Below are positions 1-48,736 of a stretch of DNA of 48,736 bases, piece after piece. The position numbers and the translations under genes are program-made. Within the stretch, counting starts at the first letter, position 1. Every line of letters starts with the position of its first letter. The notes under the pieces are model-generated. The model was not told the DNA's origin. It ran no database searches and was given only the letters and a program-made list of their open reading frames with translations. Where the stretch lies: positions 1 through 48,736 of IMG/VR virus record IMGVR_UViG_3300032308_000424. One strand, written 5' to 3'. Origin of the DNA: a virus.

Positions 1-732
1 AACAGTGTAACCTTCAGGGATTGCACCCATCTGCTTCAACGCGTTGATGTCGTTGTCAGCAGTTTGTACACGCAATTCGGTGTCAAGCAAGCGCTTGGCA
101 ACGAACATCAGTGCTGGGGGAACAACCATCTTACGGGGCTTAGCGGCGATCAACAGACCACGCTCGTCCACCCACGCTGCGATTTGAATCACGGCGTTTT
201 CCAAAGATGTTTCGTTCAAGTCAACGCCAGTTGTTGGGCTGTTGAAGTTCACACCACCGCTAACGAGGGGGTGACCAACGCGAGTGTTAGAACTGTTGTT
301 GCCGAACAAAGTGACGCCGTCACCGCCCAAGTATGAACCGTTGAAACCGTTGTTGATAACGGAAGCGGCTTTAACTTGCTTGGTGTAAGACATAGCACGG
401 GCCAAAGCTTTGGTGTAACGTGCAGACAAAGAGTCATACAAGTTATCTTCCACAGCTTCTTCAGTGATACTGAAGCCCAGAGCGATAGTCTCGTGGTTGT
501 AGCGTGCTGTGAAGGCTTCTTGCGCATTGTCATAAGCAATGGCTTGACCTTCATTCTTGACGGGAGCAGAACCAAAGCCAGCAAGCTTTGTCTCTTCTTC
601 GAAGCTACGCTCAGATTTCTCTGTTTCGTAGATTTCTTTGTGCTCTTCGCCGTAACGGGCATACTCTAAACCGAACAATGCGTTCAGGCCGGGGAGCAGC
701 TCTTTAAGTAGTTGTGCGCGTGAAATTGCCAT
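1..732 (-). CDS. Major capsid protein (C-terminus cut by window edge)
   Basis: This is the N-terminal 244 codons of the probable major capsid protein, the main shell subunit of the phage head. The ATG at 732 follows a strong AAGGAG site. The protein opens MAISRAQLLKELLPGLNALF and has an acidic stretch near residues 28-50 (EEHKEIYETEKSERSFEEE), then alternating strands and helices as in HK97-fold capsid proteins. A hydrophobic segment near residues 185-225 (QIAAWVDERGLLIAAKPRKM) precedes a conserved-looking VVPPALMFVAKRLL. It is the last visible gene of the leftward head operon, after the scaffold-like gene, which is the usual capsid position. The reading frame stays open to base 1, so the C-terminal part lies outside the window. 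The role rests on gene order and recalled similarity, not on a search. Confidence 0.8.
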   Translation of the reverse strand, partial: MAISRAQLLKELLPGLNALFGLEYARYGEEHKEIYETEKSERSFEEETKLAGFGSAPVKNEGQAIAYDNAQEAFTARYNHETIALGFSITEEAVEDNLYDSLSARYTKALARAMSYTKQVKAASVINNGFNGSYLGGDGVTLFGNNSSNTRVGHPLVSGGVNFNSPTTGVDLNETSLENAVIQIAAWVDERGLLIAAKPRKMVVPPALMFVAKRLLDTELRVQTADNDINALKQMGAIPEGYTV

Positions 733-745
733 GGTGAATTACTCC

Positions 746-1399
746 TTACAGGCCAACAGCATTGCTGTATGAATGATATCCGGGGTTGAACTTCACCAGA
801 ATGTCAGTAAAGTTGTCGCCCACAGTTGAGAAGCCGGGAGTGTTTGCAAACCCGACCACGCGGAAAGCCGCAGAGGTAACAACTGCAGAAGCGCCAGCAA
901 CAACGGCCGTGTTCGAGTTACCAGTGGTAGTCGAACCAGTTGAAGTGCTTTGCGCAGCGTTCAAGAACACGTTTGCGCCCAGTGCAGCTTGTGTAACAGG
1001 GCCAGCAGCTTGAACTTGGAACACAGCACGGTCGTCATCAACCACGTACGCAGTAATTTCCGAACCGTTCACAGAAGCTGTGTTGGCTGGATAAAACTGA
1101 GAGAAGATTGTTTGACCTTGTGCGTTCACAAAAGAGCAACCAACAAATACACCAATAGCACCTGTCAACACTGCGCTGCCGCCTGAACCCGTGGGGAAAG
1201 CGTTGGTAGTGCTGTCAGCGCCAGTAGCGGTAACGATTTGCAGGAAGCCTGAAGCGTTCACAAACACTAACGATCCATTGAAGATGTTGGTGTTGTAACC
1301 GGCAGGGTTAATTAGAAATTGTCGAGTGCTACCAGCATATGGTAGGCCACCCAACTCGTTTACGGCACGGAAGCCGTAGGGAGAAGCGGTAGATGCCAT
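746..1399 (-). CDS. Putative head-region structural protein (decoration-like)
   Basis: A 217-residue protein starting MASTASPYGFRAVNELGGLP, with AGGAG upstream of the ATG at 1399. It is rich in Ala, Gly, Thr, Ser and Val with few charged residues, and has many short beta-type stretches (FVNASGFLQIVTATGAD, ITAYVVDDDRAVFQVQAAG). That composition suits an extracellular or virion surface protein. It lies directly upstream of the major capsid gene in the same operon with a 13-nt gap. Proteins with this ASPYG-VN-LGG opening are common beside capsid genes in environmental phages and are usually left unnamed. A head decoration or minor head role is inferred from position and composition. No catalytic motif is visible. 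Confidence 0.6.
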   Translation of the reverse strand: MASTASPYGFRAVNELGGLPYAGSTRQFLINPAGYNTNIFNGSLVFVNASGFLQIVTATGADSTTNAFPTGSGGSAVLTGAIGVFVGCSFVNAQGQTIFSQFYPANTASVNGSEITAYVVDDDRAVFQVQAAGPVTQAALGANVFLNAAQSTSTGSTTTGNSNTAVVAGASAVVTSAAFRVVGFANTPGFSTVGDNFTDILVKFNPGYHSYSNAVGL

Positions 1400-1415
1400 T
1401 TAAGGACTCCTAAGT

Positions 1416-1865
1416 TTATTTAGAACCAGAACCAAACCCACCACGCGTTGAAGACGACTTGCGTTCGGCAAACAACGGCATACGTGAGTCATTTTGTCGC
1501 ATGAAGCTATTGTCAACTGACTCCATCTGGTTTTGAGCTTGTTGGTTGTAATAATCGTCACGGGCTTCCGCTTTTTCTTTGGCGATCTTGCAGAGCATGA
1601 GGCCACCGATTTCCACGTTCCCAGTCTTTTCATTACCCATCAACATCAATTCTGGATGGTCAGTTGCCTTCACCGGCTCCCAACCTTCGCGCATTCTGCG
1701 TGATACGTTGGTCACTTCCGACTGTCCCAGCACATGCGTCGCTACCCAGCGATACACGTAGCCCGGTTCAGGCGTTGGATCAGGCAAGTTTGTCGGCGGT
1801 ACGTATACAGCACGAGCAGATTTTTCGCGTGACACCAAGTCACGATTTGTACGGTTTTCAGCCAT
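1416..1865 (-). CDS. Conserved phage protein of the head operon, function unknown
   Basis: A 149-residue hydrophilic protein. After a basic start (AENRTNRDLVSREKSAR) and a proline-rich linker (LPDPTPEPG) there is a compact segment near residues 36-75 (YVYRWVATHVLG...NVSRRMREGWEPV), a pattern I recognise from head-operon proteins of many environmental phages. The C-terminal third is helical and polar (IAKEKAEARDDYYNQQAQNQ) and ends in a Ser/Gly-rich tail. The ATG overlaps the end of the scaffold-like gene by 8 nt, so translation is probably coupled. I cannot assign a function; a head assembly accessory role is inferred only from position. Confidence 0.55.
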   Translation of the reverse strand: MAENRTNRDLVSREKSARAVYVPPTNLPDPTPEPGYVYRWVATHVLGQSEVTNVSRRMREGWEPVKATDHPELMLMGNEKTGNVEIGGLMLCKIAKEKAEARDDYYNQQAQNQMESVDNSFMRQNDSRMPLFAERKSSSTRGGFGSGSK

Positions 1866-2802
1866 TCGATTTCTCCATTTTTACCAATTCAGCAGCATAT
1901 TGCTGCGGGGTTAAGCCAAACTTTTTTGCCAACGAAACTTGCGTCGGACTTAGTTGGACTCTCTTTGCACCTGTCGAACGAGTCGCAGAGGCAACAACCG
2001 TGGAAGGCTTTCTGGAGCCATCGCCGGACTTCGGCCTGCCCTGTCCACCAAAAATATCGGGGAAAGTAGCTTTCATGCGAGCATCAATGCGCTCGAAATA
2101 TTCGTCAGAGCGGGGGTCTATTCCCGAGTTCACTAGTTTTTGGTGCAGCCCTAGTGAAAAGCTGGTGAGTTCCTCGTACCCGGGAGCTCCAAACCACTGG
2201 TTTCTTGCCTGCCAGCGCAGTGTTTTATCGTCCGGTTGGGCCGCTTCGGGTACTTGTTGACTAGTTTGTACTACATCAGAATCGTATTGTAAAGGGGTTG
2301 GGCGGAAATTTTTTGCGGCTGTTGCACGCATCTTTGCATCCGCCAACTCCTCTTGAGCCGCAATGATCGCATCTGTGTCAAATGCTTCATGGGCTTCTTT
2401 AAGCTTTCTACGGGCCATAGCCAGTTCAGCTTCTGTAGCAGTTTGAATCGTGGCGGCATACTGTTGCTCACCATTATTCACGTATTGTTTAAGCTTGTTG
2501 TTTTCGGCCAACAGGTGTTGGGCCATTCTCTCAAGCTCTTGTTTCTCGCGCATTGTGGCTTCTTTGACACGGCGCTCATCGTGACGGGCATGAGTGAGTT
2601 CTTTGATGCGCTTTTTAACGCCTTCAGAGTAGTTCTCAATTTCGTCATCGGTTGGATCGGCGACTTCGCGGTCTAGGGGTTTGCGGCCTCTGTCACGTTC
2701 AGGCGTGTCGTCTACGATCTCTATTTCGACATCTGCTTCGGACGATTCCACAGGAGCGGGAGTATCGTCAAGCTCGTCTGGGAACTTGTAATGTTCAGCC
2801 AT
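1858..2802 (-). CDS. Putative head scaffolding protein
   Basis: A 314-residue highly charged protein. Residues 1-60 are strongly acidic (EADVEIEIVDDTPERD). Residues about 60-165 form a long predicted coiled coil (VKKRIKELTHARHDERRVKEATMREKQEL onward, summarised). Residues 190-250 look compact. A basic linker leads to a C-terminal helix pair near residues 283-310 (LSPTQVSLAKKFGLTPQQY). An acidic front, a central coiled coil and a basic C-terminal helix that docks on the capsid is the usual plan of podovirus scaffolding proteins, and the gene lies between portal and capsid genes where scaffolds normally sit. Start at 2802 follows GAAAGGAAAGAA. The call is from architecture and gene order; sequence alone does not prove it. 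Confidence 0.65.
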   Translation of the reverse strand: MAEHYKFPDELDDTPAPVESSEADVEIEIVDDTPERDRGRKPLDREVADPTDDEIENYSEGVKKRIKELTHARHDERRVKEATMREKQELERMAQHLLAENNKLKQYVNNGEQQYAATIQTATEAELAMARRKLKEAHEAFDTDAIIAAQEELADAKMRATAAKNFRPTPLQYDSDVVQTSQQVPEAAQPDDKTLRWQARNQWFGAPGYEELTSFSLGLHQKLVNSGIDPRSDEYFERIDARMKATFPDIFGGQGRPKSGDGSRKPSTVVASATRSTGAKRVQLSPTQVSLAKKFGLTPQQYAAELVKMEKSNG

Positions 2803-2812
2803 TTCTTTCCTT

Positions 2813-3253
2813 TCAAGCGCGGGTTAAACCGCGGGGGTCTTGCACAACAGCATCAACTTGGTCATCGTTGATGAGCCGGAACTCCTTGCCAAAGATCTTA
2901 AATCTTGTGCCGGAGTAAGTACGTACCAAGACGAAGTCGCCTTCTTTACACCATGCACCTGTGGGGAACTTGGTGGTGTCTTTGTACGCATCGGGGCCTA
3001 CACGCAATACAAACAACACCGTGGTGGCGTGTTCTTCTTGGCGCATGAACTCCGTTGGTTTATACAGGTTTGAGCCTGCAATCTTTTCGTCTGCTTCTGG
3101 AACAACGCACAGCAACTTCCAACCTGTGGGGGTCGGCAGCGCACCTGCTTTTGTTTCGCTGTCAGCGCCTTCTTCTGGCGAATCCATTTGCTGGATGTGC
3201 TTTGGTAAGACGATGTTTGGCGGCAGGACTAGTCCTGATTCAGTTTCAATCAT
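2813..3253 (-). CDS. GroES-like co-chaperonin (Cpn10) domain protein
   Basis: A 146-residue protein with a GroES/Cpn10-like core at about residues 42-141. PTGWKLLCVVPEADEKIAGS resembles the GroES opening strand (pattern I-P-L-D-R-V-V-V). A mobile-loop-like segment, SNLYKPTEFMRQEEHATT, follows, then VLFVLRVGPDAY (compare 'G-x-V-x-A-V-G'), WCKEGDFVLVRTYSGTRFKI (compare 'V-K-x-G-D-x-V-x-F') and a closing I-N-D-D-Q-V-D-A-V-V strand. A 40-residue N-terminal extension precedes the core. The role would be to cap the host GroEL and help fold virion proteins, as T4 gp31 does. I chose the ATG at 3253 rather than an in-frame ATG 48 nt upstream because it overlaps the preceding stop and gives a natural start. 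The gene sits between portal and scaffold genes, which fits a head-folding role. Confidence 0.72.
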   Translation of the reverse strand: MIETESGLVLPPNIVLPKHIQQMDSPEEGADSETKAGALPTPTGWKLLCVVPEADEKIAGSNLYKPTEFMRQEEHATTVLFVLRVGPDAYKDTTKFPTGAWCKEGDFVLVRTYSGTRFKIFGKEFRLINDDQVDAVVQDPRGLTRA

Positions 3254-3440
3254 CTGATTGTTCAACTTTCTGTAGCAGGTCAAGGAGATAACGCTCTGCA
3301 AGGGCTAGACCCGAAATAATCCCGCAGAGTTTTTGGTATTCTTCAAATGATCGACACGATCCCGCAGCCAAGTCGTCTGCGTAGTTGTTCATGTCATTGC
3401 GTATTTTGTCGCGCAATACGGATGCGAATTCTTGGATCAT
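3246..3440 (-). CDS. Small helical protein of the head operon, unknown
   Basis: A 64-residue, all-helical, acidic protein (IQEFASVLRDKIRNDMNNYADDLAAG, then FEEYQKLCGIISGLALAERYLLDLLQKVE). Its ATG overlaps the portal stop by an ATGA junction and its stop overlaps the next start by 8 nt, so it is locked into the operon by coupling on both sides. It has no motif I recognise. Small helical proteins here may be assembly helpers, but that is a guess. Confidence 0.6.
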   Translation of the reverse strand: MIQEFASVLRDKIRNDMNNYADDLAAGSCRSFEEYQKLCGIISGLALAERYLLDLLQKVEQSDD

Positions 3441-6052
3441 TTTGGTTCCTTACCTTGTGGCTGATTATCTTTTGCAAACTGCAAAGACGTTGTGCGGGCT
3501 TGCAAGTCCATCTCTTTCTGTCGCTTAGAAATTTCAGAGCCTAGCTTCACACCGGCAAACTCTTGGTCAAACTGTTGTTTAACCTTGCTCTCATTAATCT
3601 GAGCACCAATGCGCATACCTTCAAGTTCTTGGTCGCTGCGCATTTTTTCAGTGTCCAAATCAATCCTGTCAGACTTAGCCGTCATGTCAGCCACCATCTT
3701 CTGGGCATCCAACTGCGCGGCTTGTTGTTTAAGCTGGAAGTCTTGTTGCATCTTTTGCGCTTCCATTTGCAAGCGTTGTTGTCCCAACTGGATGTTGGCT
3801 TGAACTTCTTGTTGCTTGACCTGCATCTCAGCTTGCTTGAGTTGCAACTCTTGTTGTTGCATCTGGATGAGCGGGTCTTGCGCTTGTTGCTGAGCTTGCT
3901 GTTGTGCGGCTTGTGCTTGGTTTTGCTGCAGCATCTGCTGAGCCGCTTGCGCCATCATGCTGGCCATTGCATTGGCAACTGCGGTTGGCACTGTTTCTTC
4001 TTCGCGTGGGATTGACATACCCAACTGCTTCTCCAGTTGCAACTTGTACTGGAACCCTACGTGCTCTGCAATGTGTGCAGTCAGCGCCGCTTGAATCTGA
4101 GGAGCCTTGGGGTTCTGCCCAATCAACTGCATCACGGTTGGGTCTTGCATCATGCTGGTGTGCACAGCAAGGTGGGCTGCGTGATCTTGTTCCACAAACG
4201 CTTTGAGTGGCTCGCCCTTGAGCACAGCCATGTTCTCTGTCACAGGGTCTTTGGGTTTTTGGTCATCGTCCAGCGGCACAAGTTTGTCTGCGTTCTTGAT
4301 ACCCAACACCTCTAGCATGTTGCGGTGCAACTGCGGCAGGTCGTAAATATCTGGAGCCATCTGCGCCATCTGAATCACAGCTTGGTACTGCACCACACGC
4401 TGAGACATCGTGGCCGCATTGGGATCAGAGACAGGGATAACGTCTACATGAGCATAGTCAGACTTCTTAGCGCGTGGGCCATCATCGCCTTCTGGCTCGT
4501 ATGAGTACGTGTCATCTGTGTAGTCACGAATGATGTTGCGCAGAAGCTGCAACTCTTGTTTTAGCGCGTAGTGCACACGAGCCTGCACAGCAGTCATGAC
4601 TTTAAGCTGGCGCTCAAGCAGGGCTAGCGTTGTTCCCACAGGAGCCTGTGCAGACATGTCGGACACTTTCATATCCGCAGTGGCTGCAAACCTACGGCCT
4701 TCGTCTACGATCTTATCGAGCAGTGCGGCAAGAACCGCTGAAGGCTCTTTATACGGCAGGGGCAGGATGCTGTCACGGATGGTGCCGGAGCCAATGTCTA
4801 CATCACGGAACTCTCCGGGAGCGATTGGCGTGTCGTCTCCCTTGATGCGCAGTCCTCTGGACTTGAGGCCACCGGGCAAGTTGGACAGTGTTCCTGCATC
4901 GATGAGCTGGCGCATGATGCTTGTAGCGGATTTAGCAAAGCCTCCGATAAGATGGAACAGCCCGAAGCCATAAGCTCCAAAGCCCGGAATATATTGGTAG
5001 TGCACGAAGTGCTGGCGTTTGAGTTTGAGTGGATCATCTTCCTCCCAATTACGGCGAATAGACAGCACATCGTTTGTGCCGCGAATGATTGTCACCACGT
5101 ACGGAAGCGCGATGCCTGTGGGCTCGTCATCGTCGTCCAAGTCTTCGTGACCCTTGATATCCAAGTCAACGTGGCACTCAAGGAGCGTGAAGCGGTCATC
5201 GTTTAGATCGCTAAAACCAGTCTCTTTGTCCTTGGCTTTCTGAATATCACCAACAACTTTGTCTGGCTCACCTAGATCAACTTCGCGGTAGAACCCAGCT
5301 TGCTGCAGTTTCAAAATCTCGTTCTTAGTCTTACGCATAACATGCGTGACGCGGTAGCAAGTCTGAATGTCCGATGTGCCGTATGGCAGGATCATGTCTT
5401 CCGCAGGGATAAATATCGACACTTGGCGGCCAAGTGAGGGGTCGTAGTACACCTTCTTAAATGCTGAGCCAGTGGCCGGCAGTGACCATAACATGCGCTC
5501 ATGCTCAGGACGGAACTCAACCATCTTCTCCGTCAACTGGTAGTTCATATCCGCTTCTACGCGCACAGCCGCTTCTTGTTTCTGCGGTGTCTCTTTACCA
5601 AGAATTTTGGTACGCACAGGGCCTTGCGCTGGGAATGTTTCGGTGATTGTCTCTGACTGAAAGCGCACAACGGCTTCTGTAATCATTGGGTGGAACACAC
5701 CAGACGCACCGTTCCAAGGCTCGGTGCGCTCTTCCATCTGCAGGCCCAAGAGCTTTAAGCCCTCTGTGTATGCTTTCTCCCAATCCTTGCGGGAGTTTTT
5801 GTCTTGTTCAATATCACCTGCCAAGTCACTGGCCAGCGTCTGCATGGCGCTATCATCCATGTACTCAGCCAAGTTAGCGTCAAAGTCTTCAGCAGACGGC
5901 TCGGCTGGCTCAATCTCAATCTCCATCCCGTCTATGCCAATCTTGACAGCTTCAGGATCAACAATTTCAATCTCGATGGGAGACTCGTCCTGCGCGAGTT
6001 CTTCAAGTCCTTTTGGTTGCTGGTACAGCGCTTTGTCGATGTTTGTTGCCAT
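3437..6052 (-). CDS. Portal protein, P22 gp1-like, with a Gln-rich C-terminal extension
   Basis: An 871-residue portal protein that would form the ring at the head vertex through which DNA enters and leaves. After an acidic N-terminus, residues about 60-600 match the podovirus portal pattern: DKNSRKDWEKAYTEGLKLLG, EPWNGASGVFHPMITEAVVRFQSE, an ETFPAQGPVRTKI segment, HYQYIPGFGAYGFGLFHLIGG, and LSNLPGGLKSRGLRIKGD. These are hallmarks of the P22-like portal family. Residues about 690-860 are a very Gln/Ala/Met-rich helical region (QQAQQQAQDPLIQMQQQ), like the long C-terminal helical barrel that extends into the head in P22. The next gene upstream is the large terminase, with an 8-nt gap holding TAGGAA. 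Length and order support the call strongly. Confidence 0.93.
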   Translation of the reverse strand: MATNIDKALYQQPKGLEELAQDESPIEIEIVDPEAVKIGIDGMEIEIEPAEPSAEDFDANLAEYMDDSAMQTLASDLAGDIEQDKNSRKDWEKAYTEGLKLLGLQMEERTEPWNGASGVFHPMITEAVVRFQSETITETFPAQGPVRTKILGKETPQKQEAAVRVEADMNYQLTEKMVEFRPEHERMLWSLPATGSAFKKVYYDPSLGRQVSIFIPAEDMILPYGTSDIQTCYRVTHVMRKTKNEILKLQQAGFYREVDLGEPDKVVGDIQKAKDKETGFSDLNDDRFTLLECHVDLDIKGHEDLDDDDEPTGIALPYVVTIIRGTNDVLSIRRNWEEDDPLKLKRQHFVHYQYIPGFGAYGFGLFHLIGGFAKSATSIMRQLIDAGTLSNLPGGLKSRGLRIKGDDTPIAPGEFRDVDIGSGTIRDSILPLPYKEPSAVLAALLDKIVDEGRRFAATADMKVSDMSAQAPVGTTLALLERQLKVMTAVQARVHYALKQELQLLRNIIRDYTDDTYSYEPEGDDGPRAKKSDYAHVDVIPVSDPNAATMSQRVVQYQAVIQMAQMAPDIYDLPQLHRNMLEVLGIKNADKLVPLDDDQKPKDPVTENMAVLKGEPLKAFVEQDHAAHLAVHTSMMQDPTVMQLIGQNPKAPQIQAALTAHIAEHVGFQYKLQLEKQLGMSIPREEETVPTAVANAMASMMAQAAQQMLQQNQAQAAQQQAQQQAQDPLIQMQQQELQLKQAEMQVKQQEVQANIQLGQQRLQMEAQKMQQDFQLKQQAAQLDAQKMVADMTAKSDRIDLDTEKMRSDQELEGMRIGAQINESKVKQQFDQEFAGVKLGSEISKRQKEMDLQARTTSLQFAKDNQPQGKEPK

Positions 6053-6060
6053 GTGGGTTC

Positions 6061-7602
6061 CTAATAGTATGCGTATGACTTGCGGCGGAAGTAATCAGGG
6101 TCGTCCTTCGCATCCGTGTTCAAAGTGATAAAACCGCCTTGCCTAAAGCGTAGCAGCGCCTGTGTGGTCGTGTCCACGAAGTCATCGTGCTCTCCAACTG
6201 GGAAAGCTGCCATCTCTTCGATCACTTCTCGTGCCCAGCGTGTGTCGGGTGCCCAAACCATGCCAGAGGCAAACAAATCAGCCACTGCGTTTAATCGTAC
6301 CATCTTGTCGTTGCCGCGGCTAGGGTTTGTTTCCTGCACGGGGATGTCCATAGCCCGCAGTTCTTGGATCAGCGGAGCGCCTGCGGCCTTCTTCTCCACG
6401 ATGAACGCGTCTGGCTCCCACTCCTTGTAGTGCTTAAGCGCAACTTCTTTAAGTTCAGGGAACGTCATGCGATCTTTAAACGCATCGAGCAAGATAATCT
6501 GCGTTGCGTCCTTCTCTTCTTCGTTGAAGAACACGCCCCATGTGGTGCAGGCTGAATAGTCTGAGTTGTTCTTGGTCTCAAACGCTGTATCCCACGACTG
6601 AATGACGTAATCGCACTGCGGCGGGTCTTCGGACTCCCATATGCGCCACATCTTGCGCCCAACGATGGCTGAGTTCTCGCTTGTGGGCTGCTGCATGTAC
6701 TGCGCGTTCCAATACCTAGGCTCAATGGACGCTTTAGTCGCTTTAAGTGCGGCAAGAGGCCACTGCTCTGGCCACAATGACTTCTCCTGCTCGGTGTCTT
6801 CGTTAAGAATGGCTGGAAGCTCCACAATTTCCCATGGAATAGCCTCGGGGTTGCGAGCTTGGTAGTCAATCAAGCGCCCAGTCAGGTCTAACAGCGACCA
6901 TCTGGTCATAATCACAATGATCGCACCGCCCGGCATCAAGCGTTGCAGTGGGCCCGTCTGAAACCACGACCATGCGGTATCAAAAGCAAGCCGTGAGTTG
7001 GCTTTTACGTCTTGTTCTGAATGAGGGTCATCAATGACGAAAAGATCAGCCCCACGGCCAGCCAGTGCGCCACCAACACCAGCAGCATAATACTGACCAC
7101 CAGCAGAAGTCGACCACTTACCGGCAGCTTTCTGATCGTCTGCGACCATTGTTTGGGGGAAAACTTCACGATACTCCTCCGATTCAATCAAATTACGTAC
7201 TCTACGGCCAAAGTCTTCAGACAAACCAGCGGTGTGGGTGCCCATGATAATCTTCTTATTAGGGTATTTACCTAGGAAGTACGCAGGAAACAGGTATGAG
7301 GAGAATTCTGACTTACCCATACGTGGCGCGATGTTGATAATCACGCGCTTTTTCTTGCCCTCAACCACATCTGTGAAGATTTTGGCCAGCTTTCTGTGGT
7401 GCGGCCCGATCTTAAAGCCCGGATAGACGCTCTGAGCGAACCCCAGCATGTTTGTTTTGGCCGCTTGCAAGCTAGCGCGGGCTTCGCGCATCTCCAAATC
7501 TTGGAAGAGCTCCATCTTTTCTGCCAGCGTCATGTGCGGCAGTGCCTTGGCCATGGCTTCTAGCTCAAGTTTGCTCAAGGTTGTGAACTTATCAGTCTTC
7601 AT
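6061..7602 (-). CDS. terL: Terminase large subunit (ATPase and nuclease)
   Basis: A 513-residue packaging motor. Counting from the ATG at 7602, the Walker A-like loop is APRMGKSE at residues 92-99 and the Walker B-like strand LFVIDDPHS is near 187-195. A coupling segment IIVIMTRWS follows at about 229-236. The RNase H-like nuclease half shows DYVIQSWDTAFE with Asp338, a distant Glu403 (FIVEKKAAG) and HDDFVD with Asp474/Asp477, the expected acidic residues for headful cleavage. I preferred the start at 7602 (MKTDKF) over an in-frame ATG 33 nt upstream that would overlap the small terminase further. The coding sequence overlaps the small-subunit gene by 11 nt, so translation is probably coupled. 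Confidence 0.95.
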   Translation of the reverse strand: MKTDKFTTLSKLELEAMAKALPHMTLAEKMELFQDLEMREARASLQAAKTNMLGFAQSVYPGFKIGPHHRKLAKIFTDVVEGKKKRVIINIAPRMGKSEFSSYLFPAYFLGKYPNKKIIMGTHTAGLSEDFGRRVRNLIESEEYREVFPQTMVADDQKAAGKWSTSAGGQYYAAGVGGALAGRGADLFVIDDPHSEQDVKANSRLAFDTAWSWFQTGPLQRLMPGGAIIVIMTRWSLLDLTGRLIDYQARNPEAIPWEIVELPAILNEDTEQEKSLWPEQWPLAALKATKASIEPRYWNAQYMQQPTSENSAIVGRKMWRIWESEDPPQCDYVIQSWDTAFETKNNSDYSACTTWGVFFNEEEKDATQIILLDAFKDRMTFPELKEVALKHYKEWEPDAFIVEKKAAGAPLIQELRAMDIPVQETNPSRGNDKMVRLNAVADLFASGMVWAPDTRWAREVIEEMAAFPVGEHDDFVDTTTQALLRFRQGGFITLNTDAKDDPDYFRRKSYAYY

Positions 7603-8173
7603 CTGACTTCTCTTCAGACACATCGACCACATCAATCACGCCCATGAACCTATTGAGCTTCTCTTTGATCCTCGCTTCAAGCTCAACGTCTGACATTTCG
7701 GTCTTCTTGACCTCGACTCGTTCCGTGAACAGCGCAACCTCAGTAACTTTACCCAGCATGTCTAGCGCTTTGAGACGTATGCGCGCATCTGGGTGGTCTA
7801 CTTCTTCTAAGATCTTAGCTACGGCAAAACCGCGCAGTTCTTTGGCCTGCTCTACAAACGCCCAATCGTAGGCGGTAAGCATCCCTACCAGATGCTGGAC
7901 TGCCGCTGGCGCTTTAATGTTAGCCAGTGCTTGCTGTGTATTCTGTGGCGGCTGACCGGTGACTAAAGATGCAAAAGATTGCCGCGCCGCTTGGGCGTCT
8001 GCCTTGGACTCTGCTGCTTCGTCGTCTAGCTCCAGCTCTTTAAGCCAGTCGGCAGTTTTGACTTGTGCGTCAACAATGGTTGCAGGTTCAGCTTTATCAA
8101 GCGGCAAAAGCGTAGCCGCAGTCATGTCGACAACGTCTGGGTGAAACTCGCCGTGAATAAGATGTTCTAACAT
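7592..8173 (-). CDS. Putative terminase small subunit
   Basis: A 193-residue acidic, mostly helical protein immediately upstream of the large terminase. The C-terminal half (ARIRLKALDMLGKVTEVALFTERVEVKKTEMS, summarised near residues 130-165, then VELEARIKEKLNRFMG) is the segment I associate with small-terminase-type phage proteins, where a helical DNA-binding or oligomerisation part is followed by a tail that contacts TerL. The ATG at 8173 has no clear ribosome binding site. A good site (AAGGAG) instead precedes an ATG at 8237 in another frame, which is described separately. Function is inferred from position and partial resemblance; it would recognise phage DNA for packaging. Confidence 0.65.
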   Translation of the reverse strand: MLEHLIHGEFHPDVVDMTAATLLPLDKAEPATIVDAQVKTADWLKELELDDEAAESKADAQAARQSFASLVTGQPPQNTQQALANIKAPAAVQHLVGMLTAYDWAFVEQAKELRGFAVAKILEEVDHPDARIRLKALDMLGKVTEVALFTERVEVKKTEMSDVELEARIKEKLNRFMGVIDVVDVSEEKSDED

Positions 8174-8237
8174 TGCGTAGGACTTGTAGCCTCGTTGCTG
8201 TTAGTGTACACTTCTTTTCGGTGATGGCGCAAGTCAT
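8097..8237 (-). CDS. Candidate short overlapping ORF (leader peptide or shifted TerS start)
   Basis: A 46-codon reading frame starting at an ATG at 8237 behind a strong AAGGAGAAGCA ribosome binding site of the type used throughout this phage. It reads MTCAITEKKCTLTATRLQVL, then passes out of frame through the small-terminase start and stops inside that gene. The N-terminal 22 residues look like ordinary protein, while the part overlapping the terminase is Arg/Ser-rich and looks like an out-of-frame read. It may be a translationally coupled leader peptide, or the true N-terminus of the terminase joined by a frameshift or sequencing error. Confidence 0.35.
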   Translation of the reverse strand: MTCAITEKKCTLTATRLQVLRNVRTSYSRRVSPRRCRHDCGYAFAA

Positions 8238-8251
8238 TGCTTCTCCTTGAT

Positions 8252-8270
8252 GGATGGTTGCCATCCTTTT
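8252..8270 (+). terminator. Short hairpin with T tract
   Basis: GGATGG-TTG-CCATCC forms a 6-bp stem followed by TTTT. It stands directly before a second, stronger hairpin, so the pair could act as a tandem terminator for transcripts moving right. On the other strand it lies in the leader of the packaging operon. Confidence 0.4.
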
Positions 8271-8303
8271 GCCCCACTAGTTAGCGCTGGTGGGGCATTT
8301 TTT
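8270..8303 (+). terminator. Rho-independent terminator
   Basis: TGCCCCAC at 8270-8277 pairs perfectly with GTGGGGCA at 8290-8297, with a 12-nt loop, followed by TTTTTTA. The orientation terminates rightward transcription. No rightward gene is visible upstream, so it may insulate the early promoter from antisense transcripts or end an undetected small RNA. Confidence 0.6.
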
Positions 8304-8312
8304 ATTGTGTGT

Positions 8313-8328
8313 TGTCCAACGTTTGACA
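8313..8328. promoter_or_regulatory. Operator-like 16-mer, copy 1
   Basis: TGTCCAACGTTTGACA is an imperfect palindrome with TGTC/GACA ends. It matches copies at 16100-16115 and 23543-23558 in the pattern TGTCCAACnnTwGACA. It overlaps the -35 box of the early promoter, which suits a repressor site. Confidence 0.6.
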
Positions 8329-8352
8329 TTGGTCTTTGAAATTTTTTATAGT
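8323..8352 (+). promoter_or_regulatory. Early rightward sigma70-type promoter
   Basis: A perfect -35 TTGACA at 8323-8328 and a -10-like TATAGT at 8347-8352 are separated by 18 nt. The operator-like 16-mer covers the -35 box. The promoter points at the first plus-strand cassette and has a leader of roughly 290 nt before the first gene. Confidence 0.65.
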
Positions 8353-8597
8353 GGGGTGGGGGGTGTTAAGTATCAGGTCTAGGAAATTAAGTATCTAGTT
8401 GAGGGGGTGGGGGTCAAGATTTTGAAAAATTGGATTTGCGGGTGAGAAACAGTGTTTATAGCAGCTTGCCATCACCACACCAATTAGGGGGCATGGGGGT
8501 ATGGTGGGGTTCTTTGTATTCAGAAATAGCCCCCAAAGCAGAATAAAGTACCCATTTGGTAATATTGATGCATCGGTTGGGACAGCTCAGCCGATTC

Positions 8598-8614
8598 GGG
8601 GAGACTTTCTCCCC
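8598..8614 (+). repeat. 17-nt palindromic repeat, copy 1
   Basis: GGGGAGACTTTCTCCCC forms a 7-bp perfect stem with a CTT loop, extended to 8 bp by the flanking C and G. It lies 34 nt before the first early gene. Confidence 0.9.
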
Positions 8615-8648
8615 GACATTCAAACCTAGTCAACTCAAGGAGATCATC

Positions 8649-9116
8649 ATGACTAAATCAAAAGTAACTTCCTACACATACGAACAGTTTGCGGAGGGCT
8701 GTGGCAAGAACGATGCGTCTGTGCTAAACGCAAGCGACACATATCACACACAGTATGTGGCACTCGAAGCAGAGCACAGAGCAGATTGGGAACAACGCTA
8801 TGTGACGAACTACATGGTTGGTTACACATCCGTTCGTGACGGCATCAAGCCCATGACGCTTGCTCAGGCAACCAAAGCCTACGGCAAGAAACGCACAGAG
8901 CGTACTCGCACAGAAGAACTTGCGGTCAACGCAGGCAAGGCGAAGTTTCGCTATCACATCAGTCGCCCTGAGAAATCAGACGGCAAGAAGAAAGCTGTGG
9001 CTTTGCCCAAGCAACTCGTAAGCAACATCGTCAGCGAGATTATTGACGCTCAGTTGACCAAGGCACAGTTCGATGAGTTGCTTGCTCAGTTGCGTCAGTC
9101 TGTGACATTTAAATAA
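8649..9116 (+). CDS. First early gene, unknown basic protein
   Basis: A 155-residue protein, MTKSKVTSYTYEQFAEGCGK onward. I chose the ATG at 8649 because it follows CAAGGAGATCATC; an in-frame ATG further up would translate through the palindromic repeat. The middle is polar and basic (KAYGKKRTERTRTEELAVNAGKAKFRY), with a Lys-rich linker near residues 110-118 and a helical C-terminus (VSNIVSEIIDAQLTKAQFDELLAQL). No enzyme motif or membrane segment is visible. As the first gene behind the early promoter it is a candidate host-takeover or anti-defence protein, by position only. Palindrome copies flank it at 8598 and 9121. Confidence 0.6.
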   Translation: MTKSKVTSYTYEQFAEGCGKNDASVLNASDTYHTQYVALEAEHRADWEQRYVTNYMVGYTSVRDGIKPMTLAQATKAYGKKRTERTRTEELAVNAGKAKFRYHISRPEKSDGKKKAVALPKQLVSNIVSEIIDAQLTKAQFDELLAQLRQSVTFK

Positions 9117-9120
9117 TCTT

Positions 9121-9137
9121 GGGGAGACTTTCTCCCC
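9121..9137 (+). repeat. 17-nt palindromic repeat, copy 2
   Basis: A perfect GGGGAGACTTTCTCCCC, four bases after the stop codon of the first early gene. No T tract follows, so it is not a standard terminator. Confidence 0.9.
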
Positions 9138-9209
9138 GACACCGCATGAGGTTGGCTTGTGCGGTGTTTCATTCCCTGTCCAATCAATAATCTCAAGGAG
9201 TCAATAATC

Positions 9210-9458
9210 ATGTACCAACTGTTCAACCAATACCGCACCAAAGAAGTAGGTATCGTCAAGCTAGGCGCTCAAGAGTATCACCTGCAATACCACTACCCCA
9301 ACGGAGGCAGCAACTACGTTGTCTACGTCTTCAGCAAGAACCTAGCCGAGAGAGGGCGTGTATTCAGCACAGACGATGCGTTCTTCGAGTGGCTCGAAGC
9401 CCAGCCAAAACAACTAAACCTACCCTTTGGGGAGAAAGTCTCCCCATCTGCACTATAG
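9210..9458 (+). CDS. Small unknown early protein ending in a repeat-encoded peptide
   Basis: An 82-residue protein, MYQLFNQYRTKEVGIVKLGA onward, with the start at 9210 behind AAGGAGTCAATAATC. Residues 12-50 look like a small beta-rich fold (VGIVKLGAQEYHLQYHYPNGG, SNYVVYVFSKN), and residues 55-65 form a helix. The last nine residues include GEKVSP (74-79), which is encoded by the inverted copy of the 17-nt palindrome just before the stop. The repeat therefore seems to have supplied the C-terminal tail. Function unknown. Confidence 0.6.
   Translation: MYQLFNQYRTKEVGIVKLGAQEYHLQYHYPNGGSNYVVYVFSKNLAERGRVFSTDDAFFEWLEAQPKQLNLPFGEKVSPSAL
9429..9445 (-). repeat. 17-nt palindromic repeat, copy 3 (inverted, inside a gene)
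   Basis: GGGGAGAAAGTCTCCCC, the reverse complement of the other copies, lies in the 3' end of the 82-residue gene and is translated as GEKVSP. Confidence 0.9.
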
Positions 9459-9822
9459 TGCGAGATTATTGAGGCAAAAAACCAGTCACGGCCAAATGTC
9501 CGACACTACAACCCCCGAACTAAGTTTGGTGTAACCCCGCAACCCGCATGAACAGTAGCGTTCCGCAAAAACTGTCCTATCTATCTATCTATTTAATATA
9601 TATTTATATATATAGATGTGTCTATTAGGGGGTGCTCATTCTTTTTCTTTGAGACGCTTGCTTTTTTAAGTTGGCGTTAGCTTCCCAGAAAAAAGATAGA
9701 TAGCAATGACACTTTTCGTGCTAAGCTAGTATCTGTGCGGTCTCCGACCTTACACCAAACTTAGTCACAGCCCTGTAGTGTTGGACATTTGGCCACCTCT
9801 CAATTTTGGAGTCAATAATCTC
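9459..9822. other. Gene-free region holding a large inverted repeat
   Basis: No plausible gene lies here. It contains the long inverted repeat described at 9490-9794, a run of four CTAT units at 9577-9592, an AT-rich core around 9593-9628, and the leader of the next gene. Confidence 0.75.
9490..9794. repeat. Large imperfect inverted repeat (about 100-nt arms)
   Basis: The outer arms are 9490-9534 and the complement of 9750-9794. Their outer 21 nt match except for one base (GGCCAAATGTCC, A or G, ACACTACA) and their inner 16 nt (ACTAAGTTTGGTGTAA) are identical, with an unmatched block of about 8 nt between. Weaker matching continues inward: GCAAAAACTGTC against GAAAAGTGTC, and CTATCTATCT at 9581-9590 against AGATAGATAG at 9694-9703. 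The core of about 100 nt between the arms is AT-rich at its left side. Possible roles are a replication origin, a recombination or insertion relic, or a structured RNA. Confidence 0.8.
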
Positions 9823-10527
9823 ATGTACGAAACATACCTCAAACTCAGCGCAAACGAGCTTCACAACCGCTTAACCGAGCGCAACCTGCACCCAGCCGAG
9901 ATCGAACGGATCAAGACTGAGGTCTCTGAACTCAAAGAAACCCTGCGTGTCTCACGCATCACACGCACACAGCGCAAGGCCGAGTGGGACAAAGTACTGC
10001 AACCCCTGCGCTACGAGATCAATAATGCCAAAGTTGGCATGAGATACGGCGGGGAGAAAGTCTCCCCAGAACGACAACACGCCTTCAGCGAGTACATACG
10101 CATCATGGAGAAGCTGCTTGCCATGCTAGATGCCCCATACAAAGCGCTAGACCACACCCCCATACAGATCGCTCGTGACAAGGGACTGCCCAACGATGGC
10201 GAGCACTGGACTGACTGGATACCTGCAAGGGTCAAGGAGAAGGTAACCGCCCTGTTCGATGCCGTACCCGTAGCACCAAGGGGCAAGCGCAAGACGCCCT
10301 TCCAACGCACGATGCTCCCTCATCAGCACGAGACAGCCAAGGTGAGATTATTGACCAAGACAAGGAAAGAGATGGAAACGCTCGAACGCAAGATCGCAAT
10401 CAACGCATCAGACGAACGCACAAACAAACTCAAACAGATGCAAAGAGCCATCAAGATTATTGAGGCTCTGGACAAGAACGAAGCTGTACCAGCCACATGG
10501 ACAAAACTCAACATGGGGGAGGACTGA
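9823..10527 (+). CDS. Unknown coiled-coil protein with an embedded palindrome
   Basis: A 234-residue charged helical protein, MYETYLKLSANELHNRLTER onward. I chose the ATG at 9823, which has TTTGGAG about 11 nt upstream. Residues about 8-60 and 185-225 are predicted coiled coil (IERIKTEVSELKETLRVSR; RKEMETLERKIAINASDER). Residues 76-83 (GGEKVSPE) are encoded by an inverted copy of the 17-nt palindrome, placed between two helical parts where an insertion would be tolerated. A basic proline-containing linker (APRGKRKTPFQRT) lies near 168-182. No catalytic motif is visible. It follows the large inverted repeat, so a DNA-binding partner of that site is possible but unproven. Confidence 0.6.
   Translation: MYETYLKLSANELHNRLTERNLHPAEIERIKTEVSELKETLRVSRITRTQRKAEWDKVLQPLRYEINNAKVGMRYGGEKVSPERQHAFSEYIRIMEKLLAMLDAPYKALDHTPIQIARDKGLPNDGEHWTDWIPARVKEKVTALFDAVPVAPRGKRKTPFQRTMLPHQHETAKVRLLTKTRKEMETLERKIAINASDERTNKLKQMQRAIKIIEALDKNEAVPATWTKLNMGED
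10051..10067 (-). repeat. 17-nt palindromic repeat, copy 4 (inverted, inside a gene)
   Basis: A perfect GGGGAGAAAGTCTCCCC within the 234-residue gene, read in the same phase as copy 3 and giving GEKVSP. Confidence 0.9.
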
Positions 10528-10543
10528 CTATCAACATTCTTTT

Positions 10544-10560
10544 GGGGAGACTTTCTCCCC
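10544..10560 (+). repeat. 17-nt palindromic repeat, copy 5
   Basis: A perfect GGGGAGACTTTCTCCCC, 16 nt after the stop of the coiled-coil gene and before the seven-gene cassette. Confidence 0.9.
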
Positions 10561-10623
10561 GAACTGTTCGGCACTTGGGCAATGCCGCACACCATCCGCA
10601 ACCTGCCTACAAGGAGAAACAAA

Positions 10624-10914
10624 ATGAAAGTATCTGAACTAATCCAAGCCCTGAGTGAGATGCCACAGGATATGCCTGTGCATTTTTGGGCAAATGGCGA
10701 ACGCCAAACCATCATCGAAGTGCGTGATGTGGGTGACTGCGTTGATCTGTACGAAGAAGAAACACCACGCATCACAGTTTACTTTGAAGCTAACGCAGGC
10801 GCTCATCAAGTGGCGCAGTTCGACAGCGAAGAAACCTACATGGCTTGCTTCCCTGCATTAGAGCAGTTGGCCATGCTCAAGGGCTACACCATCACAGAAA
10901 GCAAAGGAAAATGA
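10624..10914 (+). CDS. Small acidic unknown protein, first of a seven-gene cassette
   Basis: A 96-residue acidic protein, MKVSELIQALSEMPQDMPVH onward, with the start at 10624 behind CAAGGAGAAACAAA. The opening MKVSELIQALSxMPQDxPV followed by a beta-rich part (TIIEVRDVGDCVDLYEEETPRITVYF) is a pattern I have seen in small phage and bacterial proteins of unknown role. A helix near residues 70-90 ends the protein. It starts a tightly packed run of seven genes linked by ATGA or TAATG junctions. Confidence 0.6.
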   Translation: MKVSELIQALSEMPQDMPVHFWANGERQTIIEVRDVGDCVDLYEEETPRITVYFEANAGAHQVAQFDSEETYMACFPALEQLAMLKGYTITESKGK

Positions 10915-10915
10915 A

Positions 10916-11158
10916 ATGAAACTAACAGTAGATACCTTAGACAACGAAGTCAAGAGTGCCGTCATCAATGTCGGCAAAGACAACGGGTACATCGAGGCTT
11001 TCGTGTGGGAAGGTGTTATGTGCCTCTATGTGTACAACAAAGAAGGTGATGTAGTGCATAACTATGCCATCACAACCGAGGACTTGCGTGCAAAAGGCGG
11101 TTGCACTACGCCTAAGTTCGAGCCTGCACAGGAAAACTACGAAGGAGAAGCATCATGA
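10916..11158 (+). CDS. Small unknown early protein
   Basis: An 80-residue protein, MKLTVDTLDNEVKSAVINVG onward. It follows the previous stop almost at once. The middle looks like a beta sheet (GYIEAFVWEGVMCLYVYNKEGDVVHNYAI), then a polar C-terminus with many acidic residues. No motif is recognised. Its stop overlaps the next ATG (ATGA), so expression is coupled. Confidence 0.55.
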   Translation: MKLTVDTLDNEVKSAVINVGKDNGYIEAFVWEGVMCLYVYNKEGDVVHNYAITTEDLRAKGGCTTPKFEPAQENYEGEAS

Positions 11159-11445
11159 CTTATGCCGAGCAAGCGAAAGCGTGGATACAAAACTCACCAT
11201 ATGTGGACATCCCTGTTGGGCGGTTCACGCTCAGATTCATGCTGACTATCGACAGAGATTGGGGCTGGGTTTGGGAGCACATGACATGGCTCCTCGCAGG
11301 AAAAGAATACTGGGAATCGCCAGAAGAGTTGTACATCGGTAATATTTACAACGACATGAATGCAGACCTGCACGACATGGAGTTCATCGATGAGTTGTTA
11401 GAAGCTATGAAGAACAAACCATTTAACCAAGGAGAAAGCAAATGA
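11155..11445 (+). CDS. Small Trp-rich unknown early protein
   Basis: A 96-residue protein with six Trp residues concentrated in the first two thirds (WIQ, DWGWVWEHMTW, EYW) and an acidic C-terminal half (NDMNADLHDMEFIDELLEAM). The start overlaps the preceding stop by ATGA. The Trp/Asp-rich make-up resembles small phage proteins that bind a host partner, but no function can be read from the sequence. Confidence 0.55.
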   Translation: MTYAEQAKAWIQNSPYVDIPVGRFTLRFMLTIDRDWGWVWEHMTWLLAGKEYWESPEELYIGNIYNDMNADLHDMEFIDELLEAMKNKPFNQGESK

Positions 11446-11669
11446 CAAAAGCAAAACACAAGACCAACATCCAGTTGGTCACAGACCTCATGTCGCACTC
11501 ACAGCAGGGCGCTCTCATGCAGGCGTTCATCATCGAGGCGATATCCAAGTACTCAGAACAAACCAAAGTCTCACCGCCTTGGTCTACCGACAACACATTC
11601 ATCAGCGAAGCCGCATGGCGTGCGTGTGCTGACGAGGCGCTCGAAGCAATCAACAACAGGAGTAAATGA
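11442..11669 (+). CDS. Small helical unknown early protein
   Basis: A 75-residue, mainly helical protein (MTKAKHKTNIQLVTDLMSHS onward; ALMQAFIIEAISKYSEQ; AAWRACADEALEAINNRSK). The start overlaps the previous stop by ATGA. Its last residues AINNRSK nearly repeat the end of the next protein (AIDNRSK), because both 3' ends carry the AACAGGAGTAA sequence that serves the following gene as ribosome binding site. Confidence 0.55.
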   Translation: MTKAKHKTNIQLVTDLMSHSQQGALMQAFIIEAISKYSEQTKVSPPWSTDNTFISEAAWRACADEALEAINNRSK

Positions 11670-11670
11670 G

Positions 11671-11835
11671 ATGAAATTAGCTATTGAACTAGCGTACGAG
11701 TTCGTACGCCAAGGCATATGGGATGAGGTGGACTTGAAAGAATACTTATTCTCTGAGTGTCACAGGATATTCCGACACGCTTGGAGTGCGGGCGCTAAGT
11801 CTGAACGCGAAGCAATCGATAACAGGAGTAAGTAA
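11671..11835 (+). CDS. Small unknown early protein
   Basis: A 54-residue protein, MKLAIELAYEFVRQGIWDEV onward. The ATG at 11671 follows ACAGGAGTAAATGAG. It is short and helical with aromatic residues, and ends EREAIDNRSK, like its upstream neighbour. The two short genes may share a duplicated 3' end. No function is recognised. Confidence 0.5.
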   Translation: MKLAIELAYEFVRQGIWDEVDLKEYLFSECHRIFRHAWSAGAKSEREAIDNRSK

Positions 11836-12023
11836 TGAAATCATGTAGGAACTGTGCGTTATCAACGCACACAGGCAATTGGAACGTAGGGCTTGCTTGT
11901 TTCAAAGGGCAGTTAGTTCAACGTGTGTCTATGAGCACAGAGGAGAACCAAGCGATGGACGCCCATCTACGGACAGTAGCAGATCGTTGCGAAGATTATC
12001 AACCAGAAGGAGAGAGCAAATGA
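11835..12023 (+). CDS. Small Cys-containing protein, possible zinc finger
   Basis: A 62-residue protein with Cys at positions 4, 7, 22 and 52 (MKSCRNCALSTHTGNWNVGL, ACFKGQ, ADRCEDYQ). A CxxC start followed by two further Cys suggests a small zinc-binding fold. The start overlaps the previous stop (TAATG) and its own stop overlaps the next ATG. A DNA- or protein-binding role is plausible; nothing more can be claimed. Confidence 0.5.
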   Translation: MKSCRNCALSTHTGNWNVGLACFKGQLVQRVSMSTEENQAMDAHLRTVADRCEDYQPEGESK

Positions 12024-12259
12024 GAGTAGTAAAAATCCGTGTGTTCGGCACATACAAACAGCCGTTCAACAATGCGTTCAAAGCAGACTGTATTGTCCTG
12101 CCTGCTGAGTTGTCAGACTCGATGCGTGATGAGGTGCTACGCAAGCATGACGACTTGTTCTATGTGTTCACCTCTGGTGATCCCATCGTGGGTGAGCACC
12201 ACACCTTCGAGGTGTATTCGTTCGATGTAATTAGTGAAGAGGAGGTAGCCCTCGCCTGA
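12020..12259 (+). CDS. Small unknown early protein, last of the seven-gene cassette
   Basis: A 79-residue protein, MRVVKIRVFGTYKQPFNNAF onward, with two beta-rich stretches (VVKIRVFGTY; HHTFEVYSFDVIS) around a helix (SDSMRDEVLRKHDD). The ATG at 12020 overlaps the preceding stop. A hairpin, CGCCTG at 12253-12258 with CAGGCG at 12264-12269, spans its stop codon, and the palindromic repeat follows 31 nt later. Function unknown. Confidence 0.55.
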   Translation: MRVVKIRVFGTYKQPFNNAFKADCIVLPAELSDSMRDEVLRKHDDLFYVFTSGDPIVGEHHTFEVYSFDVISEEEVALA

Positions 12260-12290
12260 GCAACAGGCGTGTTCGTTAGTGTGTTAGTTC

Positions 12291-12307
12291 GGGGAGACTT
12301 TCTCCCC
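12291..12307 (+). repeat. 17-nt palindromic repeat, copy 6
   Basis: A perfect GGGGAGACTTTCTCCCC between the small-gene cassette and the amidoligase gene. Confidence 0.9.
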
Positions 12308-12335
12308 ATTCTTTTTTATAACTCAAGGAGAATGT

Positions 12336-14414
12336 ATGTTTCAATTTACAAAGTTCGTAGTGGTTGACTCCGTTGGCCGCACCACAGGTATGCTGCTTGT
12401 GTCGTTCAGCAACAAGTACACTGTGTACAACGCCAGTCGGCGTCGTGTTATGACTGATGTGATGCGAGCCACCCGTGGCGTTGATCCTGTCAAGATTATC
12501 AATGACGCGCAGTTTGATATCTGGTTTCATGGCAGTGGCTATCGTATGAGCCCTGCTCATGGGGTCGAGACGCTGTCGTATCCCGATGCGCTTCTGTACA
12601 CCAATGACCGCTACGATATCAACCAGATGATGCGTGGTGTGCTTCGGCCTGCCTGTGCTTCAGATGGGCGTATCCATCCAGTTGATCGCCGTCTCATCAA
12701 TCAGCGTGTCGAGGTCGTCGTTGATAATTACATAACCAAGCAAGGCGGTACTGTGCCAGCCATCGAGCCACACGCTAAGTTCAAGGGCGGGTATTACTAC
12801 CAGTCTGCTACCTACAAGCTTGCTCGTAAGTCGTTCAAGCAGTTCGGCCATCTGGTTGCTCGTGCCAAGGCAGGTGATGAGTCTGTCTCTGACGATCGGT
12901 TGCGTTCAGCGTTCTACGATCTTGACAATCGCTACCACGACTTCGATACGCATATCGGTAGTGCGTATGCTGCCATCGAAGACTTCTATCTTGGCATTGT
13001 GCACTGCGACTGCGGTCACTACGAGAGCGATGAGAACACACACGATGTGCGTAACGATACATGGTGTGAGTCGTGCTTCGATGATGACGCTGTGTTCTGC
13101 GAGGATGAGAACGAGTACTGGCCTCGTGACGACTGCTACTACTCTGAGGCTCGTGATGCGTACTACTCGTACGATCGTGATGGCGAGAGTGATGATGACG
13201 ATGACGATGATGACGACCGCAGTCAACCGATCATGTCGTACTCAACCAATGTGCTCGATGTTATTGGCAATGAGTCTGGCATCAAGTCGTCTCACTTCGG
13301 TGAGTTCACGATGGGCATCGAGCTTGAGATGACTTCGGGCGATGACTCAAGCTACGAGGCCGCTGAGTCTGTGCGTAGCCGTTTGGGTTCCGCATACTGC
13401 ATCATCAAGAGTGACGGCTCGCTTCCATCCAACGGCTTCGAGGTTGTGACTTCTCCGCATGGTCTTGCCACGCACATCGAGAAGTTCAAGACTTGGGACA
13501 TTGACCCAGCCTATCGTGCATGGAATACAGGCAAGTGCGGTATGCACGTACACATCGACTCTCGTGCGTTCACTCAGATGACGCTTGGCAAGTTCCTGAT
13601 GTTCATCAACAGCTCTGCCAATGTCGACTTCATTCGCAAGATTGCAGGTCGTCATCCATCTGTCGATGAGCAAGCACGTAGCTACTGCGCCGCTGAGAAT
13701 CAGTCAATACTTGTCAACCCCAAGACTGCGGTCAAGGGTAAGTCTGGTGAGCGCTATCGCATGGTCAATATGTGCAACCTCGGCGCTCGTGAGGCTATGC
13801 GCTTGGGACTCAGCATGGACAACAGCTACAACGGCAGGTACAACACTGTCGAGCTTCGCATCTTCCGTGCCTCGCTCAAGAAGGAGCGTCTGCTTGCACA
13901 GATCGAGTTCACTCATGCGTCTGTCATGTTCTGCCGTGTCGCATCGTGGCGTGATCTCAACGGCACATCGTTCGTCAAGTGGCTCAAGACTGTGGCAGGT
14001 CAGTACCCTGCGCTAGTCAAGTGGTATGGCGTGCGTGCTGTGCATGGCGCATCCAAGCAGCCTTCTGCCCCTGCCGAGCTTACTTGTACTGACGCTGTGC
14101 CTCCCGTTGTTGCCGCCACAAGCCGACGCCCTCATGGGTGTGACCACGACTATCGGATGGAGATAGCGCATGAGGATGGCCGTGGTATACGTGACTACGC
14201 TAGCCGACACGGGCTGTACTTCACTTACTTCAGGGTGATGGGCTTGGTGCTAGCTGTGTTCCCGTACGACGGCAACGATCAGCAGATCGGTGACGAGGAT
14301 GTGATCTACGTTCGTGACAACGATGTGTGGCGTCTGCAAGAAGATGACTTCAACCCATTGGTTCAGGGTCAAAGCCCTGTGCCTGCCGATGTTAATGGCA
14401 ATGCTTCCGTTTAA
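12336..14414 (+). CDS. Amidoligase-family protein (glutamine-synthetase-like fold) with a Cys-rich insert
   Basis: A 692-residue protein with a C-terminal amidoligase domain at about residues 320-560. The fold's hallmarks are visible: GIELEM with Glu329 and Glu331 (metal binding), SDGSLPSNGFEVVTSP with Asp360 and Glu369, CGMHVHID with His404 and His406, and VELRIFR with Glu507 and Arg509. Such enzymes use ATP to form an amide bond between a carboxyl and an amine. Residues 1-210 have no recognised domain. Residues 223-267 hold C224, C226, C244, C247, C255 and C267, a likely zinc-ribbon pair, followed by nine consecutive Asp residues at 286-294. The start has AAGGAG upstream. The next gene is a class II glutamine amidotransferase, which could supply ammonia from glutamine. 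The ligase substrate is unknown. Confidence 0.82.
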   Translation: MFQFTKFVVVDSVGRTTGMLLVSFSNKYTVYNASRRRVMTDVMRATRGVDPVKIINDAQFDIWFHGSGYRMSPAHGVETLSYPDALLYTNDRYDINQMMRGVLRPACASDGRIHPVDRRLINQRVEVVVDNYITKQGGTVPAIEPHAKFKGGYYYQSATYKLARKSFKQFGHLVARAKAGDESVSDDRLRSAFYDLDNRYHDFDTHIGSAYAAIEDFYLGIVHCDCGHYESDENTHDVRNDTWCESCFDDDAVFCEDENEYWPRDDCYYSEARDAYYSYDRDGESDDDDDDDDDRSQPIMSYSTNVLDVIGNESGIKSSHFGEFTMGIELEMTSGDDSSYEAAESVRSRLGSAYCIIKSDGSLPSNGFEVVTSPHGLATHIEKFKTWDIDPAYRAWNTGKCGMHVHIDSRAFTQMTLGKFLMFINSSANVDFIRKIAGRHPSVDEQARSYCAAENQSILVNPKTAVKGKSGERYRMVNMCNLGAREAMRLGLSMDNSYNGRYNTVELRIFRASLKKERLLAQIEFTHASVMFCRVASWRDLNGTSFVKWLKTVAGQYPALVKWYGVRAVHGASKQPSAPAELTCTDAVPPVVAATSRRPHGCDHDYRMEIAHEDGRGIRDYASRHGLYFTYFRVMGLVLAVFPYDGNDQQIGDEDVIYVRDNDVWRLQEDDFNPLVQGQSPVPADVNGNASV

Positions 14415-14447
14415 TTCAATCAATTTTTATACCTCAAGGAGTTTATT

Positions 14448-15554
14448 ATGTGTCTCATCATTACTGGTCAGTCTTCCAAAGTTCGTTCAACCTTGCTCGA
14501 CACGCATGGGTTACTCAGCGACATCTTCACATCCAATCCTGACGGCATTGGGTTTATGTATGGCACAGCCAAGGGACTCAAGGTCACCAAGACCTTGCCC
14601 AAGAATCTCGGCGATGCTACTGCATTCATTCAGCGCTTGCCTCAAGACGATCGTGAGATTGCTATTCACTTCCGCTGGACTACACACGGCAAGACCGATA
14701 TGCTCAACTGCCATCCCTATGATGTGATCCCTGGCTTCATCGCCATGATGCACAACGGCGTACTGCATACGGGCAATGCCGCTGACAAGTCCAAGTCTGA
14801 TACGTGGCACTTCATCAAGGACTACTTGCACAGCGCTGTGGCTTCTGCCCCTGACCTTGTGTACGACAAGGGCTTCGTGTCTATGCTGGAGGAGTTCATC
14901 GGCAACAATCGCTTCGTGTTCATGAATGGCGAGGGTCGTATGCAACACGTTAACTTCGATCAGGGTATCGAGCACGATGATCTGTGGTTCAGCAATACCT
15001 ATGCTTGGACTCCATCGCGTCTTATACCCAGCTACAAAAGTGCGACTGCGCTCAAGTCGTACAACTACAGCTCGTACGCCAACGGCTACATGGATGACTA
15101 CGACGAGATGCACGACTACAACGCCAGCTTCGGCATCTATCCCCGTAGTGTCAGCGCACACAGCGCCAACTACGACGAGACAGCGTATGACTTTCCTGAT
15201 GACGAGGATGGTTTCGTTCGCCCTGAGTCTGATGATCTTGCCGTGGCTCTGACCGAGTGCGACATTGAGAGCGTTGAGATATGGCTTGAGACTATGCCTG
15301 CGTACACCATCACCACAATACTGCACTGCTTTGAGCCTACGCCACTTAGCTACACACATCGTGACGACTTGTGCGTTGCCGAGCAGGGCATCTACGATAT
15401 GTTGATGGAGGGTGATGCGTCTGGCCTCATCAGCTATGCGACCAAGTCGTATACGGCATCGGGCATGATCGCCGAGGTCATCTGCTACTACCTGTCATGG
15501 GATGTGCGTAAGCCCATGCCCATCAAGCCAACCTTGCCTGCACTGTTGACTTGA
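14448..15554 (+). CDS. Class II glutamine amidotransferase domain protein
   Basis: A 368-residue protein with an N-terminal Ntn-hydrolase glutaminase domain. Cys2 (MCLIITG) would become the N-terminal nucleophile after Met removal. NPDGIGFMYGT (residues 30-40), HFRWTTHG (74-81), NCHPY (87-91) and MMHNG (100-104) match the GATase II signature of GlmS/PurF-type domains (C-, HxRWATHG, NxHP, HNG). The expected activity is hydrolysis of glutamine to glutamate and ammonia. Residues about 200-280 are an unusual Tyr/Asp/Ser-rich region (YMDDYDEMHDYNA), and the C-terminal 90 residues are of unknown fold. No synthetase domain is fused, so the partner is probably the amidoligase encoded 33 nt upstream. 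AAGGAG precedes the ATG. Confidence 0.85.
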   Translation: MCLIITGQSSKVRSTLLDTHGLLSDIFTSNPDGIGFMYGTAKGLKVTKTLPKNLGDATAFIQRLPQDDREIAIHFRWTTHGKTDMLNCHPYDVIPGFIAMMHNGVLHTGNAADKSKSDTWHFIKDYLHSAVASAPDLVYDKGFVSMLEEFIGNNRFVFMNGEGRMQHVNFDQGIEHDDLWFSNTYAWTPSRLIPSYKSATALKSYNYSSYANGYMDDYDEMHDYNASFGIYPRSVSAHSANYDETAYDFPDDEDGFVRPESDDLAVALTECDIESVEIWLETMPAYTITTILHCFEPTPLSYTHRDDLCVAEQGIYDMLMEGDASGLISYATKSYTASGMIAEVICYYLSWDVRKPMPIKPTLPALLT

Positions 15555-15562
15555 TTCGTAGC

Positions 15563-15579
15563 GGGGAGACTTTCTCCCC
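15563..15579 (+). repeat. 17-nt palindromic repeat, copy 7
   Basis: A perfect GGGGAGACTTTCTCCCC with flanking C and G extending the stem to 8 bp, 8 nt after the amidotransferase stop. Together with copy 6 it brackets the amidoligase cassette in direct orientation. Confidence 0.9.
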
Positions 15580-15605
15580 GCATTTTTAACCAAAGGAGAA
15601 GTGAA

Positions 15606-15776
15606 ATGAAATACAGAGTACAGATAGTTATGTCCTACTGGCAAACAATAGAGGTCGAAGCCGATAGCAGTGCCGATGCTGCAAACAAAGCGTTCGATGA
15701 GTTTGATATCACCAAGGCACGCATGGGTGAGGGTGAGGCGTACGACACCGAGTTAATAGAAGGAGAAACCAAATGA
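15606..15776 (+). CDS. Small unknown protein
   Basis: A 56-residue protein, MKYRVQIVMSYWQTIEVEAD onward (then SSADAANKAFDEFDI). The ATG at 15606 follows AAGGAGAAGTGAA. The pattern of a short beta hairpin followed by an A-A-N-K-A-F helix recalls small phage proteins in which V-E-A-x-S-x-x-D-A follows two strands. Its stop overlaps the next ATG. Function unknown. Confidence 0.6.
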   Translation: MKYRVQIVMSYWQTIEVEADSSADAANKAFDEFDITKARMGEGEAYDTELIEGETK

Positions 15777-16003
15777 AAGTATCTGACACCACAGCGCTAC
15801 ACCTGCGCTGTATCGAGGCAGACCTGCGGGACTACCTCATGAACCCTGCCGAGTACCGAGTAACGCACCTTGAGGACATCCATGTCTTGTTGCTTGAGGT
15901 CATGCTCACACTTGGCGTAACACCAACAGAAGGAGAGGAGGAAAACATCGACATCGACTTAGATGGCGGGCTTAGTGCAACCAACGAACAGGGAGATGAA
16001 TAA
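15773..16003 (+). CDS. Small acidic unknown protein
   Basis: A 76-residue protein, MKVSDTTALHLRCIEADLRD onward, with a helical N-terminal half and a very acidic C-terminus (EGEEENIDIDLDGG). It is linked to both neighbours by overlapping stop/start codons. No motif is recognised. Confidence 0.55.
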   Translation: MKVSDTTALHLRCIEADLRDYLMNPAEYRVTHLEDIHVLLLEVMLTLGVTPTEGEEENIDIDLDGGLSATNEQGDE

Positions 16004-16095
16004 TGCTGACTGGATGGGAAAAATTAGAAAGAGTAGTACTTTTGTTGGCGGTAATTGTACTTATCGCCGATCTTTTTTATTGGAGACCCTATTGA
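16003..16095 (+). CDS. Very short predicted membrane protein
   Basis: A 30-residue protein, MLTGWEKLERVVLLLAVIVL, then IADLFYWRPY. Residues 10-27 form one hydrophobic segment with aromatic residues at the exit. GGGAGATGAATA precedes the ATG, which overlaps the previous stop (TAATG). The coupling and the ribosome binding site support real translation despite the size. A small membrane effector is possible; it is far from the lysozyme gene, so holin is not implied. Confidence 0.5.
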   Translation: MLTGWEKLERVVLLLAVIVLIADLFYWRPY

Positions 16096-16123
16096 CTTAT
16101 GTCCAACACTAGACAAATAATAT
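16092..16123 (+). promoter_or_regulatory. Possible second early promoter with embedded operator
   Basis: TTGACT at 16092-16097 and TAATAT at 16118-16123 resemble -35 and -10 boxes, but the 20-nt spacing is long for sigma70. The operator-like 16-mer lies between them. The site precedes the membrane-protein and replication genes. Confidence 0.4.
16100..16115. promoter_or_regulatory. Operator-like 16-mer, copy 2
   Basis: TGTCCAACACTAGACA matches the copies at 8313 and 23543. Its first 12 bases also occur on the minus strand at 9776-9787, inside the large inverted repeat. Confidence 0.6.
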
Positions 16124-16142
16124 CAACCCCAAGGAGAAAATA

Positions 16143-16358
16143 ATGCACACACCTTACGATACGGGCAAGGTCAAGATTGGCTTGCTCTACACACCCCCAC
16201 CCCCTGTCGCTACGCCCGAGGAAACTTGGGTTCAATCCGTCTTGCTTGGCGACAAGCAAGGCATGGATGAGCTTACGCTCACAACAATACAGTCCATCGG
16301 GCTGATTGCTTTCATTGTTATCGTCATGCTACTAACTGGAGGAATCTCAAATGACTGA
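16143..16358 (+). CDS. Small predicted membrane protein
   Basis: A 71-residue protein with a polar, proline-rich N-terminal half (LYTPPPPVATPEETW) and one C-terminal hydrophobic segment at about residues 49-66 (IQSIGLIAFIVIVMLLTGG). The ATG follows AAGGAGAAAATA. It could be a tail-anchored inner-membrane protein. It is the second small membrane protein in a row, separated from the first by the operator-containing spacer. Function unknown. Confidence 0.55.
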   Translation: MHTPYDTGKVKIGLLYTPPPPVATPEETWVQSVLLGDKQGMDELTLTTIQSIGLIAFIVIVMLLTGGISND

Positions 16359-16965
16359 TATGCAAACCGCCCTTAAATCCGCTCTTAGCCAAACCTTGCA
16401 AGAGTGGGATGATGACGGGGAGACTTCCTCCCCATCTTCTACTATCAACAACTCTGTATCCACACCTTCTCAAGCACCAACCATGACAAACCTATTCAAC
16501 GTAACCAACAACGTCTCACGTTCAACCTTCAACTACATCAAAGACCACCCGGGCTCCACTCGCCAAGAAATCATCGTTGCCCTTGAGCACATAGGCTTTA
16601 CTAAATCATCAGTAGCTGCTTTGATCTCGCAGATGAACAAGGCTAAGATGATTCACAAGACCAATGACCTTTGGTACGTAGATGTGCCTGAGTACATACC
16701 GATCAAGAACACTACCTACGTCAAGAAGAAAGCCAAGGTAGAGAAGAAGACAACAGGCGGCACAGGCATTGGTGCGCTCTTGAAGGCTAAGATAGAAGCC
16801 GCACCTACACCCGATCGTCTTGAGATACCTGCAAACATCCCGACACAACGAGCAACTATGACGACCATCGTGCGCAACCGCACACCCGAAGAGATCATTG
16901 GCAACATGACTGTGTATCAGGCGCGTGAGTTGTATATGCACTTGAAGCAGATGTTTGGAGGTTAA
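16351..16965 (+). CDS. Winged-helix DNA-binding-like protein with an embedded palindrome
   Basis: A 204-residue protein. Residues about 55-110 look like a winged helix-turn-helix (STFNYIKDHPGSTRQEIIVA, then GFTKSSVAALISQMNKAKMI and a wing, HKTNDLWYV), as in MarR-like or replication-initiation regulators. A basic linker (YVKKKAKVEKKTTGG) and a helical C-terminus follow. Residues 23-28 (GETSSP) are encoded by a slightly diverged copy of the 17-nt palindrome, in the flexible N-terminal region. The ATG lies behind GGAGG and overlaps the previous gene by 8 nt. It may regulate early transcription or act in replication; this is inference from fold only. Confidence 0.6.
   Translation: MTDMQTALKSALSQTLQEWDDDGETSSPSSTINNSVSTPSQAPTMTNLFNVTNNVSRSTFNYIKDHPGSTRQEIIVALEHIGFTKSSVAALISQMNKAKMIHKTNDLWYVDVPEYIPIKNTTYVKKKAKVEKKTTGGTGIGALLKAKIEAAPTPDRLEIPANIPTQRATMTTIVRNRTPEEIIGNMTVYQARELYMHLKQMFGG
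16417..16433 (+). repeat. 17-nt palindromic repeat, copy 8 (one base diverged, inside a gene)
   Basis: GGGGAGACTTCCTCCCC differs from the consensus at one position. It lies in the winged-helix gene and is translated GETSSP in the same phase as the other coding copies. Confidence 0.8.
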
Positions 16966-16966
16966 T

Positions 16967-17155
16967 ATGCACGACGATGACGATGACATTCAAGACTACG
17001 TTAGCGCAAGGAAAAAAGATTTTGTCGAATCATTTCACGAAGTTGTGCGTAACGATACGCTTGAAGAAGTAGCGCTCGAGTTCGAAAAAATGCCTTTTGG
17101 CGACACGAGCGCCAGCTTTGCTGCATTTGTAAGGAGTATGAAGCGCGATGCCTAG
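16967..17155 (+). CDS. Small acidic unknown protein
   Basis: A 62-residue protein, MHDDDDDIQDYVSARKKDFV onward, starting with five Asp residues. The ATG at 16967 follows TTGGAGGTTAAT. It is helical and acidic, with a final SFAAFVRSMKRDA. The stop overlaps the next gene by 8 nt. No function is recognised. Confidence 0.5.
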   Translation: MHDDDDDIQDYVSARKKDFVESFHEVVRNDTLEEVALEFEKMPFGDTSASFAAFVRSMKRDA

Positions 17156-17369
17156 ACCTAAACCACCCGAGCCACTCAAGCACAGGTACTTACGTATGTC
17201 TGACAGGCATTGGATCATATTCAAACAGCTTGGCGGTGCTGAGTGGCTACGCGAACTCCTTGAGAAGAAAGCGCCTATGCCCAAGAAGTTCTACGACAGC
17301 GAGATCGAGCGGCTACGCAACCCTGCGGATGCCGCGTTCTTAAACAGAAAGAGAGAAGAAAATGATTGA
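17148..17369 (+). CDS. Small basic unknown protein
   Basis: A 73-residue basic protein, MPRPKPPEPLKHRYLRMSDR onward. The segment RYLRMSDRHWIIFKQLGGAEWLRELLEK looks like a short ribbon-helix or helix-turn-helix type region, as in small phage DNA-binding proteins with the 'S-D-x-x-W-x-x-F-x-x-L-G-G-x-x-W-L-R' pattern. It overlaps both neighbours by 8 nt. DNA binding is a guess from charge and pattern. Confidence 0.5.
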   Translation: MPRPKPPEPLKHRYLRMSDRHWIIFKQLGGAEWLRELLEKKAPMPKKFYDSEIERLRNPADAAFLNRKREEND

Positions 17370-17607
17370 AGTTGAAACACAGTTGGAACTTTTCCCAACA
17401 GCCAACGATGTGCAAGTAGCGGGCACTCACTACAAGAGCAAGGCCATACAACCATGGGACTACATCGTGGCAAATAACCTTGGCTACCTTGAAGGTAACA
17501 TAGTAAAGTATGTGTCCCGCTGGCGCGACAAGGGCGGTCTTGATGACCTACGCAAAGCGCGTCACTATTTAGACAAACTGATTGAGGTGCAAGATGGAAA
17601 ATCTTAA
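17362..17607 (+). CDS. DUF3310 family protein
   Basis: An 81-residue protein matching the DUF3310 pattern throughout: DVQVAGTHYKSKAIQPWDYI, then ANNLGYLEGNIVKYVSRWRD, then KGGLDDLRKARHYLDKLIE. This family is common in phage replication modules and is sometimes annotated as nucleotide-kinase-like, though its activity is not established to my knowledge. The 'H-Y' and 'Y-x-x-R-W-R-x-K-G-G' positions are intact. It overlaps the previous gene by 8 nt and the next by 14 nt. Confidence 0.85.
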   Translation: MIEVETQLELFPTANDVQVAGTHYKSKAIQPWDYIVANNLGYLEGNIVKYVSRWRDKGGLDDLRKARHYLDKLIEVQDGKS

Positions 17608-17845
17608 GAAGAAAGACTGGGTAGCGTTGCGGCTCTTGTACCTCATACTGTCGTCAGACCCAAGCGCGGCTGTGTTGCCTGATGTGCAGAAGACAGTTGA
17701 TCTGTATGGGATACGTACCATATTGAAGGCGTTTGAGTTACTCAACCGAGAGATCGCCAACGATGGTAAAACTTTTGGGCATCCAGAGGTCAACCTGACA
17801 AGGTACGTTGAAGCAAACGGAGAGCGCTATGGCATCGACACCTGA
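17594..17845 (+). CDS. Small unknown protein of the replication module
   Basis: An 83-residue protein, MENLKKKDWVALRLLYLILS onward. The ATG at 17594 follows GAGGTGCAAG. It is helical with a hydrophobic N-terminal half and a polar end (LTRYVEANGERYGIDT). It overlaps DUF3310 and the nuclease gene, which fits a tightly packed operon. I do not recognise it. Confidence 0.5.
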   Translation: MENLKKKDWVALRLLYLILSSDPSAAVLPDVQKTVDLYGIRTILKAFELLNREIANDGKTFGHPEVNLTRYVEANGERYGIDT

Positions 17846-18134
17846 ATCAAAAGTAAAAGCAAACGTACGGAAACTACTTGATGAACTCAAAATCTACCAC
17901 TTCATGCCCCCTGCTAATGGCTTCGGCCGAGCGGGTATACCTGACATCATTGGCTGCATGGACGGACACTTCATTGCCATCGAATGCAAGGCCGGCAAGG
18001 GCACAACCACCGCTCTTCAAGACAGGGAACTCAACGCCATCAGCAACCACGGCGGCACAACTTTTATTGCCAACGAGCACAACCTTGACGAGTTGAAGCT
18101 GTTACTCGGGAGCATACGCTATGTTAGAAGCTGA
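17829..18134 (+). CDS. VRR-NUC domain nuclease
   Basis: A 101-residue protein that is essentially a stand-alone VRR-NUC domain of the PD-(D/E)XK nuclease superfamily. The motif reads GFGRAGIPDIIGCMDGHFIA, then IECKAGKG, giving Asp39, Glu52 and Lys54 as the catalytic set, with Gln63 after it. Single-domain VRR-NUC proteins are frequent in phages and act on branched or structured DNA. The start at 17829 (MASTPESK) follows GGAGAGCGCT. It lies just ahead of the DNA polymerase, so a role in replication or recombination intermediates is likely. Confidence 0.88.
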   Translation: MASTPESKVKANVRKLLDELKIYHFMPPANGFGRAGIPDIIGCMDGHFIAIECKAGKGTTTALQDRELNAISNHGGTTFIANEHNLDELKLLLGSIRYVRS

Positions 18135-18411
18135 CTACCCCATGTCTGAAGCGGAGCTTCACCGCAGGGTGACGGCCATGTCAGACGAAGAGCAAGCCCA
18201 TTTCAAGCTACTGATCCACAAACTGGTGATGTGCTACGGAGAGGGCAAAGCACAAGGCGTGGTCATCGTTGGCCGCGCCCAAGACCGACTAGCAGGAGTC
18301 GTTACGCTGAACTGTAACGAGATGGAAGCGTCGCAACTCATGTTGGCGGCAAACGATTTTTTCGGCTTTCTAAACGTCCTTGGCGCACCGCCCAAGGAAA
18401 ACTTTAATTAG
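18121..18411 (+). CDS. Small unknown protein of the replication module
   Basis: A 96-residue protein starting MLEADYPMSEAELHRRVTAM; a later ATG at 18142 is also possible. It has a helical N-terminal half and a beta-rich part (AQGVVIVGRAQDRLAGVVTL) followed by a helix (EASQLMLAANDFFGFLNVLG). The pattern with an internal V-V-I-V strand is seen in small phage proteins without known role. It overlaps the nuclease gene by 14 nt. Confidence 0.5.
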   Translation: MLEADYPMSEAELHRRVTAMSDEEQAHFKLLIHKLVMCYGEGKAQGVVIVGRAQDRLAGVVTLNCNEMEASQLMLAANDFFGFLNVLGAPPKENFN

Positions 18412-18419
18412 GAGAAGCA

Positions 18420-18746
18420 ATGACTGACTGGACACCCGAAGAAGAGGAAGCGTTCAACGAAGTTGAAAAGAATAGCAACCTTGGCAAGCAGATACTGCGT
18501 GACATGGGACAGCCTTATTATTTTGACCCATCCAACGGAACGATAAGCAAGGACAAGAACGACCCGCGGTTTACACCGCTTGGTCAAGTGTGGCCTGTGT
18601 CTATCAAGCGTGAGTGGGTGGGGCTGACGGATGTAGAGATCGTAGACATTATGGATGTGGAGTTAACTACGCAAAACACTGAACACTTTGCACTCTGCCA
18701 AGCCATTGAAGCAAAACTAAAGGAGAAGAATGAGCGCACCATATGA
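18420..18746 (+). CDS. Small acidic unknown protein before the polymerase
   Basis: A 108-residue acidic protein, MTDWTPEEEEAFNEVEKNSN onward, with AGGAGAAGCA before the ATG. Residues 60-85 (REWVGLTDVEIVDIMDVELT) and the C-terminal helix ending in KLKEKNE resemble short replication-region proteins of environmental phages. The stop overlaps the polymerase start by 17 nt, so they are probably translated together. Function unknown. Confidence 0.5.
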   Translation: MTDWTPEEEEAFNEVEKNSNLGKQILRDMGQPYYFDPSNGTISKDKNDPRFTPLGQVWPVSIKREWVGLTDVEIVDIMDVELTTQNTEHFALCQAIEAKLKEKNERTI

Positions 18747-20715
18747 CAGGATCTTATCGATCGACTTCGAGACCTACTGGGACACCAAGATAGGTTACAC
18801 ACTAACCAAAATGACAACCGAGGAGTACATACGCCATGACTTATTTCACGCGTTTGGATGCTGCATTCATGAGTTCGGAGCTGACAGCCCAATTACGTGG
18901 GTTGGAGGAGAGAGACTACGTGAATACTTTTCTGGAATTGACTGGGGACGAACCGCAGTGCTTGCGCACAACGCACAGTTCGATGTATCCATTATGGAGT
19001 GGCGATACGGTGTATCACCCTGCTTCATCTTCGACACGCTATCAATGGCGCGAGCTCTCCGAGGCGTTGAGGTTGGCAACAGTCTCGCCAAACTTGCAAT
19101 CGATTTTGGTCTTCCCGCCAAAGGGACAGCCGTATACAGTACCAATGGTGTGGCCAAGCTGGACGAGGTCATGGAATCTGAGCTTGCAGACTATTGCAAA
19201 CACGACGTATATCTATGCGAGCGAATCTTTGCACGCTTGGTCAATGGATACCCTGCGAAAGAACTACGGCTTATAGACATGACACTCAAGATGTACACCC
19301 GTGCATGCCTTGAGCTTGACCCCAACATGCTGACCGATGCCATACTAGAGGAGAAAGAAACCCGTGAAGCACTATTACAGAAGCTCAACGTGGACGAAAC
19401 TGCACTTGCGTCGAACCCACAGTTTGCAGCACTACTTAAAACCCTCGGTGTGGTTCCCCCAACAAAAGTCAGTAAGACTACCGGGAAAGAAACACTTGCG
19501 CTGGCTAAGAATGATGCCCTCTTTCAGGCGTTACTCAACGGTGAACGTGAGGACGTTGCCCTTCTTTGTGAAGCGCGTCTTAGGGTTAAGTCGACCACCG
19601 AGCGCACAAGGGCTCAGAGATTCCTCGACATTAGTAAACGTGGAGCCCTACCAGTACCTCTCTCGTATTACGGTGCGCAGACTGGCAGGTGGACAGCAAG
19701 CAAAGGCTCGGCCATCAACATGCAAAACCTCAAGCGAGGCTCGTTCCTACGCAAAGCGATTATGGCTCCCGCTGGCCACCAACTCGTCGTTGGAGATCTA
19801 TCGCAGATTGAGCCGCGAGTCCTTGCGTGGCTTTCGGACTACACAGACATGCTGGACATCTTCAGGGCCGGTGGTGACCCTTATGCCGCGTTCGGTTCGC
19901 AGATGTTCAACATACCCGGACTTAGTAAGGAGTCTCACCCTGACCTTAGGCAGTCTGCAAAGAGCGCACTCCTTGGCTGTGGATACGGTCTTGGCTGGGC
20001 GGCTTTTGCTTCACAGCTTCTCACGGGATTCCTTGGGGCGCCACCACAGCGTTACGACTTGGCCTTTGCAAAGAAGCTTGGCGTTACTCAACAGGCAGCG
20101 CAGAAGTTCTTGGAATGGGAAGTCAATGTCGAGAAGCTCCAATCCATACCGCACACCTGCACAACCAAGGAGCTAGTCATTCATTGTCTTGCGGCCAAGG
20201 CCATCATCGACAAGTACAGGGCTACGGCTACGCCTGTGGTGGACTTCTGGAACCTGCAGACCGAGCTTATCCACGAGTCGCTTTACAAGGGCAAAGAGTA
20301 CAAACACAAGTGCCTGACGTACCGCAAGGGGGAGATTGAGCTGCCCTCGGGCATGAAGCTGTTGTATCCTTACCTACAAATCAGACGCCATACAGACGAG
20401 AAAACAAAAAAAGAGCAGGTCGAGTGGACTTACGGCGAAAATCGTACTAAGATATACGCAGGAAAAATAACCAACAATGTCACGCAGGGCGTAGCGAGAT
20501 GCGTGATGACTGATGGGATGGTACGTACTGCAAAGAGATACTTTGTGGCGGGAACAGTACATGACGAGCAGATCGTTGTTGTTCCTGATGCAGAGGTGTC
20601 TGAAGCTAAGACTTGGGTCTTGGCTCAGATGACTATGGAGCCGCCTTACATGCCGGGCATTCCATTAGACGCTGACGGTGGCGCACATCGTCGTTATGGG
20701 TTAGCAAAAAACTAG
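18730..20715 (+). CDS. Family A DNA polymerase with proofreading exonuclease
   Basis: A 661-residue replicative polymerase. The N-terminal 3'-5' exonuclease (about residues 1-175) keeps its acidic residues: Asp12 and Glu14 (SIDFETYWD), Asp85 (AHNAQFD) and Tyr155/Asp159 (YCKHD). The polymerase domain shows motif A VVGDLSQIEPR (Asp356), motif B RQSAKSALLGCGYG (Arg407, Lys411, Tyr419) and motif C GTVHDEQIVV (His611, Asp612, Glu613), plus the TGRWTASKGSAINMQN segment at about 318-333. No 5'-3' exonuclease is present, which is usual for phage PolA-type enzymes. The ATG follows AAGGAGAAGA. Motif A has Leu where many relatives have Tyr (DYSQIE), a conservative variant. Confidence 0.95.
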   Translation: MSAPYDRILSIDFETYWDTKIGYTLTKMTTEEYIRHDLFHAFGCCIHEFGADSPITWVGGERLREYFSGIDWGRTAVLAHNAQFDVSIMEWRYGVSPCFIFDTLSMARALRGVEVGNSLAKLAIDFGLPAKGTAVYSTNGVAKLDEVMESELADYCKHDVYLCERIFARLVNGYPAKELRLIDMTLKMYTRACLELDPNMLTDAILEEKETREALLQKLNVDETALASNPQFAALLKTLGVVPPTKVSKTTGKETLALAKNDALFQALLNGEREDVALLCEARLRVKSTTERTRAQRFLDISKRGALPVPLSYYGAQTGRWTASKGSAINMQNLKRGSFLRKAIMAPAGHQLVVGDLSQIEPRVLAWLSDYTDMLDIFRAGGDPYAAFGSQMFNIPGLSKESHPDLRQSAKSALLGCGYGLGWAAFASQLLTGFLGAPPQRYDLAFAKKLGVTQQAAQKFLEWEVNVEKLQSIPHTCTTKELVIHCLAAKAIIDKYRATATPVVDFWNLQTELIHESLYKGKEYKHKCLTYRKGEIELPSGMKLLYPYLQIRRHTDEKTKKEQVEWTYGENRTKIYAGKITNNVTQGVARCVMTDGMVRTAKRYFVAGTVHDEQIVVVPDAEVSEAKTWVLAQMTMEPPYMPGIPLDADGGAHRRYGLAKN

Positions 20716-20726
20716 GAGAAGCAGTA

Positions 20727-21029
20727 TTGAAATTACCAACTAAAGTACGAGTCGGCAGGCGATGGTACAGCGTGGAGGTTGTCGAAGCCATGATCGAGAA
20801 GAACTACGTGGGGCGTGTGCACTATGACGCGCAACATATTCGGATCGGCAAGCGCAACAACCATACAGGCAAGCCATTCACGAAGCAAGAAGTCGGCGAT
20901 ACCTTTTGGCATGAGCTTACGCATGCAATCTTGCATGACATGGACAGCCCTTTGTATCGTGACGAGCGCTTTGTAGCAGCATTTGCAACACGGCTTAACA
21001 AAGCCATTAACACAGCGAAGTTCGAATGA
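20727..21029 (+). CDS. Small HExxH metallopeptidase-like protein
   Basis: A 100-residue protein with an HExxH zinc motif at residues 62-66 (TFWHELTHAILHDM). It starts at a TTG codon (20727) behind AGGAGAAGCAGTA, the same ribosome binding site as its neighbours. The context 'F-W-H-E-L-T-H-A-I-L' is typical of small phage metallopeptidase-like proteins related to the ImmA/IrrE or SprT-like groups. Downstream, RDERFVAAFATRLNKAI is the usual C-terminal helix. The target is unknown; proteolysis has not been shown for most of these small proteins. Its stop overlaps the next start by ATGA. Confidence 0.7.
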   Translation: MKLPTKVRVGRRWYSVEVVEAMIEKNYVGRVHYDAQHIRIGKRNNHTGKPFTKQEVGDTFWHELTHAILHDMDSPLYRDERFVAAFATRLNKAINTAKFE

Positions 21030-21691
21030 AAAAACAAGCATGGTCACACAGCAGTCTCAAAGATTTTGAAGGCTGCCAACGCAGGTATCACGAGGTCAAG
21101 GTCTTGAAGAAGTACCCCTTCCAAGAGACTGAGGCCACGCGTTACGGCAATCAGGTGCATAAGGCTATCGAGGATTACGTCCGAGATCAAAAGCCAATAC
21201 CGCCTGAGTACGAGCAGTTCAAGCCTGTCGTGGACGCCATGCTCAAGAAGCCCGGCAGAAAGTTAGCAGAGTACGAGATGGCGCTACGCGCTGACCTTAC
21301 GCCTACTAACTGGAAAGCACCTGATGTTTGGGTGCGGGGCATCGCTGACATTCTGATCGTTGACGACGAGAACCTTACGGCGTGGGTGGGAGACTGGAAG
21401 ACTGGAAGCAACAAGTACCCCGACAGGGATCAGCTTGTGCTCATGTCGCTCATGGTCTTTGCGCACTTCCCCCACATCCGCAAGGTCAACTCAGCGTTGC
21501 TGTTCATTGTCAAAAATGATATGGTCAAGATGCAGATGACACGCGATCAATCTGAAGCCTTTTGGTGGAAGTATCGTGAGCGTACTGCGCGTCTTGAAGC
21601 ATGTTTTGAGACGGGTGTATGGAACCCCAATCAAACTCCACTCTGCGGATGGTGTCAGGTCACCGGATGCGAGTTCAACCCCAAGCACTAG
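21026..21691 (+). CDS. RecB/Cas4-like PD-(D/E)XK exonuclease with a Fe-S cysteine set
   Basis: A 221-residue nuclease. His45 (GNQVHKAIE), Asp108 (VRGIADILIVDDENL), Asp123 and Lys125 (WVGDWKTG) and Gln136 form the RecB-family catalytic pattern. Cys17 (FEGCQRRY) together with Cys207, Cys210 and Cys215 (LCGWCQVTGCEF) gives one N-terminal plus three C-terminal cysteines, as in AddB and Cas4 proteins that bind a 4Fe-4S cluster. It would act on DNA ends during recombination or host DNA breakdown. There is no CRISPR locus nearby, so Cas4 function in adaptation is not suggested. It directly follows the HExxH gene with an ATGA overlap. Confidence 0.88.
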   Translation: MKKQAWSHSSLKDFEGCQRRYHEVKVLKKYPFQETEATRYGNQVHKAIEDYVRDQKPIPPEYEQFKPVVDAMLKKPGRKLAEYEMALRADLTPTNWKAPDVWVRGIADILIVDDENLTAWVGDWKTGSNKYPDRDQLVLMSLMVFAHFPHIRKVNSALLFIVKNDMVKMQMTRDQSEAFWWKYRERTARLEACFETGVWNPNQTPLCGWCQVTGCEFNPKH

Positions 21692-21700
21692 GAGCCAATC

Positions 21701-21934
21701 ATGGCAACAAGGAACTATCGGTCAGAGTACGACAACTACCAAGGCAAGCCAGATCAGATCAAGAAGCGAGCAGAGCGCGTCAAGGCTCGCCGGATGATGG
21801 AGAAGACGGGCTCAGCCACCAAGGGTGACGGCAAAGATGTAGACCACATCAAGCCTATGCGCTCAGGCGGCACATCAAGCAAAGGTAACTTGCGTATGCG
21901 TAGTAAATCTGCCAACAGAGCAGACAATAAATAA
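21701..21934 (+). CDS. Small HNH-like nuclease or DNA-binding protein
   Basis: A 77-residue very basic protein. Residues about 45-72 read DVDHIKPMRSGGTSSKGNLR, which matches the core of an HNH motif (V-D-H-I-x-P-x-x-x-G-G-x-x-x-x-x-N-L-R), with the final N of SANR as the third element. The N-terminal half (YDNYQGKPDQIKKRAERVKA) is a basic helix. The zinc-binding cysteines of larger HNH proteins are absent. Small proteins of this type are common in phage replication regions. Nicking activity is plausible but not proven. AGGAG precedes the ATG. Confidence 0.65.
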   Translation: MATRNYRSEYDNYQGKPDQIKKRAERVKARRMMEKTGSATKGDGKDVDHIKPMRSGGTSSKGNLRMRSKSANRADNK

Positions 21935-21948
21935 TCCTCGGAGAAGCA

Positions 21949-23508
21949 ATGGAAATCGTAGAAGACAGAGCACTTATCTTACGCACAAGAAACCCACACA
22001 AATACTCCATCATTCCCAAGAGCAAGGCTATGCCCCGTGCAGACGGAGGCTACGATGTCGCTGTGTATTGGGGCTTGGATGAAGCGCGGGTCTTGCGTAA
22101 CCTAGGTGTCAAAGACGTACCATCGCCTATTACTAGGCGCTATGACTGGCCGGGGCGTTACAAGCCCATGAAGCACCAGATCGAGACTGCGGCGTTCCTG
22201 ACGATGTACAGGAGAGCGTTCGTGTTCTCGGAGCCCGGCACTGGCAAAACATTGTCAGCCCTATGGGCAGCTGACTACTTGATGAAGCTCAAGAAGGTAA
22301 GGCGTGTGCTCGTTCTGTGTCCTCTGTCAATCATGCACAGCGCATGGATGGGCGACATCAACAACAGCATCATTCACCGCTCTGCCGTTATCGCTCACCA
22401 TGCGCAGGCTAGTCGCCGTATCGAGATGATCCAGCGTGATTACGAGATCGTTATTACCAACTACGAAGGCTTGAACCTGATTGCTGATGAGGTGCGTAAC
22501 GATGGCCGCTTTGACTTAGTGATTGTTGACGAAGCCAACGCATACAAAACAGTCACAACGCGTCGGTGGAAGGCGCTTAACTCCATCATCAACCCCAACA
22601 CATATCTCTGGATGATGACCGGCACTCCTGCATCGCAGTCGCCTGTGGATGCGTACGGCTTGGCCAAGCTAGTTAACCCCGAAGGTGTGCCCAAGTTTTT
22701 TACAGCATGGCGCGATCAGGTGATGAATAAAGTCACGCTGTTCAAGTGGGCGGCCAAGGCGGATGCCAAAGACAAAGTGCATGAGGCGCTACAACCCGCG
22801 ATACGCTTTACCAAAGCAATGTGCCTTGACTTGCCCCCAGTCATCACGATGGTGCGTGAGGTTCCCATGACACCACAGCAGAACAAGTACTACAACCTGC
22901 TCAAAGAGCGCATGCTGGTGCAAGCCGCAGGCGAGACCATCACAGCAGTCAACGCCGCCGCTGGCGTGTCTAAATTGCTTCAGATCAGTTGTGGTGCGGC
23001 CTACACAGACGACAAGGAGGTTGTGGAGTTTGACTCAGCGCCTCGCTTGGCTGTGCTAGAGGAGATACTGGAGGAGACCAGCCGCAAGGTCATCATCTTC
23101 GCTCTGTTTCGTAGCACCATCGACACCATTAGCAACTACCTCACCAAGAAGGGTATTGTCAATGAGTGCATCCACGGAGACGTATCCCCGAGCAAGCGTG
23201 GGCAGACAATCAATCGCTTCCAAACTGAGGACGACCCGCGTGTGTTGGTGATGCAGCCTGCGGCCTCCGCGCACGGCATTACGCTCACTGCCGCTGATAC
23301 TGTGGTGTTCTATGGGCCACTCATGAGCGTTGAGCAGTACATCCAGTGTTGCGCTCGTGCTGACCGCAAGGGACAAACTTCCGACAAAGTTACTGTGATT
23401 CACATTCAGAGTAGCCCGATCGAGAAGAAGATGTTTAACGCGCTCGAAGGAAAAGTTAGCGATAACTTACTTTTGACCGATATGTTTGAAACTGAAATTA
23501 AATCTTGA
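21949..23508 (+). CDS. SNF2-type superfamily 2 DNA helicase/translocase
   Basis: A 519-residue ATPase. Motif I is EPGTGKT at residues 95-101, motif Ia is near LVLCPLSIMHSAW (121-133), motif II is VDEAN at 193-197 and motif III is MMTGTPASQSP near 222-232. The second RecA domain has KVIIFALFRSTIDTI, a conserved HGDVSPSKRGQTINRF and motif VI QCCARADRKGQTSDKV, typical of SNF2 helicase-like proteins of phages. It would remodel or unwind DNA in replication or recombination. VDEAN differs from the DEAH/DEAD consensus but is common in the phage group. GGAGAAGCA precedes the ATG. Confidence 0.93.
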   Translation: MEIVEDRALILRTRNPHKYSIIPKSKAMPRADGGYDVAVYWGLDEARVLRNLGVKDVPSPITRRYDWPGRYKPMKHQIETAAFLTMYRRAFVFSEPGTGKTLSALWAADYLMKLKKVRRVLVLCPLSIMHSAWMGDINNSIIHRSAVIAHHAQASRRIEMIQRDYEIVITNYEGLNLIADEVRNDGRFDLVIVDEANAYKTVTTRRWKALNSIINPNTYLWMMTGTPASQSPVDAYGLAKLVNPEGVPKFFTAWRDQVMNKVTLFKWAAKADAKDKVHEALQPAIRFTKAMCLDLPPVITMVREVPMTPQQNKYYNLLKERMLVQAAGETITAVNAAAGVSKLLQISCGAAYTDDKEVVEFDSAPRLAVLEEILEETSRKVIIFALFRSTIDTISNYLTKKGIVNECIHGDVSPSKRGQTINRFQTEDDPRVLVMQPAASAHGITLTAADTVVFYGPLMSVEQYIQCCARADRKGQTSDKVTVIHIQSSPIEKKMFNALEGKVSDNLLLTDMFETEIKS

Positions 23509-23515
23509 AAGGGGG

Positions 23516-23543
23516 TTGCAACGCTAGAAATTACATGTAAACT
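23516..23543 (+). promoter_or_regulatory. Third early promoter
   Basis: TTGCAA at 23516-23521 and TAAACT at 23538-23543 are separated by 16 nt. The operator-like 16-mer begins at the last base of the -10 box. The promoter lies in the 71-nt gap after the helicase gene and would drive the SSB-like, HTH and primase-helicase genes. Confidence 0.5.
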
Positions 23544-23558
23544 GTCCAACCTTAGACA
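23543..23558. promoter_or_regulatory. Operator-like 16-mer, copy 3
   Basis: TGTCCAACCTTAGACA, a palindrome-like match to copies at 8313 and 16100. Its place just downstream of a -10 box would suit repression. Confidence 0.6.
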
Positions 23559-23579
23559 ACAATTAAACCGGAGAAGCAA

Positions 23580-23981
23580 ATGTCAGAAGACTCAGTACCG
23601 CTAGACAAACTAGCAAAAATTTATCGCAAACTGCGTAGCAAGATTGCCGACCTGACCCAAGAGTACGACACGCAAGTCGAAGTGCTCAAGGCGCAACAGG
23701 AAGAAATCAAGAACGCAATGAAAGACCAGATGAAAGCGCTTGGCGTTACATCTGTACGAACTCTAGAAGGCACCGTGGTGCTGTCTGTGAAGACGCGTTA
23801 CTCAACCCAAGACTGGGACGAATTTAAGAAATTCGTCATAGCCCACGAAGCTCTTGAGCTTTTGGAGAAGCGCATCGCACAGACCAACATGAAGCAATTC
23901 TTGGACGAAAACCCCGGGGTCGTACCGCCCGGCCTGAACTCAGCATCTGAGTACGACATCTCTGTACGCAAACCTACTTAA
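23580..23981 (+). CDS. Coiled-coil phage protein of unknown function
   Basis: A 133-residue protein. Residues 5-65 form a charged coiled coil (LAKIYRKLRSKIADLTQEYD, then VEVLKAQQEEIKNAMKDQMK). A short beta hairpin (TSVRTLEGTVVLSVKTRY) and a helical end follow, closing with PPGLNSASEYDISVRKP. This layout, coiled coil then a hairpin then a 'P-G-x-x-x-x-E-x-x-x-x-V-R-K' end, recalls the Gp157-like group of phage proteins, but the match is only in architecture. The position just before the SSB-like gene suggests a replication or recombination partner. Confidence 0.6.
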   Translation: MSEDSVPLDKLAKIYRKLRSKIADLTQEYDTQVEVLKAQQEEIKNAMKDQMKALGVTSVRTLEGTVVLSVKTRYSTQDWDEFKKFVIAHEALELLEKRIAQTNMKQFLDENPGVVPPGLNSASEYDISVRKPT

Positions 23982-23993
23982 CTGGAAATAAAA

Positions 23994-24989
23994 ATGAGCA
24001 ATATTGCAATGTTCAACCCCTCAAACGTGCCAGCTTTCGCTAAGAACGCGGCTCTGTCTGCAACTACTTTGGCCTTGGCTGGCGGTGTCAACACCAGTGC
24101 CGGCATGAAGCGCGTCTCCATCAAGGGTGGCGTGTTCCGCTTGCTCGCTGGTGGCAAAGAGATCGCCGCGATTGACGAGCGCTTCTTGGATGTGATCGTG
24201 GTCAAAGCTGCTCCCAAGGTCAGCCGTATTTTCTACGCAGGCTCGTACGACAAAGACGCGGCTGCAGCCGCCCCTGACTGCACCTCTGGTGATGGTGAGA
24301 AGCCTGACGCAAACGTGAAAAATAAGCAGTCTTCAAGCTGTGCAACTTGCCCCCAGAACATCGCTGGGTCTGGCAATGGTCAAAGCCGTGCATGCCGTTA
24401 CCAACAGCGCTTGGCTGTGGTCTTGGCTAACAACCCCGAAGGTGATGTGCTTCAGGTCACCCTGCCAGCTACTTCCATCTTTGGCAAAGAAGAAGGCGAC
24501 AAGCGCCCCTTGCAGGCATACGCCCGTGCTATGGCGGCTCAGACTCCTCCTGTGAACTTGGACGCCATCGTGACCCGCATGAAGTTTGACACCAAGGCTG
24601 AGTCACCCAAGCTGATCTTCGCTCCTGTGCGTTGGTTGACTGATGACGAGTACGAGATTGTGCAGAATCAAGCCAACACTAAGGATGCTGAGAAGGCCGT
24701 AGCTTCTACCCCTGCCGCTTTGGATGGCGTTACTAGTCCGGCTCCCTTGGCTATCCCCGGTAAAGCGCCCGGAACAAGCACTAAATCTCTCGGTGATTTG
24801 CTTGACGAAGACGATGCCGAAGCTATTGCGGAAGTCAAAGCAACCAAGGCTAAGAAGACCAAAGCCGCCCCTGTGGAGGCCGAAGTTGAGGAAGAGCCAG
24901 AAGTGCGCAAGGCTCCTGCCAAAGTTGAAGCCGCCCCAGCTAAGAAGAACAAGCTGGCCGACATCGTTGCTGATTGGGATGATGAGTAA
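23994..24989 (+). CDS. Candidate single-stranded DNA-binding protein
   Basis: A 331-residue protein. Residues about 35-215 form the likely core, with a Cys set suggesting zinc binding (PDCTSGDG, SSSCATCPQNIAG, SRACRYQQRLAVVL) and beta-rich surroundings. The C-terminal third is a low-complexity Ala/Lys/Glu/Pro linker (EVKATKAKKTKAAPVEAEVE) ending in the acidic tip DIVADWDDE. A long flexible tail with an acidic end is the classic plan of SSB proteins, which use it to recruit replication enzymes. It lies among replication genes. Assignment is from architecture and context, and a zinc-containing SSB resembling T4 gp32 in plan is possible. Confidence 0.5.
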   Translation: MSNIAMFNPSNVPAFAKNAALSATTLALAGGVNTSAGMKRVSIKGGVFRLLAGGKEIAAIDERFLDVIVVKAAPKVSRIFYAGSYDKDAAAAAPDCTSGDGEKPDANVKNKQSSSCATCPQNIAGSGNGQSRACRYQQRLAVVLANNPEGDVLQVTLPATSIFGKEEGDKRPLQAYARAMAAQTPPVNLDAIVTRMKFDTKAESPKLIFAPVRWLTDDEYEIVQNQANTKDAEKAVASTPAALDGVTSPAPLAIPGKAPGTSTKSLGDLLDEDDAEAIAEVKATKAKKTKAAPVEAEVEEEPEVRKAPAKVEAAPAKKNKLADIVADWDDE

Positions 24990-24995
24990 GTACAC

Positions 24996-25020
24996 AGGGG
25001 GCTTCGGCCCCCTTTAAAAA
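24996..25020 (+). terminator. Probable Rho-independent terminator with a UUCG loop
   Basis: AGGGGGC-TTCG-GCCCCCT forms a 7-bp stem closed by C(UUCG)G, a very stable tetraloop, followed by TTTAAAAA. The T tract is short, so it may be partial. It separates the SSB-like gene from the HTH gene. Confidence 0.55.
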
Positions 25021-25022
25021 CT

Positions 25023-25301
25023 ATGGCCTACTCACAAAAAATTATTGACGACGTAGCGAAGACACCCAAGTCTCTGGGCAACCAGCTTGGGCGTTGGGCG
25101 ATCCATCTTGACTTCCCAGTCACGAAGATTGCCTTTGCGCTCGGTGTCTCTCGACAGACTGTATACAACTGGTTTACAGGCACGGAAGTGTTTGTGGCCT
25201 ATCGTAACCGCGTCGAGTTCTTAACCAAAATAATGCAGACCTCACGCACAGCAGATGAGGCATGGAGAAAAATATGTACAGAATACAACCTAGAACCTTG
25301 A
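25023..25301 (+). CDS. Small helix-turn-helix regulator
   Basis: A 92-residue protein with a Cro/CI-like helix-turn-helix at about residues 32-52 (VTKIAFALGVSRQTVYNWFT): first helix, the G-V-S turn, and recognition helix RQTVYNWF. The rest is helical. No dimerisation or protease-sensitive domain is fused, so it looks like a Cro-size regulator. The ATG at 25023 has no strong ribosome binding site and follows the terminator hairpin closely, suggesting low or conditional expression. It is the clearest candidate for the protein that binds the TGTCCAAC-type operators, though the winged-helix protein at 16351 is another. Confidence 0.7.
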   Translation: MAYSQKIIDDVAKTPKSLGNQLGRWAIHLDFPVTKIAFALGVSRQTVYNWFTGTEVFVAYRNRVEFLTKIMQTSRTADEAWRKICTEYNLEP

Positions 25302-25459
25302 CAACTAAAGAGTTGATCTACTTCAGCGCCGAACTGATTGAACTTCCCAGAGGGTTACCCAAGGATTTTCAGCTGGAACTTATCAGACGCTTGGAAGCTT
25401 TAACGCCAAACGATGCTCCGTTGCCAGTAGATCCTAAACAGCTAGATCTGTTCAAGTAA
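25274..25459 (+). CDS. Small unknown protein overlapping the HTH gene
   Basis: A 61-residue protein, MYRIQPRTLTTKELIYFSAE onward. I chose the ATG at 25274 because GGAG lies 10 nt upstream. It is helical (ELIYFSAELIELPRGLPKDF, QLELIRRLEALTP) and ends DPKQLDLFK, a Q-L-D-L-F peptide that resembles the clamp-binding motif (Qx(L/M)xLF) found at ends of replication proteins. That suggests it could bind the host sliding clamp. It overlaps the HTH gene by 28 nt. Confidence 0.5.
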   Translation: MYRIQPRTLTTKELIYFSAELIELPRGLPKDFQLELIRRLEALTPNDAPLPVDPKQLDLFK

Positions 25460-25476
25460 CCCAACCAAGGACTTCA

Positions 25477-28371
25477 ATGACTCCGCTTGAGTTTTTAGCG
25501 GTTGTTCTGCCGCCGCCAAAATTTGGCCGGTACTGCGTAGCAGAACTAACGAAGATCAAAGAGCATGTCTTTGTAGACGCGCTAGATCAAACAACAGCAC
25601 CAATTAAAAGTTGGCACGATGACAAGTGTGACGTTTACTTTGCCTTGGCTACCTTTGGCAACGAGGACAAGCGCACTGCTGTGAACGCTCAGTATGTTAA
25701 ATCCATGTTCATCGACATGGATGGGTATGCCTCGAAGAAAGACGCCGCCCTTGCGCTCAATTCGTTTTTGGAAAAGACCGGCCTTGATGCCTTGGGTACG
25801 CCCTACGTGGTGGGTTCTGGTGGCGGCTTACACTGCTACTGGCCACTACTTACTGCCGTTCCTATCGACACATGGAAGCCGGTGGCCGAGAACTTCAAAC
25901 GCCTGTGCAAGCAAGAGAGCCTAGCCATCGACATGACTGTGACGGCTGATGCCGCCCGTGTCTTGCGTGTGCCGGGCACAACCAACTTCAAGAAGAAGTA
26001 CGCCACACCGCGCCCTGTGCGCATACTGACTGAAGGCGACTTGTTCAGCTTCGAAGGCTTAGCTGAAATTATCAGGGAGAAACTGACAAGCTCAGTTTAT
26101 GAGCCAGTAACTGCGCCCACACTTGATTTGCCCGGACAGCGGCCAGCCAAGGCAACGCCATCGGCTACGACAGTCAAGCTGTATGAGAACAGCGTGACCA
26201 AGTTCAAACCAATCTGGTTGGCTACGCAAAACGACAGGGGTTGCAAGCAACTGGCGCACTATGTTGAGCATGCCAAGGAAGAGGGCATGGAGCCGATCTG
26301 GCGTGGTCTCCTATCATGGGCTAAGGTCTGTGAGGACGGCAACGGAGCGGCTGTGTGGCTAAGCAAGATGCACCCCTACGAGCCTGCTCGTATGAACCAG
26401 AAACTGCAAAGCATCAAAGGCCCATACCCATGCGTCAAGATGGACTCGGAGAATCCCGGCATTTGCCCAAGCTGTCAGCACTGGGGCAAGATCACCAACC
26501 CGCTGATCTTGGGGCGTGAGATTGGTGTTGAAGTTGAAGAGAAAGAAATTGAGTTAAAAGTTTCAAGTGAAAGCACGGCAACCGCAAAGGAAGTCGTCAA
26601 GGTCATGCGCCCAACACCACCCCGTGGTTATGCCTATGGTACCAATGGTGGCGTGTTCATGGAACGTGTGGTGGAGGACGAAGAGGGTAACAAGGCCAAG
26701 AAGCAAGTGATGCTTCTGCCATACGAGTTGTTTGTTGTGGACATCCTCAACAGCAATAACGACCACACTGTGCACATGATTGCGCTACGGCCCGAAGGGG
26801 CGCTGAACGTGACTATGCCGCAGAAAGCCGTGGTCAGCAAAGACGAGACAGTTAAAGCGCTGGCAAGCCAGAACATCGTGGCAGCTTTTGGCACCGGCAA
26901 TGACAAAAACCTTTTTGAATATGTGAGGGCATGCGTGGAAGAATCTAGCACCAACAAAACACCAATCAAAGTTCCAGACAGCTATGGTTGGCAACCTGAC
27001 AACTCGTATGTATTTGCGGGTCGTATCTTTACTAAGGGTAAACCCCCTGTCAAAGTCCCGATGCCGGGCTTGGAGAACATCACCAAGAACACTGAGCCTC
27101 GTGGCACTATGGAGGCATGGCGTGCGTTCATCGACATGCTTATTGCCAAGAAGATGTGGGATCACCTAGCCGTTTTGCTTGCCGGTGCTGGCGCTCCATT
27201 CATGCGCTTCACGGGCATCTACGGCATGACGTACCACTGTGCCAGTACCGAGTCAGGTACGGGTAAGACGCTAGCTCTGGAGGCCGCAGCTTCGGTCTGG
27301 GGACACCCCACCCACTACCGCACAGGCAAGAGCACTTCACCTGTTGCCATGCAACAGCGCCTTGGGTTGCTAAACAGCCACCCGCTGATTACAGACGAGA
27401 TCACATCCAAGAACCGCGATGACTTCGAGTGGTTGCCTGAGTTCTTGCTAGACATGACCGAGGGTCGCGGCAAGGAGCGTATGGAGTCCGGCTCCAACAA
27501 AGAGCGTTTGAACTTGTCGACATGGATGACCAACGCCTTGATGTCGTCTAACACCCACATCGTGGACTACCTGACCGGTGGCCGTACGCACTCATCTGAG
27601 GGCGAGTTGCGCCGCTTGCTTGAGTTTGTACTTGAGGATGAGTTGACATGGGAGCCCCACGAGATTGAGATCATCAAGTCCTTGCAACACAACTACGGCC
27701 TAGCCGGTTATGCCTTGGCGCAGTACCTTGCAGACAACGTGGACAAGTTCCCCGTGATGGTTGGCGAGGCTGTTGCAGGTATGTACACGGAGTTCAAAGC
27801 AACCAACGATGAGCGTTTCTGGATGGCTGGCGTAGGCGCTTCAGTATGCGCCCTCAGAGCGTTTAAAGAGTTGGGTGTGGCTGAGATACCCTTTCGCCCC
27901 ATTTTGAACGCATACAAAAAGGCTGTGGACTACATGCGAGCCAGTATGAAGAGCAGTGTGCGCACCGCTGTCGATGTGTTAAACGCCTACACCCGTGACA
28001 ACTACGGCAACTTCGTGGTGATTAAGCCAAGCAAAGGCGGCTTGATGGCAGAACTGGGTAGCGGCAAGGACATCGACCTGTCGATCACGCGCAACAAGGT
28101 GTTCGGGCGTGTGGAGCATGAGCCGATTCCCAACCACATCGACTACTTCATCGAGGAGCAACTGCTAAAGGCGTACTGCGCCACCATGAGCTTCGGTTAC
28201 GCCACATTTAAGCGCCAGCTTGAACAACTGTACAACGTGGAGTATCTTAAGAAAGACATGATGGCCAAGACCAAGGGGCCGCAGATGCGGGTAACAGTCA
28301 TGAAAATCAGACGCGAGATTATTGAAGCCGATGAAGTACTCCTTACTGCGCCTTCCGTGGGAGAAGCTTGA
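25477..28371 (+). CDS. Primase-helicase (AEP-like primase with DUF927-type helicase)
   Basis: A 964-residue fusion. The N-terminal third resembles an archaeo-eukaryotic primase: MFIDMDGY with Asp80 and Asp82, then GSGGGLHCYWPL (113-124), and a later basic segment (ARVLRVPGTTNFKKKY). A Cys set CVKMDSENPGICPSC near 320-335 may bind zinc. The C-terminal half is a helicase of the DUF927 kind: Walker A ESGTGKT at 592-598, PLITDEITSKN as Walker B, and MTNALMSSNTH as sensor. Together they would start lagging-strand synthesis and unwind the fork for the family A polymerase. AAGGACTTCA precedes the ATG. The stop is overlapped by the next small gene. Confidence 0.9.
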   Translation: MTPLEFLAVVLPPPKFGRYCVAELTKIKEHVFVDALDQTTAPIKSWHDDKCDVYFALATFGNEDKRTAVNAQYVKSMFIDMDGYASKKDAALALNSFLEKTGLDALGTPYVVGSGGGLHCYWPLLTAVPIDTWKPVAENFKRLCKQESLAIDMTVTADAARVLRVPGTTNFKKKYATPRPVRILTEGDLFSFEGLAEIIREKLTSSVYEPVTAPTLDLPGQRPAKATPSATTVKLYENSVTKFKPIWLATQNDRGCKQLAHYVEHAKEEGMEPIWRGLLSWAKVCEDGNGAAVWLSKMHPYEPARMNQKLQSIKGPYPCVKMDSENPGICPSCQHWGKITNPLILGREIGVEVEEKEIELKVSSESTATAKEVVKVMRPTPPRGYAYGTNGGVFMERVVEDEEGNKAKKQVMLLPYELFVVDILNSNNDHTVHMIALRPEGALNVTMPQKAVVSKDETVKALASQNIVAAFGTGNDKNLFEYVRACVEESSTNKTPIKVPDSYGWQPDNSYVFAGRIFTKGKPPVKVPMPGLENITKNTEPRGTMEAWRAFIDMLIAKKMWDHLAVLLAGAGAPFMRFTGIYGMTYHCASTESGTGKTLALEAAASVWGHPTHYRTGKSTSPVAMQQRLGLLNSHPLITDEITSKNRDDFEWLPEFLLDMTEGRGKERMESGSNKERLNLSTWMTNALMSSNTHIVDYLTGGRTHSSEGELRRLLEFVLEDELTWEPHEIEIIKSLQHNYGLAGYALAQYLADNVDKFPVMVGEAVAGMYTEFKATNDERFWMAGVGASVCALRAFKELGVAEIPFRPILNAYKKAVDYMRASMKSSVRTAVDVLNAYTRDNYGNFVVIKPSKGGLMAELGSGKDIDLSITRNKVFGRVEHEPIPNHIDYFIEEQLLKAYCATMSFGYATFKRQLEQLYNVEYLKKDMMAKTKGPQMRVTVMKIRREIIEADEVLLTAPSVGEA

Positions 28372-28537
28372 AAAAGGGCAGGGATTCTTTATCCCTTGCC
28401 TTGACACTGACGCCATGCGTGAGTGGGGCTTAAAGCAAGCGTTCTTTCAGCGGATACTAGATGCCCACGCTAGCGTGGGCATCCTTGACGGCAAGATCGG
28501 TGTTATGTTTTACCGCCGTCCCGAATCCGCTTCATAG
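28331..28537 (+). CDS. Last rightward gene, small conserved protein
   Basis: A 68-residue protein, MKYSLLRLPWEKLEKGQGFF onward. The segment GQGFFIPCLDTDAMREWGLK, then a helix (FFQRILDAHASVGI) and GKIGVMFYRRP, is a pattern seen in many phage-encoded small proteins of unknown role. Its start overlaps the primase-helicase stop. Its 3' end overlaps the giant leftward gene tail-to-tail by 35 bp, and a perfect 24-nt palindrome lies inside it. Confidence 0.6.
   Translation: MKYSLLRLPWEKLEKGQGFFIPCLDTDAMREWGLKQAFFQRILDAHASVGILDGKIGVMFYRRPESAS
28460..28483. repeat. Perfect 24-nt palindrome at the convergent junction
   Basis: Arms of GATGCCCACGCT and its exact complement meet without mismatch. As RNA it forms a GC-rich hairpin with a CTAG loop. 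It lies 20 bp before the two opposing gene ends overlap. No T tract follows on either side. Confidence 0.85.
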
Positions 28538-31500
28538 CTTTCTCAAACTTATCCGCCACATCCTGACGGGCCTCGTCAATCTTATCAAGCCTCGCACGTT
28601 TCTCAGCAGATGACATTCTCTCCGTATTGTTGATGCGATCAGCATCAGCGCGTAGCTTGCTCATGACGTTCTGGTAGTTGCGTGCAAGCGAAGCAGAGGC
28701 AATCAGCGCTCGGTTGTTTTCCAAGAAGTCCCTGGCTCCCTGCGCTTGACCCTTCTTGCGAAGATCATCAAACGTAGCCTTTGCTTGCATTGACTCTTCT
28801 GCCAAGCGGTACATCACATCGGTGTCAGCACCCCCGTACTTTTTCTGGAACGAGCTACCGATGAACGGCAGGTCTGTAACACGCTTTTCAGCGGCTTCGC
28901 CACGAGATTCTTTACGGAACAAGCCGTTGGCCGCGCCCATGACAATCAGAGGCAACTGACCGAAGTAACCTGTGGCGATGTGTTCAATCTGCACAGGCGA
29001 CAGGATCGGGACTGCCTTGCTCAAAGCTTTGGCGGCTTCTGTTGTTGTCTCAGAGAAACGTTGCTCTGGCGTCAATTTCTGCATGCGAACAGACTCAATA
29101 GACGCGTCGTTGAAGAAGCTCTTGTTAGTCCACACCTCAAACGCCGGCTTGACAATCTGGGGCATGAACTTGGATGAGTAGCCCGGCACAGACTGCAAGA
29201 ACATATCGCGCAGTGCTTGGAACTGCTGGACGCCATCGGTTTCTGCTTTCATAGCGTCAACTGCGGCTACAGCCATCGAGAAGAACCAACCAGCCTCGTA
29301 AGGAATTGGCAGTTTCAGCGGCTCGTCAACGCCCGGCAAATGCAAGAAGAAGTTGCTGTACTTGTCCCGTGGCTTGGCGTTACGGAAATACTCGTCATCG
29401 TCCATCGCCATGGCGTAGACAACACCGGTGGCCACCAACAACAGGGCGTTGTTGAAGAACTTCTGCTTGATCTTCTGTTGCTCTTCAAACGGCATCTGGC
29501 CTGTGGCTGCCTTGTACAGCACGTTCAGACCTTGAATCTGCGCGTTAAAGAACGGGATCAAGCGGCTGGCGTACTGCACTGTGGGGGACAGACCGCGCTT
29601 GTAGAAGTTCATTGACTCACGAACAGCCATATCTGCTTCAACTTCAGACAGCCCTTGACGACGTGCATTCTCATACACCAACGCACGGGTGGCAGCATCA
29701 GCACGCATTGCGTACCGATCTGTTGCGGCAAACACTTTGTCGATGATGCCTTGGTCTTTACCGCTTGCCAACTGCAAAGCCATCTTAGCGATGTCGTCTG
29801 GGTCACCAGTAAAGATACCGCTCTGGATTAGACCCTTCTTAAGCATCTCCTCGTTGATGGCGCTCTTGCCGCGGCTAGAAGCAATAAACTCTCTGCCAGC
29901 TTTAACTACGGCTGTCAGGGGGTTGTAGTCCAGACCACCCGTAAACGATGCGGCCATTGGGTCCCGAATCAATTGACGAGCCAAATAGATTGGCATACGT
30001 GTCACGCCAGAGCGCAAGATGTCAGCGGCGTATCCGCCTGCTTTTAAGAACGCGGGCAACGTCAGGTGAGCGCCTTCCAAGCTCTTGACAATCAGTTCGG
30101 CAGGGATGCCGCCCATGAGCGTGTCGCCTGTCTTCACACGCAACCAACGCTCGCCCGTGTCTTTTGGCTTGCTTGGATCCGGCTCTTGGTAGAAACGAAT
30201 AACGTCTGGAGACGCTGGGCCTGTACCAATGTGGATAGGCATGGCGTTGGTTGGCTTGCCGTCCTTGCCTACTGGCCCTTTACCTGCACCAATTGCTTGG
30301 AACGCGTACGCTATGTTCTTGGTAGCCAAGTTGGTCAGCGCCTTGTCCGTAAGGAGCAGGGTGTTGCGTTGCAACGTCTCGGTGATTGGCAAGATACGGG
30401 TTTCACCGCCCTTGAGCGCGTCCAAGTATGGCTGACGACGCACGTCGCCAATGGTCACAGTCACTTCATCGCTAAACACCAACTGCGCCATGCCGTTCTC
30501 GTTGACACGGTAGAACGGTACGTAATCGCCTTCTTTCAAAAGCCTGTCGGCTTCCTTCTTGGTAATAGCGCCAGTTGAGGCCAAGAACTTAATCTGGCCT
30601 TCGTTGTAGGCGTTGTATGCGGCGCGGGTATTCTCCAGCGCAGCTTTTAGTTTAGGGTCAGCATTGGCTGCGGCAAGCGCGGCTTTCAACTTTTCTTCTG
30701 TAACACCCAGAGCACCGATGTCCAACTTAGATACGCCTTTGTTAAGCGCACGTTGGGCGATCATGTACGTTGTGGCGATGTTGGCTTTGGCTTCTGCGTC
30801 GCCCATAGGGATGTCGGCAATGGACTGGAACACAGCAAGCCCGCTGTTTTTGTCCGTAGACCGAACGCCGTAGAAGCCTTTCTCATCGGTGTACAACTCC
30901 ATCGGCCCTTTCTGGAGCGTGGCGTTTACCATGGCCATCTTCTGGTCAGCCATAACAACGTGGGACATAGCTTGCGTGAACAGCTTGTCGTCGCCAATCT
31001 CTTTAGCGCCAGCCTTCAAAGCTTCGCGCAGACCAGCACGCATGTCGATCAACTCCATCTCAGTCTGCAAGAACGGATTGGTGCCCAGCTTCTCTTTCCA
31101 AGTTTTCTTTTTGGCCATGATGTCTTTGGCCAAGTCAACCAGCGCGTTGTCTTCACCATACTGCGCAGCCCGTGCGTAACGTGGCGTCTCTTCTGGCTCA
31201 GTCAACTGCAGTACTGGCGGCTTGTCAGCTATGCGCTTGGGGGCATCAACTGTTCCAATCTTGTCTTTACTATCAACAAGCACTCTTGTTGAATCTTCTT
31301 TTGCAATATCAAAAGCTTTATTTATTTTTTTGGCCATTCTAAAAATATTTGCATCTGGCCCGGTTTGTTCAGTCTCCATGTACTCTAGGATGCCATCTTC
31401 TAGCCAAGCACGCAGGCTTGTGGACTCAAACGCTGTATCGTTGGCGTACTCGATACCCGCTTCTCCAAAAGCTTCTAACGCAGCCTTGCGCATTTTTACT

Positions 31501-34500
31501 GCCATTGGGTCGTCAGAAGTAAACTCAATGCTACTGAAAGTGTGCTTATCGTTTAAAGCACGGAAAAATCTACGTAGTTGGTACGCATTGTTATCAGCAA
31601 CATCTTGCAAAAGCTGTTGTGCACTAGGCACAGGCGCATAAACAGCGTCTGGCAGCATCAGGTCCAGCGCGGCTGTGCCGTTATTGACTTCAATGTTGTC
31701 AATGATGGTTGCGTTTTTAACAATACCGCGCAGTCTTGTAGACTCCAGTCCTTTGTAAAAACCCATTTGCGACACGGCTACAGTGCCGATAACTGAGTTG
31801 TCTGCTAAACGCAATACCTGAACATTCTTGTCACCGCTAAATTCAACAATGCCAAGCGTGTCTACTTGAGGCAAAGTTACTTCTGCATCTTCATCAAGGT
31901 GCACAGCGTTGATATGCTTTAAATTTGGAAGTTCGTACGTACCATCAACAAAATACAGCTTGCCTGCAGCAACAACGTCATCCAAAGAAACAGTTTTTCT
32001 GTCGCCTTTAAACACAAATACTGCACTACTGCCAATAGGCGCATCGTACCCAATATTAGGGCCAACCCATGCGCTCATGCCGGGGTAGTACCCATCTACC
32101 ATTGCTTTTTCTGTGGCGTCCATAAGAGCGTCACCAGTTGCTTTAATAAGCGCTTGTGTTGGATCAGGACGACGTACAAACATCTCGCCGTCTATAGAAC
32201 TAAAGTCCAGCAATATTTCTACTGTACTTTCGCTAACGCCGTCTGCGTCTATATACGGACCAAGTGTCATCAAGAATTCAGGATTTACTTCACCCTTTAA
32301 AACTTTGAGCAAAGACTGTTTACGTTCCAGTGTAGTGATGTAGGCCCGTGCACCATTAAAGTTAGTACTGGTTAAGAAGTCTTTGGCGATCTGTTCTTGT
32401 TCACCTGTAAGTCCTTGCGATGCTGTATTACCACGAACTTCGCCAATTGTGTTAGTTCCGTTCATACGAACAGCCACTTCTGGTGCGCCGTTCTTGTAAT
32501 AAATATAGAAGTCGCCACTTTCAATCTGCCCCCTAGCGGTTTGAACAGAAGCGCCAGTACACCATGATGTCCCCGCCGCGCCGGCATTTAGTTCGGCTGC
32601 AGCTTGGTCAATTGGTTTTACTTTGGAATAGACTTCGTCATAGTACTCTTTTAGGAATTCCGCAACTTCTTCAATAGTTTCTAACCGTGGCTGTCCTTCT
32701 ACTTCCAAACGTGCGTTCTCGTGTTCCAACAATGCGTGTTGCTCAATTGACAGCGACAGTACTTTGACGTTTTTATCTTCGTCTACAGACACCAGTTTTT
32801 GTGGCTTAGGTGTAGCAAATGACGGGATGTCAAAAGGGAACGCACTTGCGCGTTCTTCAGTAAGCATGCCGGGTTCAATACGACGCATTACAGCTTCGGA
32901 AGCCCTTCTACGCAAATTTTCAGCAAGTGACATTGGTTCCACGGCACGGGCTCGCCCACCTACAGGAACGGCAGGTACCATGTTGCGTGCCTGTTGTACC
33001 GTATCAGAAATTACATCGCCGTTTGTTTTGTAAGTTGTAATCCTAACTACTGGGCGTTTAGATAACTTGTGTTGGTCAAACTTTTGCCAACCGTTTTTGT
33101 TTGCATTCTTTTCTGCATTGCGGTCGGCAACTTCTTGCATACCTTCAAGGAACGCTTGTTTGAGGGGCAAGCCCTCGCGCAACTTACGAATGACTTCGCC
33201 TGCGTCTTTAGCACTTACAAATGCCAAGTGGTGCGTGTTGTCTTTGCCCATTTCGGCAAGTTTTAAACGCCCGTTCTTATCTGACAATACCGCGTATTTA
33301 GCTGCGGCTTTAGCCACCAGCGCTTGTTCCACGTACGTATACGCAGGCTCTTCTAAAAGTTCTCCAGCAAGTTGACGTAAATCTTTCTGCCTTTTTAAGA
33401 AAATTTCTTGGGCATAGTCACGCGCTAGCCGGCCATTGTTTTGTATTGCCAAGTTGATGTACGTTTGCGCATCAGCTTCTACATAGTGCACTGGGTTGTT
33501 TTCGTCGTACGGTTTTCCGTCAGACATAGTGACTTTTAAATTTTTTGCTAATTTGTCAGGCTCGGGCGTAGTAATGTAGTCGCTAGGAAAATCGTACATT
33601 TTCTCCAGCATCTCTTTACCGATGCGGTTGGCATCTTCCGCTGTGCGGTCTTTCTGCTTGATCTCAGGGCCAAACTGCTCGGCAAACTGCTTCATCGAGT
33701 TACTACCGGTATATAGCGCAGCAATGTCTTTCTGAGCCAGCTTGCGGGATACCGTCCGTTCAACGCCCTTGGTGCGCACACTAGAGGGCATCATCAACGC
33801 ATCAACAGACTGAAGCGCTGCACCGAACATAGTCTCTGGGCGCTCCACGCCCAACAAGCGCATGATGATGCTCTTGAAGCCAGCCCATGCGTCAGACAGA
33901 CGCCACTTCTTGCCTTGCAGTTGTTGCTGTAAGGTTCTGTTGGACATGACTTCAGCGGCAAACTCAGAGATACTGCCCTTGGCAGATGCGCTGGTAATCT
34001 TTGGGTCAGCCTTAATAGCGGCATACAACGCTTGCAGTTCGCGCTTAGCGACTGCCTGTTGCTTGGTCAGGCTGCCTTCGGGCATTTGCAACACGCGCTC
34101 GACTGCGGCGTGTGTGCCTTCGTGTAGCAAAATCTCTTGTGACAAACCGCCATTACGGCTCAGATTGATGCGGCGGCTGGTGGCCGAGCCCAACACAGGT
34201 TTACCGTCTTCATCTGTCACGCGGTCTTGGATGGATACACTAGTGTCGTCCAGCATGTTTGCCAGACGCTGTGCCACAGCACGATTGACCTGCGATGTAG
34301 CAGGGTCGTTGGCCATGTCGGTAAAGGCGGCACGTAAATCGTTGTTTTCCAACGCACGAATCTGTGCGGCTGTCAGGTCTGGACTGGTTGACTCAACGCC
34401 TCGGGCGTACTCTTCGCCTTCTCGTGGGCTATACACATCTTCCATAGCAGAAGTTTTGCGTGTATCTTCGCCGTACACATCTTCCTCACGCACTTTGCGT

Positions 34501-37500
34501 GGTCGGCCCCGAGGCTTAGGTTCAGGCGCCTCTACTTCTTCAGCTACTACTGTGGTATCTACGCGATACATCTTACGCATCTGCTCTGTCAACTCACGCT
34601 TGACAGCGGCCAACTCTTTACTAAAACTCTTAATCTCGTTTTCAAGGTCGGTCTTTTCTTGTTCGGTGGGGCGTACCAAGTTTTCTCTGACAGGCCTTGC
34701 GTCGATAGCTCTAAGACGCTCAAGTTCTTTTGTTGATTCGTCAAGCTTAGTTGTAAGTTCGGCTTCACGGCGCTCAAGGATGTACTGGAACTCCGCTTGG
34801 CGTTCGGCTTCGATTGCCGCTTCTTGTGCGGGGGTCAAATCTTTCTGGCCTGCACGAATCTTTTCTGCGTATGCGTTGGCATCAGCCACAGCTTGTTTAA
34901 CTGTTGGCGACTTAATTGTGCGTTGCTCAACCAACGGCTGCTTAACGGAGCCGACATTACGCTTAGATTCGTCTGTGCCCGTACGGAACTTGGCAGGAGC
35001 GCTGGTAGTCTGACGAGCGCCAGCCGACACACGGCCTTGCAAAGCAACAGCCAGCCTAGCTTTATCTTCTGTGCCAGTAGAAATCTCAGTGTTGACTTTA
35101 TCAATCTCGCCATTCAAGCGCTCGACTGTTTTAGTTTTGCCGTCTCTAATGGCGTTTTCACGCTGAGCAGTCAAATCCGCTAAGCGATCTGTGGCTTTTC
35201 CAAGTTCCTGCACTTGGTCGATGTACTGGTCAAGAGCGTCTTGCTCTTCAATACTGGCGCTGCGCACTTCTGGCTCTGCGCCAATTTTCTCTCTAAGCGG
35301 CACGTTGCGTGCACGCATAAAGTTGATTGCGTCTTCAAGCGTTTCTTTGCGTACAGACAGATTGCTTTGCAAACGAATTGCAGACATCATGCCTTTGAAA
35401 GCCATGGCGTGGCCAGACGCCCTAAGTTTTGGTGTAAGCGGTAGAACTGTTTCTACGTTGCCTGCGTACTCTTTAGACTTTTGTTTGGCAGCTAATACTG
35501 ACTTTTCAGTTTCTCTAAGTTGTTCATCAATACGGCCAAGCTCAAGCACCAAGGATATCAGGGGCTTGTTGTACAGATCGTTTTTGTATTTAACTTCGCT
35601 TGCCGCATCCGCAGTCAGCCCACGCTCACGGGCATCGCGTTCAGCGGCAGACAAGGCACGCACTCGCACGCCTTCGGGAAAACCAGACAACGCCATATTC
35701 AAACGACGGGCACGCTCGTCAGAAATTTGTCTTTCCACTTGCTGTAATGCGCCAGCTTTAGCGCCTTGCGTTGCTTGCGCTTTGTCTGCGGCAGCCTGAC
35801 GCTCTTTGGTTTCCACTTCGCCAACTTCGGCTTGCGCAGTGCGAATAACTTCTTGTAAACGTTTAATCTCGTCTTGTGCAGCCGCATTTGATTTAGCCAG
35901 CGGGTCTACAGTAGCCTTAAGTTCAGCCAGACGCTGTTCTCCCACCAACACTTTCATTTGCGTGCGCATTAGGTCAAGCGCAGCTTTAGCTTGAACGTAT
36001 TCAGCTTTGGCTTCTTGATGCAGGGCAATCAAATCATCCAACTCTTTTAATACTTCAACCTCTGCTTGACCGCCCCTAGCACGCACACCCGCTTTACTAG
36101 CTTCCTGCACTACACGTTCTTTAGCCTGCTCGTAGCTCTTAATACGAGCATCTAGATCGCTGACATTTAACTTTGTGTTGTTAATTTTTAACGCAAGATT
36201 TTCAGTGTTTGTTTGGAACGCCGCTACTTCTTGGTTTTCTTTCAAGAACTTAGTCCAGTTCTTGATCTTGCTCATACGTGCAGTTGTTGCCTTGCTATCT
36301 TGTAGCATCTGCTTCAAGCGCGGTAAAGCTTTACCTAAAAACGCCCGTACAGGCGCTAAATCTTTTTTGGGTTTTTGTATGTCCTGTCTTAGCTTACGGA
36401 CATACGGACTGTTCATGTAGTTTGTGTAACCTTCAACGTCAGGTCTTGCACCAATATCTAAGCTGGGGCCAGCTTCAATACCACGACGCTCGGCTTTCTG
36501 TACACGGCTACGTTCATCGGCTGCGCCAAACAAAGGCAACTGCCCTGCTTGTTCATCGCGTACAGTTTCAGACAGACGAACCAAAGGCTCCAACTCACGC
36601 TGTAAAGACAGCGGCACGGCTTGAGCGCTCTTGCCACGGATAGTGCCAGACACCAGCTCTTGTTTACCTGTGACTGGGTCAGTGCGGTACACAGGGGGGT
36701 TGATATCCTGACCACGTTTTTCTACTACCGCTCTTCCGGGCACACCTTGTGTGCGCACGGCTTCTTCTGGTTGCATAACAAAACCGGGCAATTTGCCGGG
36801 CTTGCCGGTGCGCTCCAGACGCTCACGCTGAGCATACATTTGTGCTTGCGATACAGATTGCGCTTGTCCGGGAATAGCGCTGCGTATGCCTTCTTCTTTT
36901 TTAAATGCTTCTGTTGGCGTTGTAGCGCTGACCTGTGCCTGTGTTTGTTTTGTTGGCGGGAAGGTCTGCAGGTTTACAGGACGCCCCGCACCCTTGCGTG
37001 GGATACCTTCTTCACCGCTCTCAATTTTGGCCAGTTGCTGGTCAAGTAGTGTGAGGAAGCCTTGCGACTCCGACACATTCTGCCGCACGCCTTGGTTGGT
37101 GGCTCCTGACGTTGCTTGCTTCAACGTCATGTCAACTTGAGGAATTACTTGTTCAGCACGGCGCAAAAATGTTTCAGCTTCAGGAGCCAAATCAAACACA
37201 GTTAAAGCGCGGTTAATACGGCCTGTAAGATTCTCTGCCGTAATAGGAGCACCCGTGTTCTCGGAACGTGGGTGCAGTTTAAACTCTTTGCCTTCTCCGC
37301 GTGTCAGTACTCTCTGTGCTTCTTCTGCCGGCACTACTGCTTCTGCAGTAGGCAAGGGGCCTTGCCCCAATGGTATGCCTTGCAAACGCTGTTGCAGTTG
37401 CGCAAACGCAGGAGACGCTGAAGGGGGCGCGGCTTCGCCCTTAAACATTTCCAAGTTCTGAGTCAGTGGAGAGGGTGCATTTCTAATCCGCTGTAATGCC

Positions 37501-39326
37501 TGCATCTCAGGCACCATACGCATACGACGCGCGGCTTCTTCCGCAGCTGCTGCATCAGCCGCACGGCTAGCTTCTAATGCAGCTTGCTCTTCTTCCTCAA
37601 CTACATTAAGACGTTGTAAATTTGGTTGCCCAATCTGTGCGGCTCTGGCAGCGTTTACATCTGCCAACTTTAATTCCAAAGAGTCGTACACAAGCTCTTC
37701 TGCTTTTTTCTGATCCCGCGCTTGTTTTTCTTGGTTCTTTTGGGGCTCAACTAAAAGCGGTAGAGGCGTACGTGTTTTTACCAATTGCGACGCCATGTAG
37801 GGGTCGGCCATCAAGTAGTCTACGTAGACATTGAAATCTTGCGCTGGCCCTTTTTGCATGGCCATAGCCACTTGCTCAGGCACTTGCTGTTTAGCTAAGT
37901 TAATCTGGTCTTGTGCGTACTGCGTTGTAATTGCAGGCGCTGGCGGCACAGACGCAAAAGGATCTTCAATGCCCACATCTTGGGGCTTAATTTTTTGTTT
38001 GCCAGAAACTTGTTTCTGCTGTTCGGCTTGATACAGCGCATACTCTTCTGGAGACATGCCCGCTACGCGTTGCTCTTCTTTGGCCGCGTCAATACGTCCA
38101 GCCCTGTTAAGCTCATTCCACTCTTTAATAAGCGCCTTGGTCTCGGGATCGTTGCGTAATGCTTTCTTGGCTTTTTTTGCTTCGTTCTTGGCAGTTTCGG
38201 CGGCGATGTCGCCTTCTTCATACGTAACTTTGCTGGCAGCATCCAGCTCTTTGATCTGTGCTTTAACAGCTTCTAGACGGCTGTCAACATCAAGGGCGTA
38301 AGCGGGGCTACTTTTTCTGGCTTCTTCTTCAGCAAGAGCCGCTTGTTTTTCAGCTTGTTGCTGTTGCAGTTGTTCCGTGCGGCGTTGCTGCTCCTCAGTT
38401 CTTTCTGCTTGAGCCGCTTGTCGCTTAGCTCCCCCACGTTCAAACGCACGACCTACAGGCGCAATTGCGCCACCCAGCACAGCGCCACCAATAAAGCTTT
38501 CTACGTATTCTTTACGGGCGTCTTCGTCTGTAATATTTAATCCTGCTTGTAAGCGCTCAAGCAACTGTTGCGTGGCTTCTGTCACGCCCTCGCGTCCCAT
38601 GGCCATACCCGTCTTAGCGGTGTAGTCTCCAATTGTTCGGGTCAGTGTTTGAGACGCAATAGCTTTGGCTTGCTCGGTTGTTAGCTTAGAGCCTACGGAG
38701 CTGAACAGCTTACCCACACCGGGCAACAACGCCATGGCGGCGGTGTCAAGCAGGGCTTGCGGAACCGCAGTAGCTGCGGCTTTACCTAAACTGGCTTCTT
38801 CCAATGACTTGCCAGTCTCCATCTGACGGGCAAGGTTAGAGCCTGTAAACTGTCCAGCAGACAAAACACCTGCGCCAGCCAAACCCAAACCTGCGGCTAC
38901 AGGAGCGGCTACAGGAGCGGCCAAAGCCGCAAGACCCGCGGCGGCTGGAGCCGCCATATACGGTAAAGAACCGCCAAGGGTCTCTTTAAATTTCTGGAAA
39001 GGCGCTTCAGTCCAGCCCTCTTCTGTAGGCGTGAAACGTGCGGCAGCTTTTTGTTGTTGTTGTTTTTGGTAGTCTTCTGCTTCGGTTACACCCATCAGCC
39101 CTAACTTAGCGGCAGTGAGTGCTGACTCGCCTTTTAGTCGTTCAAAACCTGCTGCGGCTGCGGCTTTAAATCCTGTGGTGTCTTGCTTGGCTTTACTCTC
39201 TTCAGCGGGTGACAAACCAAAAGCTTCGGGGTACATGCGCTGTGCACGATCCCACGTTTGTGCGGGTGTTTCGCCCTCACGAATTGCTACTGTTGTACCG
39301 TCTGGAAGAGGAAGAACTTTTGCCAT
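28503..39326 (-). CDS. Giant polyvalent virion protein (3607 residues)
   Basis: A single open frame of 3607 codons. Residues 121-160 are a long Ala/Gly/Pro-rich hydrophobic stretch, and residues about 300-1850 are mostly charged coiled coil with many Glu/Ala/Lys/Gln repeats. A metallopeptidase-like HEGTH motif (ILLHEGTHAAVERVL) is at 1735-1739. Residues about 1890-2695 are a module of lower GC with a SWCTG motif (W2255, C2256) followed by GDFYIYYKNGAPEVAVRMNG. The C-terminal 500 residues, with LARQLIRDPMAASFTG and NNALLLVATGVVYAMAM, resemble the LPD38-type domain of large polyvalent phage proteins. Such proteins are thought to be carried in the virion and injected with DNA. No canonical ribosome binding site is clear, and a terminator lies just upstream. 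Confidence 0.85.
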   Translation of the reverse strand: MAKVLPLPDGTTVAIREGETPAQTWDRAQRMYPEAFGLSPAEESKAKQDTTGFKAAAAAGFERLKGESALTAAKLGLMGVTEAEDYQKQQQQKAAARFTPTEEGWTEAPFQKFKETLGGSLPYMAAPAAAGLAALAAPVAAPVAAGLGLAGAGVLSAGQFTGSNLARQMETGKSLEEASLGKAAATAVPQALLDTAAMALLPGVGKLFSSVGSKLTTEQAKAIASQTLTRTIGDYTAKTGMAMGREGVTEATQQLLERLQAGLNITDEDARKEYVESFIGGAVLGGAIAPVGRAFERGGAKRQAAQAERTEEQQRRTEQLQQQQAEKQAALAEEEARKSSPAYALDVDSRLEAVKAQIKELDAASKVTYEEGDIAAETAKNEAKKAKKALRNDPETKALIKEWNELNRAGRIDAAKEEQRVAGMSPEEYALYQAEQQKQVSGKQKIKPQDVGIEDPFASVPPAPAITTQYAQDQINLAKQQVPEQVAMAMQKGPAQDFNVYVDYLMADPYMASQLVKTRTPLPLLVEPQKNQEKQARDQKKAEELVYDSLELKLADVNAARAAQIGQPNLQRLNVVEEEEQAALEASRAADAAAAEEAARRMRMVPEMQALQRIRNAPSPLTQNLEMFKGEAAPPSASPAFAQLQQRLQGIPLGQGPLPTAEAVVPAEEAQRVLTRGEGKEFKLHPRSENTGAPITAENLTGRINRALTVFDLAPEAETFLRRAEQVIPQVDMTLKQATSGATNQGVRQNVSESQGFLTLLDQQLAKIESGEEGIPRKGAGRPVNLQTFPPTKQTQAQVSATTPTEAFKKEEGIRSAIPGQAQSVSQAQMYAQRERLERTGKPGKLPGFVMQPEEAVRTQGVPGRAVVEKRGQDINPPVYRTDPVTGKQELVSGTIRGKSAQAVPLSLQRELEPLVRLSETVRDEQAGQLPLFGAADERSRVQKAERRGIEAGPSLDIGARPDVEGYTNYMNSPYVRKLRQDIQKPKKDLAPVRAFLGKALPRLKQMLQDSKATTARMSKIKNWTKFLKENQEVAAFQTNTENLALKINNTKLNVSDLDARIKSYEQAKERVVQEASKAGVRARGGQAEVEVLKELDDLIALHQEAKAEYVQAKAALDLMRTQMKVLVGEQRLAELKATVDPLAKSNAAAQDEIKRLQEVIRTAQAEVGEVETKERQAAADKAQATQGAKAGALQQVERQISDERARRLNMALSGFPEGVRVRALSAAERDARERGLTADAASEVKYKNDLYNKPLISLVLELGRIDEQLRETEKSVLAAKQKSKEYAGNVETVLPLTPKLRASGHAMAFKGMMSAIRLQSNLSVRKETLEDAINFMRARNVPLREKIGAEPEVRSASIEEQDALDQYIDQVQELGKATDRLADLTAQRENAIRDGKTKTVERLNGEIDKVNTEISTGTEDKARLAVALQGRVSAGARQTTSAPAKFRTGTDESKRNVGSVKQPLVEQRTIKSPTVKQAVADANAYAEKIRAGQKDLTPAQEAAIEAERQAEFQYILERREAELTTKLDESTKELERLRAIDARPVRENLVRPTEQEKTDLENEIKSFSKELAAVKRELTEQMRKMYRVDTTVVAEEVEAPEPKPRGRPRKVREEDVYGEDTRKTSAMEDVYSPREGEEYARGVESTSPDLTAAQIRALENNDLRAAFTDMANDPATSQVNRAVAQRLANMLDDTSVSIQDRVTDEDGKPVLGSATSRRINLSRNGGLSQEILLHEGTHAAVERVLQMPEGSLTKQQAVAKRELQALYAAIKADPKITSASAKGSISEFAAEVMSNRTLQQQLQGKKWRLSDAWAGFKSIIMRLLGVERPETMFGAALQSVDALMMPSSVRTKGVERTVSRKLAQKDIAALYTGSNSMKQFAEQFGPEIKQKDRTAEDANRIGKEMLEKMYDFPSDYITTPEPDKLAKNLKVTMSDGKPYDENNPVHYVEADAQTYINLAIQNNGRLARDYAQEIFLKRQKDLRQLAGELLEEPAYTYVEQALVAKAAAKYAVLSDKNGRLKLAEMGKDNTHHLAFVSAKDAGEVIRKLREGLPLKQAFLEGMQEVADRNAEKNANKNGWQKFDQHKLSKRPVVRITTYKTNGDVISDTVQQARNMVPAVPVGGRARAVEPMSLAENLRRRASEAVMRRIEPGMLTEERASAFPFDIPSFATPKPQKLVSVDEDKNVKVLSLSIEQHALLEHENARLEVEGQPRLETIEEVAEFLKEYYDEVYSKVKPIDQAAAELNAGAAGTSWCTGASVQTARGQIESGDFYIYYKNGAPEVAVRMNGTNTIGEVRGNTASQGLTGEQEQIAKDFLTSTNFNGARAYITTLERKQSLLKVLKGEVNPEFLMTLGPYIDADGVSESTVEILLDFSSIDGEMFVRRPDPTQALIKATGDALMDATEKAMVDGYYPGMSAWVGPNIGYDAPIGSSAVFVFKGDRKTVSLDDVVAAGKLYFVDGTYELPNLKHINAVHLDEDAEVTLPQVDTLGIVEFSGDKNVQVLRLADNSVIGTVAVSQMGFYKGLESTRLRGIVKNATIIDNIEVNNGTAALDLMLPDAVYAPVPSAQQLLQDVADNNAYQLRRFFRALNDKHTFSSIEFTSDDPMAVKMRKAALEAFGEAGIEYANDTAFESTSLRAWLEDGILEYMETEQTGPDANIFRMAKKINKAFDIAKEDSTRVLVDSKDKIGTVDAPKRIADKPPVLQLTEPEETPRYARAAQYGEDNALVDLAKDIMAKKKTWKEKLGTNPFLQTEMELIDMRAGLREALKAGAKEIGDDKLFTQAMSHVVMADQKMAMVNATLQKGPMELYTDEKGFYGVRSTDKNSGLAVFQSIADIPMGDAEAKANIATTYMIAQRALNKGVSKLDIGALGVTEEKLKAALAAANADPKLKAALENTRAAYNAYNEGQIKFLASTGAITKKEADRLLKEGDYVPFYRVNENGMAQLVFSDEVTVTIGDVRRQPYLDALKGGETRILPITETLQRNTLLLTDKALTNLATKNIAYAFQAIGAGKGPVGKDGKPTNAMPIHIGTGPASPDVIRFYQEPDPSKPKDTGERWLRVKTGDTLMGGIPAELIVKSLEGAHLTLPAFLKAGGYAADILRSGVTRMPIYLARQLIRDPMAASFTGGLDYNPLTAVVKAGREFIASSRGKSAINEEMLKKGLIQSGIFTGDPDDIAKMALQLASGKDQGIIDKVFAATDRYAMRADAATRALVYENARRQGLSEVEADMAVRESMNFYKRGLSPTVQYASRLIPFFNAQIQGLNVLYKAATGQMPFEEQQKIKQKFFNNALLLVATGVVYAMAMDDDEYFRNAKPRDKYSNFFLHLPGVDEPLKLPIPYEAGWFFSMAVAAVDAMKAETDGVQQFQALRDMFLQSVPGYSSKFMPQIVKPAFEVWTNKSFFNDASIESVRMQKLTPEQRFSETTTEAAKALSKAVPILSPVQIEHIATGYFGQLPLIVMGAANGLFRKESRGEAAEKRVTDLPFIGSSFQKKYGGADTDVMYRLAEESMQAKATFDDLRKKGQAQGARDFLENNRALIASASLARNYQNVMSKLRADADRINNTERMSSAEKRARLDKIDEARQDVADKFEKAMKRIRDGGKT

Positions 39327-39351
39327 GTTTGCACCAAATTGTTCGGCTTAG

Positions 39352-39381
39352 AAAAACAAGGGCAGCGCCGTACCGCCCTTG
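39352..39381 (-). terminator. Rho-independent terminator before the giant gene
   Basis: Read leftward, CAAGGGC pairs with GCCCTTG across an 11-nt loop, followed by TTTTTC. It is in the 70-nt gap between the 628-residue virion gene and the giant gene, so it could lower expression of the giant protein relative to the upstream late genes. Confidence 0.65.
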
Positions 39382-39396
39382 CCAAAGATTATGCCA

Positions 39397-41283
39397 TTAC
39401 TGGCGATCTGGTTTACCGTCTTTAGCTTCGGGAACACCTTTTGCCAACATTGTAACTGCCTGCATTTGAGCAACAAATTGTTGAGGTGTCAATGCGGGAG
39501 TTAGTGTTGTGTCTTTTCCAGCCATTGCAGTTATATACGCTTCGTAGGCTTGTGCTATAGTTTTCTTGCCTGCTTGAATCTCAGTCATCAAACGCAAGCC
39601 GGTTTCAATGTTACCTCCGCCCAACGCAGAAAGCACTTGCATTTGACCGCTAGGCATAGCTGCAATCCGTTCTTGCGTTTTACGATTAAGTGCGCCTTCG
39701 CTGACTTGTGTTTCGCGGTCAAGCGCTTTTTGCTGAGATGCCTCAAAGGTTTTAAAGATCTCTCTAGCGTCTTGTTTATTGATGTTGTAAATTTGTTGCG
39801 CCCCTGCCAGCTTGTCTTTTTCCGCAGACACAATGCTATTTTGGATATCGTTCTGGTAGGCTCTTCGCTCTTTAGCCGTCATGGTATCTTCGTTGCGACG
39901 TAGAGTTTCCAAATTGTCACGAGCGTCATCAATTTTCTCTTGGGCAGCGCGTAGACGTTGGATACCACTAGCGTACGCTTTAGTTCCGACACCCGCACCT
40001 TCAGCAATACCCGCCAAACCACGCCCCTTAGACTGCATCATGGCCAGACCAGCCTCAATGATAGCCATGTTGGTATTCATGCTTTTTTCTTTGTCAAGCT
40101 CGGCTTCCCGTTTACCGATTCGCTCTTCTTGACCTTTGCCTGCGGGGCCGCGAGCAGCTGTGTCCGCTTCAAATTTAGCCAGTTGTTCTTCTTTGGCAGT
40201 TTTTTCAGCTAATGCAATCTTGTTGCGTTGCGCCGCAAACGGATCAACTGTTTCTGTAGGCATTAAACTATCCAATTGTTTGCGGTAGTCTTCTGGCTTA
40301 AGTGTAGCAATCCCAGCGGAAGGGGGCGGAGGTGCGGCTGGTTTTGTGCCGGGCGCAGGGGGACGAGGGCCGGGAGCAGCAGGCGCAGGAGCCGCGTTAC
40401 CTAAAACATTGGTTGCTCTGCTTTGGCCGTAAGGAATAATAAATGGGGCTGCAGCTGGGGCTGTAGCAGAAACAGCAGGAGCCGCACTGTCATTAGCTAA
40501 AAGGCTGCTTAAAATTTTAGGTGCCTGATTACCAAACTTAGATGCCGCAGTTTCTTCTAACTGTTTGCGCACAGCTTCCTTGGCTTGCATGTACTGTGCT
40601 ATAGCCTTTTGGTCACCGGATTTTGCGGCGGCAATATATTGCTGTTCAGCTTGTTTAAATTGTTGCGCCAACGGGCTTAACGCTGCAATATTAGCATCGT
40701 CAATCTGCTGAATACTTGATTTAACAACACTACCGTCACCGCCCATAGCAGTTGGAACACCTTGATAACGTGGGATGTGTCCACCATCGGCCATACGCAA
40801 CACAGGTTCGCCGGAGTACATCGTGTCTTCATCAGCAGACCCGCCATCGGCAAACGCCACGATACCGCCACCGGCCATGTTCTCAATGTTGGGTGCAGGT
40901 AACTGCGCAATCCCTTGTTGCTCTGGTAATGGCCCGCCGCCTTGGGGCGGCATGCCTTGTGGAGGCATACCTTGAGGTGGCATACCCTGTGGAGGCATAC
41001 CTTGACCGCCTTGTGGTGCCTGTGAAGCAGGATCCATATTCTGCACAACCTGCTGGTTGACAGGCGGCATTGGGCTGCCTTGCTGAGCATTGACTTTTTG
41101 TGCGTACTCTGCACGTTTTGCATGCACTGCTTGAGCCGCAGACAACATAATCATATCATCTTGGTGTTCAGTGGCAAAAGCTTTTAACTGATCGGTGTTC
41201 ATCACCGCAAGCTTGGCCAGAACCGAATCAAGGCTTGGGTTACTGATGTCTTCGTTTGGACGATAGATGCTTGATAAAGACAT
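39397..41283 (-). CDS. Putative internal virion protein with QGMPP repeats
   Basis: A 628-residue protein. The N-terminal 90 residues are helical. Residues about 95-120 hold four tandem QGMPP units, followed by the motif ENMAGGGIVAFADGG and a second MADGG motif, which I recognise from internal or tail-associated proteins of environmental podoviruses. A proline/alanine-rich linker (APGPRPPAPGTKPAAPPPPS) lies near 300-325, and the C-terminal half is long coiled coil (KIALAEKTAKEEQLAKFEAD). No enzyme motif is visible. The stop is 16 nt before the terminator, and the start is 9 nt from the next gene upstream. A DNA-ejection or tail core role is inferred. Confidence 0.6.
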   Translation of the reverse strand: MSLSSIYRPNEDISNPSLDSVLAKLAVMNTDQLKAFATEHQDDMIMLSAAQAVHAKRAEYAQKVNAQQGSPMPPVNQQVVQNMDPASQAPQGGQGMPPQGMPPQGMPPQGMPPQGGGPLPEQQGIAQLPAPNIENMAGGGIVAFADGGSADEDTMYSGEPVLRMADGGHIPRYQGVPTAMGGDGSVVKSSIQQIDDANIAALSPLAQQFKQAEQQYIAAAKSGDQKAIAQYMQAKEAVRKQLEETAASKFGNQAPKILSSLLANDSAAPAVSATAPAAAPFIIPYGQSRATNVLGNAAPAPAAPGPRPPAPGTKPAAPPPPSAGIATLKPEDYRKQLDSLMPTETVDPFAAQRNKIALAEKTAKEEQLAKFEADTAARGPAGKGQEERIGKREAELDKEKSMNTNMAIIEAGLAMMQSKGRGLAGIAEGAGVGTKAYASGIQRLRAAQEKIDDARDNLETLRRNEDTMTAKERRAYQNDIQNSIVSAEKDKLAGAQQIYNINKQDAREIFKTFEASQQKALDRETQVSEGALNRKTQERIAAMPSGQMQVLSALGGGNIETGLRLMTEIQAGKKTIAQAYEAYITAMAGKDTTLTPALTPQQFVAQMQAVTMLAKGVPEAKDGKPDRQ

Positions 41284-41292
41284 ATTTACCTC

Positions 41293-43572
41293 TTAAGCCA
41301 TTTTGTGAAGTAGCAATTTTGCCAGACCCGCGTTGGGGCGCTCTTTAATTACGCCACCTTTTTTAGAGCCAAACATTTTGTACGCTCCGTATGCCGCTGT
41401 GCCTGCACCAGCAAGCTGGTTAAGCATTGATGGCGGTGTTGTGTACATTGTGCTGCCTTGTGTAGACAGCGGTGCGCCCCGATACATATCGGACAAGAAG
41501 CCCATTTGTTTGTATGGGTTGTTAATACTTGTCAAATAGTCCTGATACTGATTATTGAGAACGTTCTGCACGTTCTGTTGTTGCTGCGTACCAAACTGGT
41601 TCTGCATGCCCAAGTTGCCCATGTTCTGGTTGTACAGGTTTTGACCCTGCGCACCAAGGTTCTGATAGCCAGTCATACCCGCTTGCATACCTTGCAGACC
41701 TAAGCCCGCACCAAACTGTGACTGTTGTGCGTTAAGTTGGTTTGCCGCTTGGCCATACTGCGCCATGTTTTGAGCGTTGTTCATCTGCTGGCCGTAGCCA
41801 TATTGACGGGCTTGCTCTTGCATCTGTTGTGCGCTCAGTCCATACTGTTGGTTAGCCAATTGCGCTTGCATGTTCTGGCCAGAACCCAGTTGCTGTTGAG
41901 CCAAGTTAGCTTGCAGGTTTGCGTTGCCGACGTTGTAGCCCATGTTCTGGTTAGCCAGCATAGCTTGCTGTGCCAACTGAGGGTTCTGCATTGCAGCGGC
42001 TTGGTTGAACTGCCCCTGCTGAAGACCGTACTGCCCCTGCATCTGTTGGTTAGCCAAACCAAACTGGTTAACCGCTTGCTGATTAGCCAGACCAAATTGG
42101 TTCTGTGCCTGTTGATTGGCTTGGTTAGCTTGCTGGTTAAACTGCCCTTGTTGCAAACCGTACTGACCACGCATTTGTTGGTTAGCCATCTCAGCTTGTT
42201 GCTGGTTACTTAAGTTAGCCATGCCAGTTTGCTGTGCCATCTGTGCGTTTTGCAGGCCGTATTGACCGCCCAAAGCTTGGTTAGCCAGCGCTGCTTGCTG
42301 TCGCAACTGTGCGTTCTGCAGGCCAGTGTTGTACTGCATGTTTTGGTTGCCTTGGTCTGCCTGCAAACCAGTTTGCTGATTAGCCAACAAAGCCTGAAGA
42401 CCTGTTTGCTGATTTAACTGCTGTGCTTGCAAACCAGTCTGCGCACCCAAACCTTGGGTCTGAAGACCCGCGCTTAAGTTTTGTACGTTGGCTTGCTGTT
42501 GAACACCTTGGTTAGCTAGGTTAGCCTGCAAACGCGCTTGCTGTTCTGCGTTGAACTGAGCTTGCGCTTGTGTAAAAGCGTCTTGCGAACCTTTGGCTTG
42601 GATGTCACCCTTTTGGATGGCCAAGTTACGAGCAGCTTCAGCATCCATAATTGCTTGACGGCTACCACCAAAAGCGCCAGCTTTAACAGCCTGTGCGTTT
42701 GATTGAGTTCTTGCAATATCAGCTTGACGCTGGGCTTCCCGCTGCTGAATACCCACCACACTTTGCATGTAGGGAGACATGTACTGGTCAACAGTACCGG
42801 GCTGTGTCAGGCTTTGTGTACTGACATCTTTAGCCGCTTGCATGCTAAGCGCTTGCAACTGGGGTGCGTTGACTCGCTCGGCGGCAACTCTTTCCGCACG
42901 TACTTTGTCGGGGCCACCAAACTGTTCCGCGCCAATTCTTTCGGAAGGGCCTGCTTGCGCGGCTGTGCCAATAGCTGCACGCGCTTCTGGTATTGCGCCT
43001 AGTTGCGCAGCTTTCATGTCTTGCGCTTTGTACCTCTCATCAAACGTAGCCGTAGGAGCTGCGCCCAGTTGAGCGGCTGTAGCAACCTGTCCCGTTACAT
43101 CTCGTGGGCCAGTCATTTGGTAGTTCTGCAACTGAGGGGCGGTTACCTCTCGGGCAGTGAACTTAGATGGGTCGTATGCCTGTTGGCTTGTGTAAGCGTT
43201 ACCAAACTTTTCGGGGGTGTAGCGGTAGTCGCCAGCCTTTTGAGCTAAACCTTGTAGCCCTTGTGCGGCAGCTGTCGAGTAGGGGTTATAGCCAAGGTTA
43301 CCCGCACCCGTAAACGCCTGCTTTTGCAAGTCAGTAAATTGTGCAACGCGTTCGGGATTAGTAAAACCTTGTTGCCGTGCATACTGCTCATATGTTGGCT
43401 GTTGTTGAAAGCCGCTGACAATTGGCAAGCCTTTATCGTCAAGGATAAGCTGACCATTTGCGTCTTTTTTGTATGTAAACGCAGCACCCTGCGCCATACC
43501 CAATAAGTTCTGCGCAAACGGCGCAATCTCAGGGGCAAAGCCTACTTGATTTCGTACAATTTGTTCTGCCAT
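41293..43572 (-). CDS. Gln/Asn-rich repetitive virion protein
   Basis: A 759-residue protein with an extreme Gln/Asn/Ala/Gly bias. Residues about 370-690 are a long run of short degenerate units such as NQQTGLQA, ANQQMRGQYGLQQGQFNQ and QNQFGLANQQ, repeated with period about 11-14. The N-terminal 250 residues are less regular and contain GNLGYNPYSTAAAQGLQGLA; the C-terminal 60 residues form a Gly/Ala helix with a basic end (AYGAYKMFGSKKGGVI). Prion-like Q/N tracts of this kind in late phage proteins suggest a fibrous or self-assembling internal virion part. Function is not known. AAGGA precedes the ATG. Confidence 0.6.
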   Translation of the reverse strand: MAEQIVRNQVGFAPEIAPFAQNLLGMAQGAAFTYKKDANGQLILDDKGLPIVSGFQQQPTYEQYARQQGFTNPERVAQFTDLQKQAFTGAGNLGYNPYSTAAAQGLQGLAQKAGDYRYTPEKFGNAYTSQQAYDPSKFTAREVTAPQLQNYQMTGPRDVTGQVATAAQLGAAPTATFDERYKAQDMKAAQLGAIPEARAAIGTAAQAGPSERIGAEQFGGPDKVRAERVAAERVNAPQLQALSMQAAKDVSTQSLTQPGTVDQYMSPYMQSVVGIQQREAQRQADIARTQSNAQAVKAGAFGGSRQAIMDAEAARNLAIQKGDIQAKGSQDAFTQAQAQFNAEQQARLQANLANQGVQQQANVQNLSAGLQTQGLGAQTGLQAQQLNQQTGLQALLANQQTGLQADQGNQNMQYNTGLQNAQLRQQAALANQALGGQYGLQNAQMAQQTGMANLSNQQQAEMANQQMRGQYGLQQGQFNQQANQANQQAQNQFGLANQQAVNQFGLANQQMQGQYGLQQGQFNQAAAMQNPQLAQQAMLANQNMGYNVGNANLQANLAQQQLGSGQNMQAQLANQQYGLSAQQMQEQARQYGYGQQMNNAQNMAQYGQAANQLNAQQSQFGAGLGLQGMQAGMTGYQNLGAQGQNLYNQNMGNLGMQNQFGTQQQQNVQNVLNNQYQDYLTSINNPYKQMGFLSDMYRGAPLSTQGSTMYTTPPSMLNQLAGAGTAAYGAYKMFGSKKGGVIKERPNAGLAKLLLHKMA

Positions 43573-43581
43573 TTTCTGTCC

Positions 43582-46182
43582 TTATGCGGGTAAGTGCTTT
43601 TCAGCGCGGGAGTTTTTAGCCACGCGCCCTTTGCCCACGGTTTTGCTTCGGGCTGCTTGAATTCTGTCCATCATCTTGTAAAGCTTACGCGCCCCTGCTT
43701 CAGTAGAGCCGTTGCCCAATTCTGACACGATACGGGCTGGAATTACAAATTCACCATCGGCAAGGCGTGCGGGTTGCTTGTTACCAATCATGGCAGGAAT
43801 GCTGTCAGACACGCCATCACCGGGGCCTTTGAGCAAACGACCACCATCAGAGTAGCCGCCCAAGGAGCCAAGACCCCCGCCCATAGCATAGCCGGGCATA
43901 CCGCCGTTAGCGTATGCGTTACTTTCAGCTTGAAGTTCGTAGTTACGTACGCCACCACCGAAGCCGCCTAAGTCACCAAGATAATAGCTATCTAAGTTGT
44001 ATGCGTTGGGGTCAGCATAATCGTACACAGGTGAAGGCTCAGGCTCACCATAATCGTATACAGGTGCTGGTGAGCTTGCACCTGCACCCATGCCGCGATC
44101 GCCAAAATCACCACCGGCATTACCTACTTCAACATATGTACCAGTATCGGGATCAAAAGTGTCTGCTACGTTTGAGTCAACGGCAGTTTGGTCAGGCATA
44201 GTCACCACAGCACCGCCGTCTGGCGTGTCTTGAACAGTAGTTTGTGCGGCGGGTTGCTGTTGTGCGATCTGGTTTGTGATAACTTCAGTAGTGCCGTCAT
44301 CCATAGCAGTGACGCCGTTATTTGGTACATCTACAGCAACGGTCGCGTTGTCAATATTGGAATCTGCCGCACTTTGTGTAAGGGGGTCGTTCTGAGTTAC
44401 AGTCGTAGTCGGCAGTGTTGTAATGTCATCTGTAGGTGCCGTAGATGTATTTGTTGGAAGCGTTGTGATGCCGCCATCATCACCAATAGTTGTTGTGGGC
44501 AGATTCACAGTAGGTAAACTGTCGTCTCCTCTTAGTGGTGGCGTAGTTGTTGTAGTTGTAGGTGCCGTAGATGTATTTGTTGGAAGCGTTGTGATGCCAC
44601 CACCGCCATCACCAGTAGTTGTTGTGGGTGGGTTCAAAGTAGGTAAACTATCGTCTCCTTTTAGTGGTGGTGTAGTTGTAGTTGTAGTTGTAGGTTTAGT
44701 TGTTACTGCGGGCGGTATATAAGGCATAGTTGGTGGGATATCCACGGGCATAATACGTGCAAAGTCTTCGGGGCGAGTTGTGTTTGTAAGACCCATCAAG
44801 TAGTTGTAAGCGGCTTGGGAACTGCCATCACGAACATTGGCAGCGCCACCTTCTGCAAACTTTTTGTACAAGCGTAGCAAACCACCGTTAGCTTCTCCAT
44901 CACCACCTGAAGCACCTCCATCACCACCTGAAGCACCTCCATCACCAGCCGCACCTCCATCACCAGCCGCAGCACCATCACCATCCCCCGGGCCTCCTGG
45001 CCCAGCACCGCCAGCAGCAGCGCCAGATTCGCCAGATGAACCCCCGGGGCCACTAGAACTACCTCCACCATCACTACCGCCGTCGGCACTGCCGTCACCT
45101 TCACCACCTCCAGTGCCACCGCCAATTTCGTACGAAGAGTTTGGTGAAGAATCTGGGGCACGTGTTACAACACCGTTTGCTGACACAAAGGAGTATGATT
45201 GTGTGTCTGGATTCCACGCGTAACGGCCTTGAGCGGCAGGGTTAATTGCCCCACTAGCAGAAGTTGATGCTACAGAGGTCGGTACCTCAGATGTTCTAGG
45301 GGCCATACCCATTAAAAATTCATACGCGGCTTGTGAAGAACTACGTGAATCACTTCCGGGCATTTGCGTTATGGTTTTGGGTACGCCAATTGCTCCACCG
45401 TCAGCGTAACCGGGGTATCCCAAAGACTTGACACTAACTGGGTTTAACGCTTTTGCGCGTTGCGTCATAGGGTCATAATCAAAATTACGAATGAGGCCGG
45501 GATTATCCATCTTGGTAACGGTTTCCACACCCTGATCGGCCAGCAATGGCGATGTTGCACCTAAGAGTGCGCCAGCGTTTTGTTTAGCAAAGTTGCCAAA
45601 GGCTGCTGGGCTTTTTGTAATTGCACCAAAACCAGAAGACAGTTTATCAAAGTTTGATGCTCCTGCTAGTTTATTACTAATAGCGTTTTGCGCAACTTGA
45701 TCTGCCTGTGCAGTAAGGGCGGCTTCACCTGTAAGTCCTGCGTTTGATAAAGCGGCGCTGCCTGCTTCCGCACTTAAAGCGCCTGTACCAGCACCCATCA
45801 CGCTACCAGCCAAACTAGCACCGCCATACGCGCCCATACCGGCCATCAAACCCTTGGACAAACTGCCAGTAGCCAGACCTGTGATACCGCCCAAGCCAAT
45901 AGCCGTACCTGCCGCGCTACCCAAACCACCCAAAGCAGCACCAATAGCAGAACCAAAGCCGGGAGCAAACGCATTAAGCGCAAAACCCGCAATCGTGGGT
46001 AATAATTTTTTCAAGAAGTTGGCTTCAACCAGACCTGTTTCTGGGTTAATTGTCAGTGAGCCGCCATGTTTCATGGCCAAAGCCTGCAAGCCCGCAACTT
46101 CTTGAGGGGCCATATGCACCAGCATCGAGTCCGAATTGCGGCCTTTTGCGGCCATTTGATTTGCTAGGGCGTGTAGGCTCAT
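43582..46182 (-). CDS. Large virion protein with hydrophobic N-terminus and low-complexity middle
   Basis: An 866-residue protein. Residues about 55-150 are a long Gly/Ala hydrophobic region (FAPGFGSAIGAALGGLGSAA), possibly membrane-active. Residues about 340-440 are Gly/Asp/Ser-rich (GGDGGASGGDGGASG). Residues about 500-600 contain two tandem copies of a 42-residue Thr/Pro unit (TTTTPPLKGDDSLPT and relatives, from a 126-bp DNA repeat at 44432-44694). The C-terminus, DSIPAMIGNKQPARLADGEF and VSELGNGSTEAGARKLYKMM, is a conserved ending I recognise in environmental podovirus virion proteins. A tail or injection role is likely, but no activity can be named. Confidence 0.6.
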   Translation of the reverse strand: MSLHALANQMAAKGRNSDSMLVHMAPQEVAGLQALAMKHGGSLTINPETGLVEANFLKKLLPTIAGFALNAFAPGFGSAIGAALGGLGSAAGTAIGLGGITGLATGSLSKGLMAGMGAYGGASLAGSVMGAGTGALSAEAGSAALSNAGLTGEAALTAQADQVAQNAISNKLAGASNFDKLSSGFGAITKSPAAFGNFAKQNAGALLGATSPLLADQGVETVTKMDNPGLIRNFDYDPMTQRAKALNPVSVKSLGYPGYADGGAIGVPKTITQMPGSDSRSSSQAAYEFLMGMAPRTSEVPTSVASTSASGAINPAAQGRYAWNPDTQSYSFVSANGVVTRAPDSSPNSSYEIGGGTGGGEGDGSADGGSDGGGSSSGPGGSSGESGAAAGGAGPGGPGDGDGAAAGDGGAAGDGGASGGDGGASGGDGEANGGLLRLYKKFAEGGAANVRDGSSQAAYNYLMGLTNTTRPEDFARIMPVDIPPTMPYIPPAVTTKPTTTTTTTPPLKGDDSLPTLNPPTTTTGDGGGGITTLPTNTSTAPTTTTTTPPLRGDDSLPTVNLPTTTIGDDGGITTLPTNTSTAPTDDITTLPTTTVTQNDPLTQSAADSNIDNATVAVDVPNNGVTAMDDGTTEVITNQIAQQQPAAQTTVQDTPDGGAVVTMPDQTAVDSNVADTFDPDTGTYVEVGNAGGDFGDRGMGAGASSPAPVYDYGEPEPSPVYDYADPNAYNLDSYYLGDLGGFGGGVRNYELQAESNAYANGGMPGYAMGGGLGSLGGYSDGGRLLKGPGDGVSDSIPAMIGNKQPARLADGEFVIPARIVSELGNGSTEAGARKLYKMMDRIQAARSKTVGKGRVAKNSRAEKHLPA
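44432..44694. repeat. Tandem 126-bp repeat inside the 866-residue gene
   Basis: The segment beginning GTAGGTGCCGTAGATGTATT recurs exactly 126 bp later (44432 and 44558), and the flanking text diverges at scattered bases. It encodes two 42-residue Thr/Pro/Asp units. Expansion by replication slippage or unequal exchange is the simplest origin. Confidence 0.8.
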
Positions 46183-46183
46183 T

Positions 46184-46495
46184 TTAGACCTTTACTTTCA
46201 GTACGTTTCCGGCGGTAGTGTCATAGTAAACATCTCCCACCCGAAGGTTAGCGTAGTCGGCCTGAGTTGGCAAACTAATTACGTAGGTATTTGGCGTAGT
46301 GGGGCTTGGTTGAGAAAAGCTCAGACCTGCCGTTATTTTAGTGCCATTACGCTGTGTTGCGCCAGAGATTGGCCCCGGATTATCCAACTGATTGAAGTAC
46401 AAAAACATCACCCGCAGGAGTTGCTCCATGTAGGCTTGCGTGTACTCTTTGGGCGGGTTGGGTAAGCGTGGAGCTATAACGTTTGCTTGTGCCAT
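46184..46495 (-). CDS. Small virion-region protein, unknown
   Basis: A 103-residue protein with a conserved opening: PKEYTQAYMEQLLRVMFLYF, then NQLDNPGPISG. The C-terminal half is beta-rich (NTYVISLPTQADYANLRVGDVYYDTTAGNVLKVKV, summarised). This pattern occurs in late genes of many environmental podoviruses next to the gp10-like gene. The start overlaps the stop of the upstream gene (TAATG), so translation is coupled. A small tail or neck protein is likely but unproven. Confidence 0.6.
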   Translation of the reverse strand: MAQANVIAPRLPNPPKEYTQAYMEQLLRVMFLYFNQLDNPGPISGATQRNGTKITAGLSFSQPSPTTPNTYVISLPTQADYANLRVGDVYYDTTAGNVLKVKV

Positions 46496-48360
46496 TAACC
46501 ACCCCTTCGGCCATCTGGCCTAATGTCCATACGCGGTGCGCCCAACTGCCACGTTACGCCAAGCGCAGTGGAGTCAATCTTGAACGCCATCTGACGGCCC
46601 CGCACACGGGTGTTGATCTGCCCAGTAAACTCTTCTACTGGAATGACCGCTGTGCGTGTTACTGCGCCGCTACTACTGCCCGCAACCGATGCAGGGTTGT
46701 TATACCCAGAGCCTGAGTTTTGCAAAGGTTGCAAATACATCGTAGCCTGTGGGCTTGCGGCTGTGGAACCACGGAACGTGATGTCTGGCAGGATACGCCA
46801 GACGAAGCCAAAGTTGTGGCCGTCACCAATATCAAACTGTGAAGAGCTAATGTACGCCTCGATCGGCAAAGTAGTGCCAGTAGCGTTATCGTCAACGCCT
46901 TGTTCATGGTTCACCACGTTGTAGTTGTACGTAGCGGCAAGGGGGTAGTTGCGAAGACCAGAGTCAAGCCAAGCCGTACGCGCCATAAAGCCGTAGTACC
47001 AGATGTCTTCTTCGTAGTTGTACACAACGTACTTGTCTATAGCATTTGAATTACTAGAGCAGTAAAACCACCAGACTTCATTAAAACCTTCGTTGGTACT
47101 TGCAAACACCTGCTCATACTGAGCCGCGTTGATGTCGCTAAAAATGTACTGCCGTAGATCACAGCGCATGGTTTGTGTGCGGCCATCGTATTTGTAAAAC
47201 TTATCCACGCCCATCCAGTACGTGACACCCGAGGCAATGGCGGCAGCGCTGGGGCCTACGATCGAAATACTGTCTGCAAGAAGCTGTGAACTCCACACGT
47301 ATGGGGGGCCAAGGTACTGGAGCGAATATAAAGAAGAGTCTGTCCAAACCAAAATCTCTTGACGAGACTGCAAGGCTGTCACGATGCGTGAGCCGTGCGA
47401 GAGACGAACACTACCTGCTTGGTTGGTAATTGCAGGTGTCCACTGCACAGCATCTTCTTGGTCAGACCAACGAATCAGCATCGGGTCAAGGATCGTGTCG
47501 CCAATTTCGTTTGTGCCAAAGACAAGTACAAAACGGCTGGTGTCTGAGACCAGCAAAAAGTTTTGATGTAACGGCACATCAGATGCACCACCAAGAGAAG
47601 AAAGCAGCACGCCACGGGTTGTCAGGCTAGTGTTGGCATCCCAGTAGTAAATATCTTCACCGCGAGGGCCAAAGATCAAGTTCTGACCAAAGTTACTTTG
47701 GTTCCAAATACGCAATGCATCCACAGATGTAGAGCCACGGCCCCATGTACCTGAACCCCAAGAGCCAGCGCCCCAACCCACTAAAGGCACTGCATACTCA
47801 GGGCCGGGATTGATTTGGTATGCAGCCACAACAGCCGCGCCGCCACCCGTAGTAGTTGCATTAGCCGCAGAGGATGCCGTGATGTTGTATGTAGAAGTAC
47901 TTACGCCAATCGTTGAAAGTTGATATTCACCATTAAGGGTCAAGCCGCCCACAGCCGTTGCACCACTGAAAGTCACAAAAGCGCCGTTGGTAAACCCGCC
48001 CGTAGCATCTGTTACAACTACTGTGGTAGAGCCTGATGTTGTAGCAAATGGGTTGTTAACAAGCGTTGCGGGGGCTTTACGCAAGGGGGTGATGTCGTTG
48101 TACGCCCCGCCATTCTCGATGTAAAACTTAAGGTGTGTACCCACGCCCAAAAGGTTCTGGCTACCAAGCGTTACCCAATTCCAAAGCGAGCGGCATACGC
48201 CCAAGAATGTTGTTGCAGAAATACGAACCCAGCCGCCAATTTTCTCTGGTGTGCCTTGACGGAACCGGACTTTGTCGCACTCATACCAGCCGCCCTCGGT
48301 GGTGTAACGTGTGTTTTCCCGGTTGACACCCGGTTTAAACAGGATTTTTTGTAATGGCAT
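46495..48360 (-). CDS. P22 gp10-like tail/packaged-DNA stabilisation protein
   Basis: A 621-residue protein (ATG at 48360, MPLQKILFKPGVNRENTRYT onward). The segment GGWYECDKVRFRQGTPEKIGGW is a signature of the podovirus tail or DNA-stabilisation family related to P22 gp10, with repeated beta-rich blades: NQNFLLVSDTSRFVL, LSHGSRIVTALQSRQEILVW and GVTYWMGVDKFYKYDG. An Ig-like or threonine-rich insertion at about 100-165 (STTVVVTDATGGFTNGAFVT) may be a surface loop. These proteins plug the portal and link it to the tail. Start codons within the lysozyme end are possible; 48360 follows the lysozyme stop directly, so coupling is likely. Confidence 0.75.
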   Translation of the reverse strand: MPLQKILFKPGVNRENTRYTTEGGWYECDKVRFRQGTPEKIGGWVRISATTFLGVCRSLWNWVTLGSQNLLGVGTHLKFYIENGGAYNDITPLRKAPATLVNNPFATTSGSTTVVVTDATGGFTNGAFVTFSGATAVGGLTLNGEYQLSTIGVSTSTYNITASSAANATTTGGGAAVVAAYQINPGPEYAVPLVGWGAGSWGSGTWGRGSTSVDALRIWNQSNFGQNLIFGPRGEDIYYWDANTSLTTRGVLLSSLGGASDVPLHQNFLLVSDTSRFVLVFGTNEIGDTILDPMLIRWSDQEDAVQWTPAITNQAGSVRLSHGSRIVTALQSRQEILVWTDSSLYSLQYLGPPYVWSSQLLADSISIVGPSAAAIASGVTYWMGVDKFYKYDGRTQTMRCDLRQYIFSDINAAQYEQVFASTNEGFNEVWWFYCSSNSNAIDKYVVYNYEEDIWYYGFMARTAWLDSGLRNYPLAATYNYNVVNHEQGVDDNATGTTLPIEAYISSSQFDIGDGHNFGFVWRILPDITFRGSTAASPQATMYLQPLQNSGSGYNNPASVAGSSSGAVTRTAVIPVEEFTGQINTRVRGRQMAFKIDSTALGVTWQLGAPRMDIRPDGRRGG

Positions 48361-48362
48361 TT

Positions 48363-48736
48363 TTAGTCCAGCAGTGCGCACTCAGCCTTGCGGCGTTTTA
48401 ACAGACCCGGCAAAACTTTGCCGCCACCTTTAGTCCAGAGCATCAGTTGTTCTTTTGCTCCTTCCCAATCATTGGCATTGATTTTCCTCTTTAACGTAGA
48501 TGTTTGCAAGCGCCCCGTGCCCAAATTGTAGGCAAAGTCCACAATGGCGTTGCACCTGCGTTCGTCCAGAATCAGGCCGGGGCAGTTACGCAATACTCCG
48601 GGTAAGTACGTATGTTCTAACTCAATCATCAAAAGGGCGTGAGCCTCTTCCTGACTCATTGGCGCGTCTTCCAAAGTTACCTTGCGCTTGTCTGCGTAGT
48701 AGGTAGAACCGTAGCCAATCGTGGCTACATTGGCAG
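48363..48736 (-). CDS. GH24 phage-type lysozyme (N-terminus cut by window edge)
   Basis: The C-terminal 123 or so residues of an endolysin. The visible part begins ANVATIGYGSTYYADK, which holds the T-I-G-Y-G motif of GH24 (T4-type) lysozymes, and continues with the typical helical second half (LILDERRCNAIVDFAYNLGT, LKRKINANDWEGAKEQLMLW, LPGLLKRRKAECALLD). The catalytic Glu lies upstream, outside the window. It would cut peptidoglycan glycan strands at lysis or at entry. Its location at the head of the tail genes is unusual for a lysis cassette, so a virion-associated lysozyme is possible. No holin or spanin is visible nearby. Confidence 0.88.
   Translation of the reverse strand, partial: ANVATIGYGSTYYADKRKVTLEDAPMSQEEAHALLMIELEHTYLPGVLRNCPGLILDERRCNAIVDFAYNLGTGRLQTSTLKRKINANDWEGAKEQLMLWTKGGGKVLPGLLKRRKAECALLD

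Follow-up and report, generated by a model that had tools for sequence, protein, structure and literature searches.

A predicted amidoligase and class II glutamine amidotransferase encoded as a two-gene unit in a metagenomic virus

Two adjacent genes of a metagenomic virus, predicted to encode an amidoligase (AL) and a glutamine amidotransferase (GAT), represent a new lineage of a known and widespread gene pair that numerous phages and some bacteria of the gut carry. The genes were found in a viral record of 48,736 bases (the window, i.e. the whole stretch of DNA that was analysed). We observed two sequence families with intact active sites, strict pairing and purifying selection, in a two-gene unit bordered by hairpins. 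AL and GAT probably form one two-subunit, glutamine-dependent, ATP-driven amidating enzyme that would act during infection.

Gene layout and borders of the pair

On the plus strand of the window, small early genes are followed by AL, GAT, further small genes and those for replication (DNA polymerase, exonuclease, helicase and primase). The minus strand carries the portal, terminase and other structural genes, one 3607-aa protein among them. The identity, position and adjacency of the two genes proposed in an earlier sequence-only reading agree with our analysis: the open reading frames lie at 12336-14414 and 14448-15554, both on the plus strand and 33 bp apart, and their families were assigned by profile and homology. 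No Rfam RNA was matched and no tRNA was detected in the window. The features of the unit are listed below.

12291..12307, plus strand: perfect hairpin GGGGAGA-CTT-TCTCCCC followed by a T-run, terminator-like left border, 28 bp 5' of the AL start
12336..14414, plus strand: amidoligase gene (AL), 692 aa (PF12224, PHROGs, 51 viral relatives)
12336..12998, plus strand: AL N-terminal region, about aa 1-221, fast-evolving (dN/dS, starts of profile matches, pLDDT)
12999..13142, plus strand: predicted zinc site of AL, aa 222-269, C226-x-H228 ... C244-x-x-C247 (invariance, dN/dS)
13191..13217, plus strand: nine-Asp tract of AL, aa 286-294, an acidic linker of variable length (alignments)
13290..14045, plus strand: predicted glutamine-synthetase-like catalytic domain of AL, about aa 319-570 (PF12224, invariant residues)
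14046..14411, plus strand: C-terminal extension of AL, aa 571-692, poorly conserved (alignment, dN/dS)
14448..15554, plus strand: class II glutamine amidotransferase gene (GAT), 368 aa (profiles, motifs, same-position homologues)
14448..15032, plus strand: predicted Ntn-type glutaminase domain of GAT, aa 1-195 (C2, R76, H80, G81, N103, G104, D118)
15563..15579, plus strand: hairpin GGGGAGACTTTCTCCCC followed by a T-run, terminator-like right border, 8 bp 3' of the GAT stop

The palindrome GGGGAGACTTTCTCCCC with its T-run thus stands on both sides of the pair. The early region contains seven exact copies of it and one copy with a single mismatch, against 0.01 expected. Most of the relatives checked have hairpins at the border places with an altered stem sequence, and in several of them the stems at both places differ yet are self-complementary. 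This pattern fits terminators or RNA-processing hairpins that would delimit a two-gene unit.

The closest named matches to the window terminase (49-52% identity) include terminases from the Pelagibacter phages HTVC027P and HTVC023P, from 023Pt_psg01 and from DSL-LC04. None of the AL-bearing records came from these nearest-terminase phages (Pelagibacter phages, 023Pt_psg01, DSL-LC04), and AL-GAT is therefore regarded as an accessory module.

Families and conserved residues of AL and GAT

By sequence family, AL is a predicted glutamine-synthetase-like amidoligase. In a Pfam profile search, residues 312-528 matched Amidoligase_2 (PF12224) with 28.8 bits, above the gathering cut-off of 22, and the same family was matched by all 23 close AL relatives scanned. 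AL also matched PHROG 16683 (E 4.5e-19) and the amidoligase PHROGs 2443 and 7469. A total of 51 AL relatives with 59-94% identity were found in viral contigs. Alignment of 54 sequences revealed E329, E331, D360, H404, H406, E506 and R508 to be invariant. The first five of these residues are those named in the sequence-only reading, and the last two had been numbered Glu507 and Arg509. The ExE, D, HxH and ExR columns also hold in remote homologues with 20-38% identity (phages ctgrD200, MEP401, Marvin, AR1086-1, MT839723 and Acinetobacter phage 313). No loss of the metal-binding glutamates was seen in the 54 sequences or in these homologues. Pairwise dN/dS of the catalytic domain is 0.14-0.24.

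An AlphaFold model built with the close-family alignment as input had pLDDT below 50 in the catalytic part of AL. The top BFVD structure match of this low-confidence model was an annotated phage amidoligase (E 1.5e-6). Comparison of the model with glutamine synthetase and YbdK gave weak alignments over the expected stretch (Z 2.9-3.4), all VIA-align rows being below Z 6. Nothing significant was found in the PDB fold search, and the AL profile search of solved structures returned unrelated chains only.

GAT is, as predicted from its sequence, a stand-alone class II glutamine amidotransferase. Its motifs are H74-F-R76-W-T-T79-H80-G81, N87-C-H-P90, H102-N-G104 and D118. Among 53 sequences C2, R76, H80, G81, N87-P90, H102-N103-G104 and D118 were found to be invariant, and Cys2, HFRWTTHG, NCHP and HNG, all of them pointed out earlier, are present and unchanged throughout the close family. 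Most of the catalytic positions, including C2, hold in remote homologues such as LUZ24 gp19. The glutaminase domain has the low pairwise dN/dS of 0.03-0.11, and the last 170 residues evolve faster than this N-terminal domain. The AlphaFold model of GAT, with close-family alignment input, had a mean pLDDT of 47.7, and a profile search of solved structures gave weak matches to GlmS and PurF (E 0.036-0.18).

The HMM search that had been suggested earlier thus placed AL above the Amidoligase_2 cut-off and GAT below the cut-offs of the GATase models: among Pfam GATase_4/6/7, GAT scored 13.5 bits (GATase_6) and 11.2 bits against cut-offs of 27 and 23. A glmS model matched residues 70-107 (E 4.6e-6). 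A curated Pfam cut-off is a detection threshold and not a defining chemical feature. In Oscillibacter, Butyricicoccus and Alistipes, the homologues located after AL score 46-51 bits with GATase_6, above its cut-off; since these occupy the same position, the family of GAT is secured by a chain of homology, and divergence rather than non-membership appears to be the better reading of its low scores. The scores could otherwise be taken as a sign that the two genes are decayed and inactive accessory genes. Both genes are full-length in dozens of relatives with invariant active sites, and the catalytic parts have dN/dS of 0.03-0.24; these contradict decay, which was rejected and retains almost no probability.

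The region before the catalytic domain of AL consists of parts with different constraint. The sequence-only reading described a six-Cys, probably zinc-binding segment. The six cysteines are present (224, 226, 244, 247, 255 and 267), and only C226, H228, C244 and C247 (CxH...CxxC) are invariant among 54 relatives. The count of six conserved cysteines was rejected, C255 being cysteine in 19 of 30 close relatives and C267 in 11 of 30. The four invariant positions suggest one predicted four-ligand zinc site, and dN/dS of this segment is 0.08-0.13 (pairwise). The segment and the Asp tract had been thought to set AL apart. This view was not upheld: Cys-rich segments are common in relatives and the tract varies in length. 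A Cys-rich segment, often followed by an acidic run, precedes AL in ctgrD200, Marvin gp105, MT839723 and Acinetobacter phage 313, and such a segment precedes the amidoligase in most bacterial relatives as well. In a survey based on AL, 59 of the 65 bacterial loci and 59 of the 79 viral ones had at least two CxxC motifs before the amidoligase, and the Alistipes AL passes the Pfam LIM model (24.4 bits, cut-off 22.9). The Cys segment is absent from LUZ24 gp18 (AL), which indicates at least two AL architectures. As the acidic stretch changes length among relatives, the Asp tract was rejected as a functional signature.

The N-terminal region has dN/dS of 0.37-0.58 (pairwise), roughly two- to fourfold the value for the catalytic core, and the profile matches of distant relatives mostly begin at residues 95-160. 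Its model has pLDDT mostly of 70-89 and gave no convincing match to solved structures. A role in target recognition is possible for this region. In our reading, the enzymatic core is kept constant while the N-terminus varies and possibly chooses the target; relaxed constraint would look similar. The fast N-terminus also bears on a counter-defence or takeover role, in which a host defence or regulatory protein would be amidated early in infection and the N-terminal region would select it. The position of the pair ahead of the replication genes and the location of bacterial relatives near mobile-element genes, as expected of accessory genes, are consistent with such a role. On the other side, the faster evolution may reflect relaxed constraint only, and a screen against the PADLOC defence library, whose scope is defence rather than counter-defence, gave no match. 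We consider this explanation quite improbable.

Coupling of AL and GAT across viruses and bacteria

Pairing of the two genes was found to be close to universal. In the close family, GAT lies 3' of AL in all loci with enough downstream sequence, and in loci fetched through GAT, AL precedes it. For a survey unbiased by GAT, only the AL domain was used to retrieve loci from viral contigs and bacterial genomes. Among the loci with enough sequence, all 67 viral ones and 55 of the 57 bacterial ones have GAT near AL; in nearly every case it lies immediately 3' of AL and on the same strand. All 137 matches to the GAT profile fall within 1.5 kb of AL, and the remaining 721 kb contained no match. To allow for the non-independence of these loci, clusters of AL at 60% identity were counted; 31 of 32 have the pair, and the sole cluster without GAT is a short locus whose sequence stops 660 bases past AL. 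Genes flanking the pair are far less conserved than AL and GAT. One gene order points the other way: in Clostridioides phage AR1086-1, where AL has no Cys segment, the next gene (336 aa) is no obvious GAT, and AL may therefore sometimes act without GAT.

Bacterial genomes scanned with GAT gave no match; a later scan with a broader AL-domain alignment recovered AL loci. A search of plasmids returned four remote records only (three from Clostridioides difficile and one from Mycobacterium). The bacterial copies occur near ParB-like, DUF3768, DUF4942, DUF6878, resolvase and TraG-like genes. Such neighbours suit an accessory function of mobile elements and are mild evidence against a role restricted to a single type of cell wall.

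Strict pairing also bears on an alternative in which AL would tag a protein or metabolite with a peptide or amino acid. GAT would then be an Ntn hydrolase whose task is to trim or provide the donor and not to deliver ammonia. Glutamine-synthetase-like ligases include amine and amino-acid ligases, e.g. glutamate-cysteine ligases, and YbdK-type structures align with residues 319-558 of AL at an insignificant Z of 2.9-3.2. However, the glutaminase motifs of GAT (RWTTHG, HNG and SD) are complete, and pairing with an ATP-dependent ligase best fits ammonia supply. Tag ligation is considered unlikely.

Proposed enzyme and comparison with known systems

Lacking a built-in synthase domain, GAT needs a partner. 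The chemical steps of the proposed amidating enzyme, which we infer from knowledge of the families, would run as follows. Cys2 of GAT, exposed once Met1 is removed, would release ammonia from glutamine. The E/E/D/H/E/R site of AL would bind ATP and metal, and AL would activate a substrate carboxylate as an acyl-phosphate. Ammonia transferred from GAT would then attack the acyl-phosphate to give the amide. Docking of GAT or recognition of the target is the probable task of two parts of AL, its predicted zinc site and its variable N-terminal region. The general idea of the sequence-only reading, i.e. amidation or amide ligation of some target, thus holds up at the level of sequence prediction.

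The amidated carboxylate may tentatively be placed on a protein or peptide or, with the same tentative confidence, on a cell-wall precursor; a small metabolite is a somewhat more doubtful candidate. A broader reading is that AL-GAT is a self-contained machine for amidating macromolecules, spread across mobile elements and distinct from the LUZ24-type cassette. Its constant parts would be the glutaminase and the zinc-and-ligase core, and a host-matched, exchangeable N-terminus would pick the target, a host protein or the envelope. We regard this reading as speculative and rather unlikely. In the literature searched, no paper testing the substrate of a phage amidoligase-GAT pair was found, the published statements being predictions. 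Knowing what the pair makes would close a gap in the biochemistry of phages and their hosts and might bring to light a hitherto undescribed amidation of proteins or of the cell wall. The window adds a well-populated metagenomic viral lineage, and its minimal pair narrows what AL and GAT must do alone.

Amidoligase-GATase associations were reportedly recognised by Iyer and colleagues in 2009 from comparative genomics. They are on record in LUZ24-like phages (PMC3890496) and phage tf (PMC3517423), and AL-GAT pairs were described in OM43 phages MEP401/402 and more than 30 related viral genomes (PMC10580990). A peptidoglycan cassette was proposed for PSA-HP1 and relatives (PMC5498523), with superinfection exclusion or lysis preparation as the proposed role of such gene sets (PMC10580990, PMC11945000). 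The LUZ24 cluster combines a COOH-NH2 ligase, AL, GAT, a RimK-like ATP-grasp protein and a gamma-glutamyl cyclotransferase. The amidoligase is common to the window and the cassettes of LUZ24, phiEco32 and PSA-HP1, as is GAT in LUZ24 and PSA-HP1, and these cassettes are located upstream of or among replication genes. They differ from the window in having the COOH-NH2 ligase, ATP-grasp and cyclotransferase genes, and in the LUZ24 AL, which has no Cys segment.

No COOH-NH2 ligase (PF14395) was found in the window or in six relatives (54-68 kb) by a search that was positive in LUZ24 and phiEco32. The window may lack at most about one fifth of its genome (relatives are about 60 kb), and several longer relatives likewise have no COOH-NH2 ligase. 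Gamma-glutamyl cyclotransferase (PF06094) was absent from all ten records searched, with control genomes positive. The ATP-grasp profile PF08443 had no match in the window and also misses the annotated LUZ24 RimK-like gene. Because the COOH-NH2 ligase and the cyclotransferase are absent, the window carries the minimal two-gene form.

These comparisons bear on the view that the pair is a reduced phage cell-wall cassette of the LUZ24, phiEco32 and PSA-HP1 type, which would amidate muropeptide carboxylates and so block superinfection or prepare lysis. LUZ24 also has AL and GAT, located beside its other cassette enzymes, and such gene sets have been proposed as cell-wall modifiers (PMC5498523, PMC11945000, PMC10580990). 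Against this stand the two missing enzymes, the different architecture of the LUZ24 AL, and the occurrence of the pair in mycobacteriophages and bacterial mobile-element loci, which makes a function on a single wall type less obvious. We consider this view, too, rather unlikely.

The proposed amidating pair has further counterparts elsewhere. In ctgrD200 (MW202733, an uncultured podovirus) and Methylophilales phages MEP401/MEP402, GAT lies directly 3' of AL near the start of the early region, as in the window; the catalytic residues are the same and Cys pairs precede AL, but identity is 26-33%, the N-terminal regions differ and a long Asp tract is missing. Mycobacteriophage Marvin gp105-gp106 are likewise an adjacent AL, with a Cys-rich N-terminus and acidic run, and GAT, although AL is shorter, the sequence remote and the phage of another type. 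Amidoligase_2 and GATase_6 pairs of Clostridia (Oscillibacter, Butyricicoccus, Agathobaculum and Ruminococcus), Alistipes and a Rhizobiales genome share the two-gene order and the Cys-rich segment before AL. Their AL is shorter (about 370 aa), usually with six CxxC motifs, and some lie beside mobile-element genes. The MurT-GatD complex that amidates lipid II (PMC3267633) is likewise two-subunit, glutamine-dependent and carboxylate-amidating; both folds differ as far as known (MurT is of Mur-ligase type and GatD is not class II), and the likeness is one of analogy, not of membership.

Repeats in the early region

The palindrome GGGGAGACTTTCTCCCC was found in seven exact copies and one copy with a mismatch on both strands of the early region (window 8598-16433), against a chance expectation of 0.01. 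Some of these copies lie within ORFs. A longer inverted repeat was also identified, and no clear gene was found in the stretch that holds it (window 9462-9822):

Window 9462-9594 and 9690-9822: inverted repeat, arms of 133 nt, complementarity 71%, spacing 95 nt

Giant minus-strand ORF

Window 28503-39326, minus strand: ORF of 3607 aa, its last 500 residues matched by PHROGs 18222 and 9854

Both PHROGs are of unknown function; the product is possibly a giant virion protein.

Amidoligase homologues in other genomes

L198 (Alistipes locus) 5515-6732: amidoligase whose N-terminal part scores above the Pfam cut-off for LIM

Such a match is unusual on a bacterial enzyme. The genomes of Butyricicoccus pullicaecorum and Agathobaculum butyriciproducens each contain three or four amidoligase genes (loci L215, L219, L221, L230; L244, L251, L252), and every one of these genes is adjoined by a class II glutamine amidotransferase gene. 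Acinetobacter phage 313 has two such pairs (locus L181, 2247-5160 and 17846-20819), and genes for ribose-phosphate pyrophosphokinase and nicotinamide phosphoribosyltransferase occur a few genes from one of them.
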